Of a stretch of DNA of 64,000 nucleotides, positions 1 through 64,000 are shown one piece after another. Positions within the stretch are counted from its first letter, which is position 1, and each line of letters opens with the position of its first letter. This stretch comes from Anaerolineae bacterium (GTDB taxonomy: Bacteria > Chloroflexota > Anaerolineae > Anaerolineales > UBA11579), in contig SCUK01000051.1 of assembly GCA_004297445.1 (NCBI GenBank), positions 1-64,000 on the forward strand, in the 5' to 3' direction. The notes beneath the pieces were generated by a model. It saw only the letters and a list, made by a program, of their open reading frames with translations, did no database searches and was not told the origin of the DNA. Made by a program: the position numbers and the translations under genes.

Positions 1-147
1 GAGATTTGAGCATCTTTCAGATCGGATTGCGTTTTATTGAAAGGCGGATGACAAACGGTTTACCCGCCCCAGCCCCTACCTGTATTTATCGATGATTTTG
101 AAACTGTCAGGTGGCTAGAATTCAATCCTAGAAAGCTTGATAAGAAG
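1..147 (+). other. Edge remnant of an upstream coding region, spread over three frames
   Basis: No single frame is open here. Frame 2 reads RFEHLSDRIAFY and stops at 38-40. Frame 3 reads FIERRMTNGLPAP and stops at 93-95. Frame 1, after a stop at 49-51, reads PVFIDDFETVRWLEFNP and runs straight into the E2-like gene. Joined through two one-base shifts (near the T run at 34-38 and the C-rich run at 64-79) these pieces look like one protein tail. It may be the end of the expected cyclase (CD-NTase) gene or an N-terminal extension of the E2-like protein. Sequencing error and true decay cannot be told apart. Confidence 0.4.
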
Positions 148-531
148 TTGAGTTTGCAGGTGCAGAACCTACATATTCAGCGGCTTTTCCCGGGCTTCAG
201 CTTCCATACAAAGAAAAGCCGCAATGCGAGATGGCGTGGGTTTCTTCAGCCAAATATTACTGCGCCGAAATATCAATTGGAGATTTGTTACGACCTTACC
301 AGCACCCCAAAGGTAAGGGTGCTATCGCCGGAGCTTCCCTCTGGAACTCAGCATCTGTATAAAGATGGAAGCCTCTGTCTGTATTGGCCCAAGGAGTGGG
401 TTTGGACCCCACGTAAGATCATCGCGGAAACCATTTTGCCTTGGGCGGCTAATTGGCTGGCATTTCACGAGCTTTGGCTGGATACGGGCAAATGGCTTGG
501 TCCATCATCCCACGATACTCACCCAAAGTAG
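148..531 (+). CDS. E2-like (ubiquitin-conjugating fold) protein of a type II-short CBASS operon
   Basis: About 127 residues from a TTG codon; the start is uncertain because the frame is open back to 52. The protein matches the single-domain E2-like proteins of short type II CBASS operons: an N-terminal LFPGF segment, then HLYKDGSLCLYWP with the presumed catalytic Cys77, then ETILPWAANWLAFHELW and a TGKWLG tail near the C terminus. In characterised systems such E2 proteins join the cyclase to a target and raise its output. No E1 or JAB gene is visible, which fits the short subtype. The gene ends 5 nt before the nuclease-SAVED gene, so the two are probably co-transcribed. The cyclase would lie left of the window. 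Confidence 0.75.
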   Translation: MSLQVQNLHIQRLFPGFSFHTKKSRNARWRGFLQPNITAPKYQLEICYDLTSTPKVRVLSPELPSGTQHLYKDGSLCLYWPKEWVWTPRKIIAETILPWAANWLAFHELWLDTGKWLGPSSHDTHPK

Positions 532-536
532 AAATC

Positions 537-2201
537 ATGCCAACTCGACAAAACGCTAATCTACTTCCGCCAACCGACGATAACGAGTTTGAGGAATTGC
601 TCAGAGATCTTTGCGAAATAGAGTGGGGAGATCCCGGCACTGTTCGGAATGGCAGGAAGGGACAGAAACAGACGGGGGTAGATGTCTATGGCCGCCTTAA
701 GGATATGGGTGGCGTTTATCGAGGTGTGCAGTGCAAGGTGCGCAGTACCAGAAAAACCTTAAGTAAGGCCGAGATCGAATATGAAGTCAATGAAGCCGAA
801 AATTTCCCTCACCGACTAGATCGATTAATCATTGCGACCACTCTTCCTCGGGACACAAACCTACAGAGGATAGTTGATGAGATTAATGACGACCGAGTTC
901 AATTGGGTAAATTTGCAGTGGGTGTTTGGTTTTGGGAAGATGTTTCTGAGCGATTGGCGACCACGCCGAAGTTGTATGCCAAGTATTATCGGGACCTATT
1001 ATCCACTCTTACACTCTCCCCTCAGCTCGAATCCTTCATTGACACACCCCTACTGCTCTTGACATCTGGTGTTACTGAACACGATGAGGAAGTATTGGAG
1101 CTATTGCGATTCCGAGGGTTGAGAGTGTCCAACATTGAAGCCCCTCTCCTCCAGCCTCCTGCAGACGGAATACTGATGTTTTTCACTGACGGCAACGATC
1201 AAGATGTGTTTCGCTTTGTCGCCGAACTAAAAGGCCAGGTTGACCACAATGCGGATCAAAAACCCATCTTTGTTATCTCTTCCTCAGAGTTTTCAAGCGT
1301 TATTCTTGATGCCGCGGCCAAGTTGGAGCTACCTTCAGATAAATTCCAAGTGCTTGATTCGGGTGAGCCATCTGCAGTTATCGCTGACAAAGTCTTCAAG
1401 GTAGTATTTGAATACGGATTTCATAAGAGAGGGGCTATACCTGTGATTGACCTAAGTGTCCGGTCGATACCAACGCCGCATGCTGCTTGCCTCCTAGACA
1501 TGGATTGGCAATCGAGACTCAGACATGATGAATTCCCAACAAATCGGGAATGGGAAAGTGTCTTTGTTCCGGCCATACGGGCGGTGAGTAGCCAAGTTCT
1601 TTCATTGGGGGATCTAAGCAGAGTACAAATCGCTTCAGCCCTTCCAATACCTGCGGCAATTGCGATAGGGCATTATTTTAATATTCGATTGGCGAATGTT
1701 GGAGTTTGGGCACGAAGAACGGGTTCAAGTGATTTCAAGCACCAATACTGGCTTTCCAATTCCGATGGGACACAAATTAAGTATCCAGTTGAATGGGAAA
1801 TGCCTTTGGCCACACAAGCGAAAACTGCCGTGGTTGAGCTCTCAACATACCTGCCTATCTCTGCTGATGTTCACCAGTATGTTGCGGACCAAGATCTCCA
1901 AGTGGATAGTTGGGCTTCAGTCACGCTGCAACGAAATCAGGCCCCACCTGAAAATCTCACTGAAGGTGAAGCTGTTGCTTTTGCCAACCAGATAGGGCAA
2001 TTGTTACGTGAACTAAACTCAAGTGGCGTGAAAGACATCCATCTTTTTGGACGGATACCCTCTGCTTTAGCAGTACTGATTGGCCAAAGGACTCTGGCCT
2101 GCGGGACGATTCACTTGTACTGGTATGCCTCCCCTTCTTATCTCTTCGCGTTTTCTCTAAATGGCAGAGATGACAATATGAGTTCTAAATTAGCCTTCTG
2201 A
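537..2201 (+). CDS. Nuclease-SAVED CBASS effector (Cap4-like)
   Basis: 554 residues from ATG 537; an in-frame upstream extension to 453 overlaps the previous gene and is unlikely. Residues 17-150 look like an Mrr/Cap4-type PD-(D/E)xK nuclease: EFEELL, then GVDVYG (D49), then QCK (Q65, K67). A middle part (about 165-295) is unrecognised. The C-terminal half resembles SAVED, the sensor built from two CARF-like units, ending with HLFGRIPSALAVLIG and a following Tyr-rich strand. Family knowledge: a cyclic oligonucleotide binds SAVED and turns on DNA degradation. Its position beside an E2-like gene supports CBASS. GC is clearly lower than in the 5-11 kb genes, which suggests transfer. Confidence 0.8.
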   Translation: MPTRQNANLLPPTDDNEFEELLRDLCEIEWGDPGTVRNGRKGQKQTGVDVYGRLKDMGGVYRGVQCKVRSTRKTLSKAEIEYEVNEAENFPHRLDRLIIATTLPRDTNLQRIVDEINDDRVQLGKFAVGVWFWEDVSERLATTPKLYAKYYRDLLSTLTLSPQLESFIDTPLLLLTSGVTEHDEEVLELLRFRGLRVSNIEAPLLQPPADGILMFFTDGNDQDVFRFVAELKGQVDHNADQKPIFVISSSEFSSVILDAAAKLELPSDKFQVLDSGEPSAVIADKVFKVVFEYGFHKRGAIPVIDLSVRSIPTPHAACLLDMDWQSRLRHDEFPTNREWESVFVPAIRAVSSQVLSLGDLSRVQIASALPIPAAIAIGHYFNIRLANVGVWARRTGSSDFKHQYWLSNSDGTQIKYPVEWEMPLATQAKTAVVELSTYLPISADVHQYVADQDLQVDSWASVTLQRNQAPPENLTEGEAVAFANQIGQLLRELNSSGVKDIHLFGRIPSALAVLIGQRTLACGTIHLYWYASPSYLFAFSLNGRDDNMSSKLAF

Positions 2202-2253
2202 CAAAGCATAGTCTTACATAGCAACCATAAGAATTTTGCAAAGGACAATGATC

Positions 2254-3945
2254 ATGAAAGATTGGTTTAGTTTCTCAGACATGGACAAACTGCCATACTT
2301 TCCGTTCAATAGGGAAGCGGTAACAATAGAGCGAGCCTGGGGTAATGAGGACGGCAAAATTAACCAGAGTGGTTGGCGGAAAGAAGATTGGCTCGTCCGA
2401 TCAGCCTTAGTTTCGATTGATCAGCTTCAAATCGCGGCCCGCCAGCTAATAACCCCTCATTCTCTCATTTTTCGTCCTCATTGGGATGGCGATGAGTTTG
2501 AATTAGGAAACAATACAAACTATAACGGCGTTGATCTGTTCCCAATAGTAGAGTCTTTTGAACATCCAATAACTGGAAGAGCTAATGTCTCACTAAGCCG
2601 CGAGTTCATCATATATCACGCGCTGATTTGGGATTTCAAAACAGAGTACACTCACCCGACTGATAATCTCCTGGTAGCAACAGCTGGTATGGAACCAAAC
2701 CCCCCATTTAGGGATAGTGAGGTGGTGCAAATACATCGTGATTACCTACGGGATTTCTTGGCCGCCCGAAAAATGGGATTGCTAATCTCAATAATCGCTG
2801 ACAGATTTGCGAACGCAATTGTTGAAACCGAACTTGAAATTCAAAATGATCAAGAAATTCGTGTTGGTGAGAACTGTCGGATATCTACATATATTCAAAC
2901 TCCTGAAACAACGCGCTCAGGATACTATCGGGGCCGTTCTATCCTAAATCGCACAATCTGTATTGAACCATATGAAAAGCCTCGATTTGCCCGAAGTCCA
3001 TGGCTACATGGTGGTCGGAACTTGTATTCGGATAGCGACTATCCTGAGTTCATCATAAACCACCTAGGGGAAAAATCAGTGTTGCCAAGAGAAACCATAT
3101 TATCAACTTATATTAACCAAGGAATTGGAGATCATGGGTATTTGTATTTTCGACCGGAAGTCCTTCGGAAATATCTAAATGAAAGAGGTTATCAACTGCA
3201 CTTTCATATGCGCAATTGGGGTCAGGCGACCGCACCGGGAAGTCGTCGCCCCATTGACTTGGGAATAAACTCCCGAGAGCTAATAACTGCCTTCGGCCCC
3301 GATCTTTCAGACCTGTTGCCCGACGAACAGGCTTATTGGGCCTCCTTTTCATCATTGCCAAGTGGCGAAATTTGTGAAGAGCTATTCCAGACACGAATGC
3401 AGCTTCAACCGCCAGTTTCTCCAGGAATAGTAGATTTGATCCATCGCACCTTAGATAATCTTGACAGTTCATTTCGTACGAGATTCAATGTGGACTTAGT
3501 GCGCCGTGTTCCAGTATTAGATGATATAAAAATTATGGGTCGGCTTAGTGTGGGCCCTTATACAAACGATTGGGATTATGCTTATAATTTGATAAAGACC
3601 CTCTACTCACTTGTCGTTGAATCTCTGGAGACAGTTGCTTTGAGGAAGGCATTAGAAATGCAGGGAATTACGCCAGACAAAAAGCTTCGACAAATCAAAC
3701 TCTTGGAGGAATTACTTGCCTCGATTGGCTTAGCAGAAGAGGCAGCAAAACGAATGACCCAATCTTTGGCAGGTCTAAATGAATTGCGAGTCTTAGACGC
3801 ACATCATGCTGGACAGGACCCAGTATTGTCCTTTAAGCTATTAGGGGCATCAGATTTTCCGAAAACACCTAGAGTTGGTTGGAATATATGTGTAGATGCG
3901 GTGATACTCAGCTTGGAAAATATATCATTATGCATCAACAATTAA
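2254..3945 (+). CDS. Large protein of unknown function next to the CBASS effector
   Basis: 563 residues. I chose ATG 2254 because AAAGGA at 2240-2245 is well spaced from it; ATG 2248 and TTG 2236 are alternatives. I do not recognise the family. No signal peptide or membrane helix is obvious. The C-terminal 120 residues are predicted helical and contain LNELRVLDAH (R512, H517), an R-x4-H arrangement as in HEPN ribonucleases. The gene lies 52 nt after the SAVED effector, on the same strand and with similar low GC. It may be an extra CBASS component or an independent abortive-infection gene. Confidence 0.6.
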   Translation: MKDWFSFSDMDKLPYFPFNREAVTIERAWGNEDGKINQSGWRKEDWLVRSALVSIDQLQIAARQLITPHSLIFRPHWDGDEFELGNNTNYNGVDLFPIVESFEHPITGRANVSLSREFIIYHALIWDFKTEYTHPTDNLLVATAGMEPNPPFRDSEVVQIHRDYLRDFLAARKMGLLISIIADRFANAIVETELEIQNDQEIRVGENCRISTYIQTPETTRSGYYRGRSILNRTICIEPYEKPRFARSPWLHGGRNLYSDSDYPEFIINHLGEKSVLPRETILSTYINQGIGDHGYLYFRPEVLRKYLNERGYQLHFHMRNWGQATAPGSRRPIDLGINSRELITAFGPDLSDLLPDEQAYWASFSSLPSGEICEELFQTRMQLQPPVSPGIVDLIHRTLDNLDSSFRTRFNVDLVRRVPVLDDIKIMGRLSVGPYTNDWDYAYNLIKTLYSLVVESLETVALRKALEMQGITPDKKLRQIKLLEELLASIGLAEEAAKRMTQSLAGLNELRVLDAHHAGQDPVLSFKLLGASDFPKTPRVGWNICVDAVILSLENISLCINN

Positions 3946-4026
3946 CTCGGATCTTCGAAGGGAAAAGGGATTACGCAAGGTTCTTACTGTAAAACGGCAA
4001 GTCAGGCGCCTTCGACCAGCCCGAGT

Positions 4027-4364
4027 TCAATCGCTGTCAAAGTTCAAATAGATTCTTCCAGTTTCCCATTCCTCACTTTTCTCCAACAAGATAGCAGTCA
4101 TCAGGCGCTCACGCGATTCGCGATTGGGGAAAATCCGCACAACCCGGGTCCGGCGCTTGAGTTCCTGGCTGAGCCGCTCCAGTAGATTGCTGGTCCGCGG
4201 CCGCTGCCGGTGAACGGCTGGAAAGTTGGAGACCGTCAATCCATCCGGAATGTTGGTCGCCATCCATTCCGCCAGTTGGGATGCTGTCTGGCTGTACTTC
4301 TCCACGACTGCTCGACATAGCTCTCCGCGGTGTGGCGGTCCGGAGCGGTGAACACTATCCGCAG
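4027..4364 (-). pseudogene. IS256-family (mutator-type) transposase, C-terminal remnant
   Basis: The last 90 or so residues match the transposase C terminus: QLAEWMATNIPDGLTV, then SNLLERLSQELKRRTRVVRI and FPNRESRERL. Just upstream on the minus strand, another frame reads LRIVFTAPDRHTAESYV, the preceding part of the same protein, so there is a one-base frameshift near 4305. The rest of the gene, including the first two catalytic acidic residues, is missing. The remnant begins one base past the stop codon of the AbrB-like antitoxin, so an insertion or deletion joint lies at about 4365. It cannot be active. Confidence 0.85.
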
Positions 4365-4365
4365 G

Positions 4366-4599
4366 TCAGCGCTCCTGGGAACGTTCTTTGCTGCGCTCCG
4401 CCAGCAGCGCTTTAGTCAGGGACTTGCCGCCCTTCAACATCCCCGCCGAACCGCGCAGCGGATCCTCCAGCCGGGGCACCAACGCCAGCACCCCACCATG
4501 ATCCACGATGTCCACTTCATCGCCGGGTTCCAGATGGTATTTCTTCCGCAGGTCTGAAGGTATCACCACCCAGCCCTTACTTGAAATTTTGAGCGTCAT
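4366..4599 (-). CDS. AbrB/MazE/VapB-type antitoxin, orphan
   Basis: 77 residues from ATG 4599; a longer start at 4641 adds an unrelated hydrophobic stretch and is less likely. The N terminus has the SpoVT-AbrB swapped-hairpin signature: KISSKGWVVIPSDLRKKY, then LEPGDEVDIV. The basic tail is typical of antitoxins of the PIN-domain (VapC) class, whose toxin normally follows directly. Here the IS256 remnant follows instead, and no toxin is found nearby, so the toxin was probably lost at that joint. It may still bind its own promoter between 4600 and 4730. Confidence 0.8.
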   Translation of the reverse strand: MTLKISSKGWVVIPSDLRKKYHLEPGDEVDIVDHGGVLALVPRLEDPLRGSAGMLKGGKSLTKALLAERSKERSQER

Positions 4600-4730
4600 C
4601 CAAGCTCCAATCCGTAGTTGGGCCAATAACACATAATGCATAACGGCTTCCTAATATTCGGACAACCCTGGAATTACATTGCGTACCTATAGACTAGCAT
4701 TGTATAAGCGTAGTCTCCAATGGCTCAACA

Positions 4731-4759
4731 ATTACACCTATGGAACATCCGTCTATAAT
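4731..4759 (+). promoter_or_regulatory. Sigma70-type promoter for the NACHT gene
   Basis: The -35 box is ATTACA (4731-4736, 4 of 6) and the -10 box is TATAAT (4754-4759, 6 of 6), with a 17-bp spacer. The NACHT start codon is at 4798 with AAGGA at 4788-4792. The expected leader is about 30 nt. Confidence 0.6.
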
Positions 4760-4797
4760 AGCAATGTACCACGCGCTCGCCATCCCCAAGGACGGAC

Positions 4798-7689
4798 ATG
4801 AAGAAAGCGCTCCTGGTCTATGAAAAAGAATACATAAGTAAGCTCCCCGCCGACCTGCGGGCGCTCCAGCGCCTCCTTGGTATCGCCGGCGCCGATGACC
4901 TGTTTGACCGCGTGCCGCTCAGCCAGGTGTACGTCATGTTGCGAGCGGTGGAAACGCGGCTGAAGCGGACTGGGGACGAGAGCAGAGTGGATAGGGCAGA
5001 AGAAGACGCCCAGGAGCTCGGCCGTCCGGCTCCGCTACTGGAAGCCCTGCTGAACACCCAACGGCTGGTGATCGCCGGCGATCCAGGCGCCGGAAAAACG
5101 ACGTCGCTGCTCTACCTGGCCTGGTGGCTGGTGGGACGCTGCGCAAAGGCTCATAACGACGCGGACATCCTCCCGGAAGCGTCAGGATTCCCCGACATCC
5201 CTCTTCCAGACCCCCCTGACGGCCCATACATCCCGATGTTTTTCCGGCTGCGCGAGATCGCTAGCGAGCTGAAAAGTCCTGCCAACCTGCGCAAACTGGC
5301 TGTCGACCGGGTCAACGACTGGCTGGCCCGGGACATCGCCGAACAAATGGTGGATGCCTGGATGGACGAAGACCGCCTGTTCTTCCTGTTCGACGGGCTG
5401 GATGAGGTCACCCCCGGAGTACGGGGGACGGCACTGAACACCCTGCGCAGATATTCAGATGGTAATACCGAGCTTCCATTGGTGGTGACCTCGCGCGGCG
5501 CCGGCGAGTTGTACCGCCCGCTGGTGGGAGTGGATGGGGCAGGAAAAGTGCAGGCGGACCTGCGGCTCTATCTGCTGCAATCGCTGCGCAAGCGCGAGGA
5601 CCAGCAGGCGTTTGTGGAACGCTGGCTGACGTTGCTGCGCGGCGTCGATAGTGCAGAAGGGGCGGGTCGGCTGCTCGATTGGGCCAGGGCCAGCGGTGGG
5701 GTGCAGAAGATGTGCACCAATCCGCTGCTCCTGCACATGCTGATAGATCTGTATGCTAGGGCGGACTGCCGCACCGACGCCCTGCCGGTTACCCGCAGCC
5801 GGGTGTATGAGTGCTATGTGATCGATATCGCCTGGGCACGCGGGGTGGGAGATGGTAAGCCGCCATTGAAGTACGAACGGGCAGCCCGCCTGCTGGAATT
5901 CATCGCCTGGTTCCTGCAGATCGAGGGGCGCCCGCTGTCACTGGAAGAATTTCAAGAACGCTTGACTGCCTATCTGGAGCCGGACGAAGACCTTGTTGTG
6001 GCATTGACGTTTTTCTCCCAGCGCCTGCGCCTCCTGGTCCCGGTTCATGCCAGGTCCGGGCACGACCAGCGCTACGCCTTCGCCCACCAGACTTTTCAGG
6101 AGTTTTTCGTCGCCCGGCGGCTGGCGGCGCTGTGGCGCGAGCGGCCAGATGGGCCAAAGTGGGTGATGAAGAAGGTGCTGGAGCAGGTGTGGTGGCGCTC
6201 CGAATGGCGCGAGGTCATCCTACTGCTTGGGGCGGCGGTGGGGGCGGAGCCCGGGGAACCGGCTGCTGTTCGGGACGGAGAGCGATTGCTGGAGTGGGCG
6301 GAGAAGTGGCCGGGCGTGGGAGACGGCGAATTGGCTGCGCACCTGATGGGTGAAGGCGTGGCGCCAAGAAGCGCGCTGGCGGAGGCAGTCTTCGAGTCCT
6401 ATCATCGAAAGATGGATCTCTCCTCGATCGTAGCAACGGGTACCCGGTTCCTATCCCGGCTGCAGGACGCACTCCAAGAGGACAACAGCTGGGTGGTGCG
6501 CCAGGCTGCTGCCTCGGCACTGGGGTTGATCGGCGACACGGCGAGCGTGCCGATGTTGCGAGAGGCGCTCAATGATGACACCGAGTGGGTACGCGATGAC
6601 GCGGCCCGGGCGCTTGGCCAAATCGGCGACCCGGCAGCTGTGCCAGCGCTACTAAACACCCTGAGGGATGACTACCTGAGTGTGGGCGAAGCAGCGGCTT
6701 GGGCCCTAAAGAATATCGGCGATCCTTCGGCCATAGCAGGTCTACGGCACGCGCTCCAGGACGACAACAAGAATGTGCGCCTGCTGGCAGCCTGGGCGCT
6801 GCGCGAGCTCGAGAATCCTGCCTCCGAGCCAATAGGAGGTATTAAGGTTACCCTGGCTGCACTGGCGCTAAGAGACTCGCTTAAGAATGACAACCCGCAG
6901 GTGCGCTGGGAAGCCGCAGAGGATCTTGGGTTCATCAGTGACCCCGCAACGGTGGAACTGCTCCGGGACGCGCTCAACCACCCGCGCTGGTCTGTCCGCC
7001 AAGCAGCGGCTGTGACGTTGGGGAACATCGGAGACTCGGTGGCCACGCCTGCACTGCGGGCTGCGCTCCGGGACAATGACCCACGTGTGCGCCAGGAGGT
7101 GATCGAGGCGCTGGGGGAAATTGGCGACGCGACAGTTATTTCGGATCTCGTGGACGCGCTCCAGGAGAATAACAACTGGCTCCGCAGGGCGGCGGCCAGG
7201 GCACTAGGTAACATCGGCGACGCGGCAACCGTGCCAGCGTTGCAGGTGACGCTCAAGGACAGTGACCCCAGTGTTCGTCAAGCAGCGGCACGGGCGCTTC
7301 AGCAGATCGGCCATACGGCAGCCGTGGCAGCGCTGCAGGAAATTCTACCGTTTGACGGCGGGTCGACACCCCAGTCAGTCACCTGGGCACTGGAAAAACT
7401 CGTGCCTTCTGTGGTCCTGCCGCCGCCCATTTTACCGAGTATATGGGGCGAGCGATCTGGTGGAGTCCTTCGCAAGGGAATGAGTCTGGCCGCCAGCCTG
7501 GGAATGCTCGTGCTGGCCGCTGCCGCAGTTGTGTTCGGCGGACTGCTAATCAAATTCATCACGCCCGATCTCATCGCCCAGGTGTGGCCCGATATCGCCG
7601 CGCTGCTCACTTATCATCCCTTGTGGGTCGTCGCGGCCGTCATCCTCCTCACGGCCCTTGTGGACTGGTTGCGCAAGCGAAAGTCGTGA
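4798..7689 (+). CDS. NACHT-domain STAND NTPase with HEAT repeats and two C-terminal membrane helices
   Basis: 963 residues. The P-loop is GDPGAGKT (94-101) and the Walker B is FFLFDGLDE (about 195-203), with the small-residue and acidic pattern of NACHT ATPases. Residues about 547-850 hold nine or ten HEAT repeats of about 31 residues, with the pattern D-x3-VR-x2-AA-x2-LG-x-IGD. The C terminus has two hydrophobic helices (about 893-917 and 941-957) and a basic KRKS end. Bacterial NACHT proteins of this build include anti-phage sensors: the repeats sense a ligand and oligomerisation triggers an effector. No separate effector domain is visible, so the membrane helices may be the output. It has its own promoter and neighbours other defence genes. 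Confidence 0.8.
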   Translation: MKKALLVYEKEYISKLPADLRALQRLLGIAGADDLFDRVPLSQVYVMLRAVETRLKRTGDESRVDRAEEDAQELGRPAPLLEALLNTQRLVIAGDPGAGKTTSLLYLAWWLVGRCAKAHNDADILPEASGFPDIPLPDPPDGPYIPMFFRLREIASELKSPANLRKLAVDRVNDWLARDIAEQMVDAWMDEDRLFFLFDGLDEVTPGVRGTALNTLRRYSDGNTELPLVVTSRGAGELYRPLVGVDGAGKVQADLRLYLLQSLRKREDQQAFVERWLTLLRGVDSAEGAGRLLDWARASGGVQKMCTNPLLLHMLIDLYARADCRTDALPVTRSRVYECYVIDIAWARGVGDGKPPLKYERAARLLEFIAWFLQIEGRPLSLEEFQERLTAYLEPDEDLVVALTFFSQRLRLLVPVHARSGHDQRYAFAHQTFQEFFVARRLAALWRERPDGPKWVMKKVLEQVWWRSEWREVILLLGAAVGAEPGEPAAVRDGERLLEWAEKWPGVGDGELAAHLMGEGVAPRSALAEAVFESYHRKMDLSSIVATGTRFLSRLQDALQEDNSWVVRQAAASALGLIGDTASVPMLREALNDDTEWVRDDAARALGQIGDPAAVPALLNTLRDDYLSVGEAAAWALKNIGDPSAIAGLRHALQDDNKNVRLLAAWALRELENPASEPIGGIKVTLAALALRDSLKNDNPQVRWEAAEDLGFISDPATVELLRDALNHPRWSVRQAAAVTLGNIGDSVATPALRAALRDNDPRVRQEVIEALGEIGDATVISDLVDALQENNNWLRRAAARALGNIGDAATVPALQVTLKDSDPSVRQAAARALQQIGHTAAVAALQEILPFDGGSTPQSVTWALEKLVPSVVLPPPILPSIWGERSGGVLRKGMSLAASLGMLVLAAAAVVFGGLLIKFITPDLIAQVWPDIAALLTYHPLWVVAAVILLTALVDWLRKRKS

Positions 7690-7706
7690 ATCTCCCAAGC
7701 GCATTG

Positions 7707-7745
7707 GACAATTGTCGTATTTGCAACATTTCCGACATCGGAAAT
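7707..7745. other. Two small palindromes between convergent genes
   Basis: GACAATTGTC (7707-7716) and ATTTCCGACATCGGAAAT (7728-7745, 8-bp arms) sit in the 72-bp gap where the NACHT gene and the polymerase gene converge. Neither is followed by a clear U tract on either strand, so a terminator role is only possible. Confidence 0.35.
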
Positions 7746-7761
7746 TACTGCTTCCGTTCAC

Positions 7762-10011
7762 TTATCTGCATTTCCCAAGCGGCCACAGTTCCAACTGCCG
7801 CACCGCCCCGGTCACCAGGCTGAGCACATCCCCTTCCTCCAGCCCCAGCGGTACCAGCAGCCCGTGCAATGCTCGCGCCAGCAGTCGCCGGTAGCGGGCA
7901 TGGTCCAGTTCGGCCGGCGCCGGCGGGAACGGCAGTCCCCAGGCTCGCACCGCCGGCGGCCGCCCTTTGAGATACACGAACCCCACCAACTGCCCAACCT
8001 GCACATCCTGCCCCGCGGCGCGCAACTGTCGCGCCGCTTCGGCCGAGGCAGACAGCCCACGGTACTCGTCCGGCTCACGCGTCAGCTTCTGCGAGACCGC
8101 CAGGTCGGCCAGCGGCACCCGTCCGGCGTGCAGGGCTGCCACGGCCTTCTGCGCCAGGGCCACGATCTCCGGCAGGGCGGTCTCCAGCGGCCGCTCGCGC
8201 GGCACCGCCGCCAGGATGGCCAGCGCGTCGGCTTCCGCCTGGGCGATCCAGGCCGGCGTGTCTCTGCGCCGCTGGGCAAGCCCGCGCACTTTGAGTTTGC
8301 CGTCCAGAAACTTGCCGAAGTAACGGTTGGCGGCCCCGACCCGCGGGTTGCCCTTGGCTGGTACGAAGGCCAGCCACTCGAACACCCCTTCCAGGTTCAG
8401 CACCAGCCCGGTGTCGCGCTGGATTTCTTCCAGCAGGTCCTGGAAATCCTGCGGCTCCGTCGCCCCCTGCCTCTGCACAAACAGGCTGTCGGTGTTGGCC
8501 CCCAACACGGAGTAACCGAGCCGGAAGGCGGTCTCTTTGGCAATGGTCAGGGTCTCGCGCCCCACCGCGCAGATGGCTTCATGCGCCTGGGGATGGCCAA
8601 AGCGATTGTTCTTGAATCCCTGATACCCGAACGATACCCAGCCCAGCCATTTCAGTCCTTCGGCGGCCGCCTCCAGCACCGGCCAGCGCGGGTCGTCTCT
8701 GGGGATCTCCTTCATCATCAGTTTCGCTTTGCGGCGCTTGGTCAGCACCGGCTTGAGTACTGTCGCCACCAGCCCCGGCTCATCCTGCGTGATGGGCGTG
8801 GCGGTCTGGGGCACATAGCGGTTGCTCCTGCCCGTCCTCCCTACGGTTTCGCCGCTGATATTCCACGTCGCCATGATCTGTGGGTACATGGAGAAAAAAT
8901 CCAGCTCCGCCACGCTGTAGTGCAGCCCGACCAGAGGGCGGTAGTTCAGGCCGCCGCGGTCGGCCAGATGGAAATCGCGCGCCGAGCGAAAGGGTTCGAC
9001 CTGGCGCTTATGGAGCGGCACCAGCACCCCGCGTCGCAGGGCCTCGACCATCTGCAACGCGGTGAACCCCGCTCCCGGGCTGCTGCGGGCGGCTACCTGT
9101 ACTCCCACCCCGGTGATGCGGGCCAGCTCCAGCGCCGCCGCCAGGCTGAAGCCGCCGAACATGCTGGTGTTGTGTGGGTCGATGTGCCAGCGGCCAAAAA
9201 GATGCGTCTGCCCGGCACGGTGGTGCACATCGCCGTACGAATAGAAGCGGAAGGCTTTCTTGTGGAGCACGTCCCGGCTAATATCGCGGTTGGGCTGGAA
9301 GGGGATGCCGGCCTGCGCCGCCCATTCGAACAGCTGCGGGAATAGCCAGGCGTCGCCGTGCGGGCAGAGCAGCAGGTCCGGGTCGAAGTCGTCCAGGATC
9401 GTCCCCAGTTCTTTCAGGACGTGGAGCGGTTGGGCTAGCGAGATCTCGCGCTCGGTCTCGCCGTAGATCAGCCGGAGAGAGCGCAGCGGCGTCTGCGCTG
9501 GCGGCGAGTCTGGCTGGATGTACAGCGTCCGTACCGGCGGGAAGTCGAACTGGAAATCCCAGGGATTGTCCAGGGCGCGGATACTTTCGATGCGCTTGCC
9601 ATCCACGGCCGCCTGGACACGGGCGGTGGGGAAGACGCCGGCCGCGGCCAGCAATCGTACCGAAAATGGGATATCGATATCGTAGTAGTACAGTCGCCTG
9701 AAGCGCCGGCGCAACGCCCTAGCCCACCGCATCGCGTGGATCTCGGTGGCCGCCTGAACGGCCAGCACGGTCTGCGGGCCGCGGAACAGCTCGCGCCGTT
9801 CCATGAATTCCATCACCGGCGGGTCTTGCCGCTCCGCCAGCCAGGCGCGGGCGTCTGCCAGGCAGTCCGACGCCCCGCCCAGGTAGAACGTCACCGGGAA
9901 GGGCATCGCCAGCCGCCTTCGGGCGCCGTCTTCCCCCAGCAGCCACAACACCGCCCCGGCCTGTTCGTCCGGGTAGGCATCCAGCAGCCAGCCGCGCAGA
10001 TCAGAAGTCAT
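7762..10011 (-). CDS. Family B DNA polymerase, likely without proofreading, last gene of a three-gene operon
   Basis: 749 residues. Polymerase motif A is ELDFFSMYP (catalytic D371). The motif B region is SFGYQGFKNNRFG (459-471). Motif C reads GANTDSLFV (504-512), with Asn where most family B enzymes have the first Asp of DTDS; the second Asp (D508) is kept. In the 3'-5' exonuclease region (about 160-270) I cannot find the D-x-E of Exo I, so proofreading is probably absent. The start overlaps the upstream coiled-coil gene by 11 bp. A translesion or repair role is inferred from this context and the missing exonuclease. Replicative use is unlikely, since bacteria use PolC/DnaE for that. Confidence 0.8.
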   Translation of the reverse strand: MTSDLRGWLLDAYPDEQAGAVLWLLGEDGARRRLAMPFPVTFYLGGASDCLADARAWLAERQDPPVMEFMERRELFRGPQTVLAVQAATEIHAMRWARALRRRFRRLYYYDIDIPFSVRLLAAAGVFPTARVQAAVDGKRIESIRALDNPWDFQFDFPPVRTLYIQPDSPPAQTPLRSLRLIYGETEREISLAQPLHVLKELGTILDDFDPDLLLCPHGDAWLFPQLFEWAAQAGIPFQPNRDISRDVLHKKAFRFYSYGDVHHRAGQTHLFGRWHIDPHNTSMFGGFSLAAALELARITGVGVQVAARSSPGAGFTALQMVEALRRGVLVPLHKRQVEPFRSARDFHLADRGGLNYRPLVGLHYSVAELDFFSMYPQIMATWNISGETVGRTGRSNRYVPQTATPITQDEPGLVATVLKPVLTKRRKAKLMMKEIPRDDPRWPVLEAAAEGLKWLGWVSFGYQGFKNNRFGHPQAHEAICAVGRETLTIAKETAFRLGYSVLGANTDSLFVQRQGATEPQDFQDLLEEIQRDTGLVLNLEGVFEWLAFVPAKGNPRVGAANRYFGKFLDGKLKVRGLAQRRRDTPAWIAQAEADALAILAAVPRERPLETALPEIVALAQKAVAALHAGRVPLADLAVSQKLTREPDEYRGLSASAEAARQLRAAGQDVQVGQLVGFVYLKGRPPAVRAWGLPFPPAPAELDHARYRRLLARALHGLLVPLGLEEGDVLSLVTGAVRQLELWPLGKCR

Positions 10012-10390
10012 TTGCAGGGTAGCGGGCTTCGAGCAGCTCAGCGTGGGCGATGCTCAGGCCGGTGCGCAACTCCTCGCGCAGTTGCTCGATCTCGCCGCGC
10101 AGCGCCGTAAGCTGGCCTTCGAGTGCCTGCTTCTCGCCTAGCCGCGCCGCCAAGCCGGTTTGCAGGCGGACGATGGTCTTCTCCTGCTCGAGCGTGATGG
10201 CCATCAGGATCGAAGCGATGGGCAGCGGGTGGCCGCCCTGTTCCATGGCCGGGATATGGAACTCGGAGCGGTCCCACAGGTCTTCGAACAACAGCTGGTC
10301 CTCGCGCAGCAGCAAGGCGCGGCGGAATTGGGTGAAATAGCCCCGCTCGCGCTGGAACTGGAAGGTGAAGGGGGTCTGGGTGTGGCCCAT
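10001..10390 (-). CDS. Small coiled-coil protein between RecA-like and PolB genes
   Basis: 129 residues, family not recognised. The N-terminal half has aromatic and charged residues (TPFTFQFQRERGYFTQF). Residues about 75-115 form a clear coiled coil rich in Leu, Glu and Gln. It starts 3 nt after the stop of the RecA-like gene and overlaps the polymerase start by 11 bp, so translation is probably coupled. Inference: an adaptor joining the RecA-like protein to the polymerase, as ImuB does in mutasomes, though there is no sequence similarity to ImuB. Confidence 0.6.
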   Translation of the reverse strand: MGHTQTPFTFQFQRERGYFTQFRRALLLREDQLLFEDLWDRSEFHIPAMEQGGHPLPIASILMAITLEQEKTIVRLQTGLAARLGEKQALEGQLTALRGEIEQLREELRTGLSIAHAELLEARYPANDF

Positions 10391-10393
10391 GGC

Positions 10394-10876
10394 TCAGCAG
10401 ATTCTCACGGTCGCGCACTCGCGCCGCAGGACGGCGAAAAGTCCAGACCGGGCGGGGCCCGGCGCCGCGCTGGCCACCACCGGGCAAGCGGCCCAAACCC
10501 GGCGCAGTTCGCGCAGCCCCTGAAACAGCAGATCGTCCGCCTCGCGCACCGGTAGGTCTTCATCGTGCAGCGGGGCGAGCAGGTCGCCCACGAGCGCCGG
10601 AACGCCGTCTGCTGGCGTATGCTGCAACAGGGACAGCCACTGGTGGGCGGTCTCGGCCCGCGCCAGGGTGATGCGCTCGTCCAAGATCTCGTGGTAGTCT
10701 CCACTCCTGTGAGCAATTATGTAGGCCAGCTCGTACGGGTCGAAGCGATTGCCACAGACGAGCATTCTCACCGGGCCGCGCAGCGCCAGTCCGGCCGCCA
10801 GGCGCTCCAGGCGGGCGGCGGCGCGAGATGGGGGCCCGGCAATCAGTTTCAATCCGGGGGTGAAGTGCAACGGCAT
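10394..10876 (-). CDS. RecA/Rad51-fold protein lacking the Walker A motif
   Basis: 160 residues. The opening KLIAGPPSRAAARLERLAAG follows the RecA-type strand-loop-helix, but the usual GxGKT is replaced by GPPSRAAA (14-21), so ATP binding is doubtful. The next strand MLVCGNRFDPYELAYI and the later VPALVGDLLAPLHDED resemble the second strand and the Walker B strand of RadA-like proteins. It is shorter than RecA (about 350 residues). As first gene of the operon with a coiled-coil protein and PolB, it recalls ImuA, another degenerate RecA-like partner of a damage polymerase. No canonical ribosome binding site is seen before the ATG. Confidence 0.55.
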   Translation of the reverse strand: MPLHFTPGLKLIAGPPSRAAARLERLAAGLALRGPVRMLVCGNRFDPYELAYIIAHRSGDYHEILDERITLARAETAHQWLSLLQHTPADGVPALVGDLLAPLHDEDLPVREADDLLFQGLRELRRVWAACPVVASAAPGPARSGLFAVLRRECATVRIC

Positions 10877-10899
10877 GCCGACACTGTACCTGTTCCCAG

Positions 10900-10925
10900 G
10901 ACAAAAAGAAATGCCCCGATGGGGC
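10900..10925 (-). terminator. Rho-independent terminator on the minus strand
   Basis: On the minus strand the hairpin GCCCCATCGGGGC (10913-10925) is followed by ATTTCTTTTTGT. It would end transcripts coming from the antitoxin gene at 11072-11317, before the RecA-like operon. Confidence 0.65.
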
Positions 10926-11021
10926 GAAGAACGGGTACTTACCAGGCATCCCCGGTGGGGGAGGCACGGCTGGGGTGTTAGGAGAACCGCAGGGCAGATG
11001 TGGGGACTCGACGTCCGCGCG

Positions 11022-11069
11022 GCCGAATAGGCGCTGGCGGACTCCTAATTCCGCCTGTGCCTATTCGGC
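11022..11069. repeat. Long inverted repeat (stem-loop)
   Basis: The outer arms GCCGAATAGGC (11022-11032) and GCCTATTCGGC (11059-11069) are perfect. Inner arms GGCGG and CCGCC extend the stem around an AT-rich loop. The structure lies 2 bp past the stop of the RHH antitoxin gene and may protect that mRNA 3' end; it lacks a U tract. Confidence 0.6.
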
Positions 11070-11071
11070 GT

Positions 11072-11317
11072 TCAGCGCCGCCGATCTTCTTTGAGCAGGT
11101 CGATGGTGCGTGGCGCGTTCGGCCCGGGCGTGAAGCGCCTCCTCTGGATCGAAGCGAGCGCACGCTTGTGCTTGCCGCGGCCCGCCCGGCGCCATTCCAG
11201 GGCCCCGGCGAGCAGCGCGGCGACTTCAGTGCTCAGCGAACGGCCATTGGCGCGCGCCCGTTCCCGCAACGCTTCAACCAGCTCTCGGGGCACGCGACGG
11301 ATGTGCAGGGTGGGCAT
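11072..11317 (-). CDS. Ribbon-helix-helix antitoxin (Arc/FitA-like), orphan
   Basis: 81 residues. The start MPTLHIRRVPRELVEAL and the following RARANGRSLSTEVAALL match the ribbon-helix-helix fold of FitA/VapB-type antitoxins: a short beta strand, then two helices. The C-terminal half is basic and probably unfolded without a partner. A PIN toxin would be expected directly downstream, but only a stem-loop and a terminator are there, so the toxin is missing. RBS-like AGGAGG lies a few bases before the start. Confidence 0.75.
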   Translation of the reverse strand: MPTLHIRRVPRELVEALRERARANGRSLSTEVAALLAGALEWRRAGRGKHKRALASIQRRRFTPGPNAPRTIDLLKEDRRR

Positions 11318-11344
11318 GGGGGACCTCCTTGGAACGTCTTGTTC

Positions 11345-11779
11345 TTAGCTTGTCGCAGGTGGTTCGGTCTCGTCGTAGGCCGAGAAGTCCCAGTCGCGCA
11401 GCACGAACGCCAGCTGGCGGCGTCCCTTCAGGCCGAACTTGCGCACCGCGTTGCCCAGATACACCTTGACCGTGTCCGGCGCCAGGTGCAGGCGGGCGGC
11501 GATCTGCGGGTTGGTGCGGCCCAGGCAGGCCAGGGCGGACACCTGCTGCTCGCGCTCCGAGAGCGTCTGCCAGCGCCGCACGTTCTCATCCAGTTCCTGC
11601 GTTCGCGCCGCGATGGCCTGCTGCAGCAGCCCCGCGGCGAGTTCTTCCGGCGTCATGCCCGCCTGATTCGCCAGCGCGTCCAATTGCTCCAGCGTCCCGG
11701 GCGGCAGCGCGAGGACAAGCCTCGCCTCGGCCAGCGCGCGCCGTAGGCGGGACTTCATGTAGGTGAAGGGTGTATGCAT
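11345..11779 (-). CDS. LuxR/GerE-type HTH transcriptional regulator
   Basis: 144 residues from ATG 11779; a longer form to 11854 would run through a palindrome and is less likely. The C-terminal half is a GerE helix-turn-helix: LSEREQQVSALACLGRTN, then PQIAARLHLAPDTVKVYL with the recognition helix. The N-terminal part is helical and resembles no receiver or autoinducer domain, so the signal is unknown. It may regulate itself through the palindrome at 11811-11826. Confidence 0.7.
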   Translation of the reverse strand: MHTPFTYMKSRLRRALAEARLVLALPPGTLEQLDALANQAGMTPEELAAGLLQQAIAARTQELDENVRRWQTLSEREQQVSALACLGRTNPQIAARLHLAPDTVKVYLGNAVRKFGLKGRRQLAFVLRDWDFSAYDETEPPATS

Positions 11780-11810
11780 CGTCTGATAGCCAATCCTATC
11801 CCCACAATAC

Positions 11811-11826
11811 CAGAACGGGTGTTCTG
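11811..11826. promoter_or_regulatory. Palindromic operator, SOS-box-like
   Basis: CAGAACGGGTGTTCTG has perfect 6-bp arms around 4 bases. The core GAAC-N4-GTTC is the form of Gram-positive-type LexA boxes. It lies about 30 bp upstream of the chosen LuxR-type start. LexA binding is an inference from the core alone. Confidence 0.4.
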
Positions 11827-11985
11827 GGGTCAAGGCAGGCAATGAAATTGTCACGAGTCTGTCGTCTAGCGCTTATTGGAAAGGGTCGCTGGCATTAGGT
11901 GATCCTCCCTTCTAGATAGCGTACGTTCTTCCTTTTAGGTTTCGCTGGCCTAGTCAGGCAAGTTCGGTAGTTGAGTGAACTGATT

Positions 11986-13299
11986 TCAGCTAGCCATCTC
12001 AGTCCGGTGGTTGTTGTTGGTCAGGAGTCCCAACTTATGAGCATAGCGATAGACCGATGCCTGCGACACCCCTAACTCGGATGCAAGCGCCCTCCTAGTG
12101 CACTTGGAATCCGTCCATTTGTTCCTGAGATGCTTCTGCCAAACCCTGCCATAGTCGATTACCCGGTCATAGCTGTGTTTGTTTACTCCCTCGAAATCCG
12201 GCCCATAACGAAGGTAGGAGAATCCACAACGACACCGGAATGTCCCGCTAATCCGATAAGGCCTGCCGCTTGCGGAGACTGCTACGGCTTTTATGCACTC
12301 ATTGCCGTAGTTGGAGCAAAGAGGATTTAGGCACGGCCATGGCCCTTTTCCGAAATATCCGGGAGCTTCGGTTTCAAACAGACTTTCCAAGTCAATGGAG
12401 AGAAATTCTGCAAGAAGGAGGTGATAGATTGGGGAGCCGTAGTTTCCACTCATGTTCATGACAGCACTTATCCAATTGTTTCGACTGGATGGAGAAATCA
12501 TTGCTCCCAGTTCATCCAGCAATTCTCGGTCAAAGAAGTCCGAAACCATTTGTGCAACCGCCCCATGTTGTTTTTGATAACGAAATGTCATAAGTTCGAG
12601 CTCAATAAGCGCTTTGTGATAGTGGGCGCGAAAGTGTTCGGGGCATCGTTTAGGGAGCGTGGCCTTGATCAGCCAGTCCGCCTTCTTTGCCAAGTTGAGG
12701 TAGTGCGCGCCGCTCGCCAATTCTTCGAAACCCCGTCCCTCTTCAAACGGATCCAACTCTTCAAGGGAAATGAACTCTCGCGGAGCTCGATGTTGATTCC
12801 CGCCGCACTTAATTGCATCCTCTAGTACCAAACTATGTTGGGGGCACACATGAACGATATCTATTTGATGGACCCGATGGAAGTACGCTTCTCCAAATGA
12901 TGCCCGGTCAACCCTTACGCACTCCGCACAATAGCGCAAAGGGCTACGTGTTGAGGCTTTACCCCGGTTGTGTCCATACCTTCCCAGGGAGTACCTTTCT
13001 GACGAACTGGCCATTTGGGCGCGAAGGCCCAAAGCCGCCTTCGTATCAAGAAACGCTGAGTGGTAGGGGTACAGCGTATGGAAATCGATGATGTGATCCA
13101 GGGTCAGCGAATGAATGGGGGATAGTCTGGACACGAATGCCTGCAAGTGATTGGGAAGATCAATAGGCGCCACTTGTGTGTTAGACCCAAACAGGCTTGC
13201 TATTAGGTCTTTGTTGCTGCCGCCCTGGAACTCTCTTCTATAGCGAGAAACGGCGCTATAGAAGATTTCTTCATTCCAGATGTCTCCAAAACCGTTCAA
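11986..13299 (-). CDS. tniQ: TniQ/TnsD-family target-selection protein, second copy
   Basis: 437 residues. I chose TTG 13299 because AGGAG lies 8 nt before it and the resulting N terminus (NGFGDIWNEEIFYSAVSR) aligns with the neighbouring copy (NSFGDIWREEIIYSAIAR). A zinc-finger region follows: RYCAECVRVD, then FGEAYFHRVHQI and VCPQH, and later a second Cys set (CLNPLC, CRCGF). The C terminus ends in a helix-turn-helix (ALASELGVSQASVYRYAHKL). In Tn7, TnsD binds the attachment site and recruits TnsC. Its strong likeness to the copy at 13861-15804 points to duplication. Confidence 0.85.
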   Translation of the reverse strand: MNGFGDIWNEEIFYSAVSRYRREFQGGSNKDLIASLFGSNTQVAPIDLPNHLQAFVSRLSPIHSLTLDHIIDFHTLYPYHSAFLDTKAALGLRAQMASSSERYSLGRYGHNRGKASTRSPLRYCAECVRVDRASFGEAYFHRVHQIDIVHVCPQHSLVLEDAIKCGGNQHRAPREFISLEELDPFEEGRGFEELASGAHYLNLAKKADWLIKATLPKRCPEHFRAHYHKALIELELMTFRYQKQHGAVAQMVSDFFDRELLDELGAMISPSSRNNWISAVMNMSGNYGSPIYHLLLAEFLSIDLESLFETEAPGYFGKGPWPCLNPLCSNYGNECIKAVAVSASGRPYRISGTFRCRCGFSYLRYGPDFEGVNKHSYDRVIDYGRVWQKHLRNKWTDSKCTRRALASELGVSQASVYRYAHKLGLLTNNNHRTEMAS

Positions 13300-13393
13300 C
13301 TTGAAGCTCCTGAGCACTACCCAGACAAATGGCTTCAGCGGCTTCTAGCCAGTAAGTCAAATAGTCTTGGCGCGTTGCCGGCGAAGCGAATCC

Positions 13394-13861
13394 CTAACCC
13401 GAGGAGATCTTCGTCTTTTGACAATGATTGCTACAGTATTTTCGCCAGGGCACATTAGGGACAAAGACCACTGAACAACCAGGGCGCAGGCACTTCCTGC
13501 TGCGCCCCAGTACAAGTGCTCCCTTTTCAACATTACTCCCGGGCGAAAAAACTTCTGTGGGGAAGCCAATTTGATCCGGTGCCTTTTCTGTTTCGAGGTT
13601 CTCTGCTAGTACTTGGATTGCCCTAGAAAGGCGCTTTCCGGGAATAAGTGATCCGGTGTGAACGCTCAGAATTGCTCTCCCGGACCATGCCGAGGTTTTG
13701 CCAGCCACAACTGCGAGATCGCGGCCAACAATCTCATAATCACGAAACTGCACTCTGTGCCTTCGAAGTTGCTGATCATATATTCCGGCTACTCCTCGTT
13801 TGATTAGGATGGCGACCAGAGCATCTCTGATTTCTGTGGCGTCTTTTGAAAAACGTGACAT
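13394..13861 (-). CDS. Small zinc-finger protein encoded inside the Tn7-like module
   Basis: 155 residues from ATG 13861, which overlaps the stop of the first tniQ gene (TAATG), so it is translationally coupled. The C terminus carries a four-Cys site: RKCLRPGCSVVF, then WRKYCSNHCQKT (C-x4-C, 13 residues, C-x3-C), recalling CGNR-type fingers. The rest is unrecognised. Placed between two target-selection genes, it may help DNA binding or regulate the module. No such protein belongs to canonical Tn7. Confidence 0.65.
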   Translation of the reverse strand: MSRFSKDATEIRDALVAILIKRGVAGIYDQQLRRHRVQFRDYEIVGRDLAVVAGKTSAWSGRAILSVHTGSLIPGKRLSRAIQVLAENLETEKAPDQIGFPTEVFSPGSNVEKGALVLGRSRKCLRPGCSVVFVPNVPWRKYCSNHCQKTKISSG

Positions 13862-15804
13862 TAATCTGACACCATTGAGGGCATAAAAAAGTGCGCTTCT
13901 ATTTCTTTGTAGGCTGTATCCAATGCGTCCTGAATCTCCTTCATGTGGCGAAGCCTGGATAACCCGGACACTCTTTCTAGCTGCCATTTCTTAATCGGAC
14001 GCCCAGACTCGATCATTTTCTTCTTGTTCCAGTTAATGCGTCTGACCGCAGACTGAATGCGAGATTCGACCACCTGCTCCAGAAGCGCTGCGCTTTTCGG
14101 CAAACGATTTAGATGCCTAACGACACTTCCCGTACATTTGATTTGTTTCACAATAGCAGACGTGGTAATTCGCTTTGGTCGATCACCCGATGTCAACAGC
14201 CGAAGAGCGATTTGCTTGATTTCATCTGCGCATTGATTGTCGCGTGCCGCCCAATCAACTAACGTTTCGTTAGAGCCGTTGTTGTAAGGCAGCTTTATCT
14301 GATTGGCACGTACAAATTCGCGGTCATACCGCATGAGCCATGCGTGCGTAGCAGGATCCACCTTGGCCATTTCTGAGGCACCAAAGTCTGGGTACTTTCG
14401 ACGTAGGGCAAGATATTTCTTGCGCCGTCGATACCGCTCCTCATCTGTAATTCGCGGTTTCCTCGGAGTAAATCGCGGCGTTTTCCGAGGATCTTTCTGC
14501 TTGCTACTTCCCGGACGGTCGATTGGGAGCTGAAGTTTGTGCGCGTGGCGTTGAACCGTAAGGGGTACAACCCCTAGAGCGGTTGCCAGAGATTCCAATG
14601 ACAGTGACGGATCCAGCCATCGATCGGCAAGATATTTTCCCCATTCCTCACCATAGTCTACGATATAGTCCAAATTGAATTTTCGTGCCCCCTGATAATC
14701 AGGTCCGTAGCGTCTATAAGTAAAGCCACAATGGCACCGGAATTCGCCTCTGAGTCGACGAGTGGCTCGGCAAGTGGAAATATCCACGTTATCGATAACC
14801 GGCATCTGATAGTCCGAGCAAACCCTGTTGAGGCATGGCCATGGCCCCCCGCCGAAGAACCCTGGAGGGCTCTCTTCGAACAAAATCTTGAATTCCAGCG
14901 AAAGAAAGAGGCAAACCAGGATATGGCAGATCGGAGTACTTACTTCCCCAGAGTTGCGAAGAGTTTTCAGCAGCCAGAATTGCTTCGATTTCGAATTTGT
15001 TGGCAATCCAATCGATTCCACCAATCTCATCGGAAACAAATCATTGAAGGCTCTAACAAGCTCTGAATTGTTCTTTACTTTTTTGCTGTAGGTCGAGAGG
15101 CCGACATCCGCCAATGTGCGCTGGTAGTGGTCGGTAAAATGCGTATACGATTTGGATTCATGCGGGTTTGAAAGGAGCCATTGCGCGCTTTGAGCGATGG
15201 CCAAATACTGGTTCGCATAATCCTGTGTGCTAATTGATAGGTCTTCTGCCTCCAGGGAGCATTCTTCCAGGGCCAGAAACGCTTGATCGTTCTTGTGAAA
15301 TCTGTACATGCCGACATTTGTATCTAGTAGCCTACACGCATGCTCTGGACATACCATAACAACTCCGATTTGATGAACTCGATGAAAATACGCCTCCCCA
15401 AACGTCTGGCGATCCTGCTCCACGCATCTCGGACAATATCGCATGTGCGCACGTCTAAGGTTTCGCTGCCACAGAGCTCCCAATATCGTGAAAATGCGCT
15501 GGCCCGACGAGCCATACATGAGCTCTCGAATCTCGGCAATTCGCTCTCCGTTCAAAAATGCTGTGTGGTAAGGAAAAAGTGTATGGCAGTCAATGATTTT
15601 ATCGACTGTCAAAGTATGCGTGGGAGATAAGCGACTGGTGAATTCTCCCAAGTGGCTTGGAAAGTCCACCGTGGCTCTGAGGTTTATTGTGCCAAACAGG
15701 TCCATCAAGAGGGAGCTATGTGATTTGTATCCCAGATCTCGTCTATGCCGTGCAATAGCGCTATATATAATCTCTTCACGCCAGATGTCGCCGAACGAAT
15801 TCAT
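13861..15804 (-). CDS. tnsD: TniQ/TnsD-family target-selection protein with long C-terminal extension
   Basis: 647 residues from ATG 15804, with AGGAG about 7 nt upstream on the minus strand, overlapping the tnsC stop. The N-terminal TniQ core has RYCPRCVEQDRQTFGEAYFH, then VCPEH and the later CLNRVC and CHCGF pairs. A helix-turn-helix follows (SLATALGVVPLTVQRHAHKL). The last 200 or so residues add further basic, HTH-like segments, giving the length of a true TnsD rather than a short TniQ. It should recognise the chromosomal attachment site. That site could not be identified here. Confidence 0.85.
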   Translation of the reverse strand: MNSFGDIWREEIIYSAIARHRRDLGYKSHSSLLMDLFGTINLRATVDFPSHLGEFTSRLSPTHTLTVDKIIDCHTLFPYHTAFLNGERIAEIRELMYGSSGQRIFTILGALWQRNLRRAHMRYCPRCVEQDRQTFGEAYFHRVHQIGVVMVCPEHACRLLDTNVGMYRFHKNDQAFLALEECSLEAEDLSISTQDYANQYLAIAQSAQWLLSNPHESKSYTHFTDHYQRTLADVGLSTYSKKVKNNSELVRAFNDLFPMRLVESIGLPTNSKSKQFWLLKTLRNSGEVSTPICHILVCLFLSLEFKILFEESPPGFFGGGPWPCLNRVCSDYQMPVIDNVDISTCRATRRLRGEFRCHCGFTYRRYGPDYQGARKFNLDYIVDYGEEWGKYLADRWLDPSLSLESLATALGVVPLTVQRHAHKLQLPIDRPGSSKQKDPRKTPRFTPRKPRITDEERYRRRKKYLALRRKYPDFGASEMAKVDPATHAWLMRYDREFVRANQIKLPYNNGSNETLVDWAARDNQCADEIKQIALRLLTSGDRPKRITTSAIVKQIKCTGSVVRHLNRLPKSAALLEQVVESRIQSAVRRINWNKKKMIESGRPIKKWQLERVSGLSRLRHMKEIQDALDTAYKEIEAHFFMPSMVSD

Positions 15805-15814
15805 GTCGCATCTC

Positions 15815-17341
15815 CTAAACCCAGCGATCAATTGGCACGATAACCCCTGATGCGCGCAGAGCGACCACAAAGTCCTTTTTCGTCCGGGTTGCTTCTCTGA
15901 AGATTCCACGAAGATCCGAAGGATCTAGCTGACTTTCGGTACGCCGGCTCGCGGACTTCTTCGTTTTTCTTGGTTTCTTGGGGAAATCATCTGATGAGGG
16001 CTCCTCCCCCGTGTTAGCTTCTCCTACTACGGTTAGATTCTCATTGGGCGCATTGGGCAGCTTTGTTATGGTTTCCTTGATTTCTATATCCATTGCAACG
16101 GCTTCAATTAGCTCTTTTACATCCAAAGGTCTCAAGTCCTCAATGGTCTTTAGTTTGTCGAGGTCTTTTGATTTCAACGCGTCCAAAGCCGTCTTTAGGT
16201 AGCCCAGATGATCTTTGGCTACGGAGCGAATCAGGTTGACTGTCAGACTTTCCATGCCTGTTTGCATGGATCGCGATTGAGCCAACATGAAGGTCTTAAT
16301 CGCCACATCGGTGATGCCTTGGCTTACTTCGTATAAAGCGTTGCTTAATTCATCACTGAGCGGGGACGGCTTCCGAATGTATTGGTATTTCCAGACGGCC
16401 TGCAGAAAAGCGCTCCAATCATCGCCCTTGTCTATACGGTGCCACTCTTGGGCCCCCTCTCCCGAGGATCGACGAGCCATTCGAAACTCGCCCTTGAACA
16501 GAGTGAGCGCTTTGTAAGTGCCAATCAATATCACCGGTATTCCCACCAAGTTAACCAGCGATACCAGATAATTCAAAAGCGTAGATCGTTCAACTCCTCT
16601 CGCGTCGACAAGATTCTGAATTTCATCTATGACCAAAATCCCTATTCGGTGTTGTTCAACGACAGTTTTTATCCCGAGCAGTTTCTCTCCTATGTTGCTG
16701 CGCCTATATATTTGGGAATAGTTTGTTCCAATTACATCGTCAACTGCTGCAAAAAAACCCTCGCAAAGTGCTGCGAGACGACCGTCATACGGACAGTCTA
16801 TTTTTAGCCATACAAGTTGGATGAAATTGAATTCCAATCCCATGTATTGACTATGAAACACCACCTGAGGAAATATTGACAACGCAGCACCGACCGCCGT
16901 CGTTTTCCCTATGCCCGAAATCCCTATCACCATAAATCCCGTGCCGCTCTTTTTGCGGTTCGCCTTTCGCTCCACTCGTGAGTGCAGCTTATGGAGAGAT
17001 CCGTCAACGATGTTTCGCCCCAGATAGCTCCGCCTGATTGCTATATCGATTGACCGAAAGAGCTGGATGTGCCGATGATCGGGTTTGATTAGCTCCAATA
17101 AAGTAAAGAGATGATGGAGCCGAATATGTGTTGGTTGATCTCGGCTTTCCACGACGAATTCCGGGTAATTTGCGAGAGATTTGTAAATCTCTTTATCCGA
17201 AAAAATCGGTGGTAGTGCCTCTATGAAAGGGTTTCTACGGTAACTGGGGACTTCTGATTTATGGTATTCTGCAGCTACAATTCGTCCTGCCCCATAAGCC
17301 GGCAGTGAAATTTCCTTCTGTTCAGTCTTGTGCGTTTTCAT
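15815..17341 (-). CDS. tnsC: TnsC-like AAA+ ATPase, transposition regulator
   Basis: 508 residues. Walker A is GISGIGKTT (140-148) and Walker B is ILVIDEIQ (235-242), as in the TnsC/TniB branch of AAA+ proteins. The N-terminal 130 residues and the charged C-terminal tail (about 430-508) are probably contact regions for TnsA/TnsB and TniQ. Known role: it links target selection to the transposase. The start overlaps tnsB by 20 bp and is preceded by GAGGAG; the stop is 11 nt before the first tniQ. Confidence 0.88.
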   Translation of the reverse strand: MKTHKTEQKEISLPAYGAGRIVAAEYHKSEVPSYRRNPFIEALPPIFSDKEIYKSLANYPEFVVESRDQPTHIRLHHLFTLLELIKPDHRHIQLFRSIDIAIRRSYLGRNIVDGSLHKLHSRVERKANRKKSGTGFMVIGISGIGKTTAVGAALSIFPQVVFHSQYMGLEFNFIQLVWLKIDCPYDGRLAALCEGFFAAVDDVIGTNYSQIYRRSNIGEKLLGIKTVVEQHRIGILVIDEIQNLVDARGVERSTLLNYLVSLVNLVGIPVILIGTYKALTLFKGEFRMARRSSGEGAQEWHRIDKGDDWSAFLQAVWKYQYIRKPSPLSDELSNALYEVSQGITDVAIKTFMLAQSRSMQTGMESLTVNLIRSVAKDHLGYLKTALDALKSKDLDKLKTIEDLRPLDVKELIEAVAMDIEIKETITKLPNAPNENLTVVGEANTGEEPSSDDFPKKPRKTKKSASRRTESQLDPSDLRGIFREATRTKKDFVVALRASGVIVPIDRWV

Positions 17342-19508
17342 TCTTTATCTCCTCGTCCCACAACGCATGTTCTAAGAGGTTTTTTGGGGGTGAGACATAG
17401 TCGTTTGTCGATTCTGAGGGATCGACCTTCAATTTGGCGCCTGCTGTTCGACCCTTGTCTGTAATGAAGGGGGTGGAAACACGCTCATCTTCGAGTTCCT
17501 TGGCCCTGGTTTTTCGGGAGTTCGCAGCGCTTACTTTTCCCCCAGATGGGGCTGCTCGAGATTGCTCTGAGCGAGCGTGTTCGGCCATAGCTTGTATGTG
17601 ATAGTTTCGATCAGAGATAGCTTGTTGTTTCATGGTCTCGCGATCATATCTAACGAGCGACTTGACTGAATCTCCATACAGCCACTCTGCATACTCGTAA
17701 TTTCCCCACAGAGAATCTTCCGGATGGAGAGTAGCAACCTCATAACCGTCAGTACTGGGTACACCGACATAAATTTGTCGGGGATTTCGGGGATCGTAGA
17801 TAACGCTCGTGCCTATATTCCGTTCAGAATGTCCGCTTATCCGCAATCCGAGCGCATCTATTTTGGGCGATATGTATTTGCGCCCAGAGAAATGAATTCC
17901 CTCACGCGAAATCGATCCATTCGCTCGGGGAAGTAGCCCTATCTTGTCGGTGTCGGGATAGTAGCTTCTGAGAATTCCAGTTCGATTGGTGATCCCCCAG
18001 TGCCATAAGTCTAAAGGATTAGTTATCAGACCTTCCGCCAATATTTGGGGGTCGAAAGGATAGTTTTCTTTGTCTATCTCATGGGTTAGGTTATAGGTCT
18101 GAAATTCGATAAACAGGATTTCTCTAATTTCATCCATCGTAAAGACCGCGTCATGCCGGTATTTCTTGCCTTCTCGTCCGGAAAGGTTATATGTGGATCC
18201 AGGAAGCCAGTCAACGACTTCTTGGTTCAATATGTGAAAGATGGATTCCACAATTGGCTTCCAGTCGGGGCGATAAGGAGGCAAATTGCTGAGCCGGATT
18301 CCCAGCCCAGAAACGATCGTCTCCGCCTTTTTGCTCGCGCCTTCTCCACGATCGAAAATGATTGACTGGCAGCGGCCCAGGGCAGGAACCTCAAGCGGAT
18401 TGACTTTGATGCCAAACAGGGTTTCGGCTAGAGGCGTTTTGTCACTGAACGCGTTGTCCAGGGCAAGCGCAGCGGCAATCCAACTCGGCTGTTCCAACGT
18501 CAGGTAAAAACCGACCACTAAGCCCGAAAAAGTGTCCATCACAACATATAGCCATGGCCTTCCGATCACCCATTTCCGGTTCAGCTTAGAGACTGCGTAG
18601 CAGTCCAAGTAGCATGTGTCTATTTGATAGCGCGAACCAGGGCCATAAGCGATCGAGAAGGCCGAGCCCCTAATGGGACGAAACCTCGTGTTAAAAGCTC
18701 TCTTCCCATAACGGGATTCGAGGTAATCCGTAGGGTTTTTTGCGCTGAGTTTCTTCCATATATATCTGAACTGATCAAGAGTTATAGAATCGTTCTGATG
18801 GGGAAGAATTGGCTTACGTATGCCTCCATTCATCTCGTACCCGACATTGAAAAACGTGCCCAATACGGCATTGTAGATCTTCGGGACTGAAAGCGGTGAA
18901 CTCTTGTACATCCGGTAGGCGGCGTAAAGCTTCGTTTCTACTTCGCTCGTTATGGGTATGCCTGGTCCCTCGCCGCGAATACTTTCAGCCAGGTTCCTTT
19001 TACCCGGCTTCTTGTCCGTAAACTTGCGCTGTTTTCCCTTCCCCCCTGACTTGGAATAATCTGGCAACAACGCATTTAGGATCTGACCGCGCTGCAGCCA
19101 GCGACGCAACCACTTATAGAGTGTCGGTTTCACTGACTTATCGCGTTCAATAGCAGAACGGATCATCTCGCCGCGCGAGATTGGATCAAAGATCAGATAG
19201 TTGGGATCACCAGAAGGAGTTTTGACCAGGGATTCGATGGACTTCCAGGCAGTCGCTCGTTTTCTTTTCGATGCTTCTGAGAGGTCCTCATCGCGTTTAT
19301 GCGATAGATAAGCATATGGATCGGGGACGATCTTCGCAATATCGCGTTCTATTAATGAACTCAACTCGGATATGCTGCGCCAAGAAGGAAGTGCACTTGG
19401 ATCATTAATATCTATGAAGACGAGTTGTTCTCGATTCGGAATCGCAAGAATGCGAAAATTTCTCTCCTCGCCAACAATCTCGAATACTTCATTTACGTTC
19501 AAGTTCAT
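17322..19508 (-). CDS. tnsB: TnsB-like DDE transposase
   Basis: 728 residues. The retroviral-integrase core carries D297 (YQIDTCYLD), D386 (IIFDRGEG) and E421 (KPIVESIFH), the D-D-35-E arrangement with 34 residues between the last two. Helical DNA-binding domains fill the N-terminal 250 residues, and a Mu-C-like beta domain and a charged tail follow the core. It cuts the 3' ends of the element and joins them to target DNA. It overlaps tnsA by 4 bp (ATGA) and tnsC by 20 bp. All three catalytic residues are intact. Confidence 0.9.
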   Translation of the reverse strand: MNLNVNEVFEIVGEERNFRILAIPNREQLVFIDINDPSALPSWRSISELSSLIERDIAKIVPDPYAYLSHKRDEDLSEASKRKRATAWKSIESLVKTPSGDPNYLIFDPISRGEMIRSAIERDKSVKPTLYKWLRRWLQRGQILNALLPDYSKSGGKGKQRKFTDKKPGKRNLAESIRGEGPGIPITSEVETKLYAAYRMYKSSPLSVPKIYNAVLGTFFNVGYEMNGGIRKPILPHQNDSITLDQFRYIWKKLSAKNPTDYLESRYGKRAFNTRFRPIRGSAFSIAYGPGSRYQIDTCYLDCYAVSKLNRKWVIGRPWLYVVMDTFSGLVVGFYLTLEQPSWIAAALALDNAFSDKTPLAETLFGIKVNPLEVPALGRCQSIIFDRGEGASKKAETIVSGLGIRLSNLPPYRPDWKPIVESIFHILNQEVVDWLPGSTYNLSGREGKKYRHDAVFTMDEIREILFIEFQTYNLTHEIDKENYPFDPQILAEGLITNPLDLWHWGITNRTGILRSYYPDTDKIGLLPRANGSISREGIHFSGRKYISPKIDALGLRISGHSERNIGTSVIYDPRNPRQIYVGVPSTDGYEVATLHPEDSLWGNYEYAEWLYGDSVKSLVRYDRETMKQQAISDRNYHIQAMAEHARSEQSRAAPSGGKVSAANSRKTRAKELEDERVSTPFITDKGRTAGAKLKVDPSESTNDYVSPPKNLLEHALWDEEIKNENAQD

Positions 19509-20332
19509 TTGGAGATAGATGAGCCTGGCGAGGCAGGAGAGAAGTGAGTGTTCCAGTCAATTTGCCATTGGTGTGTAGCTATCATATGGAGAGCGATGCT
19601 CAACGATGTTCCGGGTTCATGGCCGAGAAATTCATCGGCCTCTGCGCAAATATCTCTGAGGGCGCGATTGTTTCTCGGCATTTTGCCGATCAAATAGTCT
19701 CTGAGTCTTATTCGCGTTTTGCTTGATAGCGGCAGCCCGTCCTCGGTAGCATGGGGTTGGAGGAGCTTGCTGTTCTTGACAATTGGAACTTCCAGTTCAT
19801 CCTGTGTCATAACCCCATAGTTGATTGACAATGCGTCGAAATATCGGCGGGATATCTCGAGTTTTTGAACGGTTCTGGCTTCCCTAAGTTTGACTTTTGG
19901 TTTGATGTCACGTGCCAACCTTCGGACTGTCCCATCTATTGCAACAGTGACTAGAAAATCCACAGTCATAACAGTGAGATCTTGTGTTCCCGGTTCGGTG
20001 GGGTGTTTTATGCCGAGGTTCTCACAAATCTGGATAGTCATCTCTATGGGAAGCAGTGGAAACTGTTCGTTGATGTCGATTACGCGTGGATGCAAGTCGT
20101 AGAAGCAGAATGCCGTGTGTTCAAGTTCAGATAGCAAATGGTATATTCGCGCTATTTTGCTGCCGAGAACACGTGAATCGACTCCCAGTGATGAGAAGTC
20201 GGTTGTGAAGATCCAGGGGAGGTAGTTTGTTAGATTTCCCTGACCCCGCCCCTCCTTAAGTTTCTTCTGGATATTTTTTGCCGAGTTGGACTTTTTGGGT
20301 CTGCTCACTAGACTACTCTTGTTATTTAACAT
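19505..20332 (-). CDS. tnsA: TnsA-like endonuclease
   Basis: 275 residues. The nuclease fold shows E71 (SELEHTAF), D125 (MTVDFLV) and the K144 region (ARDIKPK), followed by KLEISRRYF, the family pattern. TnsA cuts the 5' ends, so this element should move by cut-and-paste rather than by cointegrate formation. It is the first gene of the minus-strand operon, with a strong promoter 30 bp upstream. No clear ribosome binding site precedes ATG 20332. Confidence 0.87.
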   Translation of the reverse strand: MLNNKSSLVSRPKKSNSAKNIQKKLKEGRGQGNLTNYLPWIFTTDFSSLGVDSRVLGSKIARIYHLLSELEHTAFCFYDLHPRVIDINEQFPLLPIEMTIQICENLGIKHPTEPGTQDLTVMTVDFLVTVAIDGTVRRLARDIKPKVKLREARTVQKLEISRRYFDALSINYGVMTQDELEVPIVKNSKLLQPHATEDGLPLSSKTRIRLRDYLIGKMPRNNRALRDICAEADEFLGHEPGTSLSIALHMIATHQWQIDWNTHFSPASPGSSISK

Positions 20333-20361
20333 ACGTATAATAATATTGCGTAGGCTATATG

Positions 20362-20390
20362 ATAATAGTAGAATATCTTCTGGAAGTCAA
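20362..20390 (-). promoter_or_regulatory. Sigma70-type promoter of the tnsABC-tniQ operon
   Basis: On the minus strand TTGACT (20390-20385) and TATTAT (20367-20362) are 17 bp apart, each 5 of 6 to consensus. The predicted transcript start is about 23 nt before tnsA. The -35 box is only 8 bp from that of the divergent promoter. Confidence 0.7.
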
Positions 20391-20398
20391 TACATCTC

Positions 20399-20427
20399 AT
20401 GACAATGTTCACTTTATGATGTAAAAT
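20399..20427 (+). promoter_or_regulatory. Sigma70-type promoter of the XRE gene pair
   Basis: ATGACA (20399-20404) and TAAAAT (20422-20427) are 17 bp apart, each 5 of 6. The start codon at 20449 has GGAAG at 20436-20440. It is divergent from the tns promoter, so one bound regulator could block both. Confidence 0.65.
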
Positions 20428-20448
20428 AGCGAAGTGGAAGATCAGCTT

Positions 20449-20778
20449 ATGTCCAAGAAGAGTTTCTCCGAGTGGCTCGAAGGAAAACTCATGGAGTGGA
20501 TGGTAGCCAGCGGAAAACTGCGAACCCGAGGTGAGTTTGCTCGTTGGCTAAGAATTCACCCCGCAACTCTAAGTAGTTGGCTAAACGGAACTCGAAACCC
20601 GAGCTCAAAGCACTTATATGCTGTTGCAGCGAAATTGGGACATGAGGTATTCGAGTATGCTGAACTAGAAATCTTCGATGAAGATCTGGAATCCGTAATA
20701 GTAAATTGGTATCGCCTGAGTGAGTTGCAGAAGAAGAATATCAAGAATCTGGCTGTCCCATTAATGGAGGAAAAGTGA
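20449..20778 (+). CDS. XRE-family HTH regulator, first of a tandem pair
   Basis: 109 residues from ATG 20449 with GGAAG upstream; GTG 20434 would be almost leaderless. The helix-turn-helix is RGEFARWLRIHPATLSSWLN, followed by GTRNPSSKHLYAVAAKLG. The opening SFSEWLEGKLMEWMV resembles that of the next gene, so the pair probably arose by duplication. It is divergent from the tns operon and probably represses it and itself. Similar small regulators accompany other Tn7-like elements. Confidence 0.75.
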   Translation: MSKKSFSEWLEGKLMEWMVASGKLRTRGEFARWLRIHPATLSSWLNGTRNPSSKHLYAVAAKLGHEVFEYAELEIFDEDLESVIVNWYRLSELQKKNIKNLAVPLMEEK

Positions 20779-21158
20779 GCGCCAATCAGGATTCATTTAG
20801 GGAATGGATAAACGCTAAATACATCGAGTGGATGATGTCGATGGGGAAGAAGCGACCACTCTACGCGTTTGCGGAATTTCTCGGCGTTACTCAAGCCACT
20901 TTGAGTTTGTGGATGAGCGGAAGACGAGAACCAAATCATGATCATACGTTTCGACTTGCCAAGCTGTTCGGTCCTGAAATTTTTGTAATCACAAAGATGT
21001 TTGAGGGGTTAGATTCGAGGCACAAATTCGTCAGCGAGAACTGGCAACTGATCGATGAAAAAGACCGTGAGCAAATAATAGAGATTATTGAACGCGGGCT
21101 CGAAAGGAAGTCCAATAAACTTACTTCACTGAAATCGGCCGACGAAACAGGATCATAA
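20775..21158 (+). CDS. XRE-family HTH regulator, second of a tandem pair
   Basis: 127 residues from GTG 20775, with GGAGG 5 nt upstream and a 4-bp GTGA overlap with the first gene. The helix-turn-helix is YAFAEFLGVTQATLSLWMSG, followed by RREPNHDHTFRLAKLFG. The start SFREWINAKYIEWMM parallels its neighbour. The tail (110-127) is charged. The two proteins may form a heterodimer on the divergent promoters. Confidence 0.75.
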   Translation: MSANQDSFREWINAKYIEWMMSMGKKRPLYAFAEFLGVTQATLSLWMSGRREPNHDHTFRLAKLFGPEIFVITKMFEGLDSRHKFVSENWQLIDEKDREQIIEIIERGLERKSNKLTSLKSADETGS

Positions 21159-21168
21159 AGAGGAATTT

Positions 21169-21636
21169 ATGGGCTGTTTATCCAACTTTCAATTAGATGT
21201 AAAGCTATATCAAATAGTGTTAAGGAGCGCTATTAACCGTTATTTTGCCGATCTACTAATCGTGCATGGGTTAATCATTTTGGGGCTTGTAACCACTTAT
21301 TCACTCCCCGCTCCCACTACGAGTATTATCGTAGCCCAGGTAGCGCAATTCACCTATGGACTTACAGCTCTGGTCACTGCCTTTGCAGTCTTCGTGAAGG
21401 TGTATAAAGGTGATGCCGAATCAATTAAGGGCGATTATCTATTTTTCCTCACAGTTGCCCTTTTTTACCTTATTGGACTAATAGGTATTTGGGATGGCCT
21501 GGACCTGACCAGCTTTTCCCGCTGGGGGTTGGGCGTTCCACTTGGGATTTGTTTTGCAGCACTCTTCATACAGGTGCGTTTCATCTTGCTACAAAAGTCT
21601 GGTTGGTACTTACCGAGGGTTCCAAACCACTCCTAA
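21169..21636 (+). CDS. Small membrane protein of unknown function
   Basis: 155 residues, with AGAGGA upstream of ATG 21169, 10 nt after the second XRE gene. Four hydrophobic helices are predicted at about 27-45, 52-75, 89-108 and 121-138. No motif is recognised. It shares low GC with the XRE and tns genes and may be cargo of the Tn7-like element. The 86 bp after it contain a candidate element end. Confidence 0.6.
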   Translation: MGCLSNFQLDVKLYQIVLRSAINRYFADLLIVHGLIILGLVTTYSLPAPTTSIIVAQVAQFTYGLTALVTAFAVFVKVYKGDAESIKGDYLFFLTVALFYLIGLIGIWDGLDLTSFSRWGLGVPLGICFAALFIQVRFILLQKSGWYLPRVPNHS

Positions 21637-21722
21637 GCAAAATCAATTGGCGTTATCTCAACAACTAGAAAACCAGTTCACAAACAACGAAACAGCGACG
21701 AATACGCCGCCGGCCAGCGGGG

Positions 21723-23741
21723 CTATGGCGTCGGCGTGCCTGTGAGTTCTTCGTACTTGGCAAAGTCTCGTTCAGCCTCGATTTCGCGTCCGAGTACCCT
21801 AAGAGCCACTCCGCGAGCGTAGTAGGCAATTGCGAATTCCGGGTCAAGTTCGATGGCCCGGTCGAAGTCCTGGACGGCGAGGTCGAAATTGAGTAGTCCC
21901 GCGTATGTAAGGCCGCGGTTGTTGTAGGCAAGCGCGAGTTTTGGGTCGAGCTCAATGGCCCGGTCGTAATCCTGGATGGCGCGTCTGTGGTCCCCAAGAC
22001 TAGCATAGGCAGCCCCGCGGTTGTTGTAGGCGAGGGCATATTCTCGGTCCAGCTCGATAGCCCGGTCGTAGTCCTGGATCGCGCGCTCATACTCGCCAAG
22101 GGCAGCATAGGCTTTCCCGCGATTGTTGTATGCGGTAGTAATTTCCGGATCCAGCTCGATAGACAGGTCATAGTTTTGGATCGCGCGCTTGTGCTCGCCA
22201 AGGGCGGCATAGGCAACCCCGCGGTTGGAGTAGACGGCAGCCAATCCCGGGTCCAGCTCGATGGCCCGGTCGAAGTCCAGGATCGCGCGCTCGTAATCGT
22301 CCAGACTGGCATAAGCGACCCCGCGGTTGGAGTAGGCGGCAAGATATTCTGGGTCGAGTTCAACAGCATGGTCGTAGTCCTGAATGGCACGCTCGTAATC
22401 GCCCAAATCAGCATAGGTGACCCCACGGTTGTTATAGGCGCTAGCAACTTCCAAGTCCAACTCGATTGCCCGATCATAGTCCTGGATCGCGCGCTCGTAA
22501 TCGTCCAGACTGGCATAAGCGACCCCGCGGTTGAAATAAGAGACAGCATCGTCCGGATCGAGTTCAATAGCTCGGTCGTAGTCCAGGATCGCGCGCTCGT
22601 AATCGTCGAGGAAAACAAACCCAAGCCCGCGACCAATATATGCGCTAGAGAATTCGGGGACCAGCTCGATAGCCCTGTCGTAGTCCAGGATCGCATGCTC
22701 GTACTCGCCAAGGGCAAGATAAGCAGCTCCTCGGTTGAAGTAGGCGGCAACACCTTCGGGGTCAATCTCAATAGCCCTGTCATAGTCCTGAACTGCGCGC
22801 TCGTACTCGCCAAGGGAGAGTTCGGACGTGCCCCGACAATAGAAGATTACTTCCAGGACTGTAACCAAGCGAACCTCGGAGGACAGCAAGTCTAGCGCTT
22901 GGTCGAAACGCTGAATGGCCTCGGGAAAGCGCGCCGCCTGGTAGTCCAAAACCCCCGCCAGAAAAGAAATCAGGGCGGCGGATTCCTCTCCGGCCTGCTG
23001 CTGGAACGCGAAGGACTCCAGTTCTCCGATTGCAACAATTGGCTGAAGTACCTCGCTTTCATTTAATGGAATGAGCGCGCCCGCGGATAGATTCTCGATG
23101 TGGATTATGATGTTGGGGTTCTCTGTCGGGCGATACCAGCCCCAGATCACAACGTCCGCCTGCCGATTCTCCCCGATTTTTCGTGCCCGGCTACTACCTT
23201 CAGCGGGCGAAATGACTTCGTTGAAGGGGATGATCCGGATTTCCAGGTCGTCACCAAATTCGGCATTGAGCTGTTCGAGGATCTCGTTGCGCAACCCAAA
23301 GGTATCTTCTGGGCCATCAAACTCGGCGATCAAGACGATGAGCCTCTCTTCCTGGGCCTGCCGGTGTTCGGTCACAGCCCACCCGCCCCCCACCCCCAGA
23401 AGGACGAGCGCAGCCAGCAACATCCACGCTACGCGCCGAGCTTTCTCCCCATAGGCCGGTTCGCGCCGGGTTTTCCGGGGGGCGCGGGTCCACATCGGCA
23501 GGATGATGGTGTCCGTGACCTCGTTCTGCTTGAGCCCCACCCAGAGCAGCCGTCCTACCAGGATGGCCAGGACTCCCCCAATCAGCAACCACGCCACACC
23601 CTGTTGATCACCCAGCCACAGTTTGTAGAAATTGTAGACGAGGGTCACGGCGGCCAGGAAGCCAGCGACCGGCAGCCAGAATCGCTTGACCAGTTCTGTG
23701 AATCGCTCGTCTTTTTTGGGGTCCGGGGCTTGAGACGTCAT
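21723..23741 (-). CDS. Membrane-anchored TPR-repeat protein
   Basis: 672 residues. Three hydrophobic helices lie in the N-terminal part (about 21-43, 48-70, 104-123). A globular segment (about 130-250) opens with IVLIAEFDGPED and includes ADVVIWGWY. About a dozen tetratricopeptide repeats of exactly 34 residues follow (about 255-660), with the consensus YNNRGVAYASLGDYERAIQD then YDRAIELDPE. The coding DNA is therefore a tandem array of 102-bp units. TPR arrays bind peptides or scaffold complexes. The partner is unknown, and no link to the flanking systems is visible. Confidence 0.75.
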   Translation of the reverse strand: MTSQAPDPKKDERFTELVKRFWLPVAGFLAAVTLVYNFYKLWLGDQQGVAWLLIGGVLAILVGRLLWVGLKQNEVTDTIILPMWTRAPRKTRREPAYGEKARRVAWMLLAALVLLGVGGGWAVTEHRQAQEERLIVLIAEFDGPEDTFGLRNEILEQLNAEFGDDLEIRIIPFNEVISPAEGSSRARKIGENRQADVVIWGWYRPTENPNIIIHIENLSAGALIPLNESEVLQPIVAIGELESFAFQQQAGEESAALISFLAGVLDYQAARFPEAIQRFDQALDLLSSEVRLVTVLEVIFYCRGTSELSLGEYERAVQDYDRAIEIDPEGVAAYFNRGAAYLALGEYEHAILDYDRAIELVPEFSSAYIGRGLGFVFLDDYERAILDYDRAIELDPDDAVSYFNRGVAYASLDDYERAIQDYDRAIELDLEVASAYNNRGVTYADLGDYERAIQDYDHAVELDPEYLAAYSNRGVAYASLDDYERAILDFDRAIELDPGLAAVYSNRGVAYAALGEHKRAIQNYDLSIELDPEITTAYNNRGKAYAALGEYERAIQDYDRAIELDREYALAYNNRGAAYASLGDHRRAIQDYDRAIELDPKLALAYNNRGLTYAGLLNFDLAVQDFDRAIELDPEFAIAYYARGVALRVLGREIEAERDFAKYEELTGTPTP

Positions 23742-24081
23742 GGTCCGCTCCCTGCGTCTGGTTCACTCATACGAGCCTTCAATGTGAAAGATATAGTTGA
23801 AGGCCTATACACTCTATTGCACAAGTGTATAACGCCCTATACACTTGTGCAATAGCATCCGCAGCCTGCTCTTTAAGCTTCAACGAGTACATGCGTAGCA
23901 GCGAATTCTCAACGCTAGAAGAAGCTATTGAGGCGGCATCTGGTCGGCATCCTGCCAATAGATGTCCAGTGAATCAAGACCTGATTAAGAGGCCCCTTGC
24001 TCGGGCCGCATGTATTCATGCCGGTTCGATAGAGCGCGGGGTTCCCTTCATCGGTTAAAATCCAGTCACGCGGGAAGACGC
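23742..24081. other. Intergenic region between TPR and methylase genes
   Basis: 340 bp separate two divergent genes. The one striking element is the 18-bp inverted repeat at 23814-23855. The rest (23856-24081) has an open frame of 77 codons that runs through the repeat and resembles nothing known. I see no clear promoter for the methylase operon. Confidence 0.5.
23814..23855. repeat. Perfect 18-bp inverted repeat
   Basis: The arms CTATTGCACAAGTGTATA (23814-23831) and TATACACTTGTGCAATAG (23838-23855) match at every base around ACGCCC. A partial third copy, CCTATACACT, lies just before at about 23804. The size fits a dimer-of-dimers operator or a recombination/transposon site. Its place between divergent genes favours an operator. 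Confidence 0.7.
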
Positions 24082-24789
24082 ATGCCCCACCCCACTCCCG
24101 CTTCGACCACAAAGAAAGCAGTGCACAGGCCAATGAATTACGTCAAGTCCAAGCAACGTGTCGCCGACCACGGGGAGGTCTTTACCCCGGCGTGGATGGT
24201 CGAGGCGATGCTTGACTTCGTGAAGGACGAGACGGAGCGCATTGACTCCCGCTTTCTTGAACCGGCGTGTGGCAGCGGCAACTTCCTTGTGCAGGTTCTG
24301 CAGCGTAAGCTCGCTGCCGTGGAACTGAAATACGGCAAATCTGAATTTGAGCGGCGGCACTATGCTTTGCTGGGATTGATGTGTGTGTATGGCATTGAGC
24401 TCCTGGCAGACAATATCGCCGAGTGCCGTGCGAACATGCTGGAAATCCTCGCTGACTACCTGAATCTCAATGAATTAGAAGACCTCTATCGGGCTGCCCT
24501 GTTTGTGTTGTCGCAGAACCTCGTCCATGGTGATGCCCTGAAGATGCGAACCAGTGAGGACGAGCCTATCACCTTCGCCGAATGGGGCTACCTCGGCAAG
24601 GGCAAGTTTCAGCGGCGCGACTTCCGCCTCCAATTTCTTAGTCTGTCATCAACGTTCGGTACGGGGAACACCCTCTTCCCTCATGATGGAAATCACGAGT
24701 TGTTCACCCCGACAAAAACCTACCCACCGATGACGGTAGGGGAGCTGGCCGGTTCAGTGCCCGGTGATGCTGTGGAGGTGACCACATGA
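24082..24789 (+). CDS. SAM-binding methylase-like subunit of a restriction-modification operon
   Basis: 235 residues from ATG 24082 (GGGAAG upstream); ATG 24133 is possible. Residues 31-40 (GEVFTPAWMV) and motif I FLEPACGSGNFL (58-69) are those of N6-adenine DNA methylases of the type I/Eco57I kind. The catalytic NPPY is absent: the chain goes from HGDALKM to RRDF without it. It may thus be a SAM-binding partner of the next protein, which has NPPY. The stop overlaps the next start (ATGA). Confidence 0.7.
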   Translation: MPHPTPASTTKKAVHRPMNYVKSKQRVADHGEVFTPAWMVEAMLDFVKDETERIDSRFLEPACGSGNFLVQVLQRKLAAVELKYGKSEFERRHYALLGLMCVYGIELLADNIAECRANMLEILADYLNLNELEDLYRAALFVLSQNLVHGDALKMRTSEDEPITFAEWGYLGKGKFQRRDFRLQFLSLSSTFGTGNTLFPHDGNHELFTPTKTYPPMTVGELAGSVPGDAVEVTT

Positions 24790-26381
24790 GCGGGAAGGCG
24801 GGCTTTTCAGTGCGCGGCCGCAATCCGGATGTGCTGATGTGCATCGCCAACTTATCTAACGATGAGGTATTCACGCCACCCGAGTTTGCCAATCGGATGC
24901 TCGACACTCTGGCGGAGGCGTGGGCGGCAGACAACGGTGGCGCGAACATCTGGGCGGACAAGTCGGTAAGGTTTCTCGACCCATGCACTAAGTCAGGCGT
25001 GTTCCTGCGCGAAATCACCAACCGCCTCACCAAAGGCCTGGCGGACGAATTGCCGGACCTCGACGAGCGCGTCAATTACATCCTTACGAAGCAAGTCTTC
25101 GGCATCGGGATTACCTATCTCACCAGCTTGCTGGCGCGGCGCAGCCTTTATTGTTCAAAGCATGCCAAGGGCGAGCACTCGATCGCCAAGTCCTTTGCTA
25201 CCGACGCTGGCAATATTTGGTTCGAGCGTACCGAGCACACATGGCTTGATGACAGATGCATATTCTGCGGAGCAAATAGGCGTGATTATGACCGCGGCGA
25301 AGGATTGGAAACCCATGCATATGCGTTAATCCACGCCCACGACATTAAGACTCGACTTGCAGAGTTGTTTGGAGGTAACATGCAATTTGACGTAATCATT
25401 GGTAATCCGCCGTACCAGCTCGGTCAAAGCGGGGGGGAGGCTGTAGGTGGCTTCGCGATGCCCATCTACCAAGAGTTCGTCAGGGCCGGAAAGAGCCTCG
25501 ATCCGCGGTTCCTGGTGATGGTGACCCCGTCGCGGTGGTTCGCCGGTGGGCGAGGCCTGGATGAATACCGCAGCGAGATGCTCGCGGACAAGCGCATACG
25601 GGCGCTCGTGGATTTCCCGGATGCAGCGGAGGCGTTTCCAGGTATCCAAATCAAGGGCGGTGTGAGCTATTTCCTGTGGGACAGTTCGTGGAATGATGCC
25701 TGTGAGGTCACGACGATTCACGGAGGCGGACCAACTTCGCCGCCGATGAAGCGGAACTTAGGCGCCTATGACGTCCTCGTCCGGCGTAACGAGGCAGTGC
25801 CTATTTTGGAGAAGGTCCTCAGAGTCAACAAGAAAGACGGCTACGGCAACTTGGCCAAAAAGGTCTCAGCCATTCAACCTTTCAGCATCCGCACGAATTT
25901 TCGGGGCGCCGAGAAGAAGACGGGGATGAAGATGCCGGTCGTGCTCATCGGCAACAACAGCGAAACCTACATCGAACGGGCCGACGTTCCGCGTAACGAC
26001 GCGTGGATCGACGAGTGGAAGGTGTTGCTGGGTGCCGCCTATGGCGCGGGCGATAGCTTTCCGCACCAAATCTACAACTACCCGCTCATCGCGGGGCCAG
26101 GGACTGCATGTACAGAAACCTACCTGGTCATCGACCGTTTCAAGAAAGAGATTCAAGCAAAGCGGTTCGCCGCCTACTTGCGTACTCGGTTTGTCCGCTA
26201 CTTGGTGTCGTTACGGAAATATACCCAGCACCTCTACAACGAGCGCTTCCAGTTCGTGCCTGATCTGCCGATGGATCGCGAATGGAACGACACGATCCTC
26301 TACAAGAAGTACGGTATCACGAAGAACGAGATCGAGTTCATCGACAGCATGATCCGACCGATGGACGACGGCGATGCCTAA
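24786..26381 (+). CDS. Eco57I-type N6-adenine DNA methylase
   Basis: 531 residues. EVFTPPEFANRML (27-39), a variant motif I FLDPCTKSGVFL (63-74) and the catalytic DVIIGNPPYQL (about 201-211) place it among N6-adenine methylases. A Cys/His patch (CSKHAKGEH, CIFCGANR; about 120-165) may bind zinc. The C-terminal half probably holds target recognition (IQIKGGVSYFLWD, then VVLIGNNSETY). It overlaps both neighbours by 4 and 8 bp, so all three are translated together. Expected role: host DNA protection by methylation. Confidence 0.8.
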   Translation: MSGKAGFSVRGRNPDVLMCIANLSNDEVFTPPEFANRMLDTLAEAWAADNGGANIWADKSVRFLDPCTKSGVFLREITNRLTKGLADELPDLDERVNYILTKQVFGIGITYLTSLLARRSLYCSKHAKGEHSIAKSFATDAGNIWFERTEHTWLDDRCIFCGANRRDYDRGEGLETHAYALIHAHDIKTRLAELFGGNMQFDVIIGNPPYQLGQSGGEAVGGFAMPIYQEFVRAGKSLDPRFLVMVTPSRWFAGGRGLDEYRSEMLADKRIRALVDFPDAAEAFPGIQIKGGVSYFLWDSSWNDACEVTTIHGGGPTSPPMKRNLGAYDVLVRRNEAVPILEKVLRVNKKDGYGNLAKKVSAIQPFSIRTNFRGAEKKTGMKMPVVLIGNNSETYIERADVPRNDAWIDEWKVLLGAAYGAGDSFPHQIYNYPLIAGPGTACTETYLVIDRFKKEIQAKRFAAYLRTRFVRYLVSLRKYTQHLYNERFQFVPDLPMDREWNDTILYKKYGITKNEIEFIDSMIRPMDDGDA

Positions 26382-28911
26382 GTCCATCGAGGAAATCCTC
26401 GCGCCCAGGCCGGAAGCTCGGCCGCGTATCTACGCCTACTCGATTGCCGATGAGGCGCATGCAGGTCTCCTCAAGGTGGGTCAGACCACGCGCGATGTGA
26501 AGCAACGCGTCGCCGAGCAGCTCAAGACCGCCGCCATCAAGAACTACACTATCGAAATTGATGAGCCCGCCGAGCGCGAGGACGGCACAATCTTCAACGA
26601 CTATGACGTGCGCGCCACGCTTGTCAGTAAGGACTTTGAAAACACTGAACTGGAGTGGGTGCGCTGCACCGTTGAGGACATAAAGACTGTGCTCGCCGAG
26701 TTGCGCACCGGAAAGACATTCACTGGCACACATCACCAGACCTTTGTAATGCGTCATGAACAGGCCGAGGCCGTTGACAAAACGCACGCTTACTTTCACT
26801 CCATCTGGAAGGAGGACATGCACGCTGTCCCGCGGTTCCTCTGGAACGCAAAAATGCGGTTCGGCAAGACCTTCGCCACTTACCAGCTTGCCAAAAAACT
26901 CGGCGCCAAGCGCGTCCTTGTGGTGACCTTTAAGCCGGCCGTCGAGGACGCGTGGCAGACAGACCTTGAATCCCACGTCGACTTCGATGGGTGGCAATAC
27001 CTCTCTCGAAGTTCTGACAGAGACCCGACAAAGGTCAACAGCATGAACCCCGTGGTCTATTTCGGCTCCTTCCAGGACCTCCTCGGCCACGATTCAGCGG
27101 GAAACATCAAGCCCAAAAACGAATGGCTTCACACGGTGAATTGGGATCTCGTGGTATTCGACGAGTACCATTTCGGCGCGTGGCGCGATACTGCCAAAGA
27201 ACTTTTCGAAGGTGAAGATGAGACGGTCGCAAGAAAGGAGGCCAAGCTGGAGTATGCTGCGGAACTGGAGGATGTGAACGAAGACTTGAATGAGCTTTCT
27301 CAGACGGAAACCGAGTTTTTGCCCATCACAACCAAAGCCTACCTCTACCTTTCGGGCACGCCCTTCCGGGCGCTGGCGACGGGCGAATTCATTGAAGAAC
27401 AGATATTCAACTGGACCTACACCGACGAACAGCGTGCCAAGGAAGAGTTCGCGAAAAAGGACGCGGGTAAATGGAACCCCTACGGCGCGCTTCCACAGAT
27501 GCGCCTGCTGACTTACCAGATGCCGGATGAACTGCTGGCCATTGCCAGCGCCGGTGAGTTCGACGAATTCGATCTCAATGCGTTCTTCGAGGCATCGGGT
27601 CGGGATGCGGAGGCGCAATTCAAACACAAGGGCGACGTGCAGAAGTGGCTGGACATTATCCGCGGCGGGTACGCTCCCAAGGCACTCGAGCATTTGAAAA
27701 CCGGCACACGTCCGCCGTTTCCATACTCGGATATACGAGTGCTGCCCTACTTGCAACACTCGTTTTGGTTCCTCCCCAATGTCGCCGCCTGCCATGCGAT
27801 GGCAAACCTCCTTGCAGAGAAATACAATACCTTTTGGCATGATTACGAGGTGATAGTCGCGGCGGGTGCTTCGGCAGGTATTGGGCTGAATGCGCTGCCG
27901 CCTGTACGCAAGGCCATTGGTAGCGGATTCGAGACGAAGACCATCACGCTCTCATGCGGCAAACTGACCACCGGCATCACGGTGCCACAGTGGTCAGCAA
28001 TCCTGATGCTGCGCAACCTCAAGTCGCCGGAGACCTATTTTCAGGCTGCGTTTCGCGTGCAGTCGCCGTGGTCTATCAACAACCCGAATGGCGACAACCC
28101 GAACGAAGAAGAGATCCTCAAGCCCGTTTGTTTTGTGTTCGATTTCGCACCCACGCGGGCCTTGCGGCAACTCTCGGAATACGGAATCGGGCTCTCGCCG
28201 AACGAACCGAACCCGGAGAACGCAGTTAGGGATCTTGTCTCGTTCCTGCCCGTGTTGGCCTACGACGGGGCGAACATGACACAGATTGACGCGGGCGGCA
28301 TTCTCGATATCGCAATGGCAGGCACCTCGGCCACTCTGCTGGCCCGCAAGTGGGAGAGTGCGCTGCTTGTGAACGTGGATAACGATACTCTGCGCCGCAT
28401 CCTAGACAACCCTGAAGCGATGGCGGCGGTTGACCGCATTGAAGGCTGGCGAACGCTCGGCGACAATATCATCGAGACAATCATCAACAAGAGCGAGAAG
28501 GTCAAGGAGCTCAAGAAAAAGGCCAACGACACGGAGTTGACTGCGAAAGAAAAGAAAGAACTCAGCGCCGAAGAGAGAGAATATAAGGCCAAGCGCAAGC
28601 TCGTCCAGGAGAAGCTGATCAAGTTCGCGACGCGAATCCCGCCGTTCATGTACCTGACCGACTACCGCGAGAATACGTTGCAGGACGTCATCACCAAGCT
28701 GGAGCCGGACTTGTTTCTCGCCGTCACCGGCCTGACGGTGGAGGACTTCCATCTACTTGTACGGCACAAGGTGTTCAACACCGAGCAGATGAATCAGGCC
28801 GTGTTTGCTTTCCGGCGCTACGAAGACGCGTCGCTTCGATATACCGGCATAGATAGCCATCCAGGACTGACCCATTACGGGTTGTACGACACTGTGGTGG
28901 CAAGGGAGTGA
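26374..28911 (+). CDS. GIY-YIG nuclease-SF2 helicase restriction subunit
   Basis: 845 residues. The N terminus (18-50) has RIYAYSIADEAHAGLLKVGQ, matching the GIY-YIG fold (a Tyr pair, then a K-x-G-x-T turn and R45). The helicase follows: Walker A KMRFGKTF (160-167), DEYH (263-266), motif III-like YLSGTPFRAL and a second RecA-like half with FQAAFRVQSPW. A charged coiled-coil stretch (about 705-750) lies near the C terminus. Predicted role: ATP-driven translocation and DNA cleavage of unmethylated DNA. Start overlaps the methylase by 8 bp. Confidence 0.82.
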   Translation: MPKSIEEILAPRPEARPRIYAYSIADEAHAGLLKVGQTTRDVKQRVAEQLKTAAIKNYTIEIDEPAEREDGTIFNDYDVRATLVSKDFENTELEWVRCTVEDIKTVLAELRTGKTFTGTHHQTFVMRHEQAEAVDKTHAYFHSIWKEDMHAVPRFLWNAKMRFGKTFATYQLAKKLGAKRVLVVTFKPAVEDAWQTDLESHVDFDGWQYLSRSSDRDPTKVNSMNPVVYFGSFQDLLGHDSAGNIKPKNEWLHTVNWDLVVFDEYHFGAWRDTAKELFEGEDETVARKEAKLEYAAELEDVNEDLNELSQTETEFLPITTKAYLYLSGTPFRALATGEFIEEQIFNWTYTDEQRAKEEFAKKDAGKWNPYGALPQMRLLTYQMPDELLAIASAGEFDEFDLNAFFEASGRDAEAQFKHKGDVQKWLDIIRGGYAPKALEHLKTGTRPPFPYSDIRVLPYLQHSFWFLPNVAACHAMANLLAEKYNTFWHDYEVIVAAGASAGIGLNALPPVRKAIGSGFETKTITLSCGKLTTGITVPQWSAILMLRNLKSPETYFQAAFRVQSPWSINNPNGDNPNEEEILKPVCFVFDFAPTRALRQLSEYGIGLSPNEPNPENAVRDLVSFLPVLAYDGANMTQIDAGGILDIAMAGTSATLLARKWESALLVNVDNDTLRRILDNPEAMAAVDRIEGWRTLGDNIIETIINKSEKVKELKKKANDTELTAKEKKELSAEEREYKAKRKLVQEKLIKFATRIPPFMYLTDYRENTLQDVITKLEPDLFLAVTGLTVEDFHLLVRHKVFNTEQMNQAVFAFRRYEDASLRYTGIDSHPGLTHYGLYDTVVARE

Positions 28912-29311
28912 GTGGCAGTCCCGCAAATTGGTGAGCTTGTAACCGGTGGTAGGGGACGGTCCCCTGCGCGGTCCGCGGCTCAAACGGGACATTAGCTTGC
29001 TACCGGCTAAAGAGAAGGGGGGTGAACAATAGATGCAGCACGGTATCAGGTCGTATTCCCCTCCATTCAATTCGCAACGGAGTTTGCTTATGTATCACAT
29101 ATAGGTGTAAAGAACTTCAACAATGTATACTAGCAGCCATAGTAGATTTCGGGTTACAATAATTTAGGCGGCCCGGCTAAGTGCGCTAACACCCAACCGG
29201 GCCTAACCTAACCACCAGGGTTCGCTGATGGCTCGGCTAGCCGTATTCTACCAGTTAGGACCCTGGTGGTTATTTTCTAACCATTTAGGGTCTTTTTGAT
29301 TGGTGGTGAAT
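28912..29311 (+). promoter_or_regulatory. 400-bp non-coding region with a structured leader
   Basis: From 28912 to about 29160 I see no gene; TATACT at 29126-29131 could be a -10 box but lacks a good -35. From 29164 there is strong structure. Stem 1 pairs GGCCCGG (29170-29176) with CCGGGCC (29197-29203). Stem 2 pairs AACCACCAGGGT (29210-29221) with ACCCTGGTGGTT (29260-29271) and is followed by ATTTTCT, like a terminator. CGGCTAGCCG (29234-29243) folds inside its loop. CTAACCA-N2/3-AGGGT occurs twice (29206-29221 and 29276-29291). A transcription attenuator for the next gene is possible. Confidence 0.5.
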
Positions 29312-30061
29312 ATGTCTGAAAGGGAATTCTCCCTAGACATCTCTTTTGGATATAAATTCTTGATTGGCACTTATGGAGAAGACAGTACCATGGGCGGCCA
29401 TATTGTCAACGGCCTCTTGCAAGATCCAGAGGGAAACAAATTGCTGTTGGCAATTGCCCTCACAGAAGTCATACGTGATCTTCAGTGTGGTGAATGGTTC
29501 ATCAATTCCACCGATTCCGTTGTCTTTCAGGATACCCTCACTGCCCTTATCCATGTCGCAATGAGGAAGACATTTCCGAAGTTAGTCGACTCGTTTCTCT
29601 CTAAAATCTCCCTGGGCGATGGAACCAGTTATTTCAACACACAGATTGAGTGGAAGTCTGTCCGAAATCAGAACACTTTTACCCTAAAAATTTCGGGTAC
29701 AGATTACGAATCCCATGAATTGCTAGAGATACTACCCAGACTGGTTTACGAGCCACCAAGGTTTGCGGCCATCGGCTATCAGAATGGAGGAACGGTCGTG
29801 ATTAATCTTGGCATACCACCATTAGAATCGTTTGAGCGTGGACCCCTCTATGCTTACCTCGAGGACGAACTAGCTCGAATACTTGGTAGAGCGACAAAAT
29901 CAGGAATTAACGTAAGTCGCATCATAGTTGCGTTACATTTCGACAGAGAAAGAATAAACGAAACTCTGACTGAATTTCTAAAGAAACATTTCAAATCTCG
30001 CTACCCAGAAATCCGAATCGAGGTCGTACGGAAGGGATACTTGGACCGCTTCCCTGACTAA
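29312..30061 (+). CDS. Protein of unknown function
   Basis: 249 residues from ATG 29312 (GGTGGTGA upstream); TTG 29300 would add four residues. The family is not recognised. It is soluble-looking and mixed alpha/beta, with no signal peptide. The middle contains TSYFNTQIEWKSVRNQNTFT, and the C-terminal third is rich in Arg, Lys and Glu. GC is low compared with the glycan cluster that follows, so it belongs to the accessory half. The structured leader upstream suggests specific regulation. Confidence 0.5.
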   Translation: MSEREFSLDISFGYKFLIGTYGEDSTMGGHIVNGLLQDPEGNKLLLAIALTEVIRDLQCGEWFINSTDSVVFQDTLTALIHVAMRKTFPKLVDSFLSKISLGDGTSYFNTQIEWKSVRNQNTFTLKISGTDYESHELLEILPRLVYEPPRFAAIGYQNGGTVVINLGIPPLESFERGPLYAYLEDELARILGRATKSGINVSRIIVALHFDRERINETLTEFLKKHFKSRYPEIRIEVVRKGYLDRFPD

Positions 30062-30175
30062 TTGAAAGAGTACAATGGCGAGACAGAATTCTGGGAATGT
30101 AGGTGTCGCCACATAATGTTACAGACTAAGAAAAGTCATTGAGCCTTTTGGGGGCAGAGATACGCCTTACTGTTT

Positions 30176-30227
30176 GTGAAGGACTACACTTACAGTAAAG
30201 GACTTTAATTCAAAGTAAAGAACTTTA
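30176..30227 (+). repeat. Three iterons upstream of the gmd promoter
   Basis: GTGAAGGACTACA (30176), GTAAAGGACTTTA (30195) and GTAAAGAACTTTA (30215) are direct repeats spaced 19 and 20 bp, about two helical turns. The last two are also near-palindromic (TAAAG-N2-CTTTA). They end 24 bp before the -35 box, a usual activator position. Confidence 0.55.
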
Positions 30228-30251
30228 TTACGATACAACAGGAATCCGTCC

Positions 30252-30293
30252 TTGACCTATTTCCGTCCGTCGCTATAATTCAGTCGTTGAATT
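30252..30293 (+). promoter_or_regulatory. gmd promoter with overlapping palindromic operator
   Basis: TTGACC (30252-30257) and TATAAT (30274-30279) are 16 bp apart. The palindrome AATTCAGTCGTTGAATT (30277-30293, one mismatched pair) overlaps the -10 box and the start site. The same arrangement occurs before the MarR-type regulator at 34682. GAGGAG at 30301-30306 serves ATG 30313. Confidence 0.75.
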
Positions 30294-30312
30294 TTGAATT
30301 GAGGAGAATCGC

Positions 30313-31296
30313 ATGCCTACTGCATTGATTACCGGCATCACCGGACAGGACGGGTCCTACCTGGCAGAGTTCCTGCTGGCAAAGGGCTACAAGGTCATCG
30401 GCATGGTGCGCCGTTCCAGCACGATGACGTTTGACCGCATCTTCCACATCCAGGAGGACATCGAACTGATTCAAGGCGACCTGCACGACCAGACTTCGCT
30501 GGTGAATTTGATGGGCGACTACAAGCCGGACGAGGTGTACAACCTGGGGGCGCAGTCGTTCGTACCGACATCCTGGAATCAGCCGGTGCTGACCGGCGAA
30601 GTGACCGGCCTGGGCGTGACGCGCATGTTGGATGCCATCAAAATTGGCTCGCCGAAGACGCGCTTCTATCAGGCCTCATCCAGCGAGATGTTCGGCAAGG
30701 TGCTGGAAGTGCCGCAGCGCGAGGAAACCCCCTTCTACCCGCGCAGCCCGTATGGCGTGGCGAAGGTGTACGGCCATTGGATCACGGTGAACTACCGCGA
30801 GTCGTATGACATGTTTGCGGTATCCGGAATCCTGTTCAACCATGAAAGCCCGCGGCGCGGGTTGGAGTTCGTGACGCGCAAAATCACCTATGGCGTGGCG
30901 CGCATTAAACTGGGGTTGGCGAAGGATTTGCGGCTCGGCAACCTGGAGGCGCGGCGCGACTGGGGCTTCGCCGGCGATTACGTCAAAGCGATGTGGCTGA
31001 TGCTGCAACAGGAAGAACCGGATGATTATGTCGTCGGCACCGGCGAGACGCATTCAGTCAAAGAATTCTGTGAACTGGCCTTTGGCGCAGTGGACCTGGA
31101 TTACAAGGACTACGTGGTGCAGGACGAGCGCTTCTACCGCCCCGCCGAAGTGGACCTGCTGGTGTCTGACCCGAGCAAGGCGCGCGAGAAATTGAACTGG
31201 CAGCGCGAAGTGGAATTCAAAGGACTGGTGGAGATGATGGTGGCGGCGGATATGAAGCTGCTGCAGGAGCAATACAAGGACGTACTGGCCGGGTGA
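30313..31296 (+). CDS. gmd: GDP-mannose 4,6-dehydratase
   Basis: 327 residues. This extended SDR has the NAD(P) site [13 protein letters not shown] (8-20), S122-S124 (ASSSEMFG) and catalytic Y147-x3-K151 (YGVAK). MVRRSS (31-36) and NHESPRRG are typical of Gmd. It turns GDP-mannose into GDP-4-keto-6-deoxymannose, which the Fcl-like enzyme at 36201 can convert to GDP-L-fucose. It is the first gene after the operator-controlled promoter, and its stop overlaps the next gene (GTGA). Confidence 0.9.
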
Positions 31297-32981
31297 CCCT
31301 CCGCATGATTGAAACCAACTTCATTGCTCCCGTCATCCGGCGGGCGGCGGAGAAGCCGGACCACCCCACGCTGACCTTCATCGCTGAAGACGGCGCGGAG
31401 ACGGTGGTGACAGCGGCGCAGTTCCATAGACGGGCGACGGGCACAGCGGCGGCGTTGCGGGCAGTGGGCATCGCGCCGGACGACCTCGTCATCCTGGTGC
31501 TGAAGCATTCACAGCAATTGCTCTCGGCGTTCTGGGGGGCGCTGTACCTCGGCGCCATTCCATCCATCTTCCCGTTCCTGACCGAAAAACTGGACCCGGC
31601 CCTGTACATGGAGCGGGTGAAGACGCTCGTGACGCATTCCGGGGCGCGGGCGGTGGTAACGTATGCCGAGTTTAGGGACACACTGGCGGATTTGCTGAAA
31701 GACGCCGACTGCCGGGTGCTGACCACGGAAGAGATGCCGGAAGCGGCGGATGCGAATTTCGCCGCGCCGGAGGTGACTGCCGAGAAAATCGCATTCCTGC
31801 AGCACAGCAGCGGCACGACGGGCCTGCAAAAGGGCGTGGCGCTCTCACATCGGGCGGTGCTGAATCAGATTTCCGCTTACGGCAACGCCATCGAATTGAA
31901 TCAGCACGATGTGGTGGCCTCGTGGCTGCCGCTGTACCACGACATGGGACTCATCGCCGGGTTCGTGATGCCGATTGTGGCCGGCACGCCGCTGGTGCTG
32001 ATGTCACCGTTCCACTGGGTGCGCGACCCGAAAATCCTGCTGTGGGCCATCCACCGCCACAAGGCGACGCTAGCCTGGCTGCCGAATTTTGCTTACAACC
32101 ACATCGCCCGCACGGCGCGGCCCGCCGGGCTGGAGGGACTGGATTTGAGTTCGTGGCGCATGGTGATTAACTGCTCGGAGCCTGCGTACCACGCCAGCCA
32201 CAGCGCATTTCTGGAGAAGCTGACGCCCTACGGTCTGCGGCCCGAAGCGCTGGCCGTGTCGTACGCCATGGCGGAGAACACGTTTGCAGTAACGCAAACC
32301 GTGCCGGGTGCGCCGCCGCGGCTGGACTGGGTGAACATCGCCGTGCTGCAAAGCGAACGCAAGGCGGTGGCGGCGGAAGCCGGGAGCGCGGGCACGACGG
32401 TGATGGTGTCCTGCGGCGCGCCGATTGAAGGCACCGAGGTGCGAGTACTGGATGCGACTGGCGCGCCGCTGGGCGAACGGCAGGTTGGCGAACTGGCGGT
32501 GCGCAGCAATTGCATGTTGAGCGGCTACTACAAACGGCCGGACCTGGACGCCGAAACGCTGGTGGAGGGCTGGTACCGCACCGGAGATATGGGCTATCTC
32601 GCGGATGGCGAGGTATTCATCACAGGTCGCATGAAGGACCTCATCATCGTGGGCGGGAAGAACGTGTACCCGCAGGACCTGGAAGCCATCGCCAACCACA
32701 CGCCGGGCATTGTGCCGGGACGGGCGGCGGCTTTCGGGCTGATGGATGAGCGCATCGGTTCCGAAGTGGTGGTGATGGTGGCGGAACGAATGAACGGCGC
32801 CGAGGCGCGCGACCCGGCAGAGATTGAGCGCGACCTGCGCCAGCGCATTGTGCAGGAAACGGAAGTGACGCTGGCCGACATGCGGCTGGTGGATGAACGC
32901 TGGCTGATTAAGACCTCCAGCGGGAAGGTGGCACGCGGCGATAACCGGGCGAAATATTTGCGGGAGTTCCGCGGGCAGTAA
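31293..32981 (+). CDS. Fatty-acyl-AMP ligase-like adenylate-forming enzyme
   Basis: 562 residues from GTG 31293. The adenylation P-loop is [11 protein letters not shown] (171-181). [15 protein letters not shown] and the later [19 protein letters not shown] are family motifs, and the final [15 protein letters not shown] carries the C-domain Lys. The YHDMGL form is common in fatty-acyl-AMP ligases (FAAL), which load acyl groups onto a carrier protein rather than CoA. An acyl carrier protein at 63719 is a likely partner. It may provide an acyl group for the glycan or its lipid anchor. Confidence 0.8.
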
Positions 32982-32990
32982 GAAGAAAGG

Positions 32991-33070
32991 CATCTCACGC
33001 AAAGACCGCCAAGAACGTAAAGAAGTGCAACAGCATAACCACAGATAGACACAGATGAACACAGATAAAC
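32991..33070. repeat. Intergenic repeats (CTCACGCAAAG and ACAGATGAACACAGAT types)
   Basis: ATCTCACGCAAAGACCGCC begins at 32993 and recurs in variants at 44722, 50190 and 54216. From about 33037 a second type, CCACAGATAGACACAGATG, covers the most upstream start codon of the next gene. These look like dispersed short repeats, not regulatory signals of one gene. Confidence 0.6.
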
Positions 33071-33075
33071 CTCGA

Positions 33076-34623
33076 ATGAAGACACTATTAATGTCCACGC
33101 GGCTATATGGTTTGCTGATGGGCTGCATGGGCGTTGCGTTGGCATTGGCGTGGGTGAGCAACGGCTTTGCCGGGCTGACGAACTGGGCCGGCTGGCTGGC
33201 GGTGATGGCTTTCTGCGCCGGTGTACTATGGGGCGGCTTCCGGCTGCTGGCGGGCGAGGGGTTACCGGCCTGGGTCAAGAAACTTGTCGTAGGCGCGTTT
33301 GCGTTGCGGCTGGCGCTGGGCGTGTTCTGGTTTGTGGCGCTGCCTGTGTGGGGATACGACACGGATGTGCAGCGCGCCGGTTACGTAATGGACGATGCCC
33401 ACAAGCGCGACGGCATCGCCTGGAAACTGGCGAAGGAAGATACGCCGCTGTGGGAAGCGTTTAGCGGCTACAGCACGACCGACCAGTACGGCGGGTTGCT
33501 GTTTGCCAGCGCGTTTGTGTACCGGTATGTCGGAGGCGAGGTGCACCACCCGCTGATGATGCTGGCGATTGCCGCGGCGGCTTCGGCGCTGGCGGTGGCG
33601 TTCGGCTGGGCGTTCGTCCAGCGGTTATGGGGCGAGACGCCGGCGCGCTGGACGGCGTGGGGGCTGGCGCTGTACCCGGAAGCCGTGCTGCTGGGTTCGT
33701 CCCAGATGCGCGAGCCGTTTGCGCTGCTGCTGACAGCGATGATGCTATGGCTGACATTGAAGCTGGCCGAAAAGGCGAGTTGGAAAGCGGCGCTCGGGTT
33801 GGCGGCCTGCCTCGCGGCCGGGTTGCTGCTCTCGCCGCCGATTGCTGCGATGCAGGCCGTTGTAGCCGGGATGTTGTTCCTGGCCGCGGACAAGGGTCAT
33901 CTGCTGACGCCGCGGCGCAAGGCCATCCTCTTTGGGCTGGCCGCGCTGGCAGGACTGGGAGTGCTGGTCGTGTTGGGGCCGCGGCTGGCCGGTTTCTTTG
34001 ATGCAGTGGCGTGGCAGAAGTACGTGGCCGAGTCGGCTTCGGGCTGGGTGGCGCGGCAGTTTGAGCGCATGCCGGTGTGGACGCACGTGGCGTTCCTGCT
34101 GGCCTACGGCGTGTTCCGCCCATTGTTGCCGGCGGCGGTGGTGGCGGATGGCATCCTGATGTGGAAGGTCATCGCCATCGTGCGGGCGGCGGGCTGGACG
34201 GCGCTGCTGGCCCTGCTGTTGTATACCACGCTGCTCGCTCTGCGCAACAAGGCATGGCGGGCGGCGCCGGGCGCGCTGCTACTGGGCAACTGGCTGGTGG
34301 TGCTGGTGGCCTCCTACCGCGGCGGCGGCGACGACTGGGACAACCCGCGCTACCGGGCGGCGTTTGCGGTGGTGCAGGTGGCGCTGGCGGCCTGGGCGCT
34401 GTGGCAACAGCGCGAACAGCGGGATCCCTGGCTGCGCCGGGCGTTCGGCTTTGCGCTCGGGTTAATGCTGTGGTTCCTGCCCTGGTATTTGCGGCGATAC
34501 GCGCCGTTTGAATGGCCGATTGTGGACCTGCCGGATGTGGTGGGGTTGGGGCTGCTGACCGGCGGGTATTTCACGCTGTGGGATGTGTTGCGCTCGAGCG
34601 AAATAAATGACTTGCAAACATGA
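33076..34623 (+). CDS. Polytopic GT-C-like membrane protein
   Basis: 515 residues from ATG 33076; I rejected ATG 33055 because it lies in a dispersed repeat. About eleven membrane helices are predicted. After the second or third helix comes WGYDTDVQRAGYVMDDA, an acidic extracytoplasmic loop like the D-x-D/E loop of GT-C transferases, then SSQMREPFALLL, similar to EpsG/Wzy-like membrane proteins. A polymerase or lipid-linked-sugar transferase role is inferred. It closes the gmd transcription unit. Confidence 0.6.
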   Translation: MKTLLMSTRLYGLLMGCMGVALALAWVSNGFAGLTNWAGWLAVMAFCAGVLWGGFRLLAGEGLPAWVKKLVVGAFALRLALGVFWFVALPVWGYDTDVQRAGYVMDDAHKRDGIAWKLAKEDTPLWEAFSGYSTTDQYGGLLFASAFVYRYVGGEVHHPLMMLAIAAAASALAVAFGWAFVQRLWGETPARWTAWGLALYPEAVLLGSSQMREPFALLLTAMMLWLTLKLAEKASWKAALGLAACLAAGLLLSPPIAAMQAVVAGMLFLAADKGHLLTPRRKAILFGLAALAGLGVLVVLGPRLAGFFDAVAWQKYVAESASGWVARQFERMPVWTHVAFLLAYGVFRPLLPAAVVADGILMWKVIAIVRAAGWTALLALLLYTTLLALRNKAWRAAPGALLLGNWLVVLVASYRGGGDDWDNPRYRAAFAVVQVALAAWALWQQREQRDPWLRRAFGFALGLMLWFLPWYLRRYAPFEWPIVDLPDVVGLGLLTGGYFTLWDVLRSSEINDLQT

Positions 34624-34633
34624 ATATCGGGGC

Positions 34634-34675
34634 TTGACCACCCCGAACAGCAAGTTATAATTCAGCGACTGAATT
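34634..34675 (+). promoter_or_regulatory. Promoter and perfect operator of the MarR-type regulator
   Basis: TTGACC (34634-34639) and TATAAT (34656-34661) are 16 bp apart, as at gmd. AATTCAGCGACTGAATT (34659-34675) has perfect 7-bp arms around CGA and overlaps the -10 box. The start codon at 34682 follows closely without a clear ribosome binding site. Confidence 0.75.
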
Positions 34676-34681
34676 TTAGAA

Positions 34682-35178
34682 ATGACAGAACTCATCGAAA
34701 CCTCCCCCGAACTCATCCGTGACCTCTCGCTGCTGGAAAGCATCGAGGAGGATCCGGACGTGACGCAGGCCTCGCTGGCCGGGCAAATGGGCGTGGCGGT
34801 TGGCACGGTCAACTGGCACCTCAAGCGGCTGGTGAACAAGGGCTATGTGAAAGTGCAGCGCGCCCAGCGGCGCAAATTGCGCTATATCATCACGCCCAAG
34901 GGTGTGGCACACCGCGCCCGCCTGACGGTGAACTACGTGGAGCGTAATTTCCGGCTGTACCGGCGGACGCGCGAACAAGTGGCGGCGCTGCTGGCCGACC
35001 TGCGCGCCGCGGGCCATGACGCGGTCCGCATCAATGCCGCCCAGCAGGGGCCGGAAGATGTGCTGGACATCTGCCGCCTGACGTGCCTGGAACAGGGCAT
35101 CCGGCTGGTGGACGACCCGGCCGCGCCCGAACTGCGCATTGAGGGCGTGCGGGTTTCGTTGCAAATGGGGAGTGAGAC

Positions 35179-35182
<4 letters not shown>
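34682..35182 (+). CDS. MarR-type winged-helix regulator of exopolysaccharide genes
   Basis: 166 residues. Residues 10-80 form a winged helix: DVTQASLAGQMGVAVGTVNW, then HLKRLVNKGYVKVQRAQRR and YIITPKGVAHR. This resembles the EPS-associated MarR family found in glycan clusters. A basic linker and a small C-terminal alpha/beta segment (about 95-166) follow, of unknown ligand. The palindrome over its own -10 box suggests autorepression, and the same site at gmd suggests it controls both units. It overlaps the next gene by ATGA. Confidence 0.75.
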
Positions 35183-37151
<1,969 letters not shown>

Positions 37152-37235
37152 GAATTAGGAATTGGCTAGCGGATGGCGGTATTCGTGAGTGAATACTCGA
37201 TAACCCAAGACCTGATGGACTGATGCCTGAATCGA

Positions 37236-38087
37236 TTGGATACTGACTTGAAAAGCACGACACAATCTTCTGAAACGATACGGTTGCAACCGAGCAAGGG
37301 CTGGTCGCCGCTGGATTTGGCCGACCTGTGGCGCTTCCGCGAACTGGCGTTCTTCCTGACCTGGCGCGACATCAAGGTGCGCTACAAGCAAACGCTGCTG
37401 GGCGCGTCTTGGGCGGTGCTGCAACCGCTGCTGCAAATGTTTATCTTCAACTTCCTGTTCGGCAGTCTGGCCAACCTGCCCACGGATGGCATCCCGCGGC
37501 CCATCTTCACCTTTGCGGCGCTGCTGCCGTGGAATCTGTTCAGCAACGCGCTCAATGAAGCCAGCCGTTCGCTGGTGAGCAACCGCAACATGATCACCAA
37601 AGTCTACTTCCCCAAACTGCTCATCCCGGTTTCGGCGGTGATGAGCGGCATCGTGGATTTCTCGATTGCGTTCGTCATCCTGGTCGGCATGATGGTGGCC
37701 TATAGCGTGAAACTGACGGCGGCGGTGTGGGCGCTGCCCGGTTTCCTGCTGCTGGCGCTGATGGCGGCGTTGGGCGTGGGCCTGTGGCTGGCGGCGTGGA
37801 ATTTGCATTTCCGCGACGTGAAGTACCTGCTGCCGTTCCTCTCGCAATTCTGGATGCTGGCCAGCCCCATCGCCTACCCGTTGAGCAACATCCCGGCGCA
37901 GTGGCAAATGGTGTATGCGCTCAACCCGATGGTGGGTGTGGTGGAGGGTTTCCGTTGGGCGTTGCTGGGTGGCGAGGTCTTCCCCTCCATGGCAGTCGGC
38001 CTGTCGCTGGTTGTCTCCTTCGCGTTCCTGGTCTCCGGCCTGTTCTATTTTCGGCGGCTGGAGCGCACCTTTGCGGATACGGTGTGA
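37236..38087 (+). CDS. wzm: ABC-2 type polysaccharide export permease
   Basis: About 283 residues. The start is uncertain: TTG 37236 is the longest, TTG 37248 is possible, and neither has a good ribosome binding site. LTWRDIKVRYKQTLLGASWA and LQPLLQMFIFNFLFG are the signature of ABC-2 glycan exporters, with six membrane helices. It pairs with the ATPase whose start overlaps the stop here (TGATG). It should move the lipid-linked glycan across the membrane. Confidence 0.85.
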   Translation: MDTDLKSTTQSSETIRLQPSKGWSPLDLADLWRFRELAFFLTWRDIKVRYKQTLLGASWAVLQPLLQMFIFNFLFGSLANLPTDGIPRPIFTFAALLPWNLFSNALNEASRSLVSNRNMITKVYFPKLLIPVSAVMSGIVDFSIAFVILVGMMVAYSVKLTAAVWALPGFLLLALMAALGVGLWLAAWNLHFRDVKYLLPFLSQFWMLASPIAYPLSNIPAQWQMVYALNPMVGVVEGFRWALLGGEVFPSMAVGLSLVVSFAFLVSGLFYFRRLERTFADTV

Positions 38088-39358
38088 TGACTGACTACGC
38101 CATCCGCGCCGAGGGCATCGGCAAAGAATACAAAATCGGGGTCGAGGTGGATCGCTCACCCACGCTGCGCGACGCCATCGTGCGCGCGGCTTCGTGGCCG
38201 GCGCGGGTGCTGCGCGGCGAGGCCGGGGGACCGACTGAGAAAATCTGGGCGCTGCGCGATGTCTCGTTTGAGGTCAGGCAGGGCGAAGTGCTGGGCGTCA
38301 TCGGGCGCAACGGGGCGGGCAAGAGTACGCTGCTCAAAATCCTGTCGCGCGTAACGGAACCCAGCGAAGGCTACGCCGAAATCACCGGGCGGGTGGGTTC
38401 GCTGCTGGAAGTGGGCACCGGCTTTCACCCGGAGTTGACCGGGCGCGAGAATATTTTCCTCAATGGCGCGGTGCTGGGTATGAAGCGCGCTGAAATCCAG
38501 AGCAAGTTCGATGAAATCGTGGAGTTCGCCGGAGTGGCGAAGTTCATAGACACGCCTGTAAAGCGTTATTCCAGCGGCATGTATTTGCGGCTGGCGTTCT
38601 CCGTGGCGGCGCACCTCGAGCCGGAAATCCTGGTAGTGGACGAAGTGCTGGCTGTGGGCGATGCTGAATTCCAACGAAAGTGCCTGGGCAAGATGGGTGA
38701 AGTGGCCGAAGCCGGGCGCACGGTGCTGTTCGTAAGCCACAACATGAGCGCCATCCTGCGACTGACGGAAAAAGCCATCGTGCTGGACAAGGGGCGCATG
38801 GTCTTCGCCGCGCCAACGCGCGAGGCGGTGGACTATTACATGGCCTCCGGGTTCTCGCAGAGCGGCGAGCGGGCCTGGTCGGCGGAAGATGTACCCGCGG
38901 ATGCCGCGCCGTTCCGGCCAATTGCGCTGCGGGTACGCGACCCGCGCGGCGCGGTGATTGACAGCGTGCGGGCGACTGAACCGCTGACGGTGGAAATCGA
39001 GTATGAACTGACCGCGCCGATTCAGGGTTTGCGATTGGGGGTGTACTTGCAGACCGTGCACGGCGAAGTGGTGTTCACCTCGTTTGATACCGACACGCCG
39101 GAAATGTTCCACAAGCACGGCACGCGCGAGGCCGGGCGCTATGTGAGCCGCGGCGTGATTCCCGCCAACTTCCTCAACGAAGGCCAATACCTGCTGGGCT
39201 TTAACGCCAGCGTGTTCCGCGTGAAACGTTATTTCCATGACGAGAATGCGCTGGCCTTCACGGTGGATGCAATGGGCGCGGCGGGGATGCAGTGGACCGA
39301 AGTGCGGCTGGGGCCGGTGCGCCCGGCGTTGAACTGGACCATCGAGGCAGCCGGATGA
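38087..39358 (+). CDS. wzt: Polysaccharide ABC transporter ATPase with C-terminal sugar-binding domain
   Basis: 423 residues from ATG 38087; longer in-frame extension overlaps the permease and is not real. Walker A is GRNGAGKST (73-81), the signature is YSSGMYLRL, and Walker B is ILVVDEVLAVGD. Residues about 265-423 form a Wzt-C-like beta domain, which in O-antigen exporters recognises the finished glycan end. It is coupled to wzm and overlaps the next gene by ATGA. Confidence 0.88.
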   Translation: MTDYAIRAEGIGKEYKIGVEVDRSPTLRDAIVRAASWPARVLRGEAGGPTEKIWALRDVSFEVRQGEVLGVIGRNGAGKSTLLKILSRVTEPSEGYAEITGRVGSLLEVGTGFHPELTGRENIFLNGAVLGMKRAEIQSKFDEIVEFAGVAKFIDTPVKRYSSGMYLRLAFSVAAHLEPEILVVDEVLAVGDAEFQRKCLGKMGEVAEAGRTVLFVSHNMSAILRLTEKAIVLDKGRMVFAAPTREAVDYYMASGFSQSGERAWSAEDVPADAAPFRPIALRVRDPRGAVIDSVRATEPLTVEIEYELTAPIQGLRLGVYLQTVHGEVVFTSFDTDTPEMFHKHGTREAGRYVSRGVIPANFLNEGQYLLGFNASVFRVKRYFHDENALAFTVDAMGAAGMQWTEVRLGPVRPALNWTIEAAG

Positions 39359-40920
39359 GAAACTCGAAGCGCCTGCTCAAACGCACCCTCGGCAGCCTGC
39401 CGCTGGCGGCGGAACTGGACTTCCAGCGCCGGGGCGGCAAGCCGCGGCGCGGCTTCAGCCTGCCGAAACTGGAAGAAGCCATCGGCCTGTGGGCCGAGCA
39501 GGCTGCGGCCTCGCCTCACCGCCACGACGCAGGCAAACGCGTATTGGTGTTCGGCATGCTGCGCTACTGGGTGGAGCACACCAGCCTGCTTTCCCTGGCG
39601 CTGGCCGGGTTGGGACACCGCGTGACGCTGGCGTATTTGCCTTACGGCGACTGGCGCACCCCGCTGGAAGACTTTGACCGCCGCAGCCATGACCTGTACG
39701 CCAAGCGCGTGCTGGCTCCGGCGGCGCAGATGGTGGACGTGCAGTCCCTGCTGGATGTGGAACCGGCGGCGCGGCTGCCCAAGGAACTGGCGGCGGCCAT
39801 CAAGCAGGTGAGCGTGCGCGACGTGCAGTACACCGAGCAGGTTGAAGAGATTAATATGAGCGGCACGCTGTTCAACCTGCGGCGCGAGCGCAACAGTTTT
39901 GCGGCGCGGGCGTTCCTGGCCCGGCTGAAGGCCAACCCGCCGGAGGTGGTCATCGTGCCCAACGCGCTGATACTGGAATTCGGCGCGCTGTTCCAGACGG
40001 CGCGGCACCTGGGCATACCGGTGGTGTCCTATGAGTTCGGCGAGCAGCGCGACAAGATCTGGTTCAGCAAAGATGTGGAAGTGATGCTGCAGGACACCCG
40101 TGCGCTGTGGGCAAAGTTCAAGGATGCGCCGTTCAGCGAGGCGCAATTCGAGCAGGTGCGTGGGCTGTTCACCCACCGGCGCACGGCCAGCCTGTATGAA
40201 AACTTCTACCGCAAGTGGCAGGTCACACCCTCCGAAGGGGCGCAGACGGCGCGGGCCAAGCTGGGTCTGGACGACCGGCCGGTAGCCGTGCTGGCCGCCA
40301 ATGTCATCGGTGACAGCCTGACGCTGGGACGGGCGGTGTTCAGTGAGAGCATGACGGAATGGCTGCGGCGCACGCTGCGGCACTACGCGGCGCGGCCGGA
40401 CTGGCAGTTTGTGCTCCGCGTGCATCCCGGCGAAGCGAACATGACCGGCCCCTCGGTGGCGGACCTGGCACGCGCCGAGTTGCCCGAACTGCCGGAGAAC
40501 ATGCACATCGTGGCGGCAACAGACGCAGTGAACACCTACGACCTCATCGGCCTGGCCGACCTGGGGCTGGTGTATACGACGACGGTGGGCATGGAAATGG
40601 CGATGAACGGCCTGCCGGCCGTGGTGGTGGGGAATACGCACTACCGCGGCAAGGGGTTCACGCTGGACCCGGCGAGTTGGGACAAGTATTTCGCGCTGCT
40701 GGAAGCGCAACCGCCGAAACTGACCGAAGCCCAGACGCGGCAGGCCTGGCATTACGCCTACCGGTTCTTTTTTGATTACCCGTTGCCGTTCCCGTGGCAC
40801 CTGATTCATTTCTGGGACAGTGTGCAGGACTGGACGCCGGGGCGCGTGTTCTCGGACAAGGGGATGCGGGCGTTCAAGAGTACTTTTGATGCGCTGGTAG
40901 GCGAAGAGAAAGGGAATTAG
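39355..40920 (+). CDS. Capsule-type GT-B glycosyltransferase
   Basis: 521 residues from ATG 39355. There is no signal peptide. The middle reads PPEVVIVPNALILEFGALFQ, then VSYEFGEQRDKIW. The C-terminal Rossmann half has FVLRVHPGEAN and LIGLADLGLVYTTTVGMEMA with AVVVGNTHYRGKGFT, the pattern of capsule synthesis transferases of the Kdo/KpsC-LpsZ or CDP-glycerol type. The donor is unknown. It resembles the gene at 62105 in layout. Confidence 0.7.
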   Translation: MRNSKRLLKRTLGSLPLAAELDFQRRGGKPRRGFSLPKLEEAIGLWAEQAAASPHRHDAGKRVLVFGMLRYWVEHTSLLSLALAGLGHRVTLAYLPYGDWRTPLEDFDRRSHDLYAKRVLAPAAQMVDVQSLLDVEPAARLPKELAAAIKQVSVRDVQYTEQVEEINMSGTLFNLRRERNSFAARAFLARLKANPPEVVIVPNALILEFGALFQTARHLGIPVVSYEFGEQRDKIWFSKDVEVMLQDTRALWAKFKDAPFSEAQFEQVRGLFTHRRTASLYENFYRKWQVTPSEGAQTARAKLGLDDRPVAVLAANVIGDSLTLGRAVFSESMTEWLRRTLRHYAARPDWQFVLRVHPGEANMTGPSVADLARAELPELPENMHIVAATDAVNTYDLIGLADLGLVYTTTVGMEMAMNGLPAVVVGNTHYRGKGFTLDPASWDKYFALLEAQPPKLTEAQTRQAWHYAYRFFFDYPLPFPWHLIHFWDSVQDWTPGRVFSDKGMRAFKSTFDALVGEEKGN

Positions 40921-41006
40921 GAATTGGGTAATCAGGTTATCAGGAAAACCTGGGCTGGAAGGCTACCCCTGATTACCTCATTGACCAGTTGACTGAGCAA
41001 CTGACT

Positions 41007-41840
41007 ATGACCGACAACGACATCAAACAGCAGGTGCGCGAGTTTTATGACCAGGTGGGCTGGAGCCAGGTGGCCGAGGGCGTGTACCAGAACGCGCGCT
41101 ATGAGGATTTGCGGCCGGTGGCGCGCGAGTACATTCACAAGTGCCACCTGCGGATTTTGCGGCACATCCCGGCCAGCGGCCGTTACCTGCTGGATGCCGG
41201 GTCCGGGCCGATTCAGTACCCTGAATATCTGGAGTATTCGAAGGGCTATCAGAAACGCGTGTGCGCGGATATCTCGATTACGGCGCTCAAAGAGGCGCGG
41301 GGGCGCATTGGCGAGCACGGCCTGTTCGTGGTGGCGGACATCGCCCGCCTGCCATTCAAGGACGCGGCGTTCGATGGGCTGGTGACGCTGCACACCATCC
41401 ACCACCTGCCGCCGGAGGACCATGTGCCGGCGTATCGCGGGCTGCACCGCGTGCTGGCCGCGGGCGGGCGCGGCGCGGTTGTGAACGGCTGGGACCAGCC
41501 ATTGATGGGACGATTGCTGGAGGCGCCCATCCGGCTGCGCAAGTGGCTGCGGCGCAAGAAACGCGAGCAGGAAGGCGAGGACCTGCCGCGCAAACTGGCA
41601 GAGAACACCGGCACCCACGTGGAGAAGTACAACGCCGGCTGGCTGCTGCGCCAGTTACGCCCGCACATGAAGGTGAGGATCCTCGTGTGGCGCAGCGTGA
41701 GCGTGGCGGTACTGCGGTTGTATGTGCAGTCGGCACTGGGCGGGCGGTTGTTGTTGAAGATACTGTTCTGGCTGGAGGAACGCCTGCCCGGTTTTTTTGG
41801 GCGGGTGGGGCAGTATCCGCTGGTGGTGATAGAGAAGTGA
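41007..41840 (+). CDS. SAM-dependent methyltransferase
   Basis: 278 residues from ATG 41007; TTG 40989 is the alternative. Motif I is YLLDAGSGPIQY, then CADIS, VADIARLPF and the HTIHHLPPE segment of class I methyltransferases. The C-terminal half has basic and hydrophobic helices. In this cluster it probably methylates a sugar, but the target cannot be told. Confidence 0.75.
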   Translation: MTDNDIKQQVREFYDQVGWSQVAEGVYQNARYEDLRPVAREYIHKCHLRILRHIPASGRYLLDAGSGPIQYPEYLEYSKGYQKRVCADISITALKEARGRIGEHGLFVVADIARLPFKDAAFDGLVTLHTIHHLPPEDHVPAYRGLHRVLAAGGRGAVVNGWDQPLMGRLLEAPIRLRKWLRRKKREQEGEDLPRKLAENTGTHVEKYNAGWLLRQLRPHMKVRILVWRSVSVAVLRLYVQSALGGRLLLKILFWLEERLPGFFGRVGQYPLVVIEK

Positions 41841-41850
41841 ATCACCGCGT

Positions 41851-42046
41851 GTTGTCATTCCGAGTAACTGAGCGGAGCGAAGGAGCGAGGAATCTCGCGA
41901 CGAATTCCCTTTTTGCGAAACAGGAGTTGTCGTACCAGCCCTCTACTAAGGTTGGGGTTGGTACGTAGGTGCTATTAGAGAAACAGAAGTGGGCTGTCGC
42001 GAAATTCTTCGGTCGGCGGCTGCGCCGCCTTCCTCAGAATGACAAC
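41851..42046. repeat. Inverted-repeat-bounded intergenic element, copy 1
   Basis: It begins with GTTGTCATTCCGAG and ends with CTCAGAATGACAAC, inverted copies of each other with one mismatch. Inner segments GAATCTCGCGACGAATT and CTGTCGCGAAATTC also pair partly. It fills the gap between two convergent genes. A related element lies at 55294-55476. Confidence 0.65.
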
Positions 42047-42050
42047 AGAA

Positions 42051-43658
42051 TCAGGGTTGAATGATGGCGTCAGCGGCTTCCCAGAGGATACGGGGCGAAT
42101 CGCGGCGGACGGAGAAGGTGAGGCCGTCAATCTCAAGGATGGCGTAATCGTTTGCCATCAGGGCGCGGGCCACATCCGGCTCGTCCCAAAGCTGGACCAC
42201 CACATCCGGCTGCAACTTACCAATTGAATAGGCATAATCCCACTTGGCATGGCCGGGGCGAAAGGCGGTGAGTTTGGTCCACAGCCCGCCAGGCAGGTGG
42301 GCATCCAGCGCAGCGATGACCGGGTCATTCTTGCCCAGCAGATCGATGCACGGCCGGTCGGTGAAATAGGGGATGGTCCCGGCGGTGACCACGGCCAGCG
42401 TGGCGTCCGGCGTGGTGATTTTGTTGAGCGCCAGGGCGATGCGGACGTATTCCTCGTTGCCCACGGTGAACTCCGGCCGGGCAGTGAGAATCCACTTGCG
42501 CAGGGAGCGCACATCCTCCACGGCGTTGAACTGCACCATACCGGCGAGGATGAAGACGACCAGGCCGAGATTGGCCAGGGCGCGGGCGGGCGGCCAGCGG
42601 AACTGGGCGGCGCGCTCGCCGATGAATCGCCAGAAGTCGGCAGCAGCCTGCGTGAAGAGGATGAAGAAGGCGGGCATGGCGAGCGAGATGTAGCGGTTGG
42701 CGCCGCCCTTGTGTTCCCAGGCATCGCCGCCCACATAGATGCTGTAAGCGGACTGCGCCGCCAGCAACGCGGCCAGCAGGATTGTGGCGCGGTCACGGCG
42801 GTAGAACAGAAGCGCAAACGGCAGAAGCGCCAGTGGCCAGCCGATACGCTCAATCAATTTGAGAAAGACGGCCAGCCCGTTGCCAATGCGCACCCAGGCG
42901 GGCAGACCGGTCATCTTGAGGGTGTAGGTGTTGGGCAAGGGCTCGCCGTAATAGGCAAGGCGCAGGCCGGTCTGGGCGGCGAGCAACAGGACGAGCAGGC
43001 CCAGCCCGTGCGTGAGATGGCGGCGGCGGTTGGCCGGGTCAAAGAGCATGAAAACCAGCCAGACCGCCAGGTAAGGCACGGCCATGTCGAACCGGACCAG
43101 CGTGCCGAGGCCGAGCCAGAGGTAAGGCTGCCAGGAAAAGCGGCCGGAATCAAACGCCTGTATGGCCGACCAGGCCGCCAGGCTTACGAGCAGGACGAGG
43201 ACGCTGACCTCCATGCCGAGCAGTCCCCAGTTGTTCAGCGGGCCGTAGAAGGCGGTGAGCGCCACGGCCAGCAAGGTGACGAGATGGCTGCCGGACAGCC
43301 GGAAGGCGATGCGGCGCACAATGAACAGGTTAATCGCCAGGAAGACCAGACCGGTAAGCTGGATGGGCAGGCTCATCAACCGGGCCGGGATTGGGAAGAG
43401 ATGCCAGACCGCCATGTAGGCCACCCACAGCGGGTTGGTGAAGCCCTCCACCCGCTCGCCGCCCGGGTTCCATACAAGACCCGCGCCATCGGCGAGGTTG
43501 CGGGCATAGCGCATGGAAATCATGGCATCGTCGTTGAGGATGAAGTAGCGTTCACCGCCCACTACCCACGAGGTGCGGGCGATGTAGAATGCGGCGTACA
43601 CAAGGTACGCCAGCAAGAGCAGAAGGAAAACCAGATTGGCACGTTTGTTATCGGTCAT
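42051..43658 (-). CDS. GT-C membrane glycosyltransferase, AftB-like
   Basis: 535 residues with about ten membrane helices and a soluble C-terminal part. The first loop has YFILNDDAMISMRYARNLAD and NPGGERVEGFTNPLW, the acidic-pair signature of the AftB-like arabinofuranosyl/mannosyl GT-C family that uses lipid-linked donors. It is the only minus-strand gene in the cluster. It should add sugars on the outer side of the membrane. Confidence 0.78.
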   Translation of the reverse strand: MTDNKRANLVFLLLLLAYLVYAAFYIARTSWVVGGERYFILNDDAMISMRYARNLADGAGLVWNPGGERVEGFTNPLWVAYMAVWHLFPIPARLMSLPIQLTGLVFLAINLFIVRRIAFRLSGSHLVTLLAVALTAFYGPLNNWGLLGMEVSVLVLLVSLAAWSAIQAFDSGRFSWQPYLWLGLGTLVRFDMAVPYLAVWLVFMLFDPANRRRHLTHGLGLLVLLLAAQTGLRLAYYGEPLPNTYTLKMTGLPAWVRIGNGLAVFLKLIERIGWPLALLPFALLFYRRDRATILLAALLAAQSAYSIYVGGDAWEHKGGANRYISLAMPAFFILFTQAAADFWRFIGERAAQFRWPPARALANLGLVVFILAGMVQFNAVEDVRSLRKWILTARPEFTVGNEEYVRIALALNKITTPDATLAVVTAGTIPYFTDRPCIDLLGKNDPVIAALDAHLPGGLWTKLTAFRPGHAKWDYAYSIGKLQPDVVVQLWDEPDVARALMANDYAILEIDGLTFSVRRDSPRILWEAADAIIQP

Positions 43659-43714
43659 GTGAGTTCCTTAAATCCGTGAGCCGATTCTACAACTTAATTG
43701 GAATTGGAGAGACC

Positions 43715-44710
43715 ATGGACTGGAAAGATAAAGTTGTACTGGTGACCGGCGGGACCGGGTCATTCGGCAAGAAGTTCACCCAGACGCTGCTGCGCGATGA
43801 GCAGCCGGCCAAGGTGATCGTGTTCAGCCGCGATGAACTGAAACAGCACGAGATGCAGGCAGCGGGCTTTAACCAGCCCAACCTGCGCTACTTCATTGGC
43901 GATGTGCGCGACCGCGATCGACTGACGCGCGCCATGCACGGCGTGGATGTGGTGGTGCATGCGGCGGCGCTCAAACAGGTGCCGGCCTGTGAGTACAACC
44001 CGATGGAAGCCATCAAGACCAACATCATGGGCACCAGCAACGTGGTGGAAGCCGCGCTGGATGCCGGTGTGGCCAAGGTGCTGACCTTGAGCACCGACAA
44101 AGCGGTGAATCCGGTGAACCTGTACGGCGCCACCAAACTGGCCGCCGAAAAACTGACGGTGCAGAGCAACACCTACGCCGGCGGGCGCGAGACGCGCTTC
44201 TCCTGCGTGCGCTATGGCAACGTGGTGGGCAGCCGGGGCAGCGTGGTGCCGGTGTTTCTGCAGCAACGCGCCAGCGGGCAGGTGACGATTACGGACGAGC
44301 GTATGACGCGTTTCTGGCTGTCGCTGGAGCAGGGCGTAAAGTTCGTCATCGACTGCATTGAGCAGATGTATGGCGGCGAGGTGTTCGTGCCCAAGATTCC
44401 CAGCACGACGATTGTGGACCTGGCCAAAGCAATGGCTCCGGATGCGACGATTAATTTCATCGGCATCCGGCCGGGGGAGAAACTGCACGAAGTCTTGATT
44501 TCCGAAGATGAGTCGCGAACGACGGTGGAACTGGAGAGTATGTTCGTAGTGCAACCGATGGAAGCGATGTGGTTTGGCTACGAGTGGGAGAAGAAAGGCA
44601 AGAAACTGCCGGACGACTTCCGCTACGCCAGCAACACCAACACCGAATGGCTGACGGTGGAACAGATTAAGAAACTGGTCGCCCCGTTTGAAGCCGGCGC
44701 GGTAGAGTGA
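43715..44710 (+). CDS. pseB: UDP-GlcNAc 4,6-dehydratase-type enzyme (PseB-like)
   Basis: 331 residues from ATG 43715 (GGAGAG upstream). VTGGTGSFGKKFTQTLL (9-25), SRDELKQHEMQ, AALKQVPACEYNP and STDKAVNPVNLYGATK are hallmarks of PseB/FlaA1-type dehydratases. SGQVTITDERMTRFWLSLEQ is also diagnostic. It makes the 4-keto-6-deoxy sugar that starts pseudaminic or legionaminic acid pathways, and nonulosonate synthases follow at 45742 and 60175. No PseC-type aminotransferase is in view. Confidence 0.82.
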   Translation: MDWKDKVVLVTGGTGSFGKKFTQTLLRDEQPAKVIVFSRDELKQHEMQAAGFNQPNLRYFIGDVRDRDRLTRAMHGVDVVVHAAALKQVPACEYNPMEAIKTNIMGTSNVVEAALDAGVAKVLTLSTDKAVNPVNLYGATKLAAEKLTVQSNTYAGGRETRFSCVRYGNVVGSRGSVVPVFLQQRASGQVTITDERMTRFWLSLEQGVKFVIDCIEQMYGGEVFVPKIPSTTIVDLAKAMAPDATINFIGIRPGEKLHEVLISEDESRTTVELESMFVVQPMEAMWFGYEWEKKGKKLPDDFRYASNTNTEWLTVEQIKKLVAPFEAGAVE

Positions 44711-44721
44711 AGAGAAAAAGT

Positions 44722-44750
44722 CGTCTCACGCAAAGGCGCAAAGACGAGAA
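44722..44750. repeat. CTCACGCAAAG-type intergenic repeat
   Basis: GTCTCACGCAAAGGCGCAAA and following GACGAGAAG match the repeats at 32993, 50190 and 54216. It lies directly before the ribosome binding site of the next gene. Confidence 0.6.
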
Positions 44751-44765
44751 GAAGAGAGAGCTGAT

Positions 44766-45686
44766 TTGGCAAGAGTGTTGATTACCGGAGCATCCGGATT
44801 GCTGGGGCTGAACCTGGCGATTGAGGCACAGCGCGCCGGGCATGCGGTAACTGGCGTCAGCGGCAGGCGCAAGGTGGCGCTGGACGGCGCGACGATGATG
44901 CAGGCCGACCTGTTGGATGCCGCGGCGCGCGCTCGAATGTGGGAAGCGGCCGCGCCGGAGTGGGTGGTGCATTGCGCCGCGCTGGCAGACCTGGATGCCT
45001 GTGAAAAGAATCCCGTACTGGCGCAGGCGCTGAACGCCGACCTGCCCGGCACGCTGGCCGCGGAAGCCCGAGCGTCAGGCGCGCGCTTCTTGCACATCAG
45101 CACGGATGCAGTGTTTGACGGCGAGCGCGGCGACTACACCGAAGAGGATGCCCCCAACCCGTTAAGCCGCTACGCCGAAACCAAGCTGGCGGGCGAGGGG
45201 ACGGTGGCGGCGGCGGACCCGGCGGCAATGGTGGCTCGCGTAAACCTGTTCGGCTGGAGTTTGAGCGGCCAGCGCAGTCTGGGCGAGTTTTTCGTCAACG
45301 GCCTGCGGGAGGGCCGGGCGCTAAAAGGCTTCACGGACGTTTTCTTCTGCCCGCTGCTGGTGAACGATCTGGCCGGGCTGTTGTTTGAGATGTTTGAGAA
45401 AGACCTGCACGGCCTTTATCATGTATTGAGCCGCGACAGCATGAGCAAGTATGCGTTTGGCGTGCGCATTGCGCGGCTGTTCGGCTATGACCCGGCGGTG
45501 ATCGCGCCCATCTCTTTGAAAGATGCCGGGCTGGCCACACGGCGCTCGCCGTTGCTGACATTGAAGACGGACAAGTTGGCTGCGGCGCTCGGCCATCCGT
45601 TGCCCAGTATTGATGAGGGGCTGGCGCGCTTCCATGCGCTGTATGAAGATGGCTACCCGGCGCGGCTGAAGGCAGCGGGCAAGTAA
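44766..45686 (+). CDS. RmlD-like sugar-nucleotide reductase (SDR)
   Basis: 306 residues from TTG 44766, with GAGAGAG upstream. VLITGASGLLGLNLAIE (4-20), CAALADLDACEKNP, STDAVFDG and YAETKLAGE are the RmlD family pattern. RmlD reduces dTDP-4-keto-rhamnose, but no rmlABC is near, so the substrate may be another 4-keto sugar, such as the PseB product. Confidence 0.75.
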   Translation: MARVLITGASGLLGLNLAIEAQRAGHAVTGVSGRRKVALDGATMMQADLLDAAARARMWEAAAPEWVVHCAALADLDACEKNPVLAQALNADLPGTLAAEARASGARFLHISTDAVFDGERGDYTEEDAPNPLSRYAETKLAGEGTVAAADPAAMVARVNLFGWSLSGQRSLGEFFVNGLREGRALKGFTDVFFCPLLVNDLAGLLFEMFEKDLHGLYHVLSRDSMSKYAFGVRIARLFGYDPAVIAPISLKDAGLATRRSPLLTLKTDKLAAALGHPLPSIDEGLARFHALYEDGYPARLKAAGK

Positions 45687-45694
45687 GACTGATT

Positions 45695-45715
45695 GGGCCG
45701 GGATAAGCCCGGCCC
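45695..45715. repeat. GC-rich hairpin, REP-like
   Basis: GGGCCGGG, loop ATAAG, CCCGGCCC: perfect 8-bp arms, followed by CCTACAA. Such hairpins are common dispersed intergenic units; terminator activity is possible but no U tract follows. Confidence 0.5.
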
Positions 45716-45741
45716 CTACAAAGGCACTTCGGAGAAATCCT

Positions 45742-46809
45742 ATGACACTCATGATACAAGGCCAACTGATTGGCCCCGAACACCCGACCTACTTCATTGC
45801 GGACATCGCCGCCAACCATGACGGCGACCTCGCGCGTGCGAAAGACCTCATCCGGCTGGCGAAGGATGCCGGGGCGGACGCGGCCAAGTTCCAGAACTTC
45901 CGTGTCGAAAAAATCGTCTCGGATTACGGCTTCAAGGCGATGGGCGGGCAGGTGTCGCATCAGGCCAAGTGGAAGAAAAGCGTCTTTGAGGTGTACAAGG
46001 ACGCGTCGGTGCCTTTCGACTGGACGCCCGTCTTGAAAGAGGAGTGTGATAAGGTCGGGATTCATTACTTTTCATCGCCCTACGACGACGAAGCCATCGA
46101 GATGCTCGACCCGTACGTGCCGGCGTACAAAGCCGGCTCGGACCTGATGTCTTGGCCGCATGGGCTGTTGAAGATGGCGAAGTTCGGCAAGCCGGTATTG
46201 CTGGCGACCGGCGCGGCTGACATCAGCGATGTGACGCGGGCGATGCGCATCCTGCAATCGGCCACCGACCAGATCGTGCTGATGCAGTGCAACACCAACT
46301 ACACCGCCAGCGAAGGCAACTACGACCACCTGCACCTGAACGTGCTGAAGACCTACGCCCAGATGTATCCGGGCGTGGTGCTGGGGTTGAGCGACCATAC
46401 ACAAAGCGCTGCCCCGGTGGTGGGCGCGGTGGCTCTGGGGGCACGCGTCATTGAACGGCACTTCACCGACAGCAACGACCGCGAAGGGCCGGACCACAAG
46501 TTCGCCCTGAACCCGCAGAACTGGGCGCACATGGTGGAGGAAGTGCGCATTCTGGAGCGCGCCCTGGGCAACCCGGACAAACGCGTGGCAGACAATGAAT
46601 TGGATACCTACATGGTGCAGCGGCGCTGCCTGCGGGCGGCGCGCGACATCAAAGCCGGGGAGACGCTGACGGCGGCAGACATTGAGCCGCTGCGCCCGGC
46701 CACGCCAGGGGCCATCCAGCCGTGGGAAGCGGAACTGGTGGCGGGCAAGGTGGCGCGCTTGGATATGCCGTATGGCAAGGAACTGCGCTGGACGGATTTA
46801 AAGGACTAG
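45742..46809 (+). CDS. neuB: Nonulosonic acid synthase (NeuB family)
   Basis: 355 residues, with GGAGA upstream of ATG. FIADIAANHDGDLARAKDL, DAAKFQNFR, YFSSPYDDEAIEML, YKAGSDLM and LSDHTQ are NeuB-barrel motifs. The C-terminal SAF domain starts near RRCLRAARDIKAGETLT. It joins phosphoenolpyruvate to a six-carbon amino sugar to form a sialic-acid-like nine-carbon sugar. Whether the product is Neu5Ac, pseudaminate or legionaminate cannot be decided. Confidence 0.85.
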   Translation: MTLMIQGQLIGPEHPTYFIADIAANHDGDLARAKDLIRLAKDAGADAAKFQNFRVEKIVSDYGFKAMGGQVSHQAKWKKSVFEVYKDASVPFDWTPVLKEECDKVGIHYFSSPYDDEAIEMLDPYVPAYKAGSDLMSWPHGLLKMAKFGKPVLLATGAADISDVTRAMRILQSATDQIVLMQCNTNYTASEGNYDHLHLNVLKTYAQMYPGVVLGLSDHTQSAAPVVGAVALGARVIERHFTDSNDREGPDHKFALNPQNWAHMVEEVRILERALGNPDKRVADNELDTYMVQRRCLRAARDIKAGETLTAADIEPLRPATPGAIQPWEAELVAGKVARLDMPYGKELRWTDLKD

Positions 46810-46819
46810 TCAACAGGAG

Positions 46820-46884
46820 GTCAACGAGTGAAGCGTCAACGAGGAAAACCCCTCGTCGCCTCGTTGCCCCGGACACTCGTTGAC
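46820..46884. repeat. Nested inverted repeats before a glycosyltransferase gene
   Basis: Outer arms GTCAACGAGTG (46820-46830) and CACTCGTTGAC (46874-46884) are perfect. Inner arms CAACGAGG (46837-46844) and CCTCGTTG (46859-46866) are also perfect. The start codon follows 5 nt later, so the hairpin could hide the ribosome binding region. Confidence 0.5.
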
Positions 46885-46889
46885 TACTT

Positions 46890-47996
46890 ATGAAGATTCT
46901 GTATTTCTCGCGCGATTACACGCCGCACGACCACCGCTTTCTGGCGGCGCTGGCGGAGACCGAGCATGAGGTGTACTTCCTGCGGCTGGAACGGCGCGGG
47001 CATGCGCAGGAGGAACGCCCGCTGCCGGCGGGCATCCGAGCGGTGAAATGGGCGGGCGGCACGCGCCCGGCCATGCTGGCCGATGGGCCGCGATTGCTGG
47101 CTTCGCTGCGCCGCGTGCTCAAGGGCATCCGGCCGGACGTGGTGCATGCCGGGCCTATTCAGACGTGCGCGCTGCTGGCGGCGCTGGCGGGGGCGCGGCC
47201 ACTGGTCAGCATGTCGTGGGGGTCTGACCTGATGCTGGACGCGGAGAAGAACAAGCGTACACTGTGGGCTACCCGGCGCGTGTTTAAGAAGAGTTCGGTG
47301 CTGCTATGCGACAACGAAGCCGTGCGAGCCAGGGCGATTGCGCTGGGCATGGATGCCGGACGCGTCGTGACCTTTCCGTGGGGCGTGGACCTGGCGCATT
47401 TTTCGCCGGAGGGCGGGGACGGCGGGTTGCGCCAACGGGCCGGCTGGGAGGATTGTTTTGTGATTTTGCACACGCGCACCTGGGAGCCAGTATACGGCGT
47501 GGACGTGATGGCGCGAGGATTTGCCCTGGCGGCGAGCCAACGGGACGACCTGCGCCTGTTGATGCCGGGCAACGGCTCACTGGCGGGGCGCATCAAGCAA
47601 ATCCTGATGGGCGCGGGCGTGATTGACTGGGTGCGCTTTGCCGGGCAGGTGCGTTACGAAGAATTGCCACAGGTATATCGCTCAGCAGATCTGTATGTGA
47701 GCTCCAGCCACAGCGACGGGTCATCCGTGTCACTGATGGAAGCGCTGGCGTGCGGTGTTCCGGCGCTTGTTTCCTACATCCCCGGCAATCGCGAATGGGT
47801 CACCCCGGACGTGGGCTGGCAGTTCCGGGATGGGGATGCCGAAGCGCTGGCGCGGGGCATCCTGCATGCGGCCGAAGGGCGGGATATGTTAAAGAAGATG
47901 GGCGCGGCGGCGCGCGCAAAGGCCGAGCAGAAAGCGAATTGGGAAACGAATTTCAAAACTCTGTTGGGCGCGTATGAACAAGGAACACAAAAATGA
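46890..47996 (+). CDS. Family 4 glycosyltransferase (GT-B)
   Basis: 368 residues. The N-terminal half (KILYFSRDYTPHDHRFLAAL) and the C-terminal PQVYRSADLYVSSSHSDGSS with SLMEALACGVPAL form the GT4 pattern, including the E-x7-E region that binds the nucleotide donor. It is cytoplasmic and probably extends the lipid-linked repeat. It overlaps the next gene by ATGA. Confidence 0.82.
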   Translation: MKILYFSRDYTPHDHRFLAALAETEHEVYFLRLERRGHAQEERPLPAGIRAVKWAGGTRPAMLADGPRLLASLRRVLKGIRPDVVHAGPIQTCALLAALAGARPLVSMSWGSDLMLDAEKNKRTLWATRRVFKKSSVLLCDNEAVRARAIALGMDAGRVVTFPWGVDLAHFSPEGGDGGLRQRAGWEDCFVILHTRTWEPVYGVDVMARGFALAASQRDDLRLLMPGNGSLAGRIKQILMGAGVIDWVRFAGQVRYEELPQVYRSADLYVSSSHSDGSSVSLMEALACGVPALVSYIPGNREWVTPDVGWQFRDGDAEALARGILHAAEGRDMLKKMGAAARAKAEQKANWETNFKTLLGAYEQGTQK

Positions 47997-48478
47997 GCGA
48001 TTTCAATAACTACAGTGGAAGCTCGCCGGAACCCCAGCAGGGCCGGCGCGCGATGGTTATCCTGGCGGCGGCGATGGCAGTTCTGGTGATGGCAGCCGGT
48101 GCGGTGTTCTTCATGGCGGCCGCGCCGCAGGCGGAAGAGCCGCCCGCCGGCGCGATTGAGTTCACCGGGATGCTGCCCATCGAGGCACGGCTGAACGAGT
48201 TCCTGGTGCTGGCCGGCCGCGGGGATTACGAAGCGGCGTACGGCCTGCTCTCCGAGGCCGGGCGGCGAGGATGGCGGTTTGAATCGTTCCGCGCCCAGGT
48301 GGAAGCGGCGGACCTGGCGGGGTATGCGCGGTTGGAGATTAACTCGGCGGAATTGAGCGAGCAAACACGCATTGCAGGCACGGCGTATTTCGCAGATGGC
48401 ACGACGCGCGAGTTTGAAGCGTGGATGCAGCAGGACAGCGGCGAGTGGTTCCTCAACGCGATTGAGTTCGGGGAGTGA
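47993..48478 (+). CDS. Single-span membrane protein of unknown function
   Basis: 161 residues. One membrane helix lies at about 20-45 (AMVILAAAMAVLVMAAGAVF). The extracytoplasmic part has the shape of the small DUF4878/NTF2-like lumenal domains: LNEFLVLAGRGDYEAAYGLL, then a C-terminal strand set (GEWFLNAIEFG). It is coupled by 4-bp overlaps on both sides, to the GT4 gene and to the cytidylyltransferase. Confidence 0.55.
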   Translation: MSDFNNYSGSSPEPQQGRRAMVILAAAMAVLVMAAGAVFFMAAAPQAEEPPAGAIEFTGMLPIEARLNEFLVLAGRGDYEAAYGLLSEAGRRGWRFESFRAQVEAADLAGYARLEINSAELSEQTRIAGTAYFADGTTREFEAWMQQDSGEWFLNAIEFGE

Positions 48479-49245
48479 GTGTGTCCGAGAAGCGCACGGT
48501 TGCCATCATCCAGGCACGAATGAGCTCCAGCCGGTTGCCGGGCAAAGTACTCGCGGATTTGGGCGGGCAGCCGGCGCTGGCGTGGATGACGCGCCGCGCG
48601 GCGCGGGCAGCGCGGATTGATGACATCGTTGTGGCAACGACCACCGACGCCAGCGATGACCCGGTGGCGGCGTGGTGCCAGGCGCAGGACGTGCGCATGT
48701 ATCGCGGCAGTATGCACGATGTGCTGGACCGCTACCTCGGCGCGGCGCGCGAGTCTAATGCCGACATCATCGTACGACTCACCGGCGACTGCCCTTTCAT
48801 TGACCCGCACTTACTGGACGACAACCTGAAAACATTTCACGAACACCGGCCGCAGCTGGACTTTGCCGCCAACCGCCTGCCGGGCGACCGCACCGTGCCC
48901 ATCGGGTTGGATACCGAAATTTGCACCCGCGCCGCGCTGGAGCGCGCCGGCCGCGAGGCGACCGAACCCCACCAGCGCGAACACGCCATGCCATATTTCT
49001 ATGAAAACCCGGAGAAATTCAATATCCTGCACATCCGCCACACGCCGGACTACGGCCACCTCCGCTGGACGCTGGACACACCGGAAGACCTGGCGCTGCT
49101 GCGCGCCATCGTAGCGCACTTCCCGAATGACGAATTCTCCTGGCTGGATGTCCTGAAACTGGTTGAGGAACACCCGGAATTGAACGAGATAAATGCCGGG
49201 GTGCGGCACAAAGACTACCGCGAAGTGGACGACCGCCAGCCATGA
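48475..49245 (+). CDS. SpsF/PseF-like cytidylyltransferase family protein
   Basis: 256 residues from GTG 48475. AIIQARMSSSRLPGKVLADL (10-29), LTGDCPFIDP and RWTLDTPEDLALL are features of the SpsF branch, which includes CMP-pseudaminate and other CMP-sugar synthases. It could activate the product of the synthase at 45742. A second cytidylyltransferase lies at 59228. Confidence 0.75.
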   Translation: MSVSEKRTVAIIQARMSSSRLPGKVLADLGGQPALAWMTRRAARAARIDDIVVATTTDASDDPVAAWCQAQDVRMYRGSMHDVLDRYLGAARESNADIIVRLTGDCPFIDPHLLDDNLKTFHEHRPQLDFAANRLPGDRTVPIGLDTEICTRAALERAGREATEPHQREHAMPYFYENPEKFNILHIRHTPDYGHLRWTLDTPEDLALLRAIVAHFPNDEFSWLDVLKLVEEHPELNEINAGVRHKDYREVDDRQP

Positions 49246-50144
49246 AACTGACGATATTCAGCGCACCCAAGCCGTTCCGCGACCCGCACATCATTACCAT
49301 CCAGCGCAATGCCATCCAGTCCTGGCGATTGCTGGGGCCAGAGGCGAACGTGCTGCTGATTGGCGACGAAGAGGGCATGGCAAAAACTGCAGCGCAACTT
49401 GGCGTACAGCACCTGCCGCACGTGAAAACCAACGAGCAGGGCACACCTCTGGTGAGCAACATCTTTGAACTGGCGCGCCAGCACAGCGACAGCGCTTTGT
49501 TGTGCTACGTGAATGCGGACATCGTCCTGCTGCCGGGGCTGGTGGAACAGGCGCTCAACGTGTTGCGGCAGCAGCCGGAATTCCTGCTGGTGGGCCAGCG
49601 CTGGGACCTGGACGTGACTGCCGCGCTAGATTTTGCACCCGGTTGGCCGCGGAAACTGCTGGATGAAGCCCGCCAGCGCGGGCGGCGGCACCCGCCGGCG
49701 GGCAGCGATTATTTTGTTTTCCCGCGCCACCTGTATTCGGAGGTGCCGGACTTCGCCATCGGGCGCGCCGGCTGGGACAACTGGATGATCTACCATGCGG
49801 CCCAACAACCCTGGCCGTGCATTGACGGCACACCGGACATTGACATCATTCATCAGAACCACGACTACCGCCACCTGCCGGGTGGCCAGCCGCACTACCG
49901 CCAGCCGGAAACGCTGGTGAATACGGCGCTGGGCGGCGGGGCGCGCAACATGTACCTGGTGCTGGACAGCGACCGGGAGTTGCGGAGCGGGCAGGTGCGC
50001 CGGCCGCGGTTTACGTTGCTGCGCATGCTGCGCAAGGTGGAGCGCGTCCTGTGGCCGCCAGATGACCGGCCGGGGGTGCGGTTGGCATTGGCGCGGCGCG
50101 TGCGGCGGCTGCGGCGGCGCATTGGAAAGGACGCGGCAGAATGA
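49242..50144 (+). CDS. GT-A-fold glycosyltransferase-like protein
   Basis: 300 residues. The start KLTIFSAPKPFRDPHIITIQ and the core LLCYVNADIVLLPGL (NAD as a D-x-D equivalent) fit a nucleotide-sugar transferase. DYFVFPRHLYSEVPDFAIGR and WDNWMIYHA are acceptor-side segments seen in related proteins. A basic C-terminal tail (260-300) may touch the membrane. Family number not assigned. Confidence 0.65.
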   Translation: MKLTIFSAPKPFRDPHIITIQRNAIQSWRLLGPEANVLLIGDEEGMAKTAAQLGVQHLPHVKTNEQGTPLVSNIFELARQHSDSALLCYVNADIVLLPGLVEQALNVLRQQPEFLLVGQRWDLDVTAALDFAPGWPRKLLDEARQRGRRHPPAGSDYFVFPRHLYSEVPDFAIGRAGWDNWMIYHAAQQPWPCIDGTPDIDIIHQNHDYRHLPGGQPHYRQPETLVNTALGGGARNMYLVLDSDRELRSGQVRRPRFTLLRMLRKVERVLWPPDDRPGVRLALARRVRRLRRRIGKDAAE

Positions 50145-50189
50145 TGTGTTTATTGCTGTTCACCACGGAGGTACAGAGAAAAGACAACT

Positions 50190-50231
50190 GCTATCTCACG
50201 CAAAGAACGCAAAGTGCGCAAAGAAAAGCAA
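50190..50231. repeat. CTCACGCAAAG-type intergenic repeat
   Basis: TATCTCACGCAAAGAACGC and following AAAGTGCGCAAAGAAAAG match the copies at 32993, 44722 and 54216. The rest of the 147-bp gap is AT-rich, without a gene. Confidence 0.6.
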
Positions 50232-50291
50232 AGACAACATCCACGCATGAATACAGATAGAATCGGCGGCAGAAGTAAGGAAGAAAAATAG

Positions 50292-51224
50292 ATGCGCATT
50301 GGACAGAATCCGGCGAAGGCGATAGAAAGCGTGAGGGCGGCAGAACGCGTGACGGCAGCGGTGGTGGTGTATATCCCGGCACTGGCAGGTTATTACGCGC
50401 AGAGCCTGGACGTGCTGAAAGCCTGCCTGTCCAGCCTGCGGCAGAACGCCGGGGGGCCGCTGGACCTGCTGGTGTTCGACAACGCCTCCTGCGAGGATGT
50501 GCGGACGTATCTGAACGAAGAACACGTTGCCGGGAACATCCAGTACCTGGTGCTATCCGAGCATAACGTGGGCAAGGCCGGCGCGTGGAATTTCATCTTC
50601 AATGCCGCGCCGGGCGAATTCATCGCCTATGCGGATGCCGATGTGCGCTTCCTGCCGGGCTGGCTGGCGCCGCACCTGGCGGCGCTGGAAGCCTTCCCGC
50701 AGGCAGGCATGGTGACCGGCCTGCCATTGCTCACGCCGCCGGAATTTTCCACGGCCACAGTGGCGCGGGCGGAAAGCGAGCTGGATGTGCACGTGGAACG
50801 CGGGCGATTTATTTCGTGGGAGGATTTCTGGCGGCATGCGCGCAGCCTGGGTGGCGACGAGCCCAAAGCGCGCGCATTCTACGAAGCGAATGAAGCGGTG
50901 CGACTGGAGAGGAACGGGGCGCATTATTACGTAGGGGCAGGGCATTTCCAGTTCGTGGCGCGCAAGCGTGTTCTGCAGCAGGTGTTGCCCATCCCCAGCA
51001 CCCGGCCGATGGGCGATGTGCGCCAGCTGGATGAGCGCATCAATGCGGCCGGATTCCTGCGCTTGAGCACGCCGGAATGGCATGTGGAGCACATGGGCAA
51101 TGTCCTACCGGAAGGCGCAGCGGCACAGGAATTGGTGAGACCGCGCCGCGGGCTGCGCGGGCCGTTGCGGCGGCTGGTGCAATGGGTGTATGACCGCAGT
51201 TTTGAGTGGCTGTACCGCAAATAA
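50292..51224 (+). CDS. Family 2 glycosyltransferase (GT-A)
   Basis: 310 residues. VFDNASCEDVRTYL, EHNVGKAGAWNFIF and IAYADADVRFLPGW give the GT2 nucleotide site and D-A-D metal motif. The C-terminal half has HYYVGAGHFQFVARKRVL and a basic end. It is cytoplasmic and likely adds one sugar of the repeat. ATG 50292 has only a weak upstream AAGAAA. Confidence 0.8.
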   Translation: MRIGQNPAKAIESVRAAERVTAAVVVYIPALAGYYAQSLDVLKACLSSLRQNAGGPLDLLVFDNASCEDVRTYLNEEHVAGNIQYLVLSEHNVGKAGAWNFIFNAAPGEFIAYADADVRFLPGWLAPHLAALEAFPQAGMVTGLPLLTPPEFSTATVARAESELDVHVERGRFISWEDFWRHARSLGGDEPKARAFYEANEAVRLERNGAHYYVGAGHFQFVARKRVLQQVLPIPSTRPMGDVRQLDERINAAGFLRLSTPEWHVEHMGNVLPEGAAAQELVRPRRGLRGPLRRLVQWVYDRSFEWLYRK

Positions 51225-51235
51225 GCGCACGAACC

Positions 51236-51835
51236 ATGAACAGCCCCGCTCCCATTGCTACAAACGAAACCACCATACTCATCCTGAACGGCGCTTCCAG
51301 TTCCGGCAAGACCTCGCTGGTGAAAGCCCTTCAGAAAACCCTGGATGCGCCCTACCTGGACGCCGGGCTGGACCGTTTTCTGTGGATGCTGCCACCGCGC
51401 TACCTGGACCGGCCGCTGTGGGATGAGGTGCTGGGACTTGCAACGCAGGCCGGAGATGTTGGAAACCGGCTGGTGCGGGGAATGCACCGGAGCATCGCGG
51501 CGCTGGCGACTGCCGGCAACAATGTAGTTGCCGACCACGTGCTCGTAGAACCCGCCTGGCTTGCCGACTGTGCGACCCTCTTTGCCGGGATGCGCGCCTA
51601 TCTAATCGGAGTCCATTGCCCGCTGGATGTGCTGGAGGAGCGTGAGCGTAGCCGTAAAGACCGGACGCTCGGGCAGGCCAAAGCGCAATATGACATCGTG
51701 CACCGGGGCGCGGTGTATGATATCGAGCTGGACACCCATACCCTGTCGCCGGAAGCCTGTGCAGAATTCATAAAAGAGAAATTGGACCGCGGCCTTCGCC
51801 CCATGGCATTCCAAATGCTGCGAGATACTCAATGA
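51236..51835 (+). CDS. Chloramphenicol phosphotransferase-like kinase
   Basis: 199 residues from ATG 51236. ILILNGASSSGKTSLVKALQ carries the P-loop (GASSSGKTS). GNNVVADHVLVEP and the later CPLDVLEERERSRKDRTLGQ match the CPT family, which phosphorylates small hydroxyl compounds. A kinase in a glycan cluster is odd: it may phosphorylate a sugar or be an unrelated insertion. It overlaps the next gene by ATGA. Confidence 0.7.
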   Translation: MNSPAPIATNETTILILNGASSSGKTSLVKALQKTLDAPYLDAGLDRFLWMLPPRYLDRPLWDEVLGLATQAGDVGNRLVRGMHRSIAALATAGNNVVADHVLVEPAWLADCATLFAGMRAYLIGVHCPLDVLEERERSRKDRTLGQAKAQYDIVHRGAVYDIELDTHTLSPEACAEFIKEKLDRGLRPMAFQMLRDTQ

Positions 51836-53271
51836 ACAGAACCGTCTTCATCAGCGCTGACCACGGGTTAGCGATCGTGTACTTTCTGCAGAGCGATGTG
51901 GTGCCCACACTGCTGGCGGGCGGTGCGCGGGTGGTACTGCTCACCGATGAAGCACTGAAAGACAAGATCCAGGAGCGCTTTGGACAGCCGGGGCTGGTGG
52001 TGGAAAGCCTGCGCTTCAGGGAAGCGCGGGCATACTTCACCGGCCATCGCGCTAACGTGCAATGGTGGCTGGACTTCCTGCGGCGGGCGGGGGCTTCCCG
52101 GCGCATCAATCTGCAAGCGGTGGACGCTTTTCTGGCGCAGGTGGAGGATGAAGCGCATCCGCGCCGAAAACGGCTATTCCCACTGATGCGGCTGGCCGTG
52201 GCGGTGCTGCGGCGCTGGCGGCCGGCGCGGCGCTGGCTGGTGCGCGCCCAGCGGCGTTTTGACCCGAACCTGTATGCCGACCTGTTTGAAACCTACCGGC
52301 CGGACCTGGTGGTGGCGAGTACGCCGGGCTGGCGGCATGACCGCTACCTGCTGCGCGAAGCGGCGCGGCGCGGCGTGCGCACCGCCAGCGTGATTGTGGG
52401 CTGGGACAATACCTCGTCCTACAGCTTGCCGGGGGCGGATGTGCAGGCCATCACCTGCTGGTCGGAAATTCAGAAGGAAGAACTGGTACGGGGATCGGAT
52501 TGGGACCCGGCGAAAGTGCATATCGGCGGCATCCCCTCCTACGATGGCTATTTTCGCAAAGAGTGGCAGGTGCCGCGCGAGGCTTATCTCCGGCAACACG
52601 GGTTGGATCCCAAGCGCAAGCTCATCGGCTACGCCAGTTCGTTCATCACCTTCTCACCCAACATCCAGAACATTGAGGCGCTGGCGCGGCTGGTGAGCGA
52701 AGACCGGCTGGCCGAGCCCTGCCAGTTGCTGGTGCGCCTGCATCCCAACCACTTCATGGATGTGGAACGTTTTGCCGCTGAACGCGAACGCGCCCGCGAA
52801 CTGGCGCGACAACTGCCGCATGTGCATGTGGTGGAGCCGGTGGCGCTGGGCGGGGAATTGGGGCATTACTCCGGTGAAGACATGCCTGAAAAAGCGTCGT
52901 TCATGGCGCATTCGGATGTGTTCACCACGGTGTACAGCACAATGGTGGTGGAAGCCAGCCTGCATGACCGGCCGGTGGTGAGCGCGGTGCTGGACTCTGT
53001 GGAAGGCTGGCCGGGCAAGTTCACCCTGCCGCTCTCGCGCATTGGCGGCTGGCCCACCCATCGCCGCTTTATCGAATCCGGGGCCGGGAAGGTGGCAAAC
53101 ACTGAAGACGAACTGCGGGAAGCCATCAACTACTACCTGATGAACCCGCAGGCTGAACTGGCCGAACGGCGGGCGTTCATTGAGCGCGAGTGCACCTTCA
53201 CCGATGGCAGCACCGGACGGCGCACCGGGGAGTATCTTCTCTCCCTGTCAGGGAATGGCAATCCCGGTTAA
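51832..53271 (+). CDS. GT-B transferase, CDP-glycerol/capsule-like
   Basis: 479 residues. LVVASTPGWRHDRYLLREA and SVIVGWDNTSSYSLPGADVQ, then LLVRLHPNHFMD and FTTVYSTMVVEASLHDRPVV, are the conserved blocks of glycero-/capsule-type GT-B enzymes. There is no membrane helix. It shares the RLHPN and VYSTM blocks with the genes at 39355 and 62105, so the cluster has three related transferases. Confidence 0.68.
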   Translation: MNRTVFISADHGLAIVYFLQSDVVPTLLAGGARVVLLTDEALKDKIQERFGQPGLVVESLRFREARAYFTGHRANVQWWLDFLRRAGASRRINLQAVDAFLAQVEDEAHPRRKRLFPLMRLAVAVLRRWRPARRWLVRAQRRFDPNLYADLFETYRPDLVVASTPGWRHDRYLLREAARRGVRTASVIVGWDNTSSYSLPGADVQAITCWSEIQKEELVRGSDWDPAKVHIGGIPSYDGYFRKEWQVPREAYLRQHGLDPKRKLIGYASSFITFSPNIQNIEALARLVSEDRLAEPCQLLVRLHPNHFMDVERFAAERERARELARQLPHVHVVEPVALGGELGHYSGEDMPEKASFMAHSDVFTTVYSTMVVEASLHDRPVVSAVLDSVEGWPGKFTLPLSRIGGWPTHRRFIESGAGKVANTEDELREAINYYLMNPQAELAERRAFIERECTFTDGSTGRRTGEYLLSLSGNGNPG

Positions 53272-53309
53272 TATTGGTTTGATTTTGAAAGAGGTAAGAA
53301 CGAGGAATC

Positions 53310-54200
53310 ATGGGGTCGGACCATGCATGTCTTGAAATCCTATCCGTAAACCTGCTGGACGAAGAACGCCAGCGGGTGGACGAACTGCGCCACCTGGCCG
53401 GGACGCTGGGTCTGGAGTTCGGCTGGCATTACCTGCTGGACCTGACCTGGGTGCTGCGCCATCTGGGCACGATTCGCGGCCAGCGCATCATGGATGCCGG
53501 CGCGGGCACGGGGATTATCCAATGGTACCTCGCCCAGCAAGGCGCGACGGTGTACAGCGTAGACCGGCTGGACCGCTCGGCGCTGCCCTTGCGGCTACGG
53601 GCACATGCCCGCGTTCGTGGCCTGCGGCCTGCCGATATGCTTTCCTCCTCCGCAGTGATGGAGCGGGAGCGTACCACCCTCGCGGGCGGAGCACGGTCCA
53701 GGCGATTCTTCCGGAATGTTCAATCGATTCTGCGGGGGATGCTGCCGCGACGCGAGGGCGAGGTCATCCTGTACAACGAAGACCTGGCACACCTGTCAGA
53801 ACTACAAGACAACAGCATTGACACGATCGTTTCGATTTCCTCGCTGGAACACAACACGCCGGAAGGTCTGGAAGGCGTGGTAACCGAAATGCTGCGAGTA
53901 CTCAAACCCGGCGGGCGCATCATCGCCACGCTGTGTACAGCGGGCCAGACGGATTGGTTCCACGAACCCTCGAAAGGCATGTGCTATTCGGCGGCCACGC
54001 TAAAACGAATCTTCCAACTGCCGGCTGACCTGGCCGACAATTACGGCGACTACGAGCGGCAGATGGGCGAACTGCGTACCTGCGCCGAACTGCGCGACAA
54101 CCTGGCGATGTTTTATTCCCGCTCCGGGAATAATGGCATGCCGTGGGGCAAATGGGACCCGCAATACCAGCCGGTTGGCGTGATCAAAACCAAGGCTTAA
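53310..54200 (+). CDS. SAM-dependent methyltransferase
   Basis: 296 residues from ATG 53310, with GAGG upstream. Motif I is IMDAGAGTGIIQWYLA, then YSVDRLDRS, and later DTIVSISSLEHNTPEGL with MLRVLKPGGRIIAT. It differs from the one at 41007 and is probably an O- or C-methylase for a glycan residue. Confidence 0.75.
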   Translation: MGSDHACLEILSVNLLDEERQRVDELRHLAGTLGLEFGWHYLLDLTWVLRHLGTIRGQRIMDAGAGTGIIQWYLAQQGATVYSVDRLDRSALPLRLRAHARVRGLRPADMLSSSAVMERERTTLAGGARSRRFFRNVQSILRGMLPRREGEVILYNEDLAHLSELQDNSIDTIVSISSLEHNTPEGLEGVVTEMLRVLKPGGRIIATLCTAGQTDWFHEPSKGMCYSAATLKRIFQLPADLADNYGDYERQMGELRTCAELRDNLAMFYSRSGNNGMPWGKWDPQYQPVGVIKTKA

Positions 54201-54215
54201 TCGGCAAAGCTAAAA

Positions 54216-54250
54216 TCATCTCACGCAAAGAACACTAAGAGCGCAAAGAA
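54216..54250. repeat. CTCACGCAAAG-type intergenic repeat
   Basis: ATCTCACGCAAAGAACACT and AAGAGCGCAAAGAAAAG; fourth copy of the family, directly before the start at 54257. Confidence 0.6.
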
Positions 54251-54256
54251 AAGACA

Positions 54257-55291
54257 ATGCTTAACCGCGTGACTAATCGACTGGGGCGCGCGTGGCGGGT
54301 GCTGGTCACCGGCCAGGCCGAGACGCGGGCACGGCGCGAAATTCCAGCCATCACAGACGAAGAGGTGGCCGAAGTCCGGCAGGTGTTCGGCATGCCCAAG
54401 TTCTTCATGTTCGGGCATGCGCGTTCCGGCACCACCCTGCTGGCGCGGCTGGTGCGGGTTCACCCGGAGGTACACTGCAACTGGCAGGCGCATTTCTTCA
54501 GCCGGCCCCCGATGCTCTCCGGGTTGGCCGACGCGCCCGAAGTGGGCGACTGGCTGGCGCGGCGCAGCAACCGCTGGAACCGCGGCCGCGACCTCACACC
54601 GGTGGCGCTGCGGGCGATGGCCGACTACATCCTGGAGCGCGACGCGCGCTCCGCCGGTAAACGCGTGGTGGGAGACAAGAGCCCCAACGTGCTGACCAAC
54701 GGCAGGGCGATCCATGAAATGCAGCGGCTGTACCCGGATGGCAAGGTGATTTACATCGTACGCGACGGGCGCGATACGCTCATTTCTCACCGCTTTCAGA
54801 ACTTTATTGACGCGGCACACACCCTGCTGCCAGTAGACCTGCAGATTCGCGACGACTTCGCCACCGACCCACGCCCCTACTTTGCCGGGAAGAAGTCTAT
54901 CTTCACAGAGACCGCCATCCGGCGCATGGCCGAGGGCTGGGTGACGAACGTGGTGGAGACGGATGCTGCCGGGCGCGAACTGTATGGCGCGAATTATTAC
55001 GTGCTGAAATATGAAGCGCTCATCGACCAACCTTACGAGACAATGGCCGGCGTGTGGCGTTTCCTGGGGGTGTCCCCGAACGGGCTGGAAGCCGCGGTGC
55101 GCGCAGAGATGGAAGAGAATCCGGATGCCGACTGGCAGCAGCAGAAAGCCAGCGACCTGGTGAGCGCGCTGGAGAAAGGCAAGCGCGGCTCCTGGCGCGA
55201 ACTGTTTACGGCGCGCGACAAGGCAGTGTTTAAGGAAGTGGCGGGGGAAACGCTGAAAACCTGGGGCTATGAGGACGGGAATGATTGGTAA
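54257..55291 (+). CDS. PAPS-dependent sulfotransferase
   Basis: 344 residues. The 5'-phosphosulfate loop is GHARSGTTLLARL (53-65), and the 3'-phosphate site is VIYIVRDGRDTLISHRF (about 164-180). YYVLKYEALIDQPYETMAGV is the third family block. It transfers sulfate from PAPS, probably to the polysaccharide. The bifunctional PAPS-forming enzyme is encoded at 56569. No signal peptide is present, so it acts before export. Confidence 0.85.
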   Translation: MLNRVTNRLGRAWRVLVTGQAETRARREIPAITDEEVAEVRQVFGMPKFFMFGHARSGTTLLARLVRVHPEVHCNWQAHFFSRPPMLSGLADAPEVGDWLARRSNRWNRGRDLTPVALRAMADYILERDARSAGKRVVGDKSPNVLTNGRAIHEMQRLYPDGKVIYIVRDGRDTLISHRFQNFIDAAHTLLPVDLQIRDDFATDPRPYFAGKKSIFTETAIRRMAEGWVTNVVETDAAGRELYGANYYVLKYEALIDQPYETMAGVWRFLGVSPNGLEAAVRAEMEENPDADWQQQKASDLVSALEKGKRGSWRELFTARDKAVFKEVAGETLKTWGYEDGNDW

Positions 55292-55293
55292 TT

Positions 55294-55476
55294 GTGTCAT
55301 TCCGAGGGAGGGCAGAGCCCGACCGAGGAATCTCGCGACGGGTAAGGAACTGTTGCCAGGCAGGTACACCGGAAAAAACTACGCCTTGTGCAATCCTCCT
55401 CACCCTATCCGTCGCGACTTGAACTCTCAATCAATGGAATCGTTCGCGAGATTCCTCGCTCCGCTCGGAATGACAG
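55294..55476. repeat. Inverted-repeat-bounded intergenic element, copy 2
   Basis: GTGTCATTCCGAG at the left and CTCGGAATGACA at the right are inverted copies; inside, GAGGAATCTCGCGACG pairs partly with CGCGAGATTCCTC. It starts 2 bp after the sulfotransferase stop and ends 4 bp before the next start. The centre differs from copy 1. Confidence 0.65.
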
Positions 55477-55480
55477 AATC

Positions 55481-56476
55481 TTGAAATTCCTCATCTGCGG
55501 TCTCGGCAGCATTGGGCGGCGGCACCTGCGTCATCTGGTCGCATTGGGGGAGACGGACATCGTGCTTTACCGCACTGGCCAGAGCACCCTGCCGGATGAC
55601 GAACTGGCCGCCTACCCCACCGAAACCAACTTCCACGACGCGCTGACCCACCGGCCGGATGCAGTCATCATCGCCAACCCGACCGCATTGCACTTGGATG
55701 CCGCCATCCCGGCGGCGCGCGCTGGCTGCCACATCCTGCTCGAGAAGCCGGTCTCCGATTCGATGGAGCGCATTGACCAGTTGCGCAAGGCGGCGTATGA
55801 ATTTGGCAACCGGATTCTCGTGGGGTTCCAATTCCGCTACCATCCGGCGCTGGCGCTGGTGAAACAGGCGCTGGACGACGGGCGCATTGGGCGAGCACTT
55901 TCGGCGCGGGCACACTGGGGCGAGTACCTGCCGGACTGGCACCCCTGGGAAGACTACCGCAAAGGCTACGCCGCGCGCAAAGACCTCGGCGGCGGGGTCA
56001 TCCTCACCCTCACCCACCCGCTGGATTATCTGCGCTGGCTGCTGGGAGACGTGCGCGGGTTGTGGGCCTCAGCGGGCAAGTTGAGCGATCTTGAAATCGA
56101 TGTAGAAGACACCGCTGACATCGCCCTGGATTTCGCACGCGGCGCGCAGGCGAATGTGCATCTGAACTACACCCAACGCCCGCCGCGCCATGATTTGGAG
56201 GTCGTTGGCACGCAAGGGACGGTGCGCTGGAACAACGCCGAATTGTATATTGACCTGTACAGCGCAGAGGAAAAGACCTGGACACGGCAGGAAATTCCAG
56301 CTGACTTCGAGCGCGACCAGCTGTTTCGGGCACAGATGGCTCACTTCCTTGACGTGGTGCGCGGCGATGCCCAACCCGCCTGCACACTGGACGATGGCGT
56401 CTGGGCGCTCAAACTGGCCCTGGCGGCGCACGAGTCAGTTCGTACCAAACAAAAGATAGAATTCACAAAGTTCTGA
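55481..56476 (+). CDS. Gfo/Idh/MocA-family oxidoreductase
   Basis: 331 residues from TTG 55481; the longer frame from 55388 would translate an intergenic repeat. LICGLGSIGRRHLRHLV is the NAD(P) site. HILLEKPVSD carries the EKP motif, and GGGVILTLTHPLDYLRWL is the catalytic region with His. It oxidises or reduces a nucleotide sugar or polyol. The substrate is unknown; N-acyl-sugar 3-oxidation is one option in such clusters. Confidence 0.8.
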   Translation: MKFLICGLGSIGRRHLRHLVALGETDIVLYRTGQSTLPDDELAAYPTETNFHDALTHRPDAVIIANPTALHLDAAIPAARAGCHILLEKPVSDSMERIDQLRKAAYEFGNRILVGFQFRYHPALALVKQALDDGRIGRALSARAHWGEYLPDWHPWEDYRKGYAARKDLGGGVILTLTHPLDYLRWLLGDVRGLWASAGKLSDLEIDVEDTADIALDFARGAQANVHLNYTQRPPRHDLEVVGTQGTVRWNNAELYIDLYSAEEKTWTRQEIPADFERDQLFRAQMAHFLDVVRGDAQPACTLDDGVWALKLALAAHESVRTKQKIEFTKF

Positions 56477-56489
56477 GGTGTGGTATCAT
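56462..56489 (+). promoter_or_regulatory. Candidate promoter of sat-cysC
   Basis: TTCACA (56462-56467) and TATCAT (56484-56489), each 5 of 6 to consensus, 16 bp apart. It starts inside the end of the previous gene and would give a leader of about 70 nt. Confidence 0.5.
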
Positions 56490-56526
56490 CGGGCGTTTGG
56501 ATTTTTCCAGACCCACAACCTATTAG

Positions 56527-58311
<1,785 letters not shown>

Positions 58312-58328
58312 CCATCAGTAAGCAAAGG

Positions 58329-58369
58329 TAGTGGCGCAATGAGTTGCTTCGCAACTCATTGCGCCACTA
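58329..58369. repeat. Perfect 19-bp hairpin
   Basis: TAGTGGCGCAATGAGTTGC and GCAACTCATTGCGCCACTA around TTC. It fills the gap between sat-cysC and the SDR gene, ending 11 bp before the start. No U tract follows, so it is more likely a REP-type unit than a terminator. Confidence 0.65.
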
Positions 58370-58380
58370 CAAAAAGACCC

Positions 58381-59208
58381 ATGACCCCCACCCTGCCCGC
58401 CCAATTTGACCTGACCGGCCGCGTCGCCATCGTGACCGGCGCGGCCGGCCTGCTGGGCAGCCAGTTCTGCCGGGCGCTGGCCGAAGCCGGCGCGGCAGTG
58501 CTGGCGGCGGATGTGGACGGGAAGAAGGCGCAGACGCTGGCGAAAGAGTTGAAGGCCGCCGGGTATGCCGCCGCCCATACGCAGACGGACATCACCGATA
58601 AGATTTCGGTGAAAGGCATGGTGCAGGCAGCCGTGGGGGACTTCGGGCGGCTGGACATCCTGGTGAACTCGGCGGCGCTGGACCCCAAGTTTGACCCCAA
58701 AGAAATCAGCAAGCAGGGCGCCAACGCCTTTGAAGATTACCCACTGGCGAAGTGGAACGAGGCGCTGAACGTGAACCTGACCGGCATGTTCCTGGCCTGC
58801 CAGCAGGCGGCCGGGCCGATGCTGGCACAGGGCAGCGGCGCCATCGTCAATATCTGCTCGATGTACGGGCTGGTGGGGCCGGACCAGCGGCTGTACCAGC
58901 GCGAGGGCCAGCCGCCACAGTTCAAACCCGTGACCTATACCGTGACCAAGGCCGGCGTGCTGGGCCTGACGAAATACCTGGCGACCTACTACGCCGGCAA
59001 GAACATCCGCGTGAATACACTCACGCCCGGCGGCGTGTTCAACAATCACGACGACGAATTCGTGCAGGCGTATGCCGCCCGCAGCGTGCTGGGGCGCATG
59101 GCGCAGCCCGACGAAATGAACGGCGCGCTGCTGTTCCTCGCATCGGATGCGTCCGCCTACATGACGGGGGCAAACCTGGTGGTGGACGGCGGCTGGACGG
59201 CGTGGTGA
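58381..59208 (+). CDS. Short-chain dehydrogenase/reductase
   Basis: 275 residues from ATG 58381; a start at 58339 would translate the hairpin. AIVTGAAGLLGSQFCRAL is the TGxxxGxG site, VNSAALDP the NAG-equivalent, S-x13-Y-x3-K is present (NICSMYG, then YTVTKAG), and DGGWTAW is the usual end. Its place before a CMP-sugar synthase suggests a nucleotide-sugar or acyl-sugar substrate; FabG-like chemistry is also possible. Confidence 0.8.
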   Translation: MTPTLPAQFDLTGRVAIVTGAAGLLGSQFCRALAEAGAAVLAADVDGKKAQTLAKELKAAGYAAAHTQTDITDKISVKGMVQAAVGDFGRLDILVNSAALDPKFDPKEISKQGANAFEDYPLAKWNEALNVNLTGMFLACQQAAGPMLAQGSGAIVNICSMYGLVGPDQRLYQREGQPPQFKPVTYTVTKAGVLGLTKYLATYYAGKNIRVNTLTPGGVFNNHDDEFVQAYAARSVLGRMAQPDEMNGALLFLASDASAYMTGANLVVDGGWTAW

Positions 59209-59227
59209 GAGGAATCGCTTCGCACCC

Positions 59228-59986
59228 ATGACCTCACCCCTTCACACCCTCGCCCTTATCCCCGCCCGCGGCGGCAGCAAGAGCATCCCGCGTAAGAACA
59301 TCCTGCCATTTGCCGGGCATCCGCTGATCGCGTGGAGCATCGCCGCGGGGTGCGCCGCCGACACGGTGACGCGGGTGGTAGTGTCCACGGACGATGAAGA
59401 AATCGCGGCTGTGGCGCGGGAGTACGGGGCGGAAACGCCATTCATGCGCCCGGCCGAACACTCGCAGGACAACACCACCGACCTGCCGGTTTTTCTGCAC
59501 GCACTGGAGTGGCTGGCCGAGCATGAAGGCTACTCGCCAGACATCGTGGTGCAACTGCGCCCGACGTCCCCCTTTCGCCGGCTGTGGCACATTGATGAAG
59601 CGGTGAAGGCGCTGGCGGCGCGGCCGGAAGCCGACGCTTGCCGCACCGTCATCGTCCCTTTCCAGAATCCGTTCAAGATGTGGACGATTGGGGATGACGG
59701 GCTGATGCAGCCGTTAATAAGAGATACCGGCTTCGCCGAGCCCTATAACATGCCGCGCCAGTCCCTGCAGGATGTGTACTGGCAGACAGGCTATGTGGAC
59801 GCCGTGTGGAGCCGCACGGTCCTCGAACAGAAGTCAATGACCGGCAAGACCATCCTGCCACTGGTGATTGACCCCGGCGATTGGGTGGACATCGACTCGC
59901 CGGACGACTGGCGGCGCGCTGAGAGGCTTTTCATTGAGGGTGTGATAACCGAAGAGGCGCTGGGGTACACGGTGGCGAAGGCGTAG
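59228..59986 (+). CDS. neuA: CMP-N-acylneuraminate-type cytidylyltransferase
   Basis: 252 residues. LIPARGGSKSIPRKNILPFA is the CTP-binding signature; VVVSTDDEEIAAVAREYGAE and LRPTSPFRR are also family blocks. It activates a nonulosonic acid as its CMP-sugar. The synthase directly downstream (60175) probably supplies the substrate. DVYWQTGYVDAVW lies at the substrate end. Confidence 0.87.
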   Translation: MTSPLHTLALIPARGGSKSIPRKNILPFAGHPLIAWSIAAGCAADTVTRVVVSTDDEEIAAVAREYGAETPFMRPAEHSQDNTTDLPVFLHALEWLAEHEGYSPDIVVQLRPTSPFRRLWHIDEAVKALAARPEADACRTVIVPFQNPFKMWTIGDDGLMQPLIRDTGFAEPYNMPRQSLQDVYWQTGYVDAVWSRTVLEQKSMTGKTILPLVIDPGDWVDIDSPDDWRRAERLFIEGVITEEALGYTVAKA

Positions 59987-60109
59987 GGGCGGCGCGGTTA
60001 CAATGAGGGAACTGGTAATTGACTAAGTGGCAGAGTTACCTGCATGCAGCCAAGATTGTGAGTCTGGGTCGTTTACCAGTGAACCAGCCTGAAAAAACCG
60101 TGTAGAACG

Positions 60110-60137
60110 GGATTCCTCGCTTTGCTCGGAATGACAA
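60110..60137. repeat. Half copy of the CTCGGAATGACA repeat
   Basis: GATTCCTCGCTTTGCTCGGA followed by ATGACAAG matches the right end of the element at 55294-55476. No left end is seen in this gap (59987-60174), which otherwise holds no gene. Confidence 0.55.
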
Positions 60138-60174
60138 GACTATTTCAGATTTTGCAGATCAAGGAACGATTCAA

Positions 60175-62061
60175 ATGCCCCAAATCAAAATCGGTGACCG
60201 CGTAATTGGCGACGGCCGCCCGGCCTACATCATAGCCGAGATCGGCGTCAACCACAACGGCATTCCGGAGCTGGCATTCCAGTTGATTGACGCGGCGGTG
60301 GATGCCGGCGTGGACGCGGTGAAATTCCAGAAGCGCAACCTGGAAAAACTGTATCCCAAGAAATATCTGGACAACGTGAACGCCGGCGAGAAGAACCTGG
60401 CCTTCCTGCTGCCGATTTTACAGAAGGTGGAACTCTCGGACGAGGATTTCGTGCGCCTGCACGAATACTGCCACAAGAAGGGCATCACCTTCATGTGCAC
60501 GCCGTTCGACACTGACAGCGCCGACTTCCTGGCGGACCTGGGCGTGCCGGCGTTCAAGGTCGCCTCGGCAGACATGATTAACCTGCCGCTGCTTGACCAT
60601 CTGGTGGCCAAGGGCCTGCCGATGATTCTCTCCACCGGTATGAGCCGCATGGAAGAAGTTGAAGTGACGGTAAACTTCCTAAAGCAGCGCGGGGCGCAGT
60701 TCGCTCTGCTGCATTGCAACAGCGCTTACCCGGCGGCCTTTGAAGACATCAACCTACGTTTCATGAGCCAACTGGCCAAGTTTGACGTGCCGGTGGGGTA
60801 CTCCGGGCACGAACGCGGCATCGCCATCAGCACCGTGGCGGCTGCGGTGGGAGCGCACATCATCGAGCGTCATATTACGCTGGACCGCACGATGGAAGGA
60901 CCGGACCACGCCGCCAGCCTGGAGCCGGTGGGCTTTAAGAAAATGGTGCGTGACATCCGCCAGGTGGAAACGGCGCTGGGCACCGGCGAAGAGAAATTCA
61001 TGTCGCGTGGCGAAATCCTGAACCGGGAAGTGCTGGCCAAGAGCCTGGTGGCGGCGCGCGACATCCGCCCGGGCGAGACAATTACCGCCGAGATGGTGAC
61101 CGTGAAGGGACCGGGGCAGGGCCTCAGCCCGCAGTTGTATGACCAACTCATCGGCCATACCGTGAACCGTGAGATTGAAGCCGACGGCATGTTCCTGCCA
61201 GTGGACATCGGCGAGCTGATTACGCTGGACGTCGAGCACACCATCCCGATGGACTGGGGCTTTGTGGTGCGGCATGCGGATGTGGCCGGGATGCTGGCCT
61301 ACAACCCGAAGATCCTGGAATTCCATTTTACTGACCGCGACCTCGACGAAGAGTACACCAACGGCAAACTGGACATCGGCCTGGTGGTGCACGCCCCGGA
61401 GTTCTGGGGGCACAACCTGGTGGACCTGTGCACGCCGGATGAACGCCTGCGCAATTCTTCGATTGAGTTGCTGCAAAAGGCAATTGATGTGACGCGCAAG
61501 ATGGCGCCCAACTTCAGTGGGCTGCCCAAAGTGGTGGTACACCCCGGCGCGGCCAGCCTGGACCACCCGCTGGAAGACAAGGCTGCGTTGTATGCCAACC
61601 TCGCCAAGTCGGTGGATGCACTGGACTATACCGGCGTGGAATTGCTGCTGGAAAACCTGCCGGCGCACCCGTGGTATTTTGGCGGCCAATGGCTGACCAA
61701 TGCCTTCATGGACGCCTACGAAATCATCGACTTCCTCAAGCCGCGCGGCCTGAAGATGTGCTACGACACCAGCCACCACAAACTCTACTGCAACTGGGCG
61801 CACGTGGATTTCTACGAACAGGCCGAAGCGCTGCTGCCGTACATCGCCCATCTGCATCTTTCGGATGCCTCCGGGCTGGACGGCGAGGGCCTGCAAATCG
61901 AAGAAGGCACAATTGACTGGGTGCGCTTCTTCCGGGCGTTCAAGGATTACCACGGCACGATGATCCCCGAAATCTGGCGCGGTCACCAGCGCGGCGGCGA
62001 GGGCTTCTTGATTGCCCTCAACCGGCTGAGCGAAGCCTACTTCAAGGCAATCGAGACGTAA
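60175..62061 (+). CDS. Nonulosonic acid synthase fused to a TIM-barrel isomerase-like domain
   Basis: 628 residues. Residues 1-290 are a NeuB barrel: YIIAEIGVNHNGIPELAFQL, DAVKFQKRN, FMCTPFDTDSADFL, LSTGMSRMEEVE, GYSGHE. An SAF-like part follows (about 290-350: RSL-type VAARDIRPGETIT). Residues about 370-628 form a second barrel of the xylose-isomerase/AP-endonuclease-2 type: ILEFHFTDRDLD, VVHPGAASLDHPL, LLENLPAH, CYDTSHH, HLHLSD, EIWRGHQRGG. The second half may make or epimerise the acceptor sugar. About 350 residues is usual for NeuB, so this is a true fusion. Confidence 0.85.
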   Translation: MPQIKIGDRVIGDGRPAYIIAEIGVNHNGIPELAFQLIDAAVDAGVDAVKFQKRNLEKLYPKKYLDNVNAGEKNLAFLLPILQKVELSDEDFVRLHEYCHKKGITFMCTPFDTDSADFLADLGVPAFKVASADMINLPLLDHLVAKGLPMILSTGMSRMEEVEVTVNFLKQRGAQFALLHCNSAYPAAFEDINLRFMSQLAKFDVPVGYSGHERGIAISTVAAAVGAHIIERHITLDRTMEGPDHAASLEPVGFKKMVRDIRQVETALGTGEEKFMSRGEILNREVLAKSLVAARDIRPGETITAEMVTVKGPGQGLSPQLYDQLIGHTVNREIEADGMFLPVDIGELITLDVEHTIPMDWGFVVRHADVAGMLAYNPKILEFHFTDRDLDEEYTNGKLDIGLVVHAPEFWGHNLVDLCTPDERLRNSSIELLQKAIDVTRKMAPNFSGLPKVVVHPGAASLDHPLEDKAALYANLAKSVDALDYTGVELLLENLPAHPWYFGGQWLTNAFMDAYEIIDFLKPRGLKMCYDTSHHKLYCNWAHVDFYEQAEALLPYIAHLHLSDASGLDGEGLQIEEGTIDWVRFFRAFKDYHGTMIPEIWRGHQRGGEGFLIALNRLSEAYFKAIET

Positions 62062-62066
62062 AACCA

Positions 62067-62085
62067 CGGGGCGCAATGCGCCCCG
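62067..62085. repeat. GC-rich palindrome
   Basis: CGGGGCGCAATGCGCCCCG: 9-bp arms around one base, between two + strand genes. Similar in character to the hairpins at 45695 and 58329. Confidence 0.45.
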
Positions 62086-62104
62086 GCTGGATTAACCCAC
62101 CAAG

Positions 62105-63688
62105 ATGCTCTTACGGCTACGCGCACTCCTCTCCACACTCAATGACCGGCTGAGGTTGTATGGACTGACGCGCGGCGCGGCACGACTGCGCCCCGCCGCG
62201 GGCGCCAGGACCGTGGCGGTGTTCAACGCGTCAGCGCGGGTGCATGGAATCAGTCTGAACGCGGGCTTCCAGTTGCTGACAGCCTGGGGTCTGCGACTGG
62301 CTGGCCTGCGGGTGGTGCACTTCGTGTGCAAAGCCGGGATGAGCCGCTGTATGCTGGGCGCGGATATCGAAAATCCGCTCAAGGAACCGCCCTGTCAGGA
62401 TTGTGTCCAGCAGTCGCGGCGGTTGGTGCGTGGCGCCGAGGTTCGCTGGTTCGATTTCAAAGAAAGCGTCGAGTTGGCGGGCGCCCTGCGCCCGCTCACC
62501 CTGGCTGACCTGATGGCATTCAACTTCCGGGACCTCCCTCTGGGCGAGATCGTGCTGCCCGGGCTGCGCTGGCGGCTGCGCCTGCACACACTTTCTGACG
62601 ACGAAAACACCCGCTTTCTGTATCGGCAGTTCATCCTCTCCGCATGGAACGTGGCGCAGGAGTTCAGCGCTTTTCTGAATGAGGTACAGCCGGACGCAGT
62701 CATCGTGTTCAACGGCATGATGTTCCCGGAAGCGGTGGCGGCGCGACTGGCGCGGGCTCGCGGCATCCGTACGATCACGCAGGAAGTGGCCTTCCAGCCT
62801 TTCACAGCGTTCTTCACCACCGGCGAAGCGACCGCCTATCCCATTGATATCCCGGCAGACTTCCAACTGAACGAAACCGAATCGGCACGGCTGGATGCCA
62901 CGCTGGAAAAACGCTTCCAGGGAGAGTTCACCATGGCGGGCATCACCTTCTGGCCGGAGATGCATGGACTGGATTATGCGTTTCTGAACAAAGCGGCGAA
63001 GTTCAAACAGATGGTGGCGGTGTTTACCAACGTCATCTTTGATACCAGTCAGCCACATGCCAATACGCTGTATGAAAACATGTTTGCCTGGCTGGAGGAT
63101 GTTCGCGAACTGGTTAACAGGCATCCGGAGACGCTGTTCGTCATCCGCGCCCACCCGGATGAGATGCGGCCGGGAACCAAGAAGCAGGCGCGCGAAAATG
63201 TGCGCGGCTGGGTGCGAAAACACAAACTGGATGAATACCCCAATGTAGTATTCATCGATTCGCAGGAGTACATCAGTTCGTACGCGCTGATAGACCGCGC
63301 CAAGTTCATGATGGTGTACAACTCCAGCATCGGCATTGAGGGCACGCTGCTGGGGCGGCCCGTGTTGTGCGGCGGGCGGGCGCGCTACACCCGCTACCCG
63401 ACGGTGTTCTTCCCAGCCAGCGCCGCCGAATACCGCCAGATGGCGGAGGAATTCCTCAATGCTCCGGTCATCTCGGTACCGCCGGAGTTCATGGTCAATG
63501 CCCGCCGCTTCCTGTATTACCAGTTGTTCAAAACCGCGCTGCCGTTTGGCAGTTTCCTGGAAAATCATCCCCGGCTGGGGTATGTGAGCCTGAAAGCCTT
63601 TCGCCTGGACGCGTTACGGCCGGAGAACAGTCCCGCCATTCGCGCCATCCTGGATGGCGTTGCCCGCGAAGGCGATTTTCTGTTATAA
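62105..63688 (+). CDS. Capsule-type GT-B glycosyltransferase
   Basis: 527 residues. After a Cys-containing N-terminal region (PPCQDCVQQS), the core has VQPDAVIVFNGMMFPEAVAA, VFTNVIFDTSQPHA, FVIRAHPDEMRPG and MMVYNSSIGIEGTLLGRPVL. These blocks (HPDE, YNSSIGIE) are those of capsule polysaccharide transferases related to the genes at 39355 and 51832. The donor may be a CMP-nonulosonate, given the neighbours, but this is inference. Confidence 0.72.
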   Translation: MLLRLRALLSTLNDRLRLYGLTRGAARLRPAAGARTVAVFNASARVHGISLNAGFQLLTAWGLRLAGLRVVHFVCKAGMSRCMLGADIENPLKEPPCQDCVQQSRRLVRGAEVRWFDFKESVELAGALRPLTLADLMAFNFRDLPLGEIVLPGLRWRLRLHTLSDDENTRFLYRQFILSAWNVAQEFSAFLNEVQPDAVIVFNGMMFPEAVAARLARARGIRTITQEVAFQPFTAFFTTGEATAYPIDIPADFQLNETESARLDATLEKRFQGEFTMAGITFWPEMHGLDYAFLNKAAKFKQMVAVFTNVIFDTSQPHANTLYENMFAWLEDVRELVNRHPETLFVIRAHPDEMRPGTKKQARENVRGWVRKHKLDEYPNVVFIDSQEYISSYALIDRAKFMMVYNSSIGIEGTLLGRPVLCGGRARYTRYPTVFFPASAAEYRQMAEEFLNAPVISVPPEFMVNARRFLYYQLFKTALPFGSFLENHPRLGYVSLKAFRLDALRPENSPAIRAILDGVAREGDFLL

Positions 63689-63718
63689 CCCTCCCGACAT
63701 TTCAATTCGGAGCAACCC

Positions 63719-63970
63719 TTGGACTCGATAGATACAACCCTGTTCGCCAAAGTTCGGCCGGTGCTGGCCGCGGCGCTGAAAGTGGATGCCGCGGAAATCA
63801 CGCCCGCCCTGCAATTTGGCGACCTGCCGCAATGGGACTCAATGGGACATATGGAAGTGATGGTGAGCCTCGAGACCGAACTGGGCATTCCCATCACCCC
63901 CGAGACCATCACCGGCCTCACCAGCGTGGAGGCCATTTGCCAGCACCTGGCCGGGAATGGGCATGCCTGA
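63719..63970 (+). CDS. Acyl carrier protein
   Basis: 83 residues from TTG 63719, with CGGAG upstream. The small acidic helical protein has the phosphopantetheine site QWDSMGHMEVMVSLE, with Ser41 as the likely attachment residue. It is not in a fatty-acid (fab) operon, so it is a specialised carrier. The acyl-AMP ligase at 31293 is a plausible loading enzyme. Confidence 0.85.
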   Translation: MDSIDTTLFAKVRPVLAAALKVDAAEITPALQFGDLPQWDSMGHMEVMVSLETELGIPITPETITGLTSVEAICQHLAGNGHA

Positions 63971-64000
63971 ACACCGGTTGGACCTCGCGCCGGCGGTGAC
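63963..64000 (+). CDS. Start of a further gene, cut by the window edge
   Basis: ATG 63963 opens a frame reading MPEHRLDLAPAVT, overlapping the carrier-protein stop by 8 bp. The tight overlap suggests a coupled gene, perhaps an acyltransferase or ligase using the carrier. Only 12 full codons are visible, so no family can be named. Confidence 0.5.
   Translation, partial: MPEHRLDLAPAV

Follow-up and report, generated by a model that had tools for sequence, protein, structure and literature searches.

Results

The analysed window, i.e., the whole stretch of 64,000 nucleotides at the start of a contig of a Chloroflexota genome, carries on its minus strand a three-gene operon that spans positions 7762-10876. 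The genes are packed or overlapping and follow one another in the order iRadA, PPB2 and PolB2. The first (10394..10876) encodes iRadA, a protein of 160 aa with a RAD51/RadA fold and without an ATPase site, which was recognised using a profile and an AlphaFold2 model. The second (10001..10390) encodes PPB2, a small arCOG07300-like protein of 129 aa, which was recognised from its sequence and its profile-found relatives, while the third (7762..10011) encodes PolB2, a family B DNA polymerase of 749 aa, whose assignment was based on Pfam, NCBIfam, AlphaFold2, Foldseek and a motif alignment. The gap between iRadA and PPB2 is 3 bp and the end of PPB2 overlaps the start of PolB2 by 11 bp. Three packed or overlapping reading frames had been proposed here in the original prediction, and its coordinates proved to be exact. 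Scans for promoters and terminators returned weak matches only.

Upstream of iRadA, there are two further genes on the minus strand: one for a FitA-like ribbon-helix-helix (RHH) protein (11072..11317; Pfam FitA-like_RHH, 2e-10) and, beyond it, gerE, which encodes a small LuxR/GerE-type helix-turn-helix protein of 169 aa (11345..11854, where the true start may be 11779; Pfam GerE, 2e-14), a candidate regulator. A 20-nt inverted repeat (90%, 8-nt loop) was observed at 11022-11069, in the stretch that separates iRadA from the RHH gene. A Tn7-like set of genes (11986-20332), also on the minus strand, ends 0.1 kb from gerE and is composed of two TniQ/TnsD genes, the second at 11986-13317 and the first at 13861-15909, tnsC/tniB (15815-17341), a tnsB-like rve/Mu transposase gene (17322-19508) and tnsA (19505-20332). 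Elsewhere in the window, the plus strand encodes a SAVED-domain protein that includes an Mrr-like nuclease region and resembles a CBASS-type effector (453-2201), a 963-aa AAA/NACHT-like NTPase that has numerous HEAT repeats as well as hydrophobic segments at its C terminus and is possibly a STAND-type defence protein (4798-7689), and an N6 methylase that adjoins Eco57I-type restriction-modification methylase genes (24010-26381). Additionally, a 102-bp tandem repeat (21837-22835) lies inside the gene for a 672-aa TPR-repeat protein.

PolB2 matched Pfam DNA_pol_B (5e-21) and NCBIfam models of type-B polymerases (about 1e-85, below their cut-offs), among them 'type B DNA-directed DNA polymerase' (2e-85). 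Its AlphaFold2 model (pLDDT 92.5) was matched along its length by archaeal PolB structures, with 5mdn at a Foldseek E of 5e-40, and the PDB entries nearest to a profile of the PolB2 relatives were archaeal PolB as well (5mdn, 4flt). The assignment to family B is solid, and the polymerase is of the archaeal type. In the profile alignment, which compares sequences only, the Exo I acids FDIE of 5mdn align to IQPD in PolB2, and in the test of the exonuclease domain the profile match was interrupted between residues about 242 and 280. As read from these alignments, the 3'-5' exonuclease domain is inactivated and Exo I is lost. Instead of the usual DTD, palm motif C (codons 506-508; 8488..8496, minus strand) has NTD in the window protein and YVD in most of the relatives. 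The 24-sequence alignment showed that the first Asp of DxD is replaced in the window PolB2 as well as in all 23 aligned relatives, while the second (D508) is invariant.

A profile of 22 iRadA homologues from neighbouring genomes matched RadA structures (E 2.4e-7). The AlphaFold2 model of iRadA, which was built on 58 sequences (pLDDT 94.9), aligned with RAD51, Dmc1 and RadA over residues 1-160 with a Z of about 17 and an rmsd of about 2 Å. The P-loop is absent: residues 14-21 (10814..10837, minus strand) read GPPSRAAA in place of GxxGxGK[T/S], and the model places a strand at 9-13 and then a helix at 16-33 around this degenerate Walker A position. Moreover, the N-terminal domain is absent and the C terminus is short. 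Because of the profile match to RadA, the RAD51 fold and the GPPSRAAA stretch at the P-loop position, iRadA was classified as a homologue of RadA/RAD51 that is inactivated and lacks the N-terminal domain. This relationship was seen only in profile and fold searches; single-sequence Pfam searches were uninformative and gave no match for iRadA or PPB2. The RecA-fold protein without a P-loop and the PolB without an evident Exo I, both of which had been predicted from the sequence, are thus borne out, together with the small, putatively coiled-coil protein between them. The prediction had been staked beforehand on a RecA fold of the 160-aa protein, and the fold is present.

PPB2 (arCOG07300) was described as a small helical protein with a conserved N-terminal MGRT arm in the main text of PMC11791011. 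The window protein begins with MGHT (10379..10390, minus strand), the counterpart of this arm as judged from the sequence, its relatives and the published family, and its C-terminal tail is longer than in most of the relatives. When the 80 further loci described below were searched with a PPB2 profile, relatives were identified in 69, and 62 of these carry an [MV]GxT stretch. This count was used instead of the 24-sequence PPB2 alignment, which was collected using the MG[RHK]T motif, so that the invariance of the motif there is by construction and not independent.

The polB2 gene was present in 27 of 61 related genomes, with iRadA and PPB2 adjoining it in nearly all of the intact loci. A wider contig scan revealed 80 further loci in many phyla, including Chloroflexota, Nitrospirota, Ignavibacteria, Bacteroidetes, Acidobacteria, Thermodesulfobacteriota, Elusimicrobiota and others; these were obtained using an alignment as the query, while a single PolB2 protein as the query gave none. 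An iRadA partner was found in 67 of the 80 loci, and among the other 13 the upstream sequence exceeds 1 kb only at L078 and L138. The cultivable Anaerolineae relatives Levilinea saccharolytica (L099) and Leptolinea tardivitalis (L101) are among the carriers of the operon. Because it is conserved across phyla, the triplet goes beyond chance. The genome survey for a RecA-like/coiled-coil/PolB triplet that the original prediction had called for has therefore shown it to be widely conserved. The same genome also contains a second intact iRadA-PPB2-PolB2 operon on contig C20 (L002/L036), whose PolB2 and iRadA are 64% and 62% identical to those of the window, as well as decayed polB2 remnants on contigs C79 (L003, L004) and C55 (L005, L006). 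The second operon and the remnants suggest a repeated gain and loss of the polB2 operon. A DinB-type Y-family gene was also observed on contig C20.

A match to the beta-clamp-binding consensus, the putative motif QLELW, was found at the C terminus of PolB2 (codons 739-743; 7783..7797, minus strand), and none was found in iRadA. Using the strict consensus for 91 loci, 40 had the motif solely on iRadA, five solely on PolB2 and two on both, while 44 had it on neither. The five loci with the motif on PolB2 only are the window copy, its paralogue on C20 (L002), L007, L117 and L143. This tally agrees with the pattern reported for PolB2 mutasomes, in which the motif is on either iRadA or PolB2 and rarely on both (PMC11791011, main text).

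Among the Chloroflexota loci with enough sequence, gerE lies upstream of iRadA on the same strand in 26 of 40, in 24 of them at a distance of at most 180 bp, compared to 0 of 21 loci from the other phyla. The related small GerE proteins have a conserved C-terminal WDFS tail (e.g., L042, L044, L048, L050, L054, L098 and L103). Since gerE is directly beside iRadA in most of the relatives, with no RHH gene between them, the FitA-like RHH gene is possibly outside the system. Across the 61 genomes, and with their kinship ignored, polB2 was present in 12 of the 13 that have a full-length gerE copy (over 90 bits) and in 15 of the 48 without one. In four of these 12 polB2-carrying genomes (G028, G035, G036 and G040), the gerE copy is located away from the polB2 operon, and the link between the two genes is therefore strong but not absolute. 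No LexA was found near the operon; the sole LexA found in the genome is on contig C24, while the window is on C73, and hence the operon does not show the lexA linkage that was published for bacterial operons.

Discussion

In this study, the three genes were found to belong to a system that is already described in kind, to which the window copy adds local variations. In 2014, Makarova and colleagues predicted a conserved operon of PolB2, arCOG07300 and an inactivated RadA in archaea and several bacteria, sometimes with lexA (PMC4104785). In 2025, Timinskas and colleagues named PPB2 and iRadA and modelled a PolB2-iRadA-PPB2(3) heteropentamer, the 'PolB2 mutasome' (PMC11791011), and bacterial PolB2 was also covered in a survey from 2026 (PMC12926913). 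The window operon has the same three families as the archaeal Dpo2 operon and the bacterial G2/PolB2 operons (PMC4104785; PMC11791011, main text), and it has the same bacterial gene order, iRadA-PPB2-PolB2, the only one that the main text of the latter reports for bacteria. It also shares the MG[R/H]T arm, the loss of the exonuclease, the loss of the first DxD Asp, which according to the same text is substituted in most PolB2 members, the iRadA without a P-loop and a clamp motif on one subunit. Compared with the system as presented there, it differs in that the clamp-like motif is on PolB2 and not on iRadA as is usual, motif C is NTD, iRadA is shorter, PPB2 is longer, a GerE-type gene is upstream and a lexA neighbour is absent. 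Every core feature of the PolB2 mutasome that was examined was found in the window. The operon has no lexA nearby; in the published account, lexA is enriched in the bacterial PolB2 neighbourhoods (PMC11791011, main text), and this enrichment is not a strict requirement.

We conclude, with a probability of about 0.93, that the three genes form a PolB2 mutasome operon, which is archaeal in origin and is located in a Chloroflexota genome, with a likely role in error-prone translesion extension. The mutasome-like reading of the original prediction is well supported by the wide conservation of the triplet and by the RecA/RAD51 fold of the 160-aa protein, the two points whose absence had been named as decisive against it. 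Its view that such a system was undescribed was wrong, as the operon was reported in 2014 (PMC4104785) and modelled in 2025 (PMC11791011). By this identification, a Chloroflexota genome is linked to translesion machinery with a polymerase that was characterised in archaea by genetics and biochemistry (PMC7390963, PMC8764526), and the loci supply many bacterial sequences for testing the PolB2 mutasome.

Based on the published modelling, a PPB2 trimer would join with single copies of PolB2 and iRadA to form a pentamer. In it, iRadA, without the usual ATP binding or hydrolysis, would serve as a docking subunit that is held by PolB2 through a motif resembling the RAD51 oligomerisation site, and one PPB2 N-terminal arm (MGHT) would enter the PolB2-iRadA cleft near the DNA. 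Because it lacks proofreading, PolB2 is proposed to extend mismatched or lesion-terminated primers after damage, i.e., to perform error-prone translesion extension, while its putative C-terminal QLELW motif probably anchors it to the replicative beta clamp. The window clade provides a natural example in which PolB2, and not iRadA, bears the clamp motif. In Sulfolobus, PolB2 (Dpo2) is an active polymerase that is exonuclease-free and extends mismatched and lesion-terminated primers (PMC8764526), and it is the damage-inducible source of targeted mutagenesis, for which it is required (PMC7390963). By analogy, the bacterial copy would act as the archaeal PolB2 does with regard to polymerase activity, the extender role, mutagenesis and damage induction. 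Since the window clade is divergent, with NTD for YVD, MGHT for MGRT, a longer PPB2 and a shorter iRadA, it could deviate in activity or in how the partners contact each other.

Where the operon has no lexA beside it, the recurrent GerE-type neighbour hints at how it may be activated. We tentatively propose, at somewhat less than even odds, that a dedicated GerE-type protein, here the product of the adjacent gene, may control the PolB2 mutasome in Chloroflexota, either replacing LexA or adding to it. If true, a bacterial mutasome would here respond to damage through a distinct circuit. The main texts covered mention no GerE neighbour of the PolB2 operon, and a literature search found none that links PolB2 with LuxR and Chloroflexota, which makes the neighbour a possible new detail.

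The adjacent transposition genes raise the question of whether the operon could instead be the cargo of a Tn7-like element and act in the upkeep of that element or in host conflict, and not in damage tolerance in general. The presence of tnsA, tnsB, tnsC and two TniQ/TnsD genes only 0.1 kb from gerE would fit this idea, as would the several copies or remnants in the genome and the G+C content, which is 63-72% in the operon and differs from both flanks (44-53% in the Tn7-like genes and 43-49% in the far left flank). However, the G+C content changes abruptly between tnsD and gerE, as if the element stopped there, and a simple scan for inverted repeats of the Tn7 terminal type (TGT...ACA, 15/20 or more matching) with a 5-bp duplication found none. 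Because the window starts at the contig start, one end of the element may be missing. On balance, we consider the cargo role to be unlikely.

Still less probable is that the PolB2 operon is decaying or catalytically dead and persists as a regulatory or structural relic or is being lost. This would be consistent with the loss of the first DxD Asp, the short iRadA and the broken polB2 remnants on C79 and C55 of the same genome. However, the window copy consists of three intact frames with conserved motifs, and the PolB2 of S. islandicus, which the main text of PMC11791011 lists with IID at the DxD site, is still a robust polymerase (PMC8764526). Moreover, all 23 aligned relatives also lack this first Asp.

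ImuA-ImuB-DnaE2 unites a RecA-like protein, an adaptor and a polymerase in one operon. The layout parallel with an unrelated polymerase and adaptor, as originally predicted, does hold: ImuA-ImuB-DnaE2 has a C-family polymerase and an inactive Y-family adaptor, whereas the window operon encodes a polymerase of the B family and, as the middle gene, a PPB2-like protein of 129 aa. Despite this parallel, and although two of the three proteins are left unnamed by single-sequence Pfam searches, a new mutasome that arose from unrelated parts as a convergent analogue of ImuA-ImuB-DnaE2 is extremely improbable and is rejected because the core features of the PolB2 family are present, and the order, motifs and fold of each protein agree with the PolB2, PPB2 and iRadA families as described. 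A categorically new mutasome is ruled out by the membership in the PolB2 operon family. The PolB2 mutasome model was likened to E. coli Pol V (UmuC-UmuD'2-RecA), in which the recombinase is also held via its oligomerisation site and one small-subunit arm is near the active site (PMC11791011, main text). Pol V differs, however, in having a Y-family polymerase, an active RecA and an unrelated small subunit. E. coli Pol II has the same B-family fold (Foldseek 3k59, E 2e-33), but it is a single subunit with an active exonuclease, and the PolB2 profile scores far higher against archaeal PolB.

Follow-up and report, generated by a model that had tools for sequence, protein, structure and literature searches.

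A Tn7-clade transposon upstream of gmd in an Anaerolineae bacterium carries a TnsD and a truncated TniQ as tandem target selectors

Among the described transposons closest to the one reported here are Tn7-clade elements at glmS, a group (clade 1 of Benler et al. 2021) which, according to the accessible part of that survey, includes Chloroflexi (PMC8649781). For Tn7 itself, the available text of PMC2918618 reports that residues 1-309 of TnsD suffice for TnsC binding, that all five C-terminal truncations tested lost DNA binding, and that a TnsD shortened to residues 1-340 was isolated as a dominant-negative form. Loci with two selectors have also been surveyed: the accessible sections of Faure et al. 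2023 count 998 dual TniQ-TnsD loci, which are polyphyletic and arose by in situ duplication, and describe in Tn6022 a partner of TniQ, TnsF, that has zinc fingers and inactive tyrosine-recombinase domains (PMC10293859). Dual-selector pairs are therefore already known, and the point of interest in the present locus is a Tn7-clade element that resides off glmS and in which the expected TnsD residues have changed.

The window, that is, the whole 64,000-nucleotide stretch analysed, comprises bases 1-64000 of contig C73 (102,929 bp) from a host genome of 84 contigs that is 89% complete. Within it, tnsA, tnsB, tnsC and TniQ/TnsD genes lie together in one minus-strand operon, as in the Tn7 clade. TnsA, the endonuclease of the transposase (19505-20332, 275 aa), matched the Pfam N- and C-terminal domains PF08722 and PF08721 above cut-off (E 1e-16 and 8e-12). 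The DDE transposase TnsB (17322-19508, 728 aa) had a weak Pfam match (Mu-transpos_C, 19.5 bits, below the 21.7 cut-off) and was identified by alignment to the TnsBs of two Tn7-type elements, with 34% and 31% identity over about 700 aa; among the invariant columns of this alignment are D297, D386 and E421, which we take to be the DDE triad. The AAA+ regulator TnsC (15815-17341, 508 aa) was recognized by its TniB and AAA_22 matches (E 5e-12 and 9e-15) and contains the Walker A sequence GISGIGKTT. The long target selector, TnsD (13861-15909, an ORF of 682 aa that more likely starts at about 15804, with MNSFGDIW, to give 647 aa), combines a TniQ core, a second zinc finger, an HTH and a C-terminal helical region, and matched the TnsD profile PF15978 over positions 1-355 of 355 (E 2e-76) as well as TniQ (E 2e-19). 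The short TniQ/TnsD selector (11986-13317, 443 aa) has the TniQ core, the second zinc finger and the first HTH, and matched PF15978 over profile positions 1-232 of 355 only (E 1e-50) and TniQ PF06527 (E 3e-17). Between the two selectors lies a small ORF (13394-13861, minus strand, 155 aa, its frame open back to 13987), and on the plus strand, divergent from tnsA, there are two tandem XRE/HTH_3 genes (20434-21158; PF01381 above cut-off in the first and just below in the second), probable regulators of transposition or cargo. The five operon genes sit where the original prediction had placed them, as Pfam and the TnsB alignment agree; the 155-aa zinc-ribbon ORF between the selectors had been overlooked, and the interval 11986-20332, taken as the whole module, covers no more than the core: the element spans window positions 1 to 30240 at least, with a further part on contig C8.

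Both ends of this element, and an empty site in a relative, were found, as had been proposed. The right end at 30240 was spotted first by eye and then tested by site scan, synteny and an end-pattern search. Read inward it is TGTTGTATCGTAATAAAGTTCTTTACT, with two strong TnsB-type sites and one weak one, all on the minus strand: the terminus TGTTGTATCGTAATAAAGTT occupies 30221-30240 (the element's last base being 30240), the nearest site, AATAAAGTTCTTTACT, lies at 30212-30230 and the second at 30192-30210 (scan scores 21.2 and 20.8, each word having itself been used to build the scan), and the third, at 30170-30188, was found in one scan only and is itself one of the three building words. The left end was located on a different contig of the host genome (C8:7848), where TGTCGCGTACAAATAAAGTTTTGAACT with three spaced sites is preceded by GGAAT. 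Both ends begin with TGT and bear TnsB sites of Tn7 type, as expected of the Tn7 clade, and this element's TnsB-site consensus also adjoins tnsA in relatives. Across the 3.25 Mb genome the end pattern occurred without mismatch only at C8:7848 and C73:30240; allowing two mismatches added four matches, and a reversed control pattern gave 6.

The insertion is flanked by a 5-bp target-site duplication, GGAAT, at 30241-30245 and at G000:C8:7843-7847 (G000 being the host genome), and a same-genus genome, G249, holds the clean, uninterrupted site, ATCGTCGGGAATCCGT, which reads ATCGTCG-GGAAT-CCGT with a single GGAAT; such a duplication with an empty site is again as in the Tn7 clade. Synteny with G249 starts exactly at 30241 on the right (83% identity), and on the left the G249 gene beside the insertion point encodes a 684-aa membrane-type protein whose host homologue (74% identity) is on C8. 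Because the end pattern is unique, the GGAAT is shared and the empty site exists, the two parts belong to a single inserted element with at least 7.2 kb on C8 and 30.2 kb on C73. It thus occupies window positions 1-30240 and G000:C8:7848-15074 plus an unsequenced gap, for an inserted length of at least 37 kb (37.5 kb recovered over the two contigs with the gap between them), and may contain nested elements. Between the stop codon of the membrane-protein gene and the insertion point the host has about 110 bp more than the G249 empty site (L108:7709-7842 versus L103:11698-11719).

Several other candidate boundaries were discarded. The site scan found no TnsB-site cluster beside the 11986-20332 interval, ends close to the operon were rejected when no repeats or inverted matches were found at 11.3-12.1 kb or 20.3-33 kb, and a TnsB-type site at 3822 is a chance match within an ORF. 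The LuxR gene (11345-11854), considered as a flank, gave only distant copies in a homology search and none near-identical, because the gene lies inside the insert. A tRNA target was also dropped, the sole tRNA called in the window (8966-9058) lying inside the polB ORF; this ARAGORN tRNA-Thr call is on the same strand as the family-B DNA polymerase ORF and is probably false. A tRNA search of 32 further loci was also negative, and an Rfam search of the window returned nothing at gathering scores.

Cargo is present on both sides of the operon, tnsA lying 9.9 kb from the right end; the corresponding distance in an element of G200, a genome of the same class, is about 6 kb. A second G200 element (L059:168-8040) is about 8 kb long, has a single TnsD with C at position 515 and carries at most a little cargo, and the DNA outside its right end resembles, by eye, an adenine-methylase gene. 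On the plus strand at 148-3945 is an anti-phage set of CBASS type, comprising an E2-like protein, a SAVED effector and a 569-aa protein (PADLOC E2, E 6e-41; SAVED, E 8e-18); the SAVED effector, at the contig start, is also Mrr-like, its 569-aa neighbour is without a Pfam match, and no cyclase was seen on contig C73. Three further plus-strand ORFs (24010-28911; Eco57I, N6_Mtase and ResIII; PADLOC REase_MTase_IIG) form a restriction-modification cargo of the type II/IIG kind, and the remaining recovered cargo includes HEAT and TPR proteins, a family-B DNA polymerase and a two-component pair. The TPR protein gene (21723-23741) holds ten tandem 102-nt repeats within one ORF, and between it and the restriction-modification genes lies a perfect 18-bp inverted repeat with a 6-bp loop (23814-23855, CTATTGCACAAGTGTATA), possibly a regulator site or a terminator.

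The element is inserted 72 bp upstream of gmd and not downstream of glmS. The host's own glmS has an intact 3' end followed by ordinary sequence, so that this site is empty, and the 1.5 kb beyond it holds no TnsB-type site. Just outside the right end is a sigma-70-like promoter of gmd (TTGACC-N16-TATAAT, 30252-30279, plus strand), which overlaps the stretch (+23 to +58) that Tn7 TnsD would occupy and whose motif is also found in the G249 empty site. When the 400 bp around the insertion were compared with the 36-bp TnsD site of glmS, the score was 18 of 36, with a shuffle mean of 17.6 and 240 of 500 shuffles equal or better; four glmS flanks scored 25-28. As the element's present location, the stretch immediately 5' of gmd is a candidate for a new site, though a single insertion is too few to call it an attachment site.

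For a wider view, glmS residence was scored by the glmS end ...DVDxPRNLAKSVTVE-stop upstream of tnsA in 47 distinct elements (44 loci less three duplicates, plus six others including that of the window). Seven were set aside, having no tnsA on the contig (L016, L055, L061), a contig start too near (L030, L043), or a glmS that is reversed or 7 kb away (L045, L060). Among the 40 scorable elements, several of them near-copies, 26 are at glmS and 14, the window element included, are not, a few of the 14 having little upstream sequence (about 350 bp in L015). Four Acidithiobacillus elements (L020, L034, L036, L037) are 97-99.9% alike over thousands of bases, and glmS adjoins tnsA in L037 only. They are a natural example of two landing routes, and because such near-identical elements differ in glmS residence, residence off glmS does not by itself imply retargeting.

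The long TnsD itself has changed at positions that track glmS residence in this sample. In 15 glmS-resident first TnsDs, R515 and P503 are invariant (15/15 each), D413 occurs in 14 and R404 in 13, whereas the window TnsD (whose numbering is used here) has L515, I503, V413 and E404; the scaffold residues W518, D522, P543, P569, E580, R588, R589 and W607 are kept. R515 is likewise absent from the first TnsD of L021, L015, L016, L045, L048, L051 and L060 (this last, from Sphingomonas, with glmS 7 kb upstream and K at 515) and from the second TnsDs of L021 and L022, and it is kept in 5 of the 14 full-length non-glmS TnsD rows (L020, L025, L026, L034, L040). The Anabaena lutea locus (L021:13766-17715) encodes two full-length TnsDs, both without the glmS-linked residues, and no glmS was found on it. 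As the window TnsD is divergent throughout, with a mean identity to the glmS group of 27-32% by region, part of the substitutions may be drift. In an AlphaFold2 model of the long TnsD (pLDDT 74) the core matched Tn7 TnsD (8glu, E 1.4e-10); in the models of both selectors the match to Tn7 TnsD was confined to the core, and with no useful PDB match to the C-terminal half there was no template by which to map the glmS-linked residues onto DNA. Off-glmS residence and the residue changes jointly make it likely, at the level of sequence, that the long TnsD has been retargeted away from glmS. If this is confirmed, positions 404, 413, 503 and 515 would bear on how TnsD reads glmS and how it is retargeted.

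The two selectors are related, as originally predicted: both matched the Pfam TnsD and TniQ families, and in a tree of 39 TniQ cores they are sisters with 100/100 support and 39% identity. They arose, on this phylogenetic evidence, by local duplication, as did the pairs of Geomonas limicola L031 (630 and 463 ORF codons; support 98/96) and Sphingomonas L060 (575 and 318; 100/98). With one tnsC, one selector of 647-682 aa and one of 443 aa, the locus has the form of a dual locus, which usually pairs a selector over 400 aa with a smaller one. Two selectors are also present in the relatives L014/L028, L016, L021, L022, L024, L031, L050, L051, L060, L143 and L144, and a Pfam search of ten ORFs near the second selector in seven such loci found no Cas protein. 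In L016, from genome G151, the end beside the short TniQ directly adjoins a thiolase gene at its 3' end (L016:11481-11600). The pair is thus ordinary, being a local duplication of the kind surveyed in 2023, and the suggestion that a pair free of CRISPR parts is unusual did not survive comparison with the 998 loci counted in the accessible sections of that survey and with paired relatives in which the small number of adjacent ORFs searched included no cas gene; the proposal of two routes to a target agrees with the view of dual loci given there (PMC10293859). Viral contigs contained no TnsB relative, and the 90 plasmid records matched by the short TniQ were all below 60% identity. Elsewhere in the host genome, a third TniQ (G000:C79:9912-10328, locus L005; a 346-codon frame) stands beside a distant TnsB relative (24%) and belongs to a separate transposon.

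The small ORF between the selectors has the best frame of six for operon codon use and a relative elsewhere in the host genome, on contig C72 (37%, E 4.5e-26); with the C72 protein as query, relatives at 38-40% were found in 2 further genomes of the family, and a phylum sample of 400 genomes gave, the element's own genome aside, one weak match only. No relative was found in viral contigs or plasmids. Three of the sequences compared share a C-terminal, CGNR-like zinc ribbon (the only Pfam match of the ORF being zf-CGNR at E 0.03), and an HTH is probable by eye. No recombinase match of the kind expected for a TniQ-TnsF pair was found in Pfam. In L143 the gene immediately upstream of the short TniQ is of XRE type, in a position that regulators often occupy, and on sequence grounds the small ORF is a candidate regulator or partner of the short TniQ.

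Taking these observations together, we give an even chance to an explanation in which this is a CRISPR-free, cargo-rich Tn7-clade transposon with a retargeted TnsD and a truncated TniQ that serves a second, non-CRISPR route. TnsA and TnsB would cut and paste the element under licence from TnsC. The long TnsD would read an attachment site directly; owing to substitutions at positions that are fixed in glmS-resident TnsDs, it would recognize the glmS site no longer, or only weakly. The short TniQ, which keeps the TnsC-binding core, would probably act on a second, protein-assisted route, because the C-terminal region for site-specific binding is absent, and the HTH/zinc-ribbon ORF next door would be its candidate partner or regulator.

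A serious competitor, to which we assign somewhat less than an even chance, is that the element reached gmd by an untargeted or plasmid-type pathway while its long TnsD still reads glmS. The Acidithiobacillus elements, both at and off glmS, set a precedent, and the gmd site is a single promoter region seen once; against this, the TnsD has lost R515, P503, D413 and R404, which glmS-resident TnsDs have without exception or almost so, and the host glmS site stands empty. As to the TnsE pathway of Tn7, no TnsE was found among the 28 ORFs of the recovered element compared with Pfam. The same 28 ORFs, which are a selection of all possible ones, contained no Cas protein, so that the predicted absence of cas genes and CRISPR repeats holds across the recovered 37.5 kb, including the 7.2 kb at the left end on C8, the far end of the element at which cas genes might have lain. 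Repeats of at least 20 nt within 120 nt were confined to TPR codons at 102-nt spacing, and neither cas effector genes nor an array, the marks of a CRISPR-associated transposon (CAST), occur in the recovered parts. We accordingly consider it very improbable that cas genes and an array lie in the unassembled gap, even though the element is split over two contigs. The failure to find Cas1 in the host genome (84 contigs, 89% complete) is weak evidence here because CASTs often lack Cas1. A TnsD with a TniQ is the known arrangement in type I-B1 CASTs, as far as the accessible part of PMC11406308 goes, but the short protein continues into an HTH after its core, whereas CAST TniQs are, in the portion of PMC10293859 available, largely core.

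The function of the short selector is a separate matter. It keeps the CCCH ligands C130, C133, C158 and H161, the second finger and the first HTH, and stops where TnsD runs on for ~210 C-terminal residues; in its AlphaFold2 model (mean pLDDT 80.7) the confidently predicted core matched TnsC-bound Tn7 TnsD (8glu, E 3e-13), with weaker matches to a type I-B CAST TniQ (8fcu) and to another TnsD (8v32). Such a protein has the make-up of a TnsC-binding truncation and might, as a TnsD without its DNA-binding end, occupy TnsC and keep transposition low, much as Tn7 TnsD truncations still bind TnsC and the 1-340 form is dominant negative in the available text of PMC2918618; it is also encoded last in the operon, beside a regulator-like ORF. 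We regard such a brake as unlikely. The two DNA-binding modules retained are more than a brake needs, and because of them we favour a role for the short TniQ as a partner-dependent second selector; in CASTs, moreover, a TniQ comprising little beyond the core can be an active selector, according to the accessible sections of PMC10293859. Nor is it probable that the protein is a duplication leftover that has so far no function. Its branch is long (1.28, against 0.63 for the long selector in the TniQ-core tree), no orthologue of the pair was found, and the other dual loci found in the phylum (G151, G200, G334, G401) share only about 22-31% with it. On the other side, the 443-codon frame is open, both zinc-finger ligand sets are kept, and the codon signal resembles that of the other tns genes, the short selector itself being in the training set, so that the suspicion of a decayed duplicate holds as far as truncation and fails as regards visible decay. 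A bolder version of the partner-dependent selector seems to us quite doubtful: here the small HTH/zinc-ribbon protein would combine with the short TniQ into a non-CRISPR selector of a new type, with the gmd promoter region as one target. In it, a captured DNA-binding protein, related to that on C72, would supply the address and TniQ would pass it to TnsC, as TnsF does in Tn6022; should the small ORF indeed prove to be such a partner, one more case of a co-opted address module would be added to those known.

The element was not met in the literature searched, which is no proof of absence, and its resemblances to known systems are divided. Like Tn7, it has the gene order tnsABCD, TGT ends, TnsB sites of AATAAAG type and a 5-bp duplication, and a CCCH zinc finger at positions 124, 127, 152 and 155, in the same numbering as Tn7 TnsD. 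Unlike Tn7, it showed no tnsE in the recovered parts, and unlike Tn7 and the glmS clade it resides off glmS though that site is free, has a second, shorter selector and separates tnsA from the right end by 9.9 kb of cargo. With type I-B1 CASTs, as described in the available text of PMC11406308, it shares tnsA, tnsB, tnsC, a TnsD and a second TniQ in one element, and differs in that cas genes and a CRISPR array were not found in the recovered parts. The short TniQ beside a small zinc-ribbon gene recalls TniQ and TnsF of Tn6022 in the accessible part of PMC10293859, but the neighbour here is of 155 aa, has no tyrosine-recombinase Pfam match, and is at most a putative binder of TniQ. It is also like the dual TniQ-TnsD loci of the same source, with a large and a smaller selector in tandem, local duplication and no need of CRISPR, the small ORF between the selectors having no counterpart in the related loci examined. 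To that group, whose second selector is mostly unexplained, the present locus adds a well-delimited CRISPR-free, dual-selector Tn7 element, with its ends, target-site duplication and empty site.
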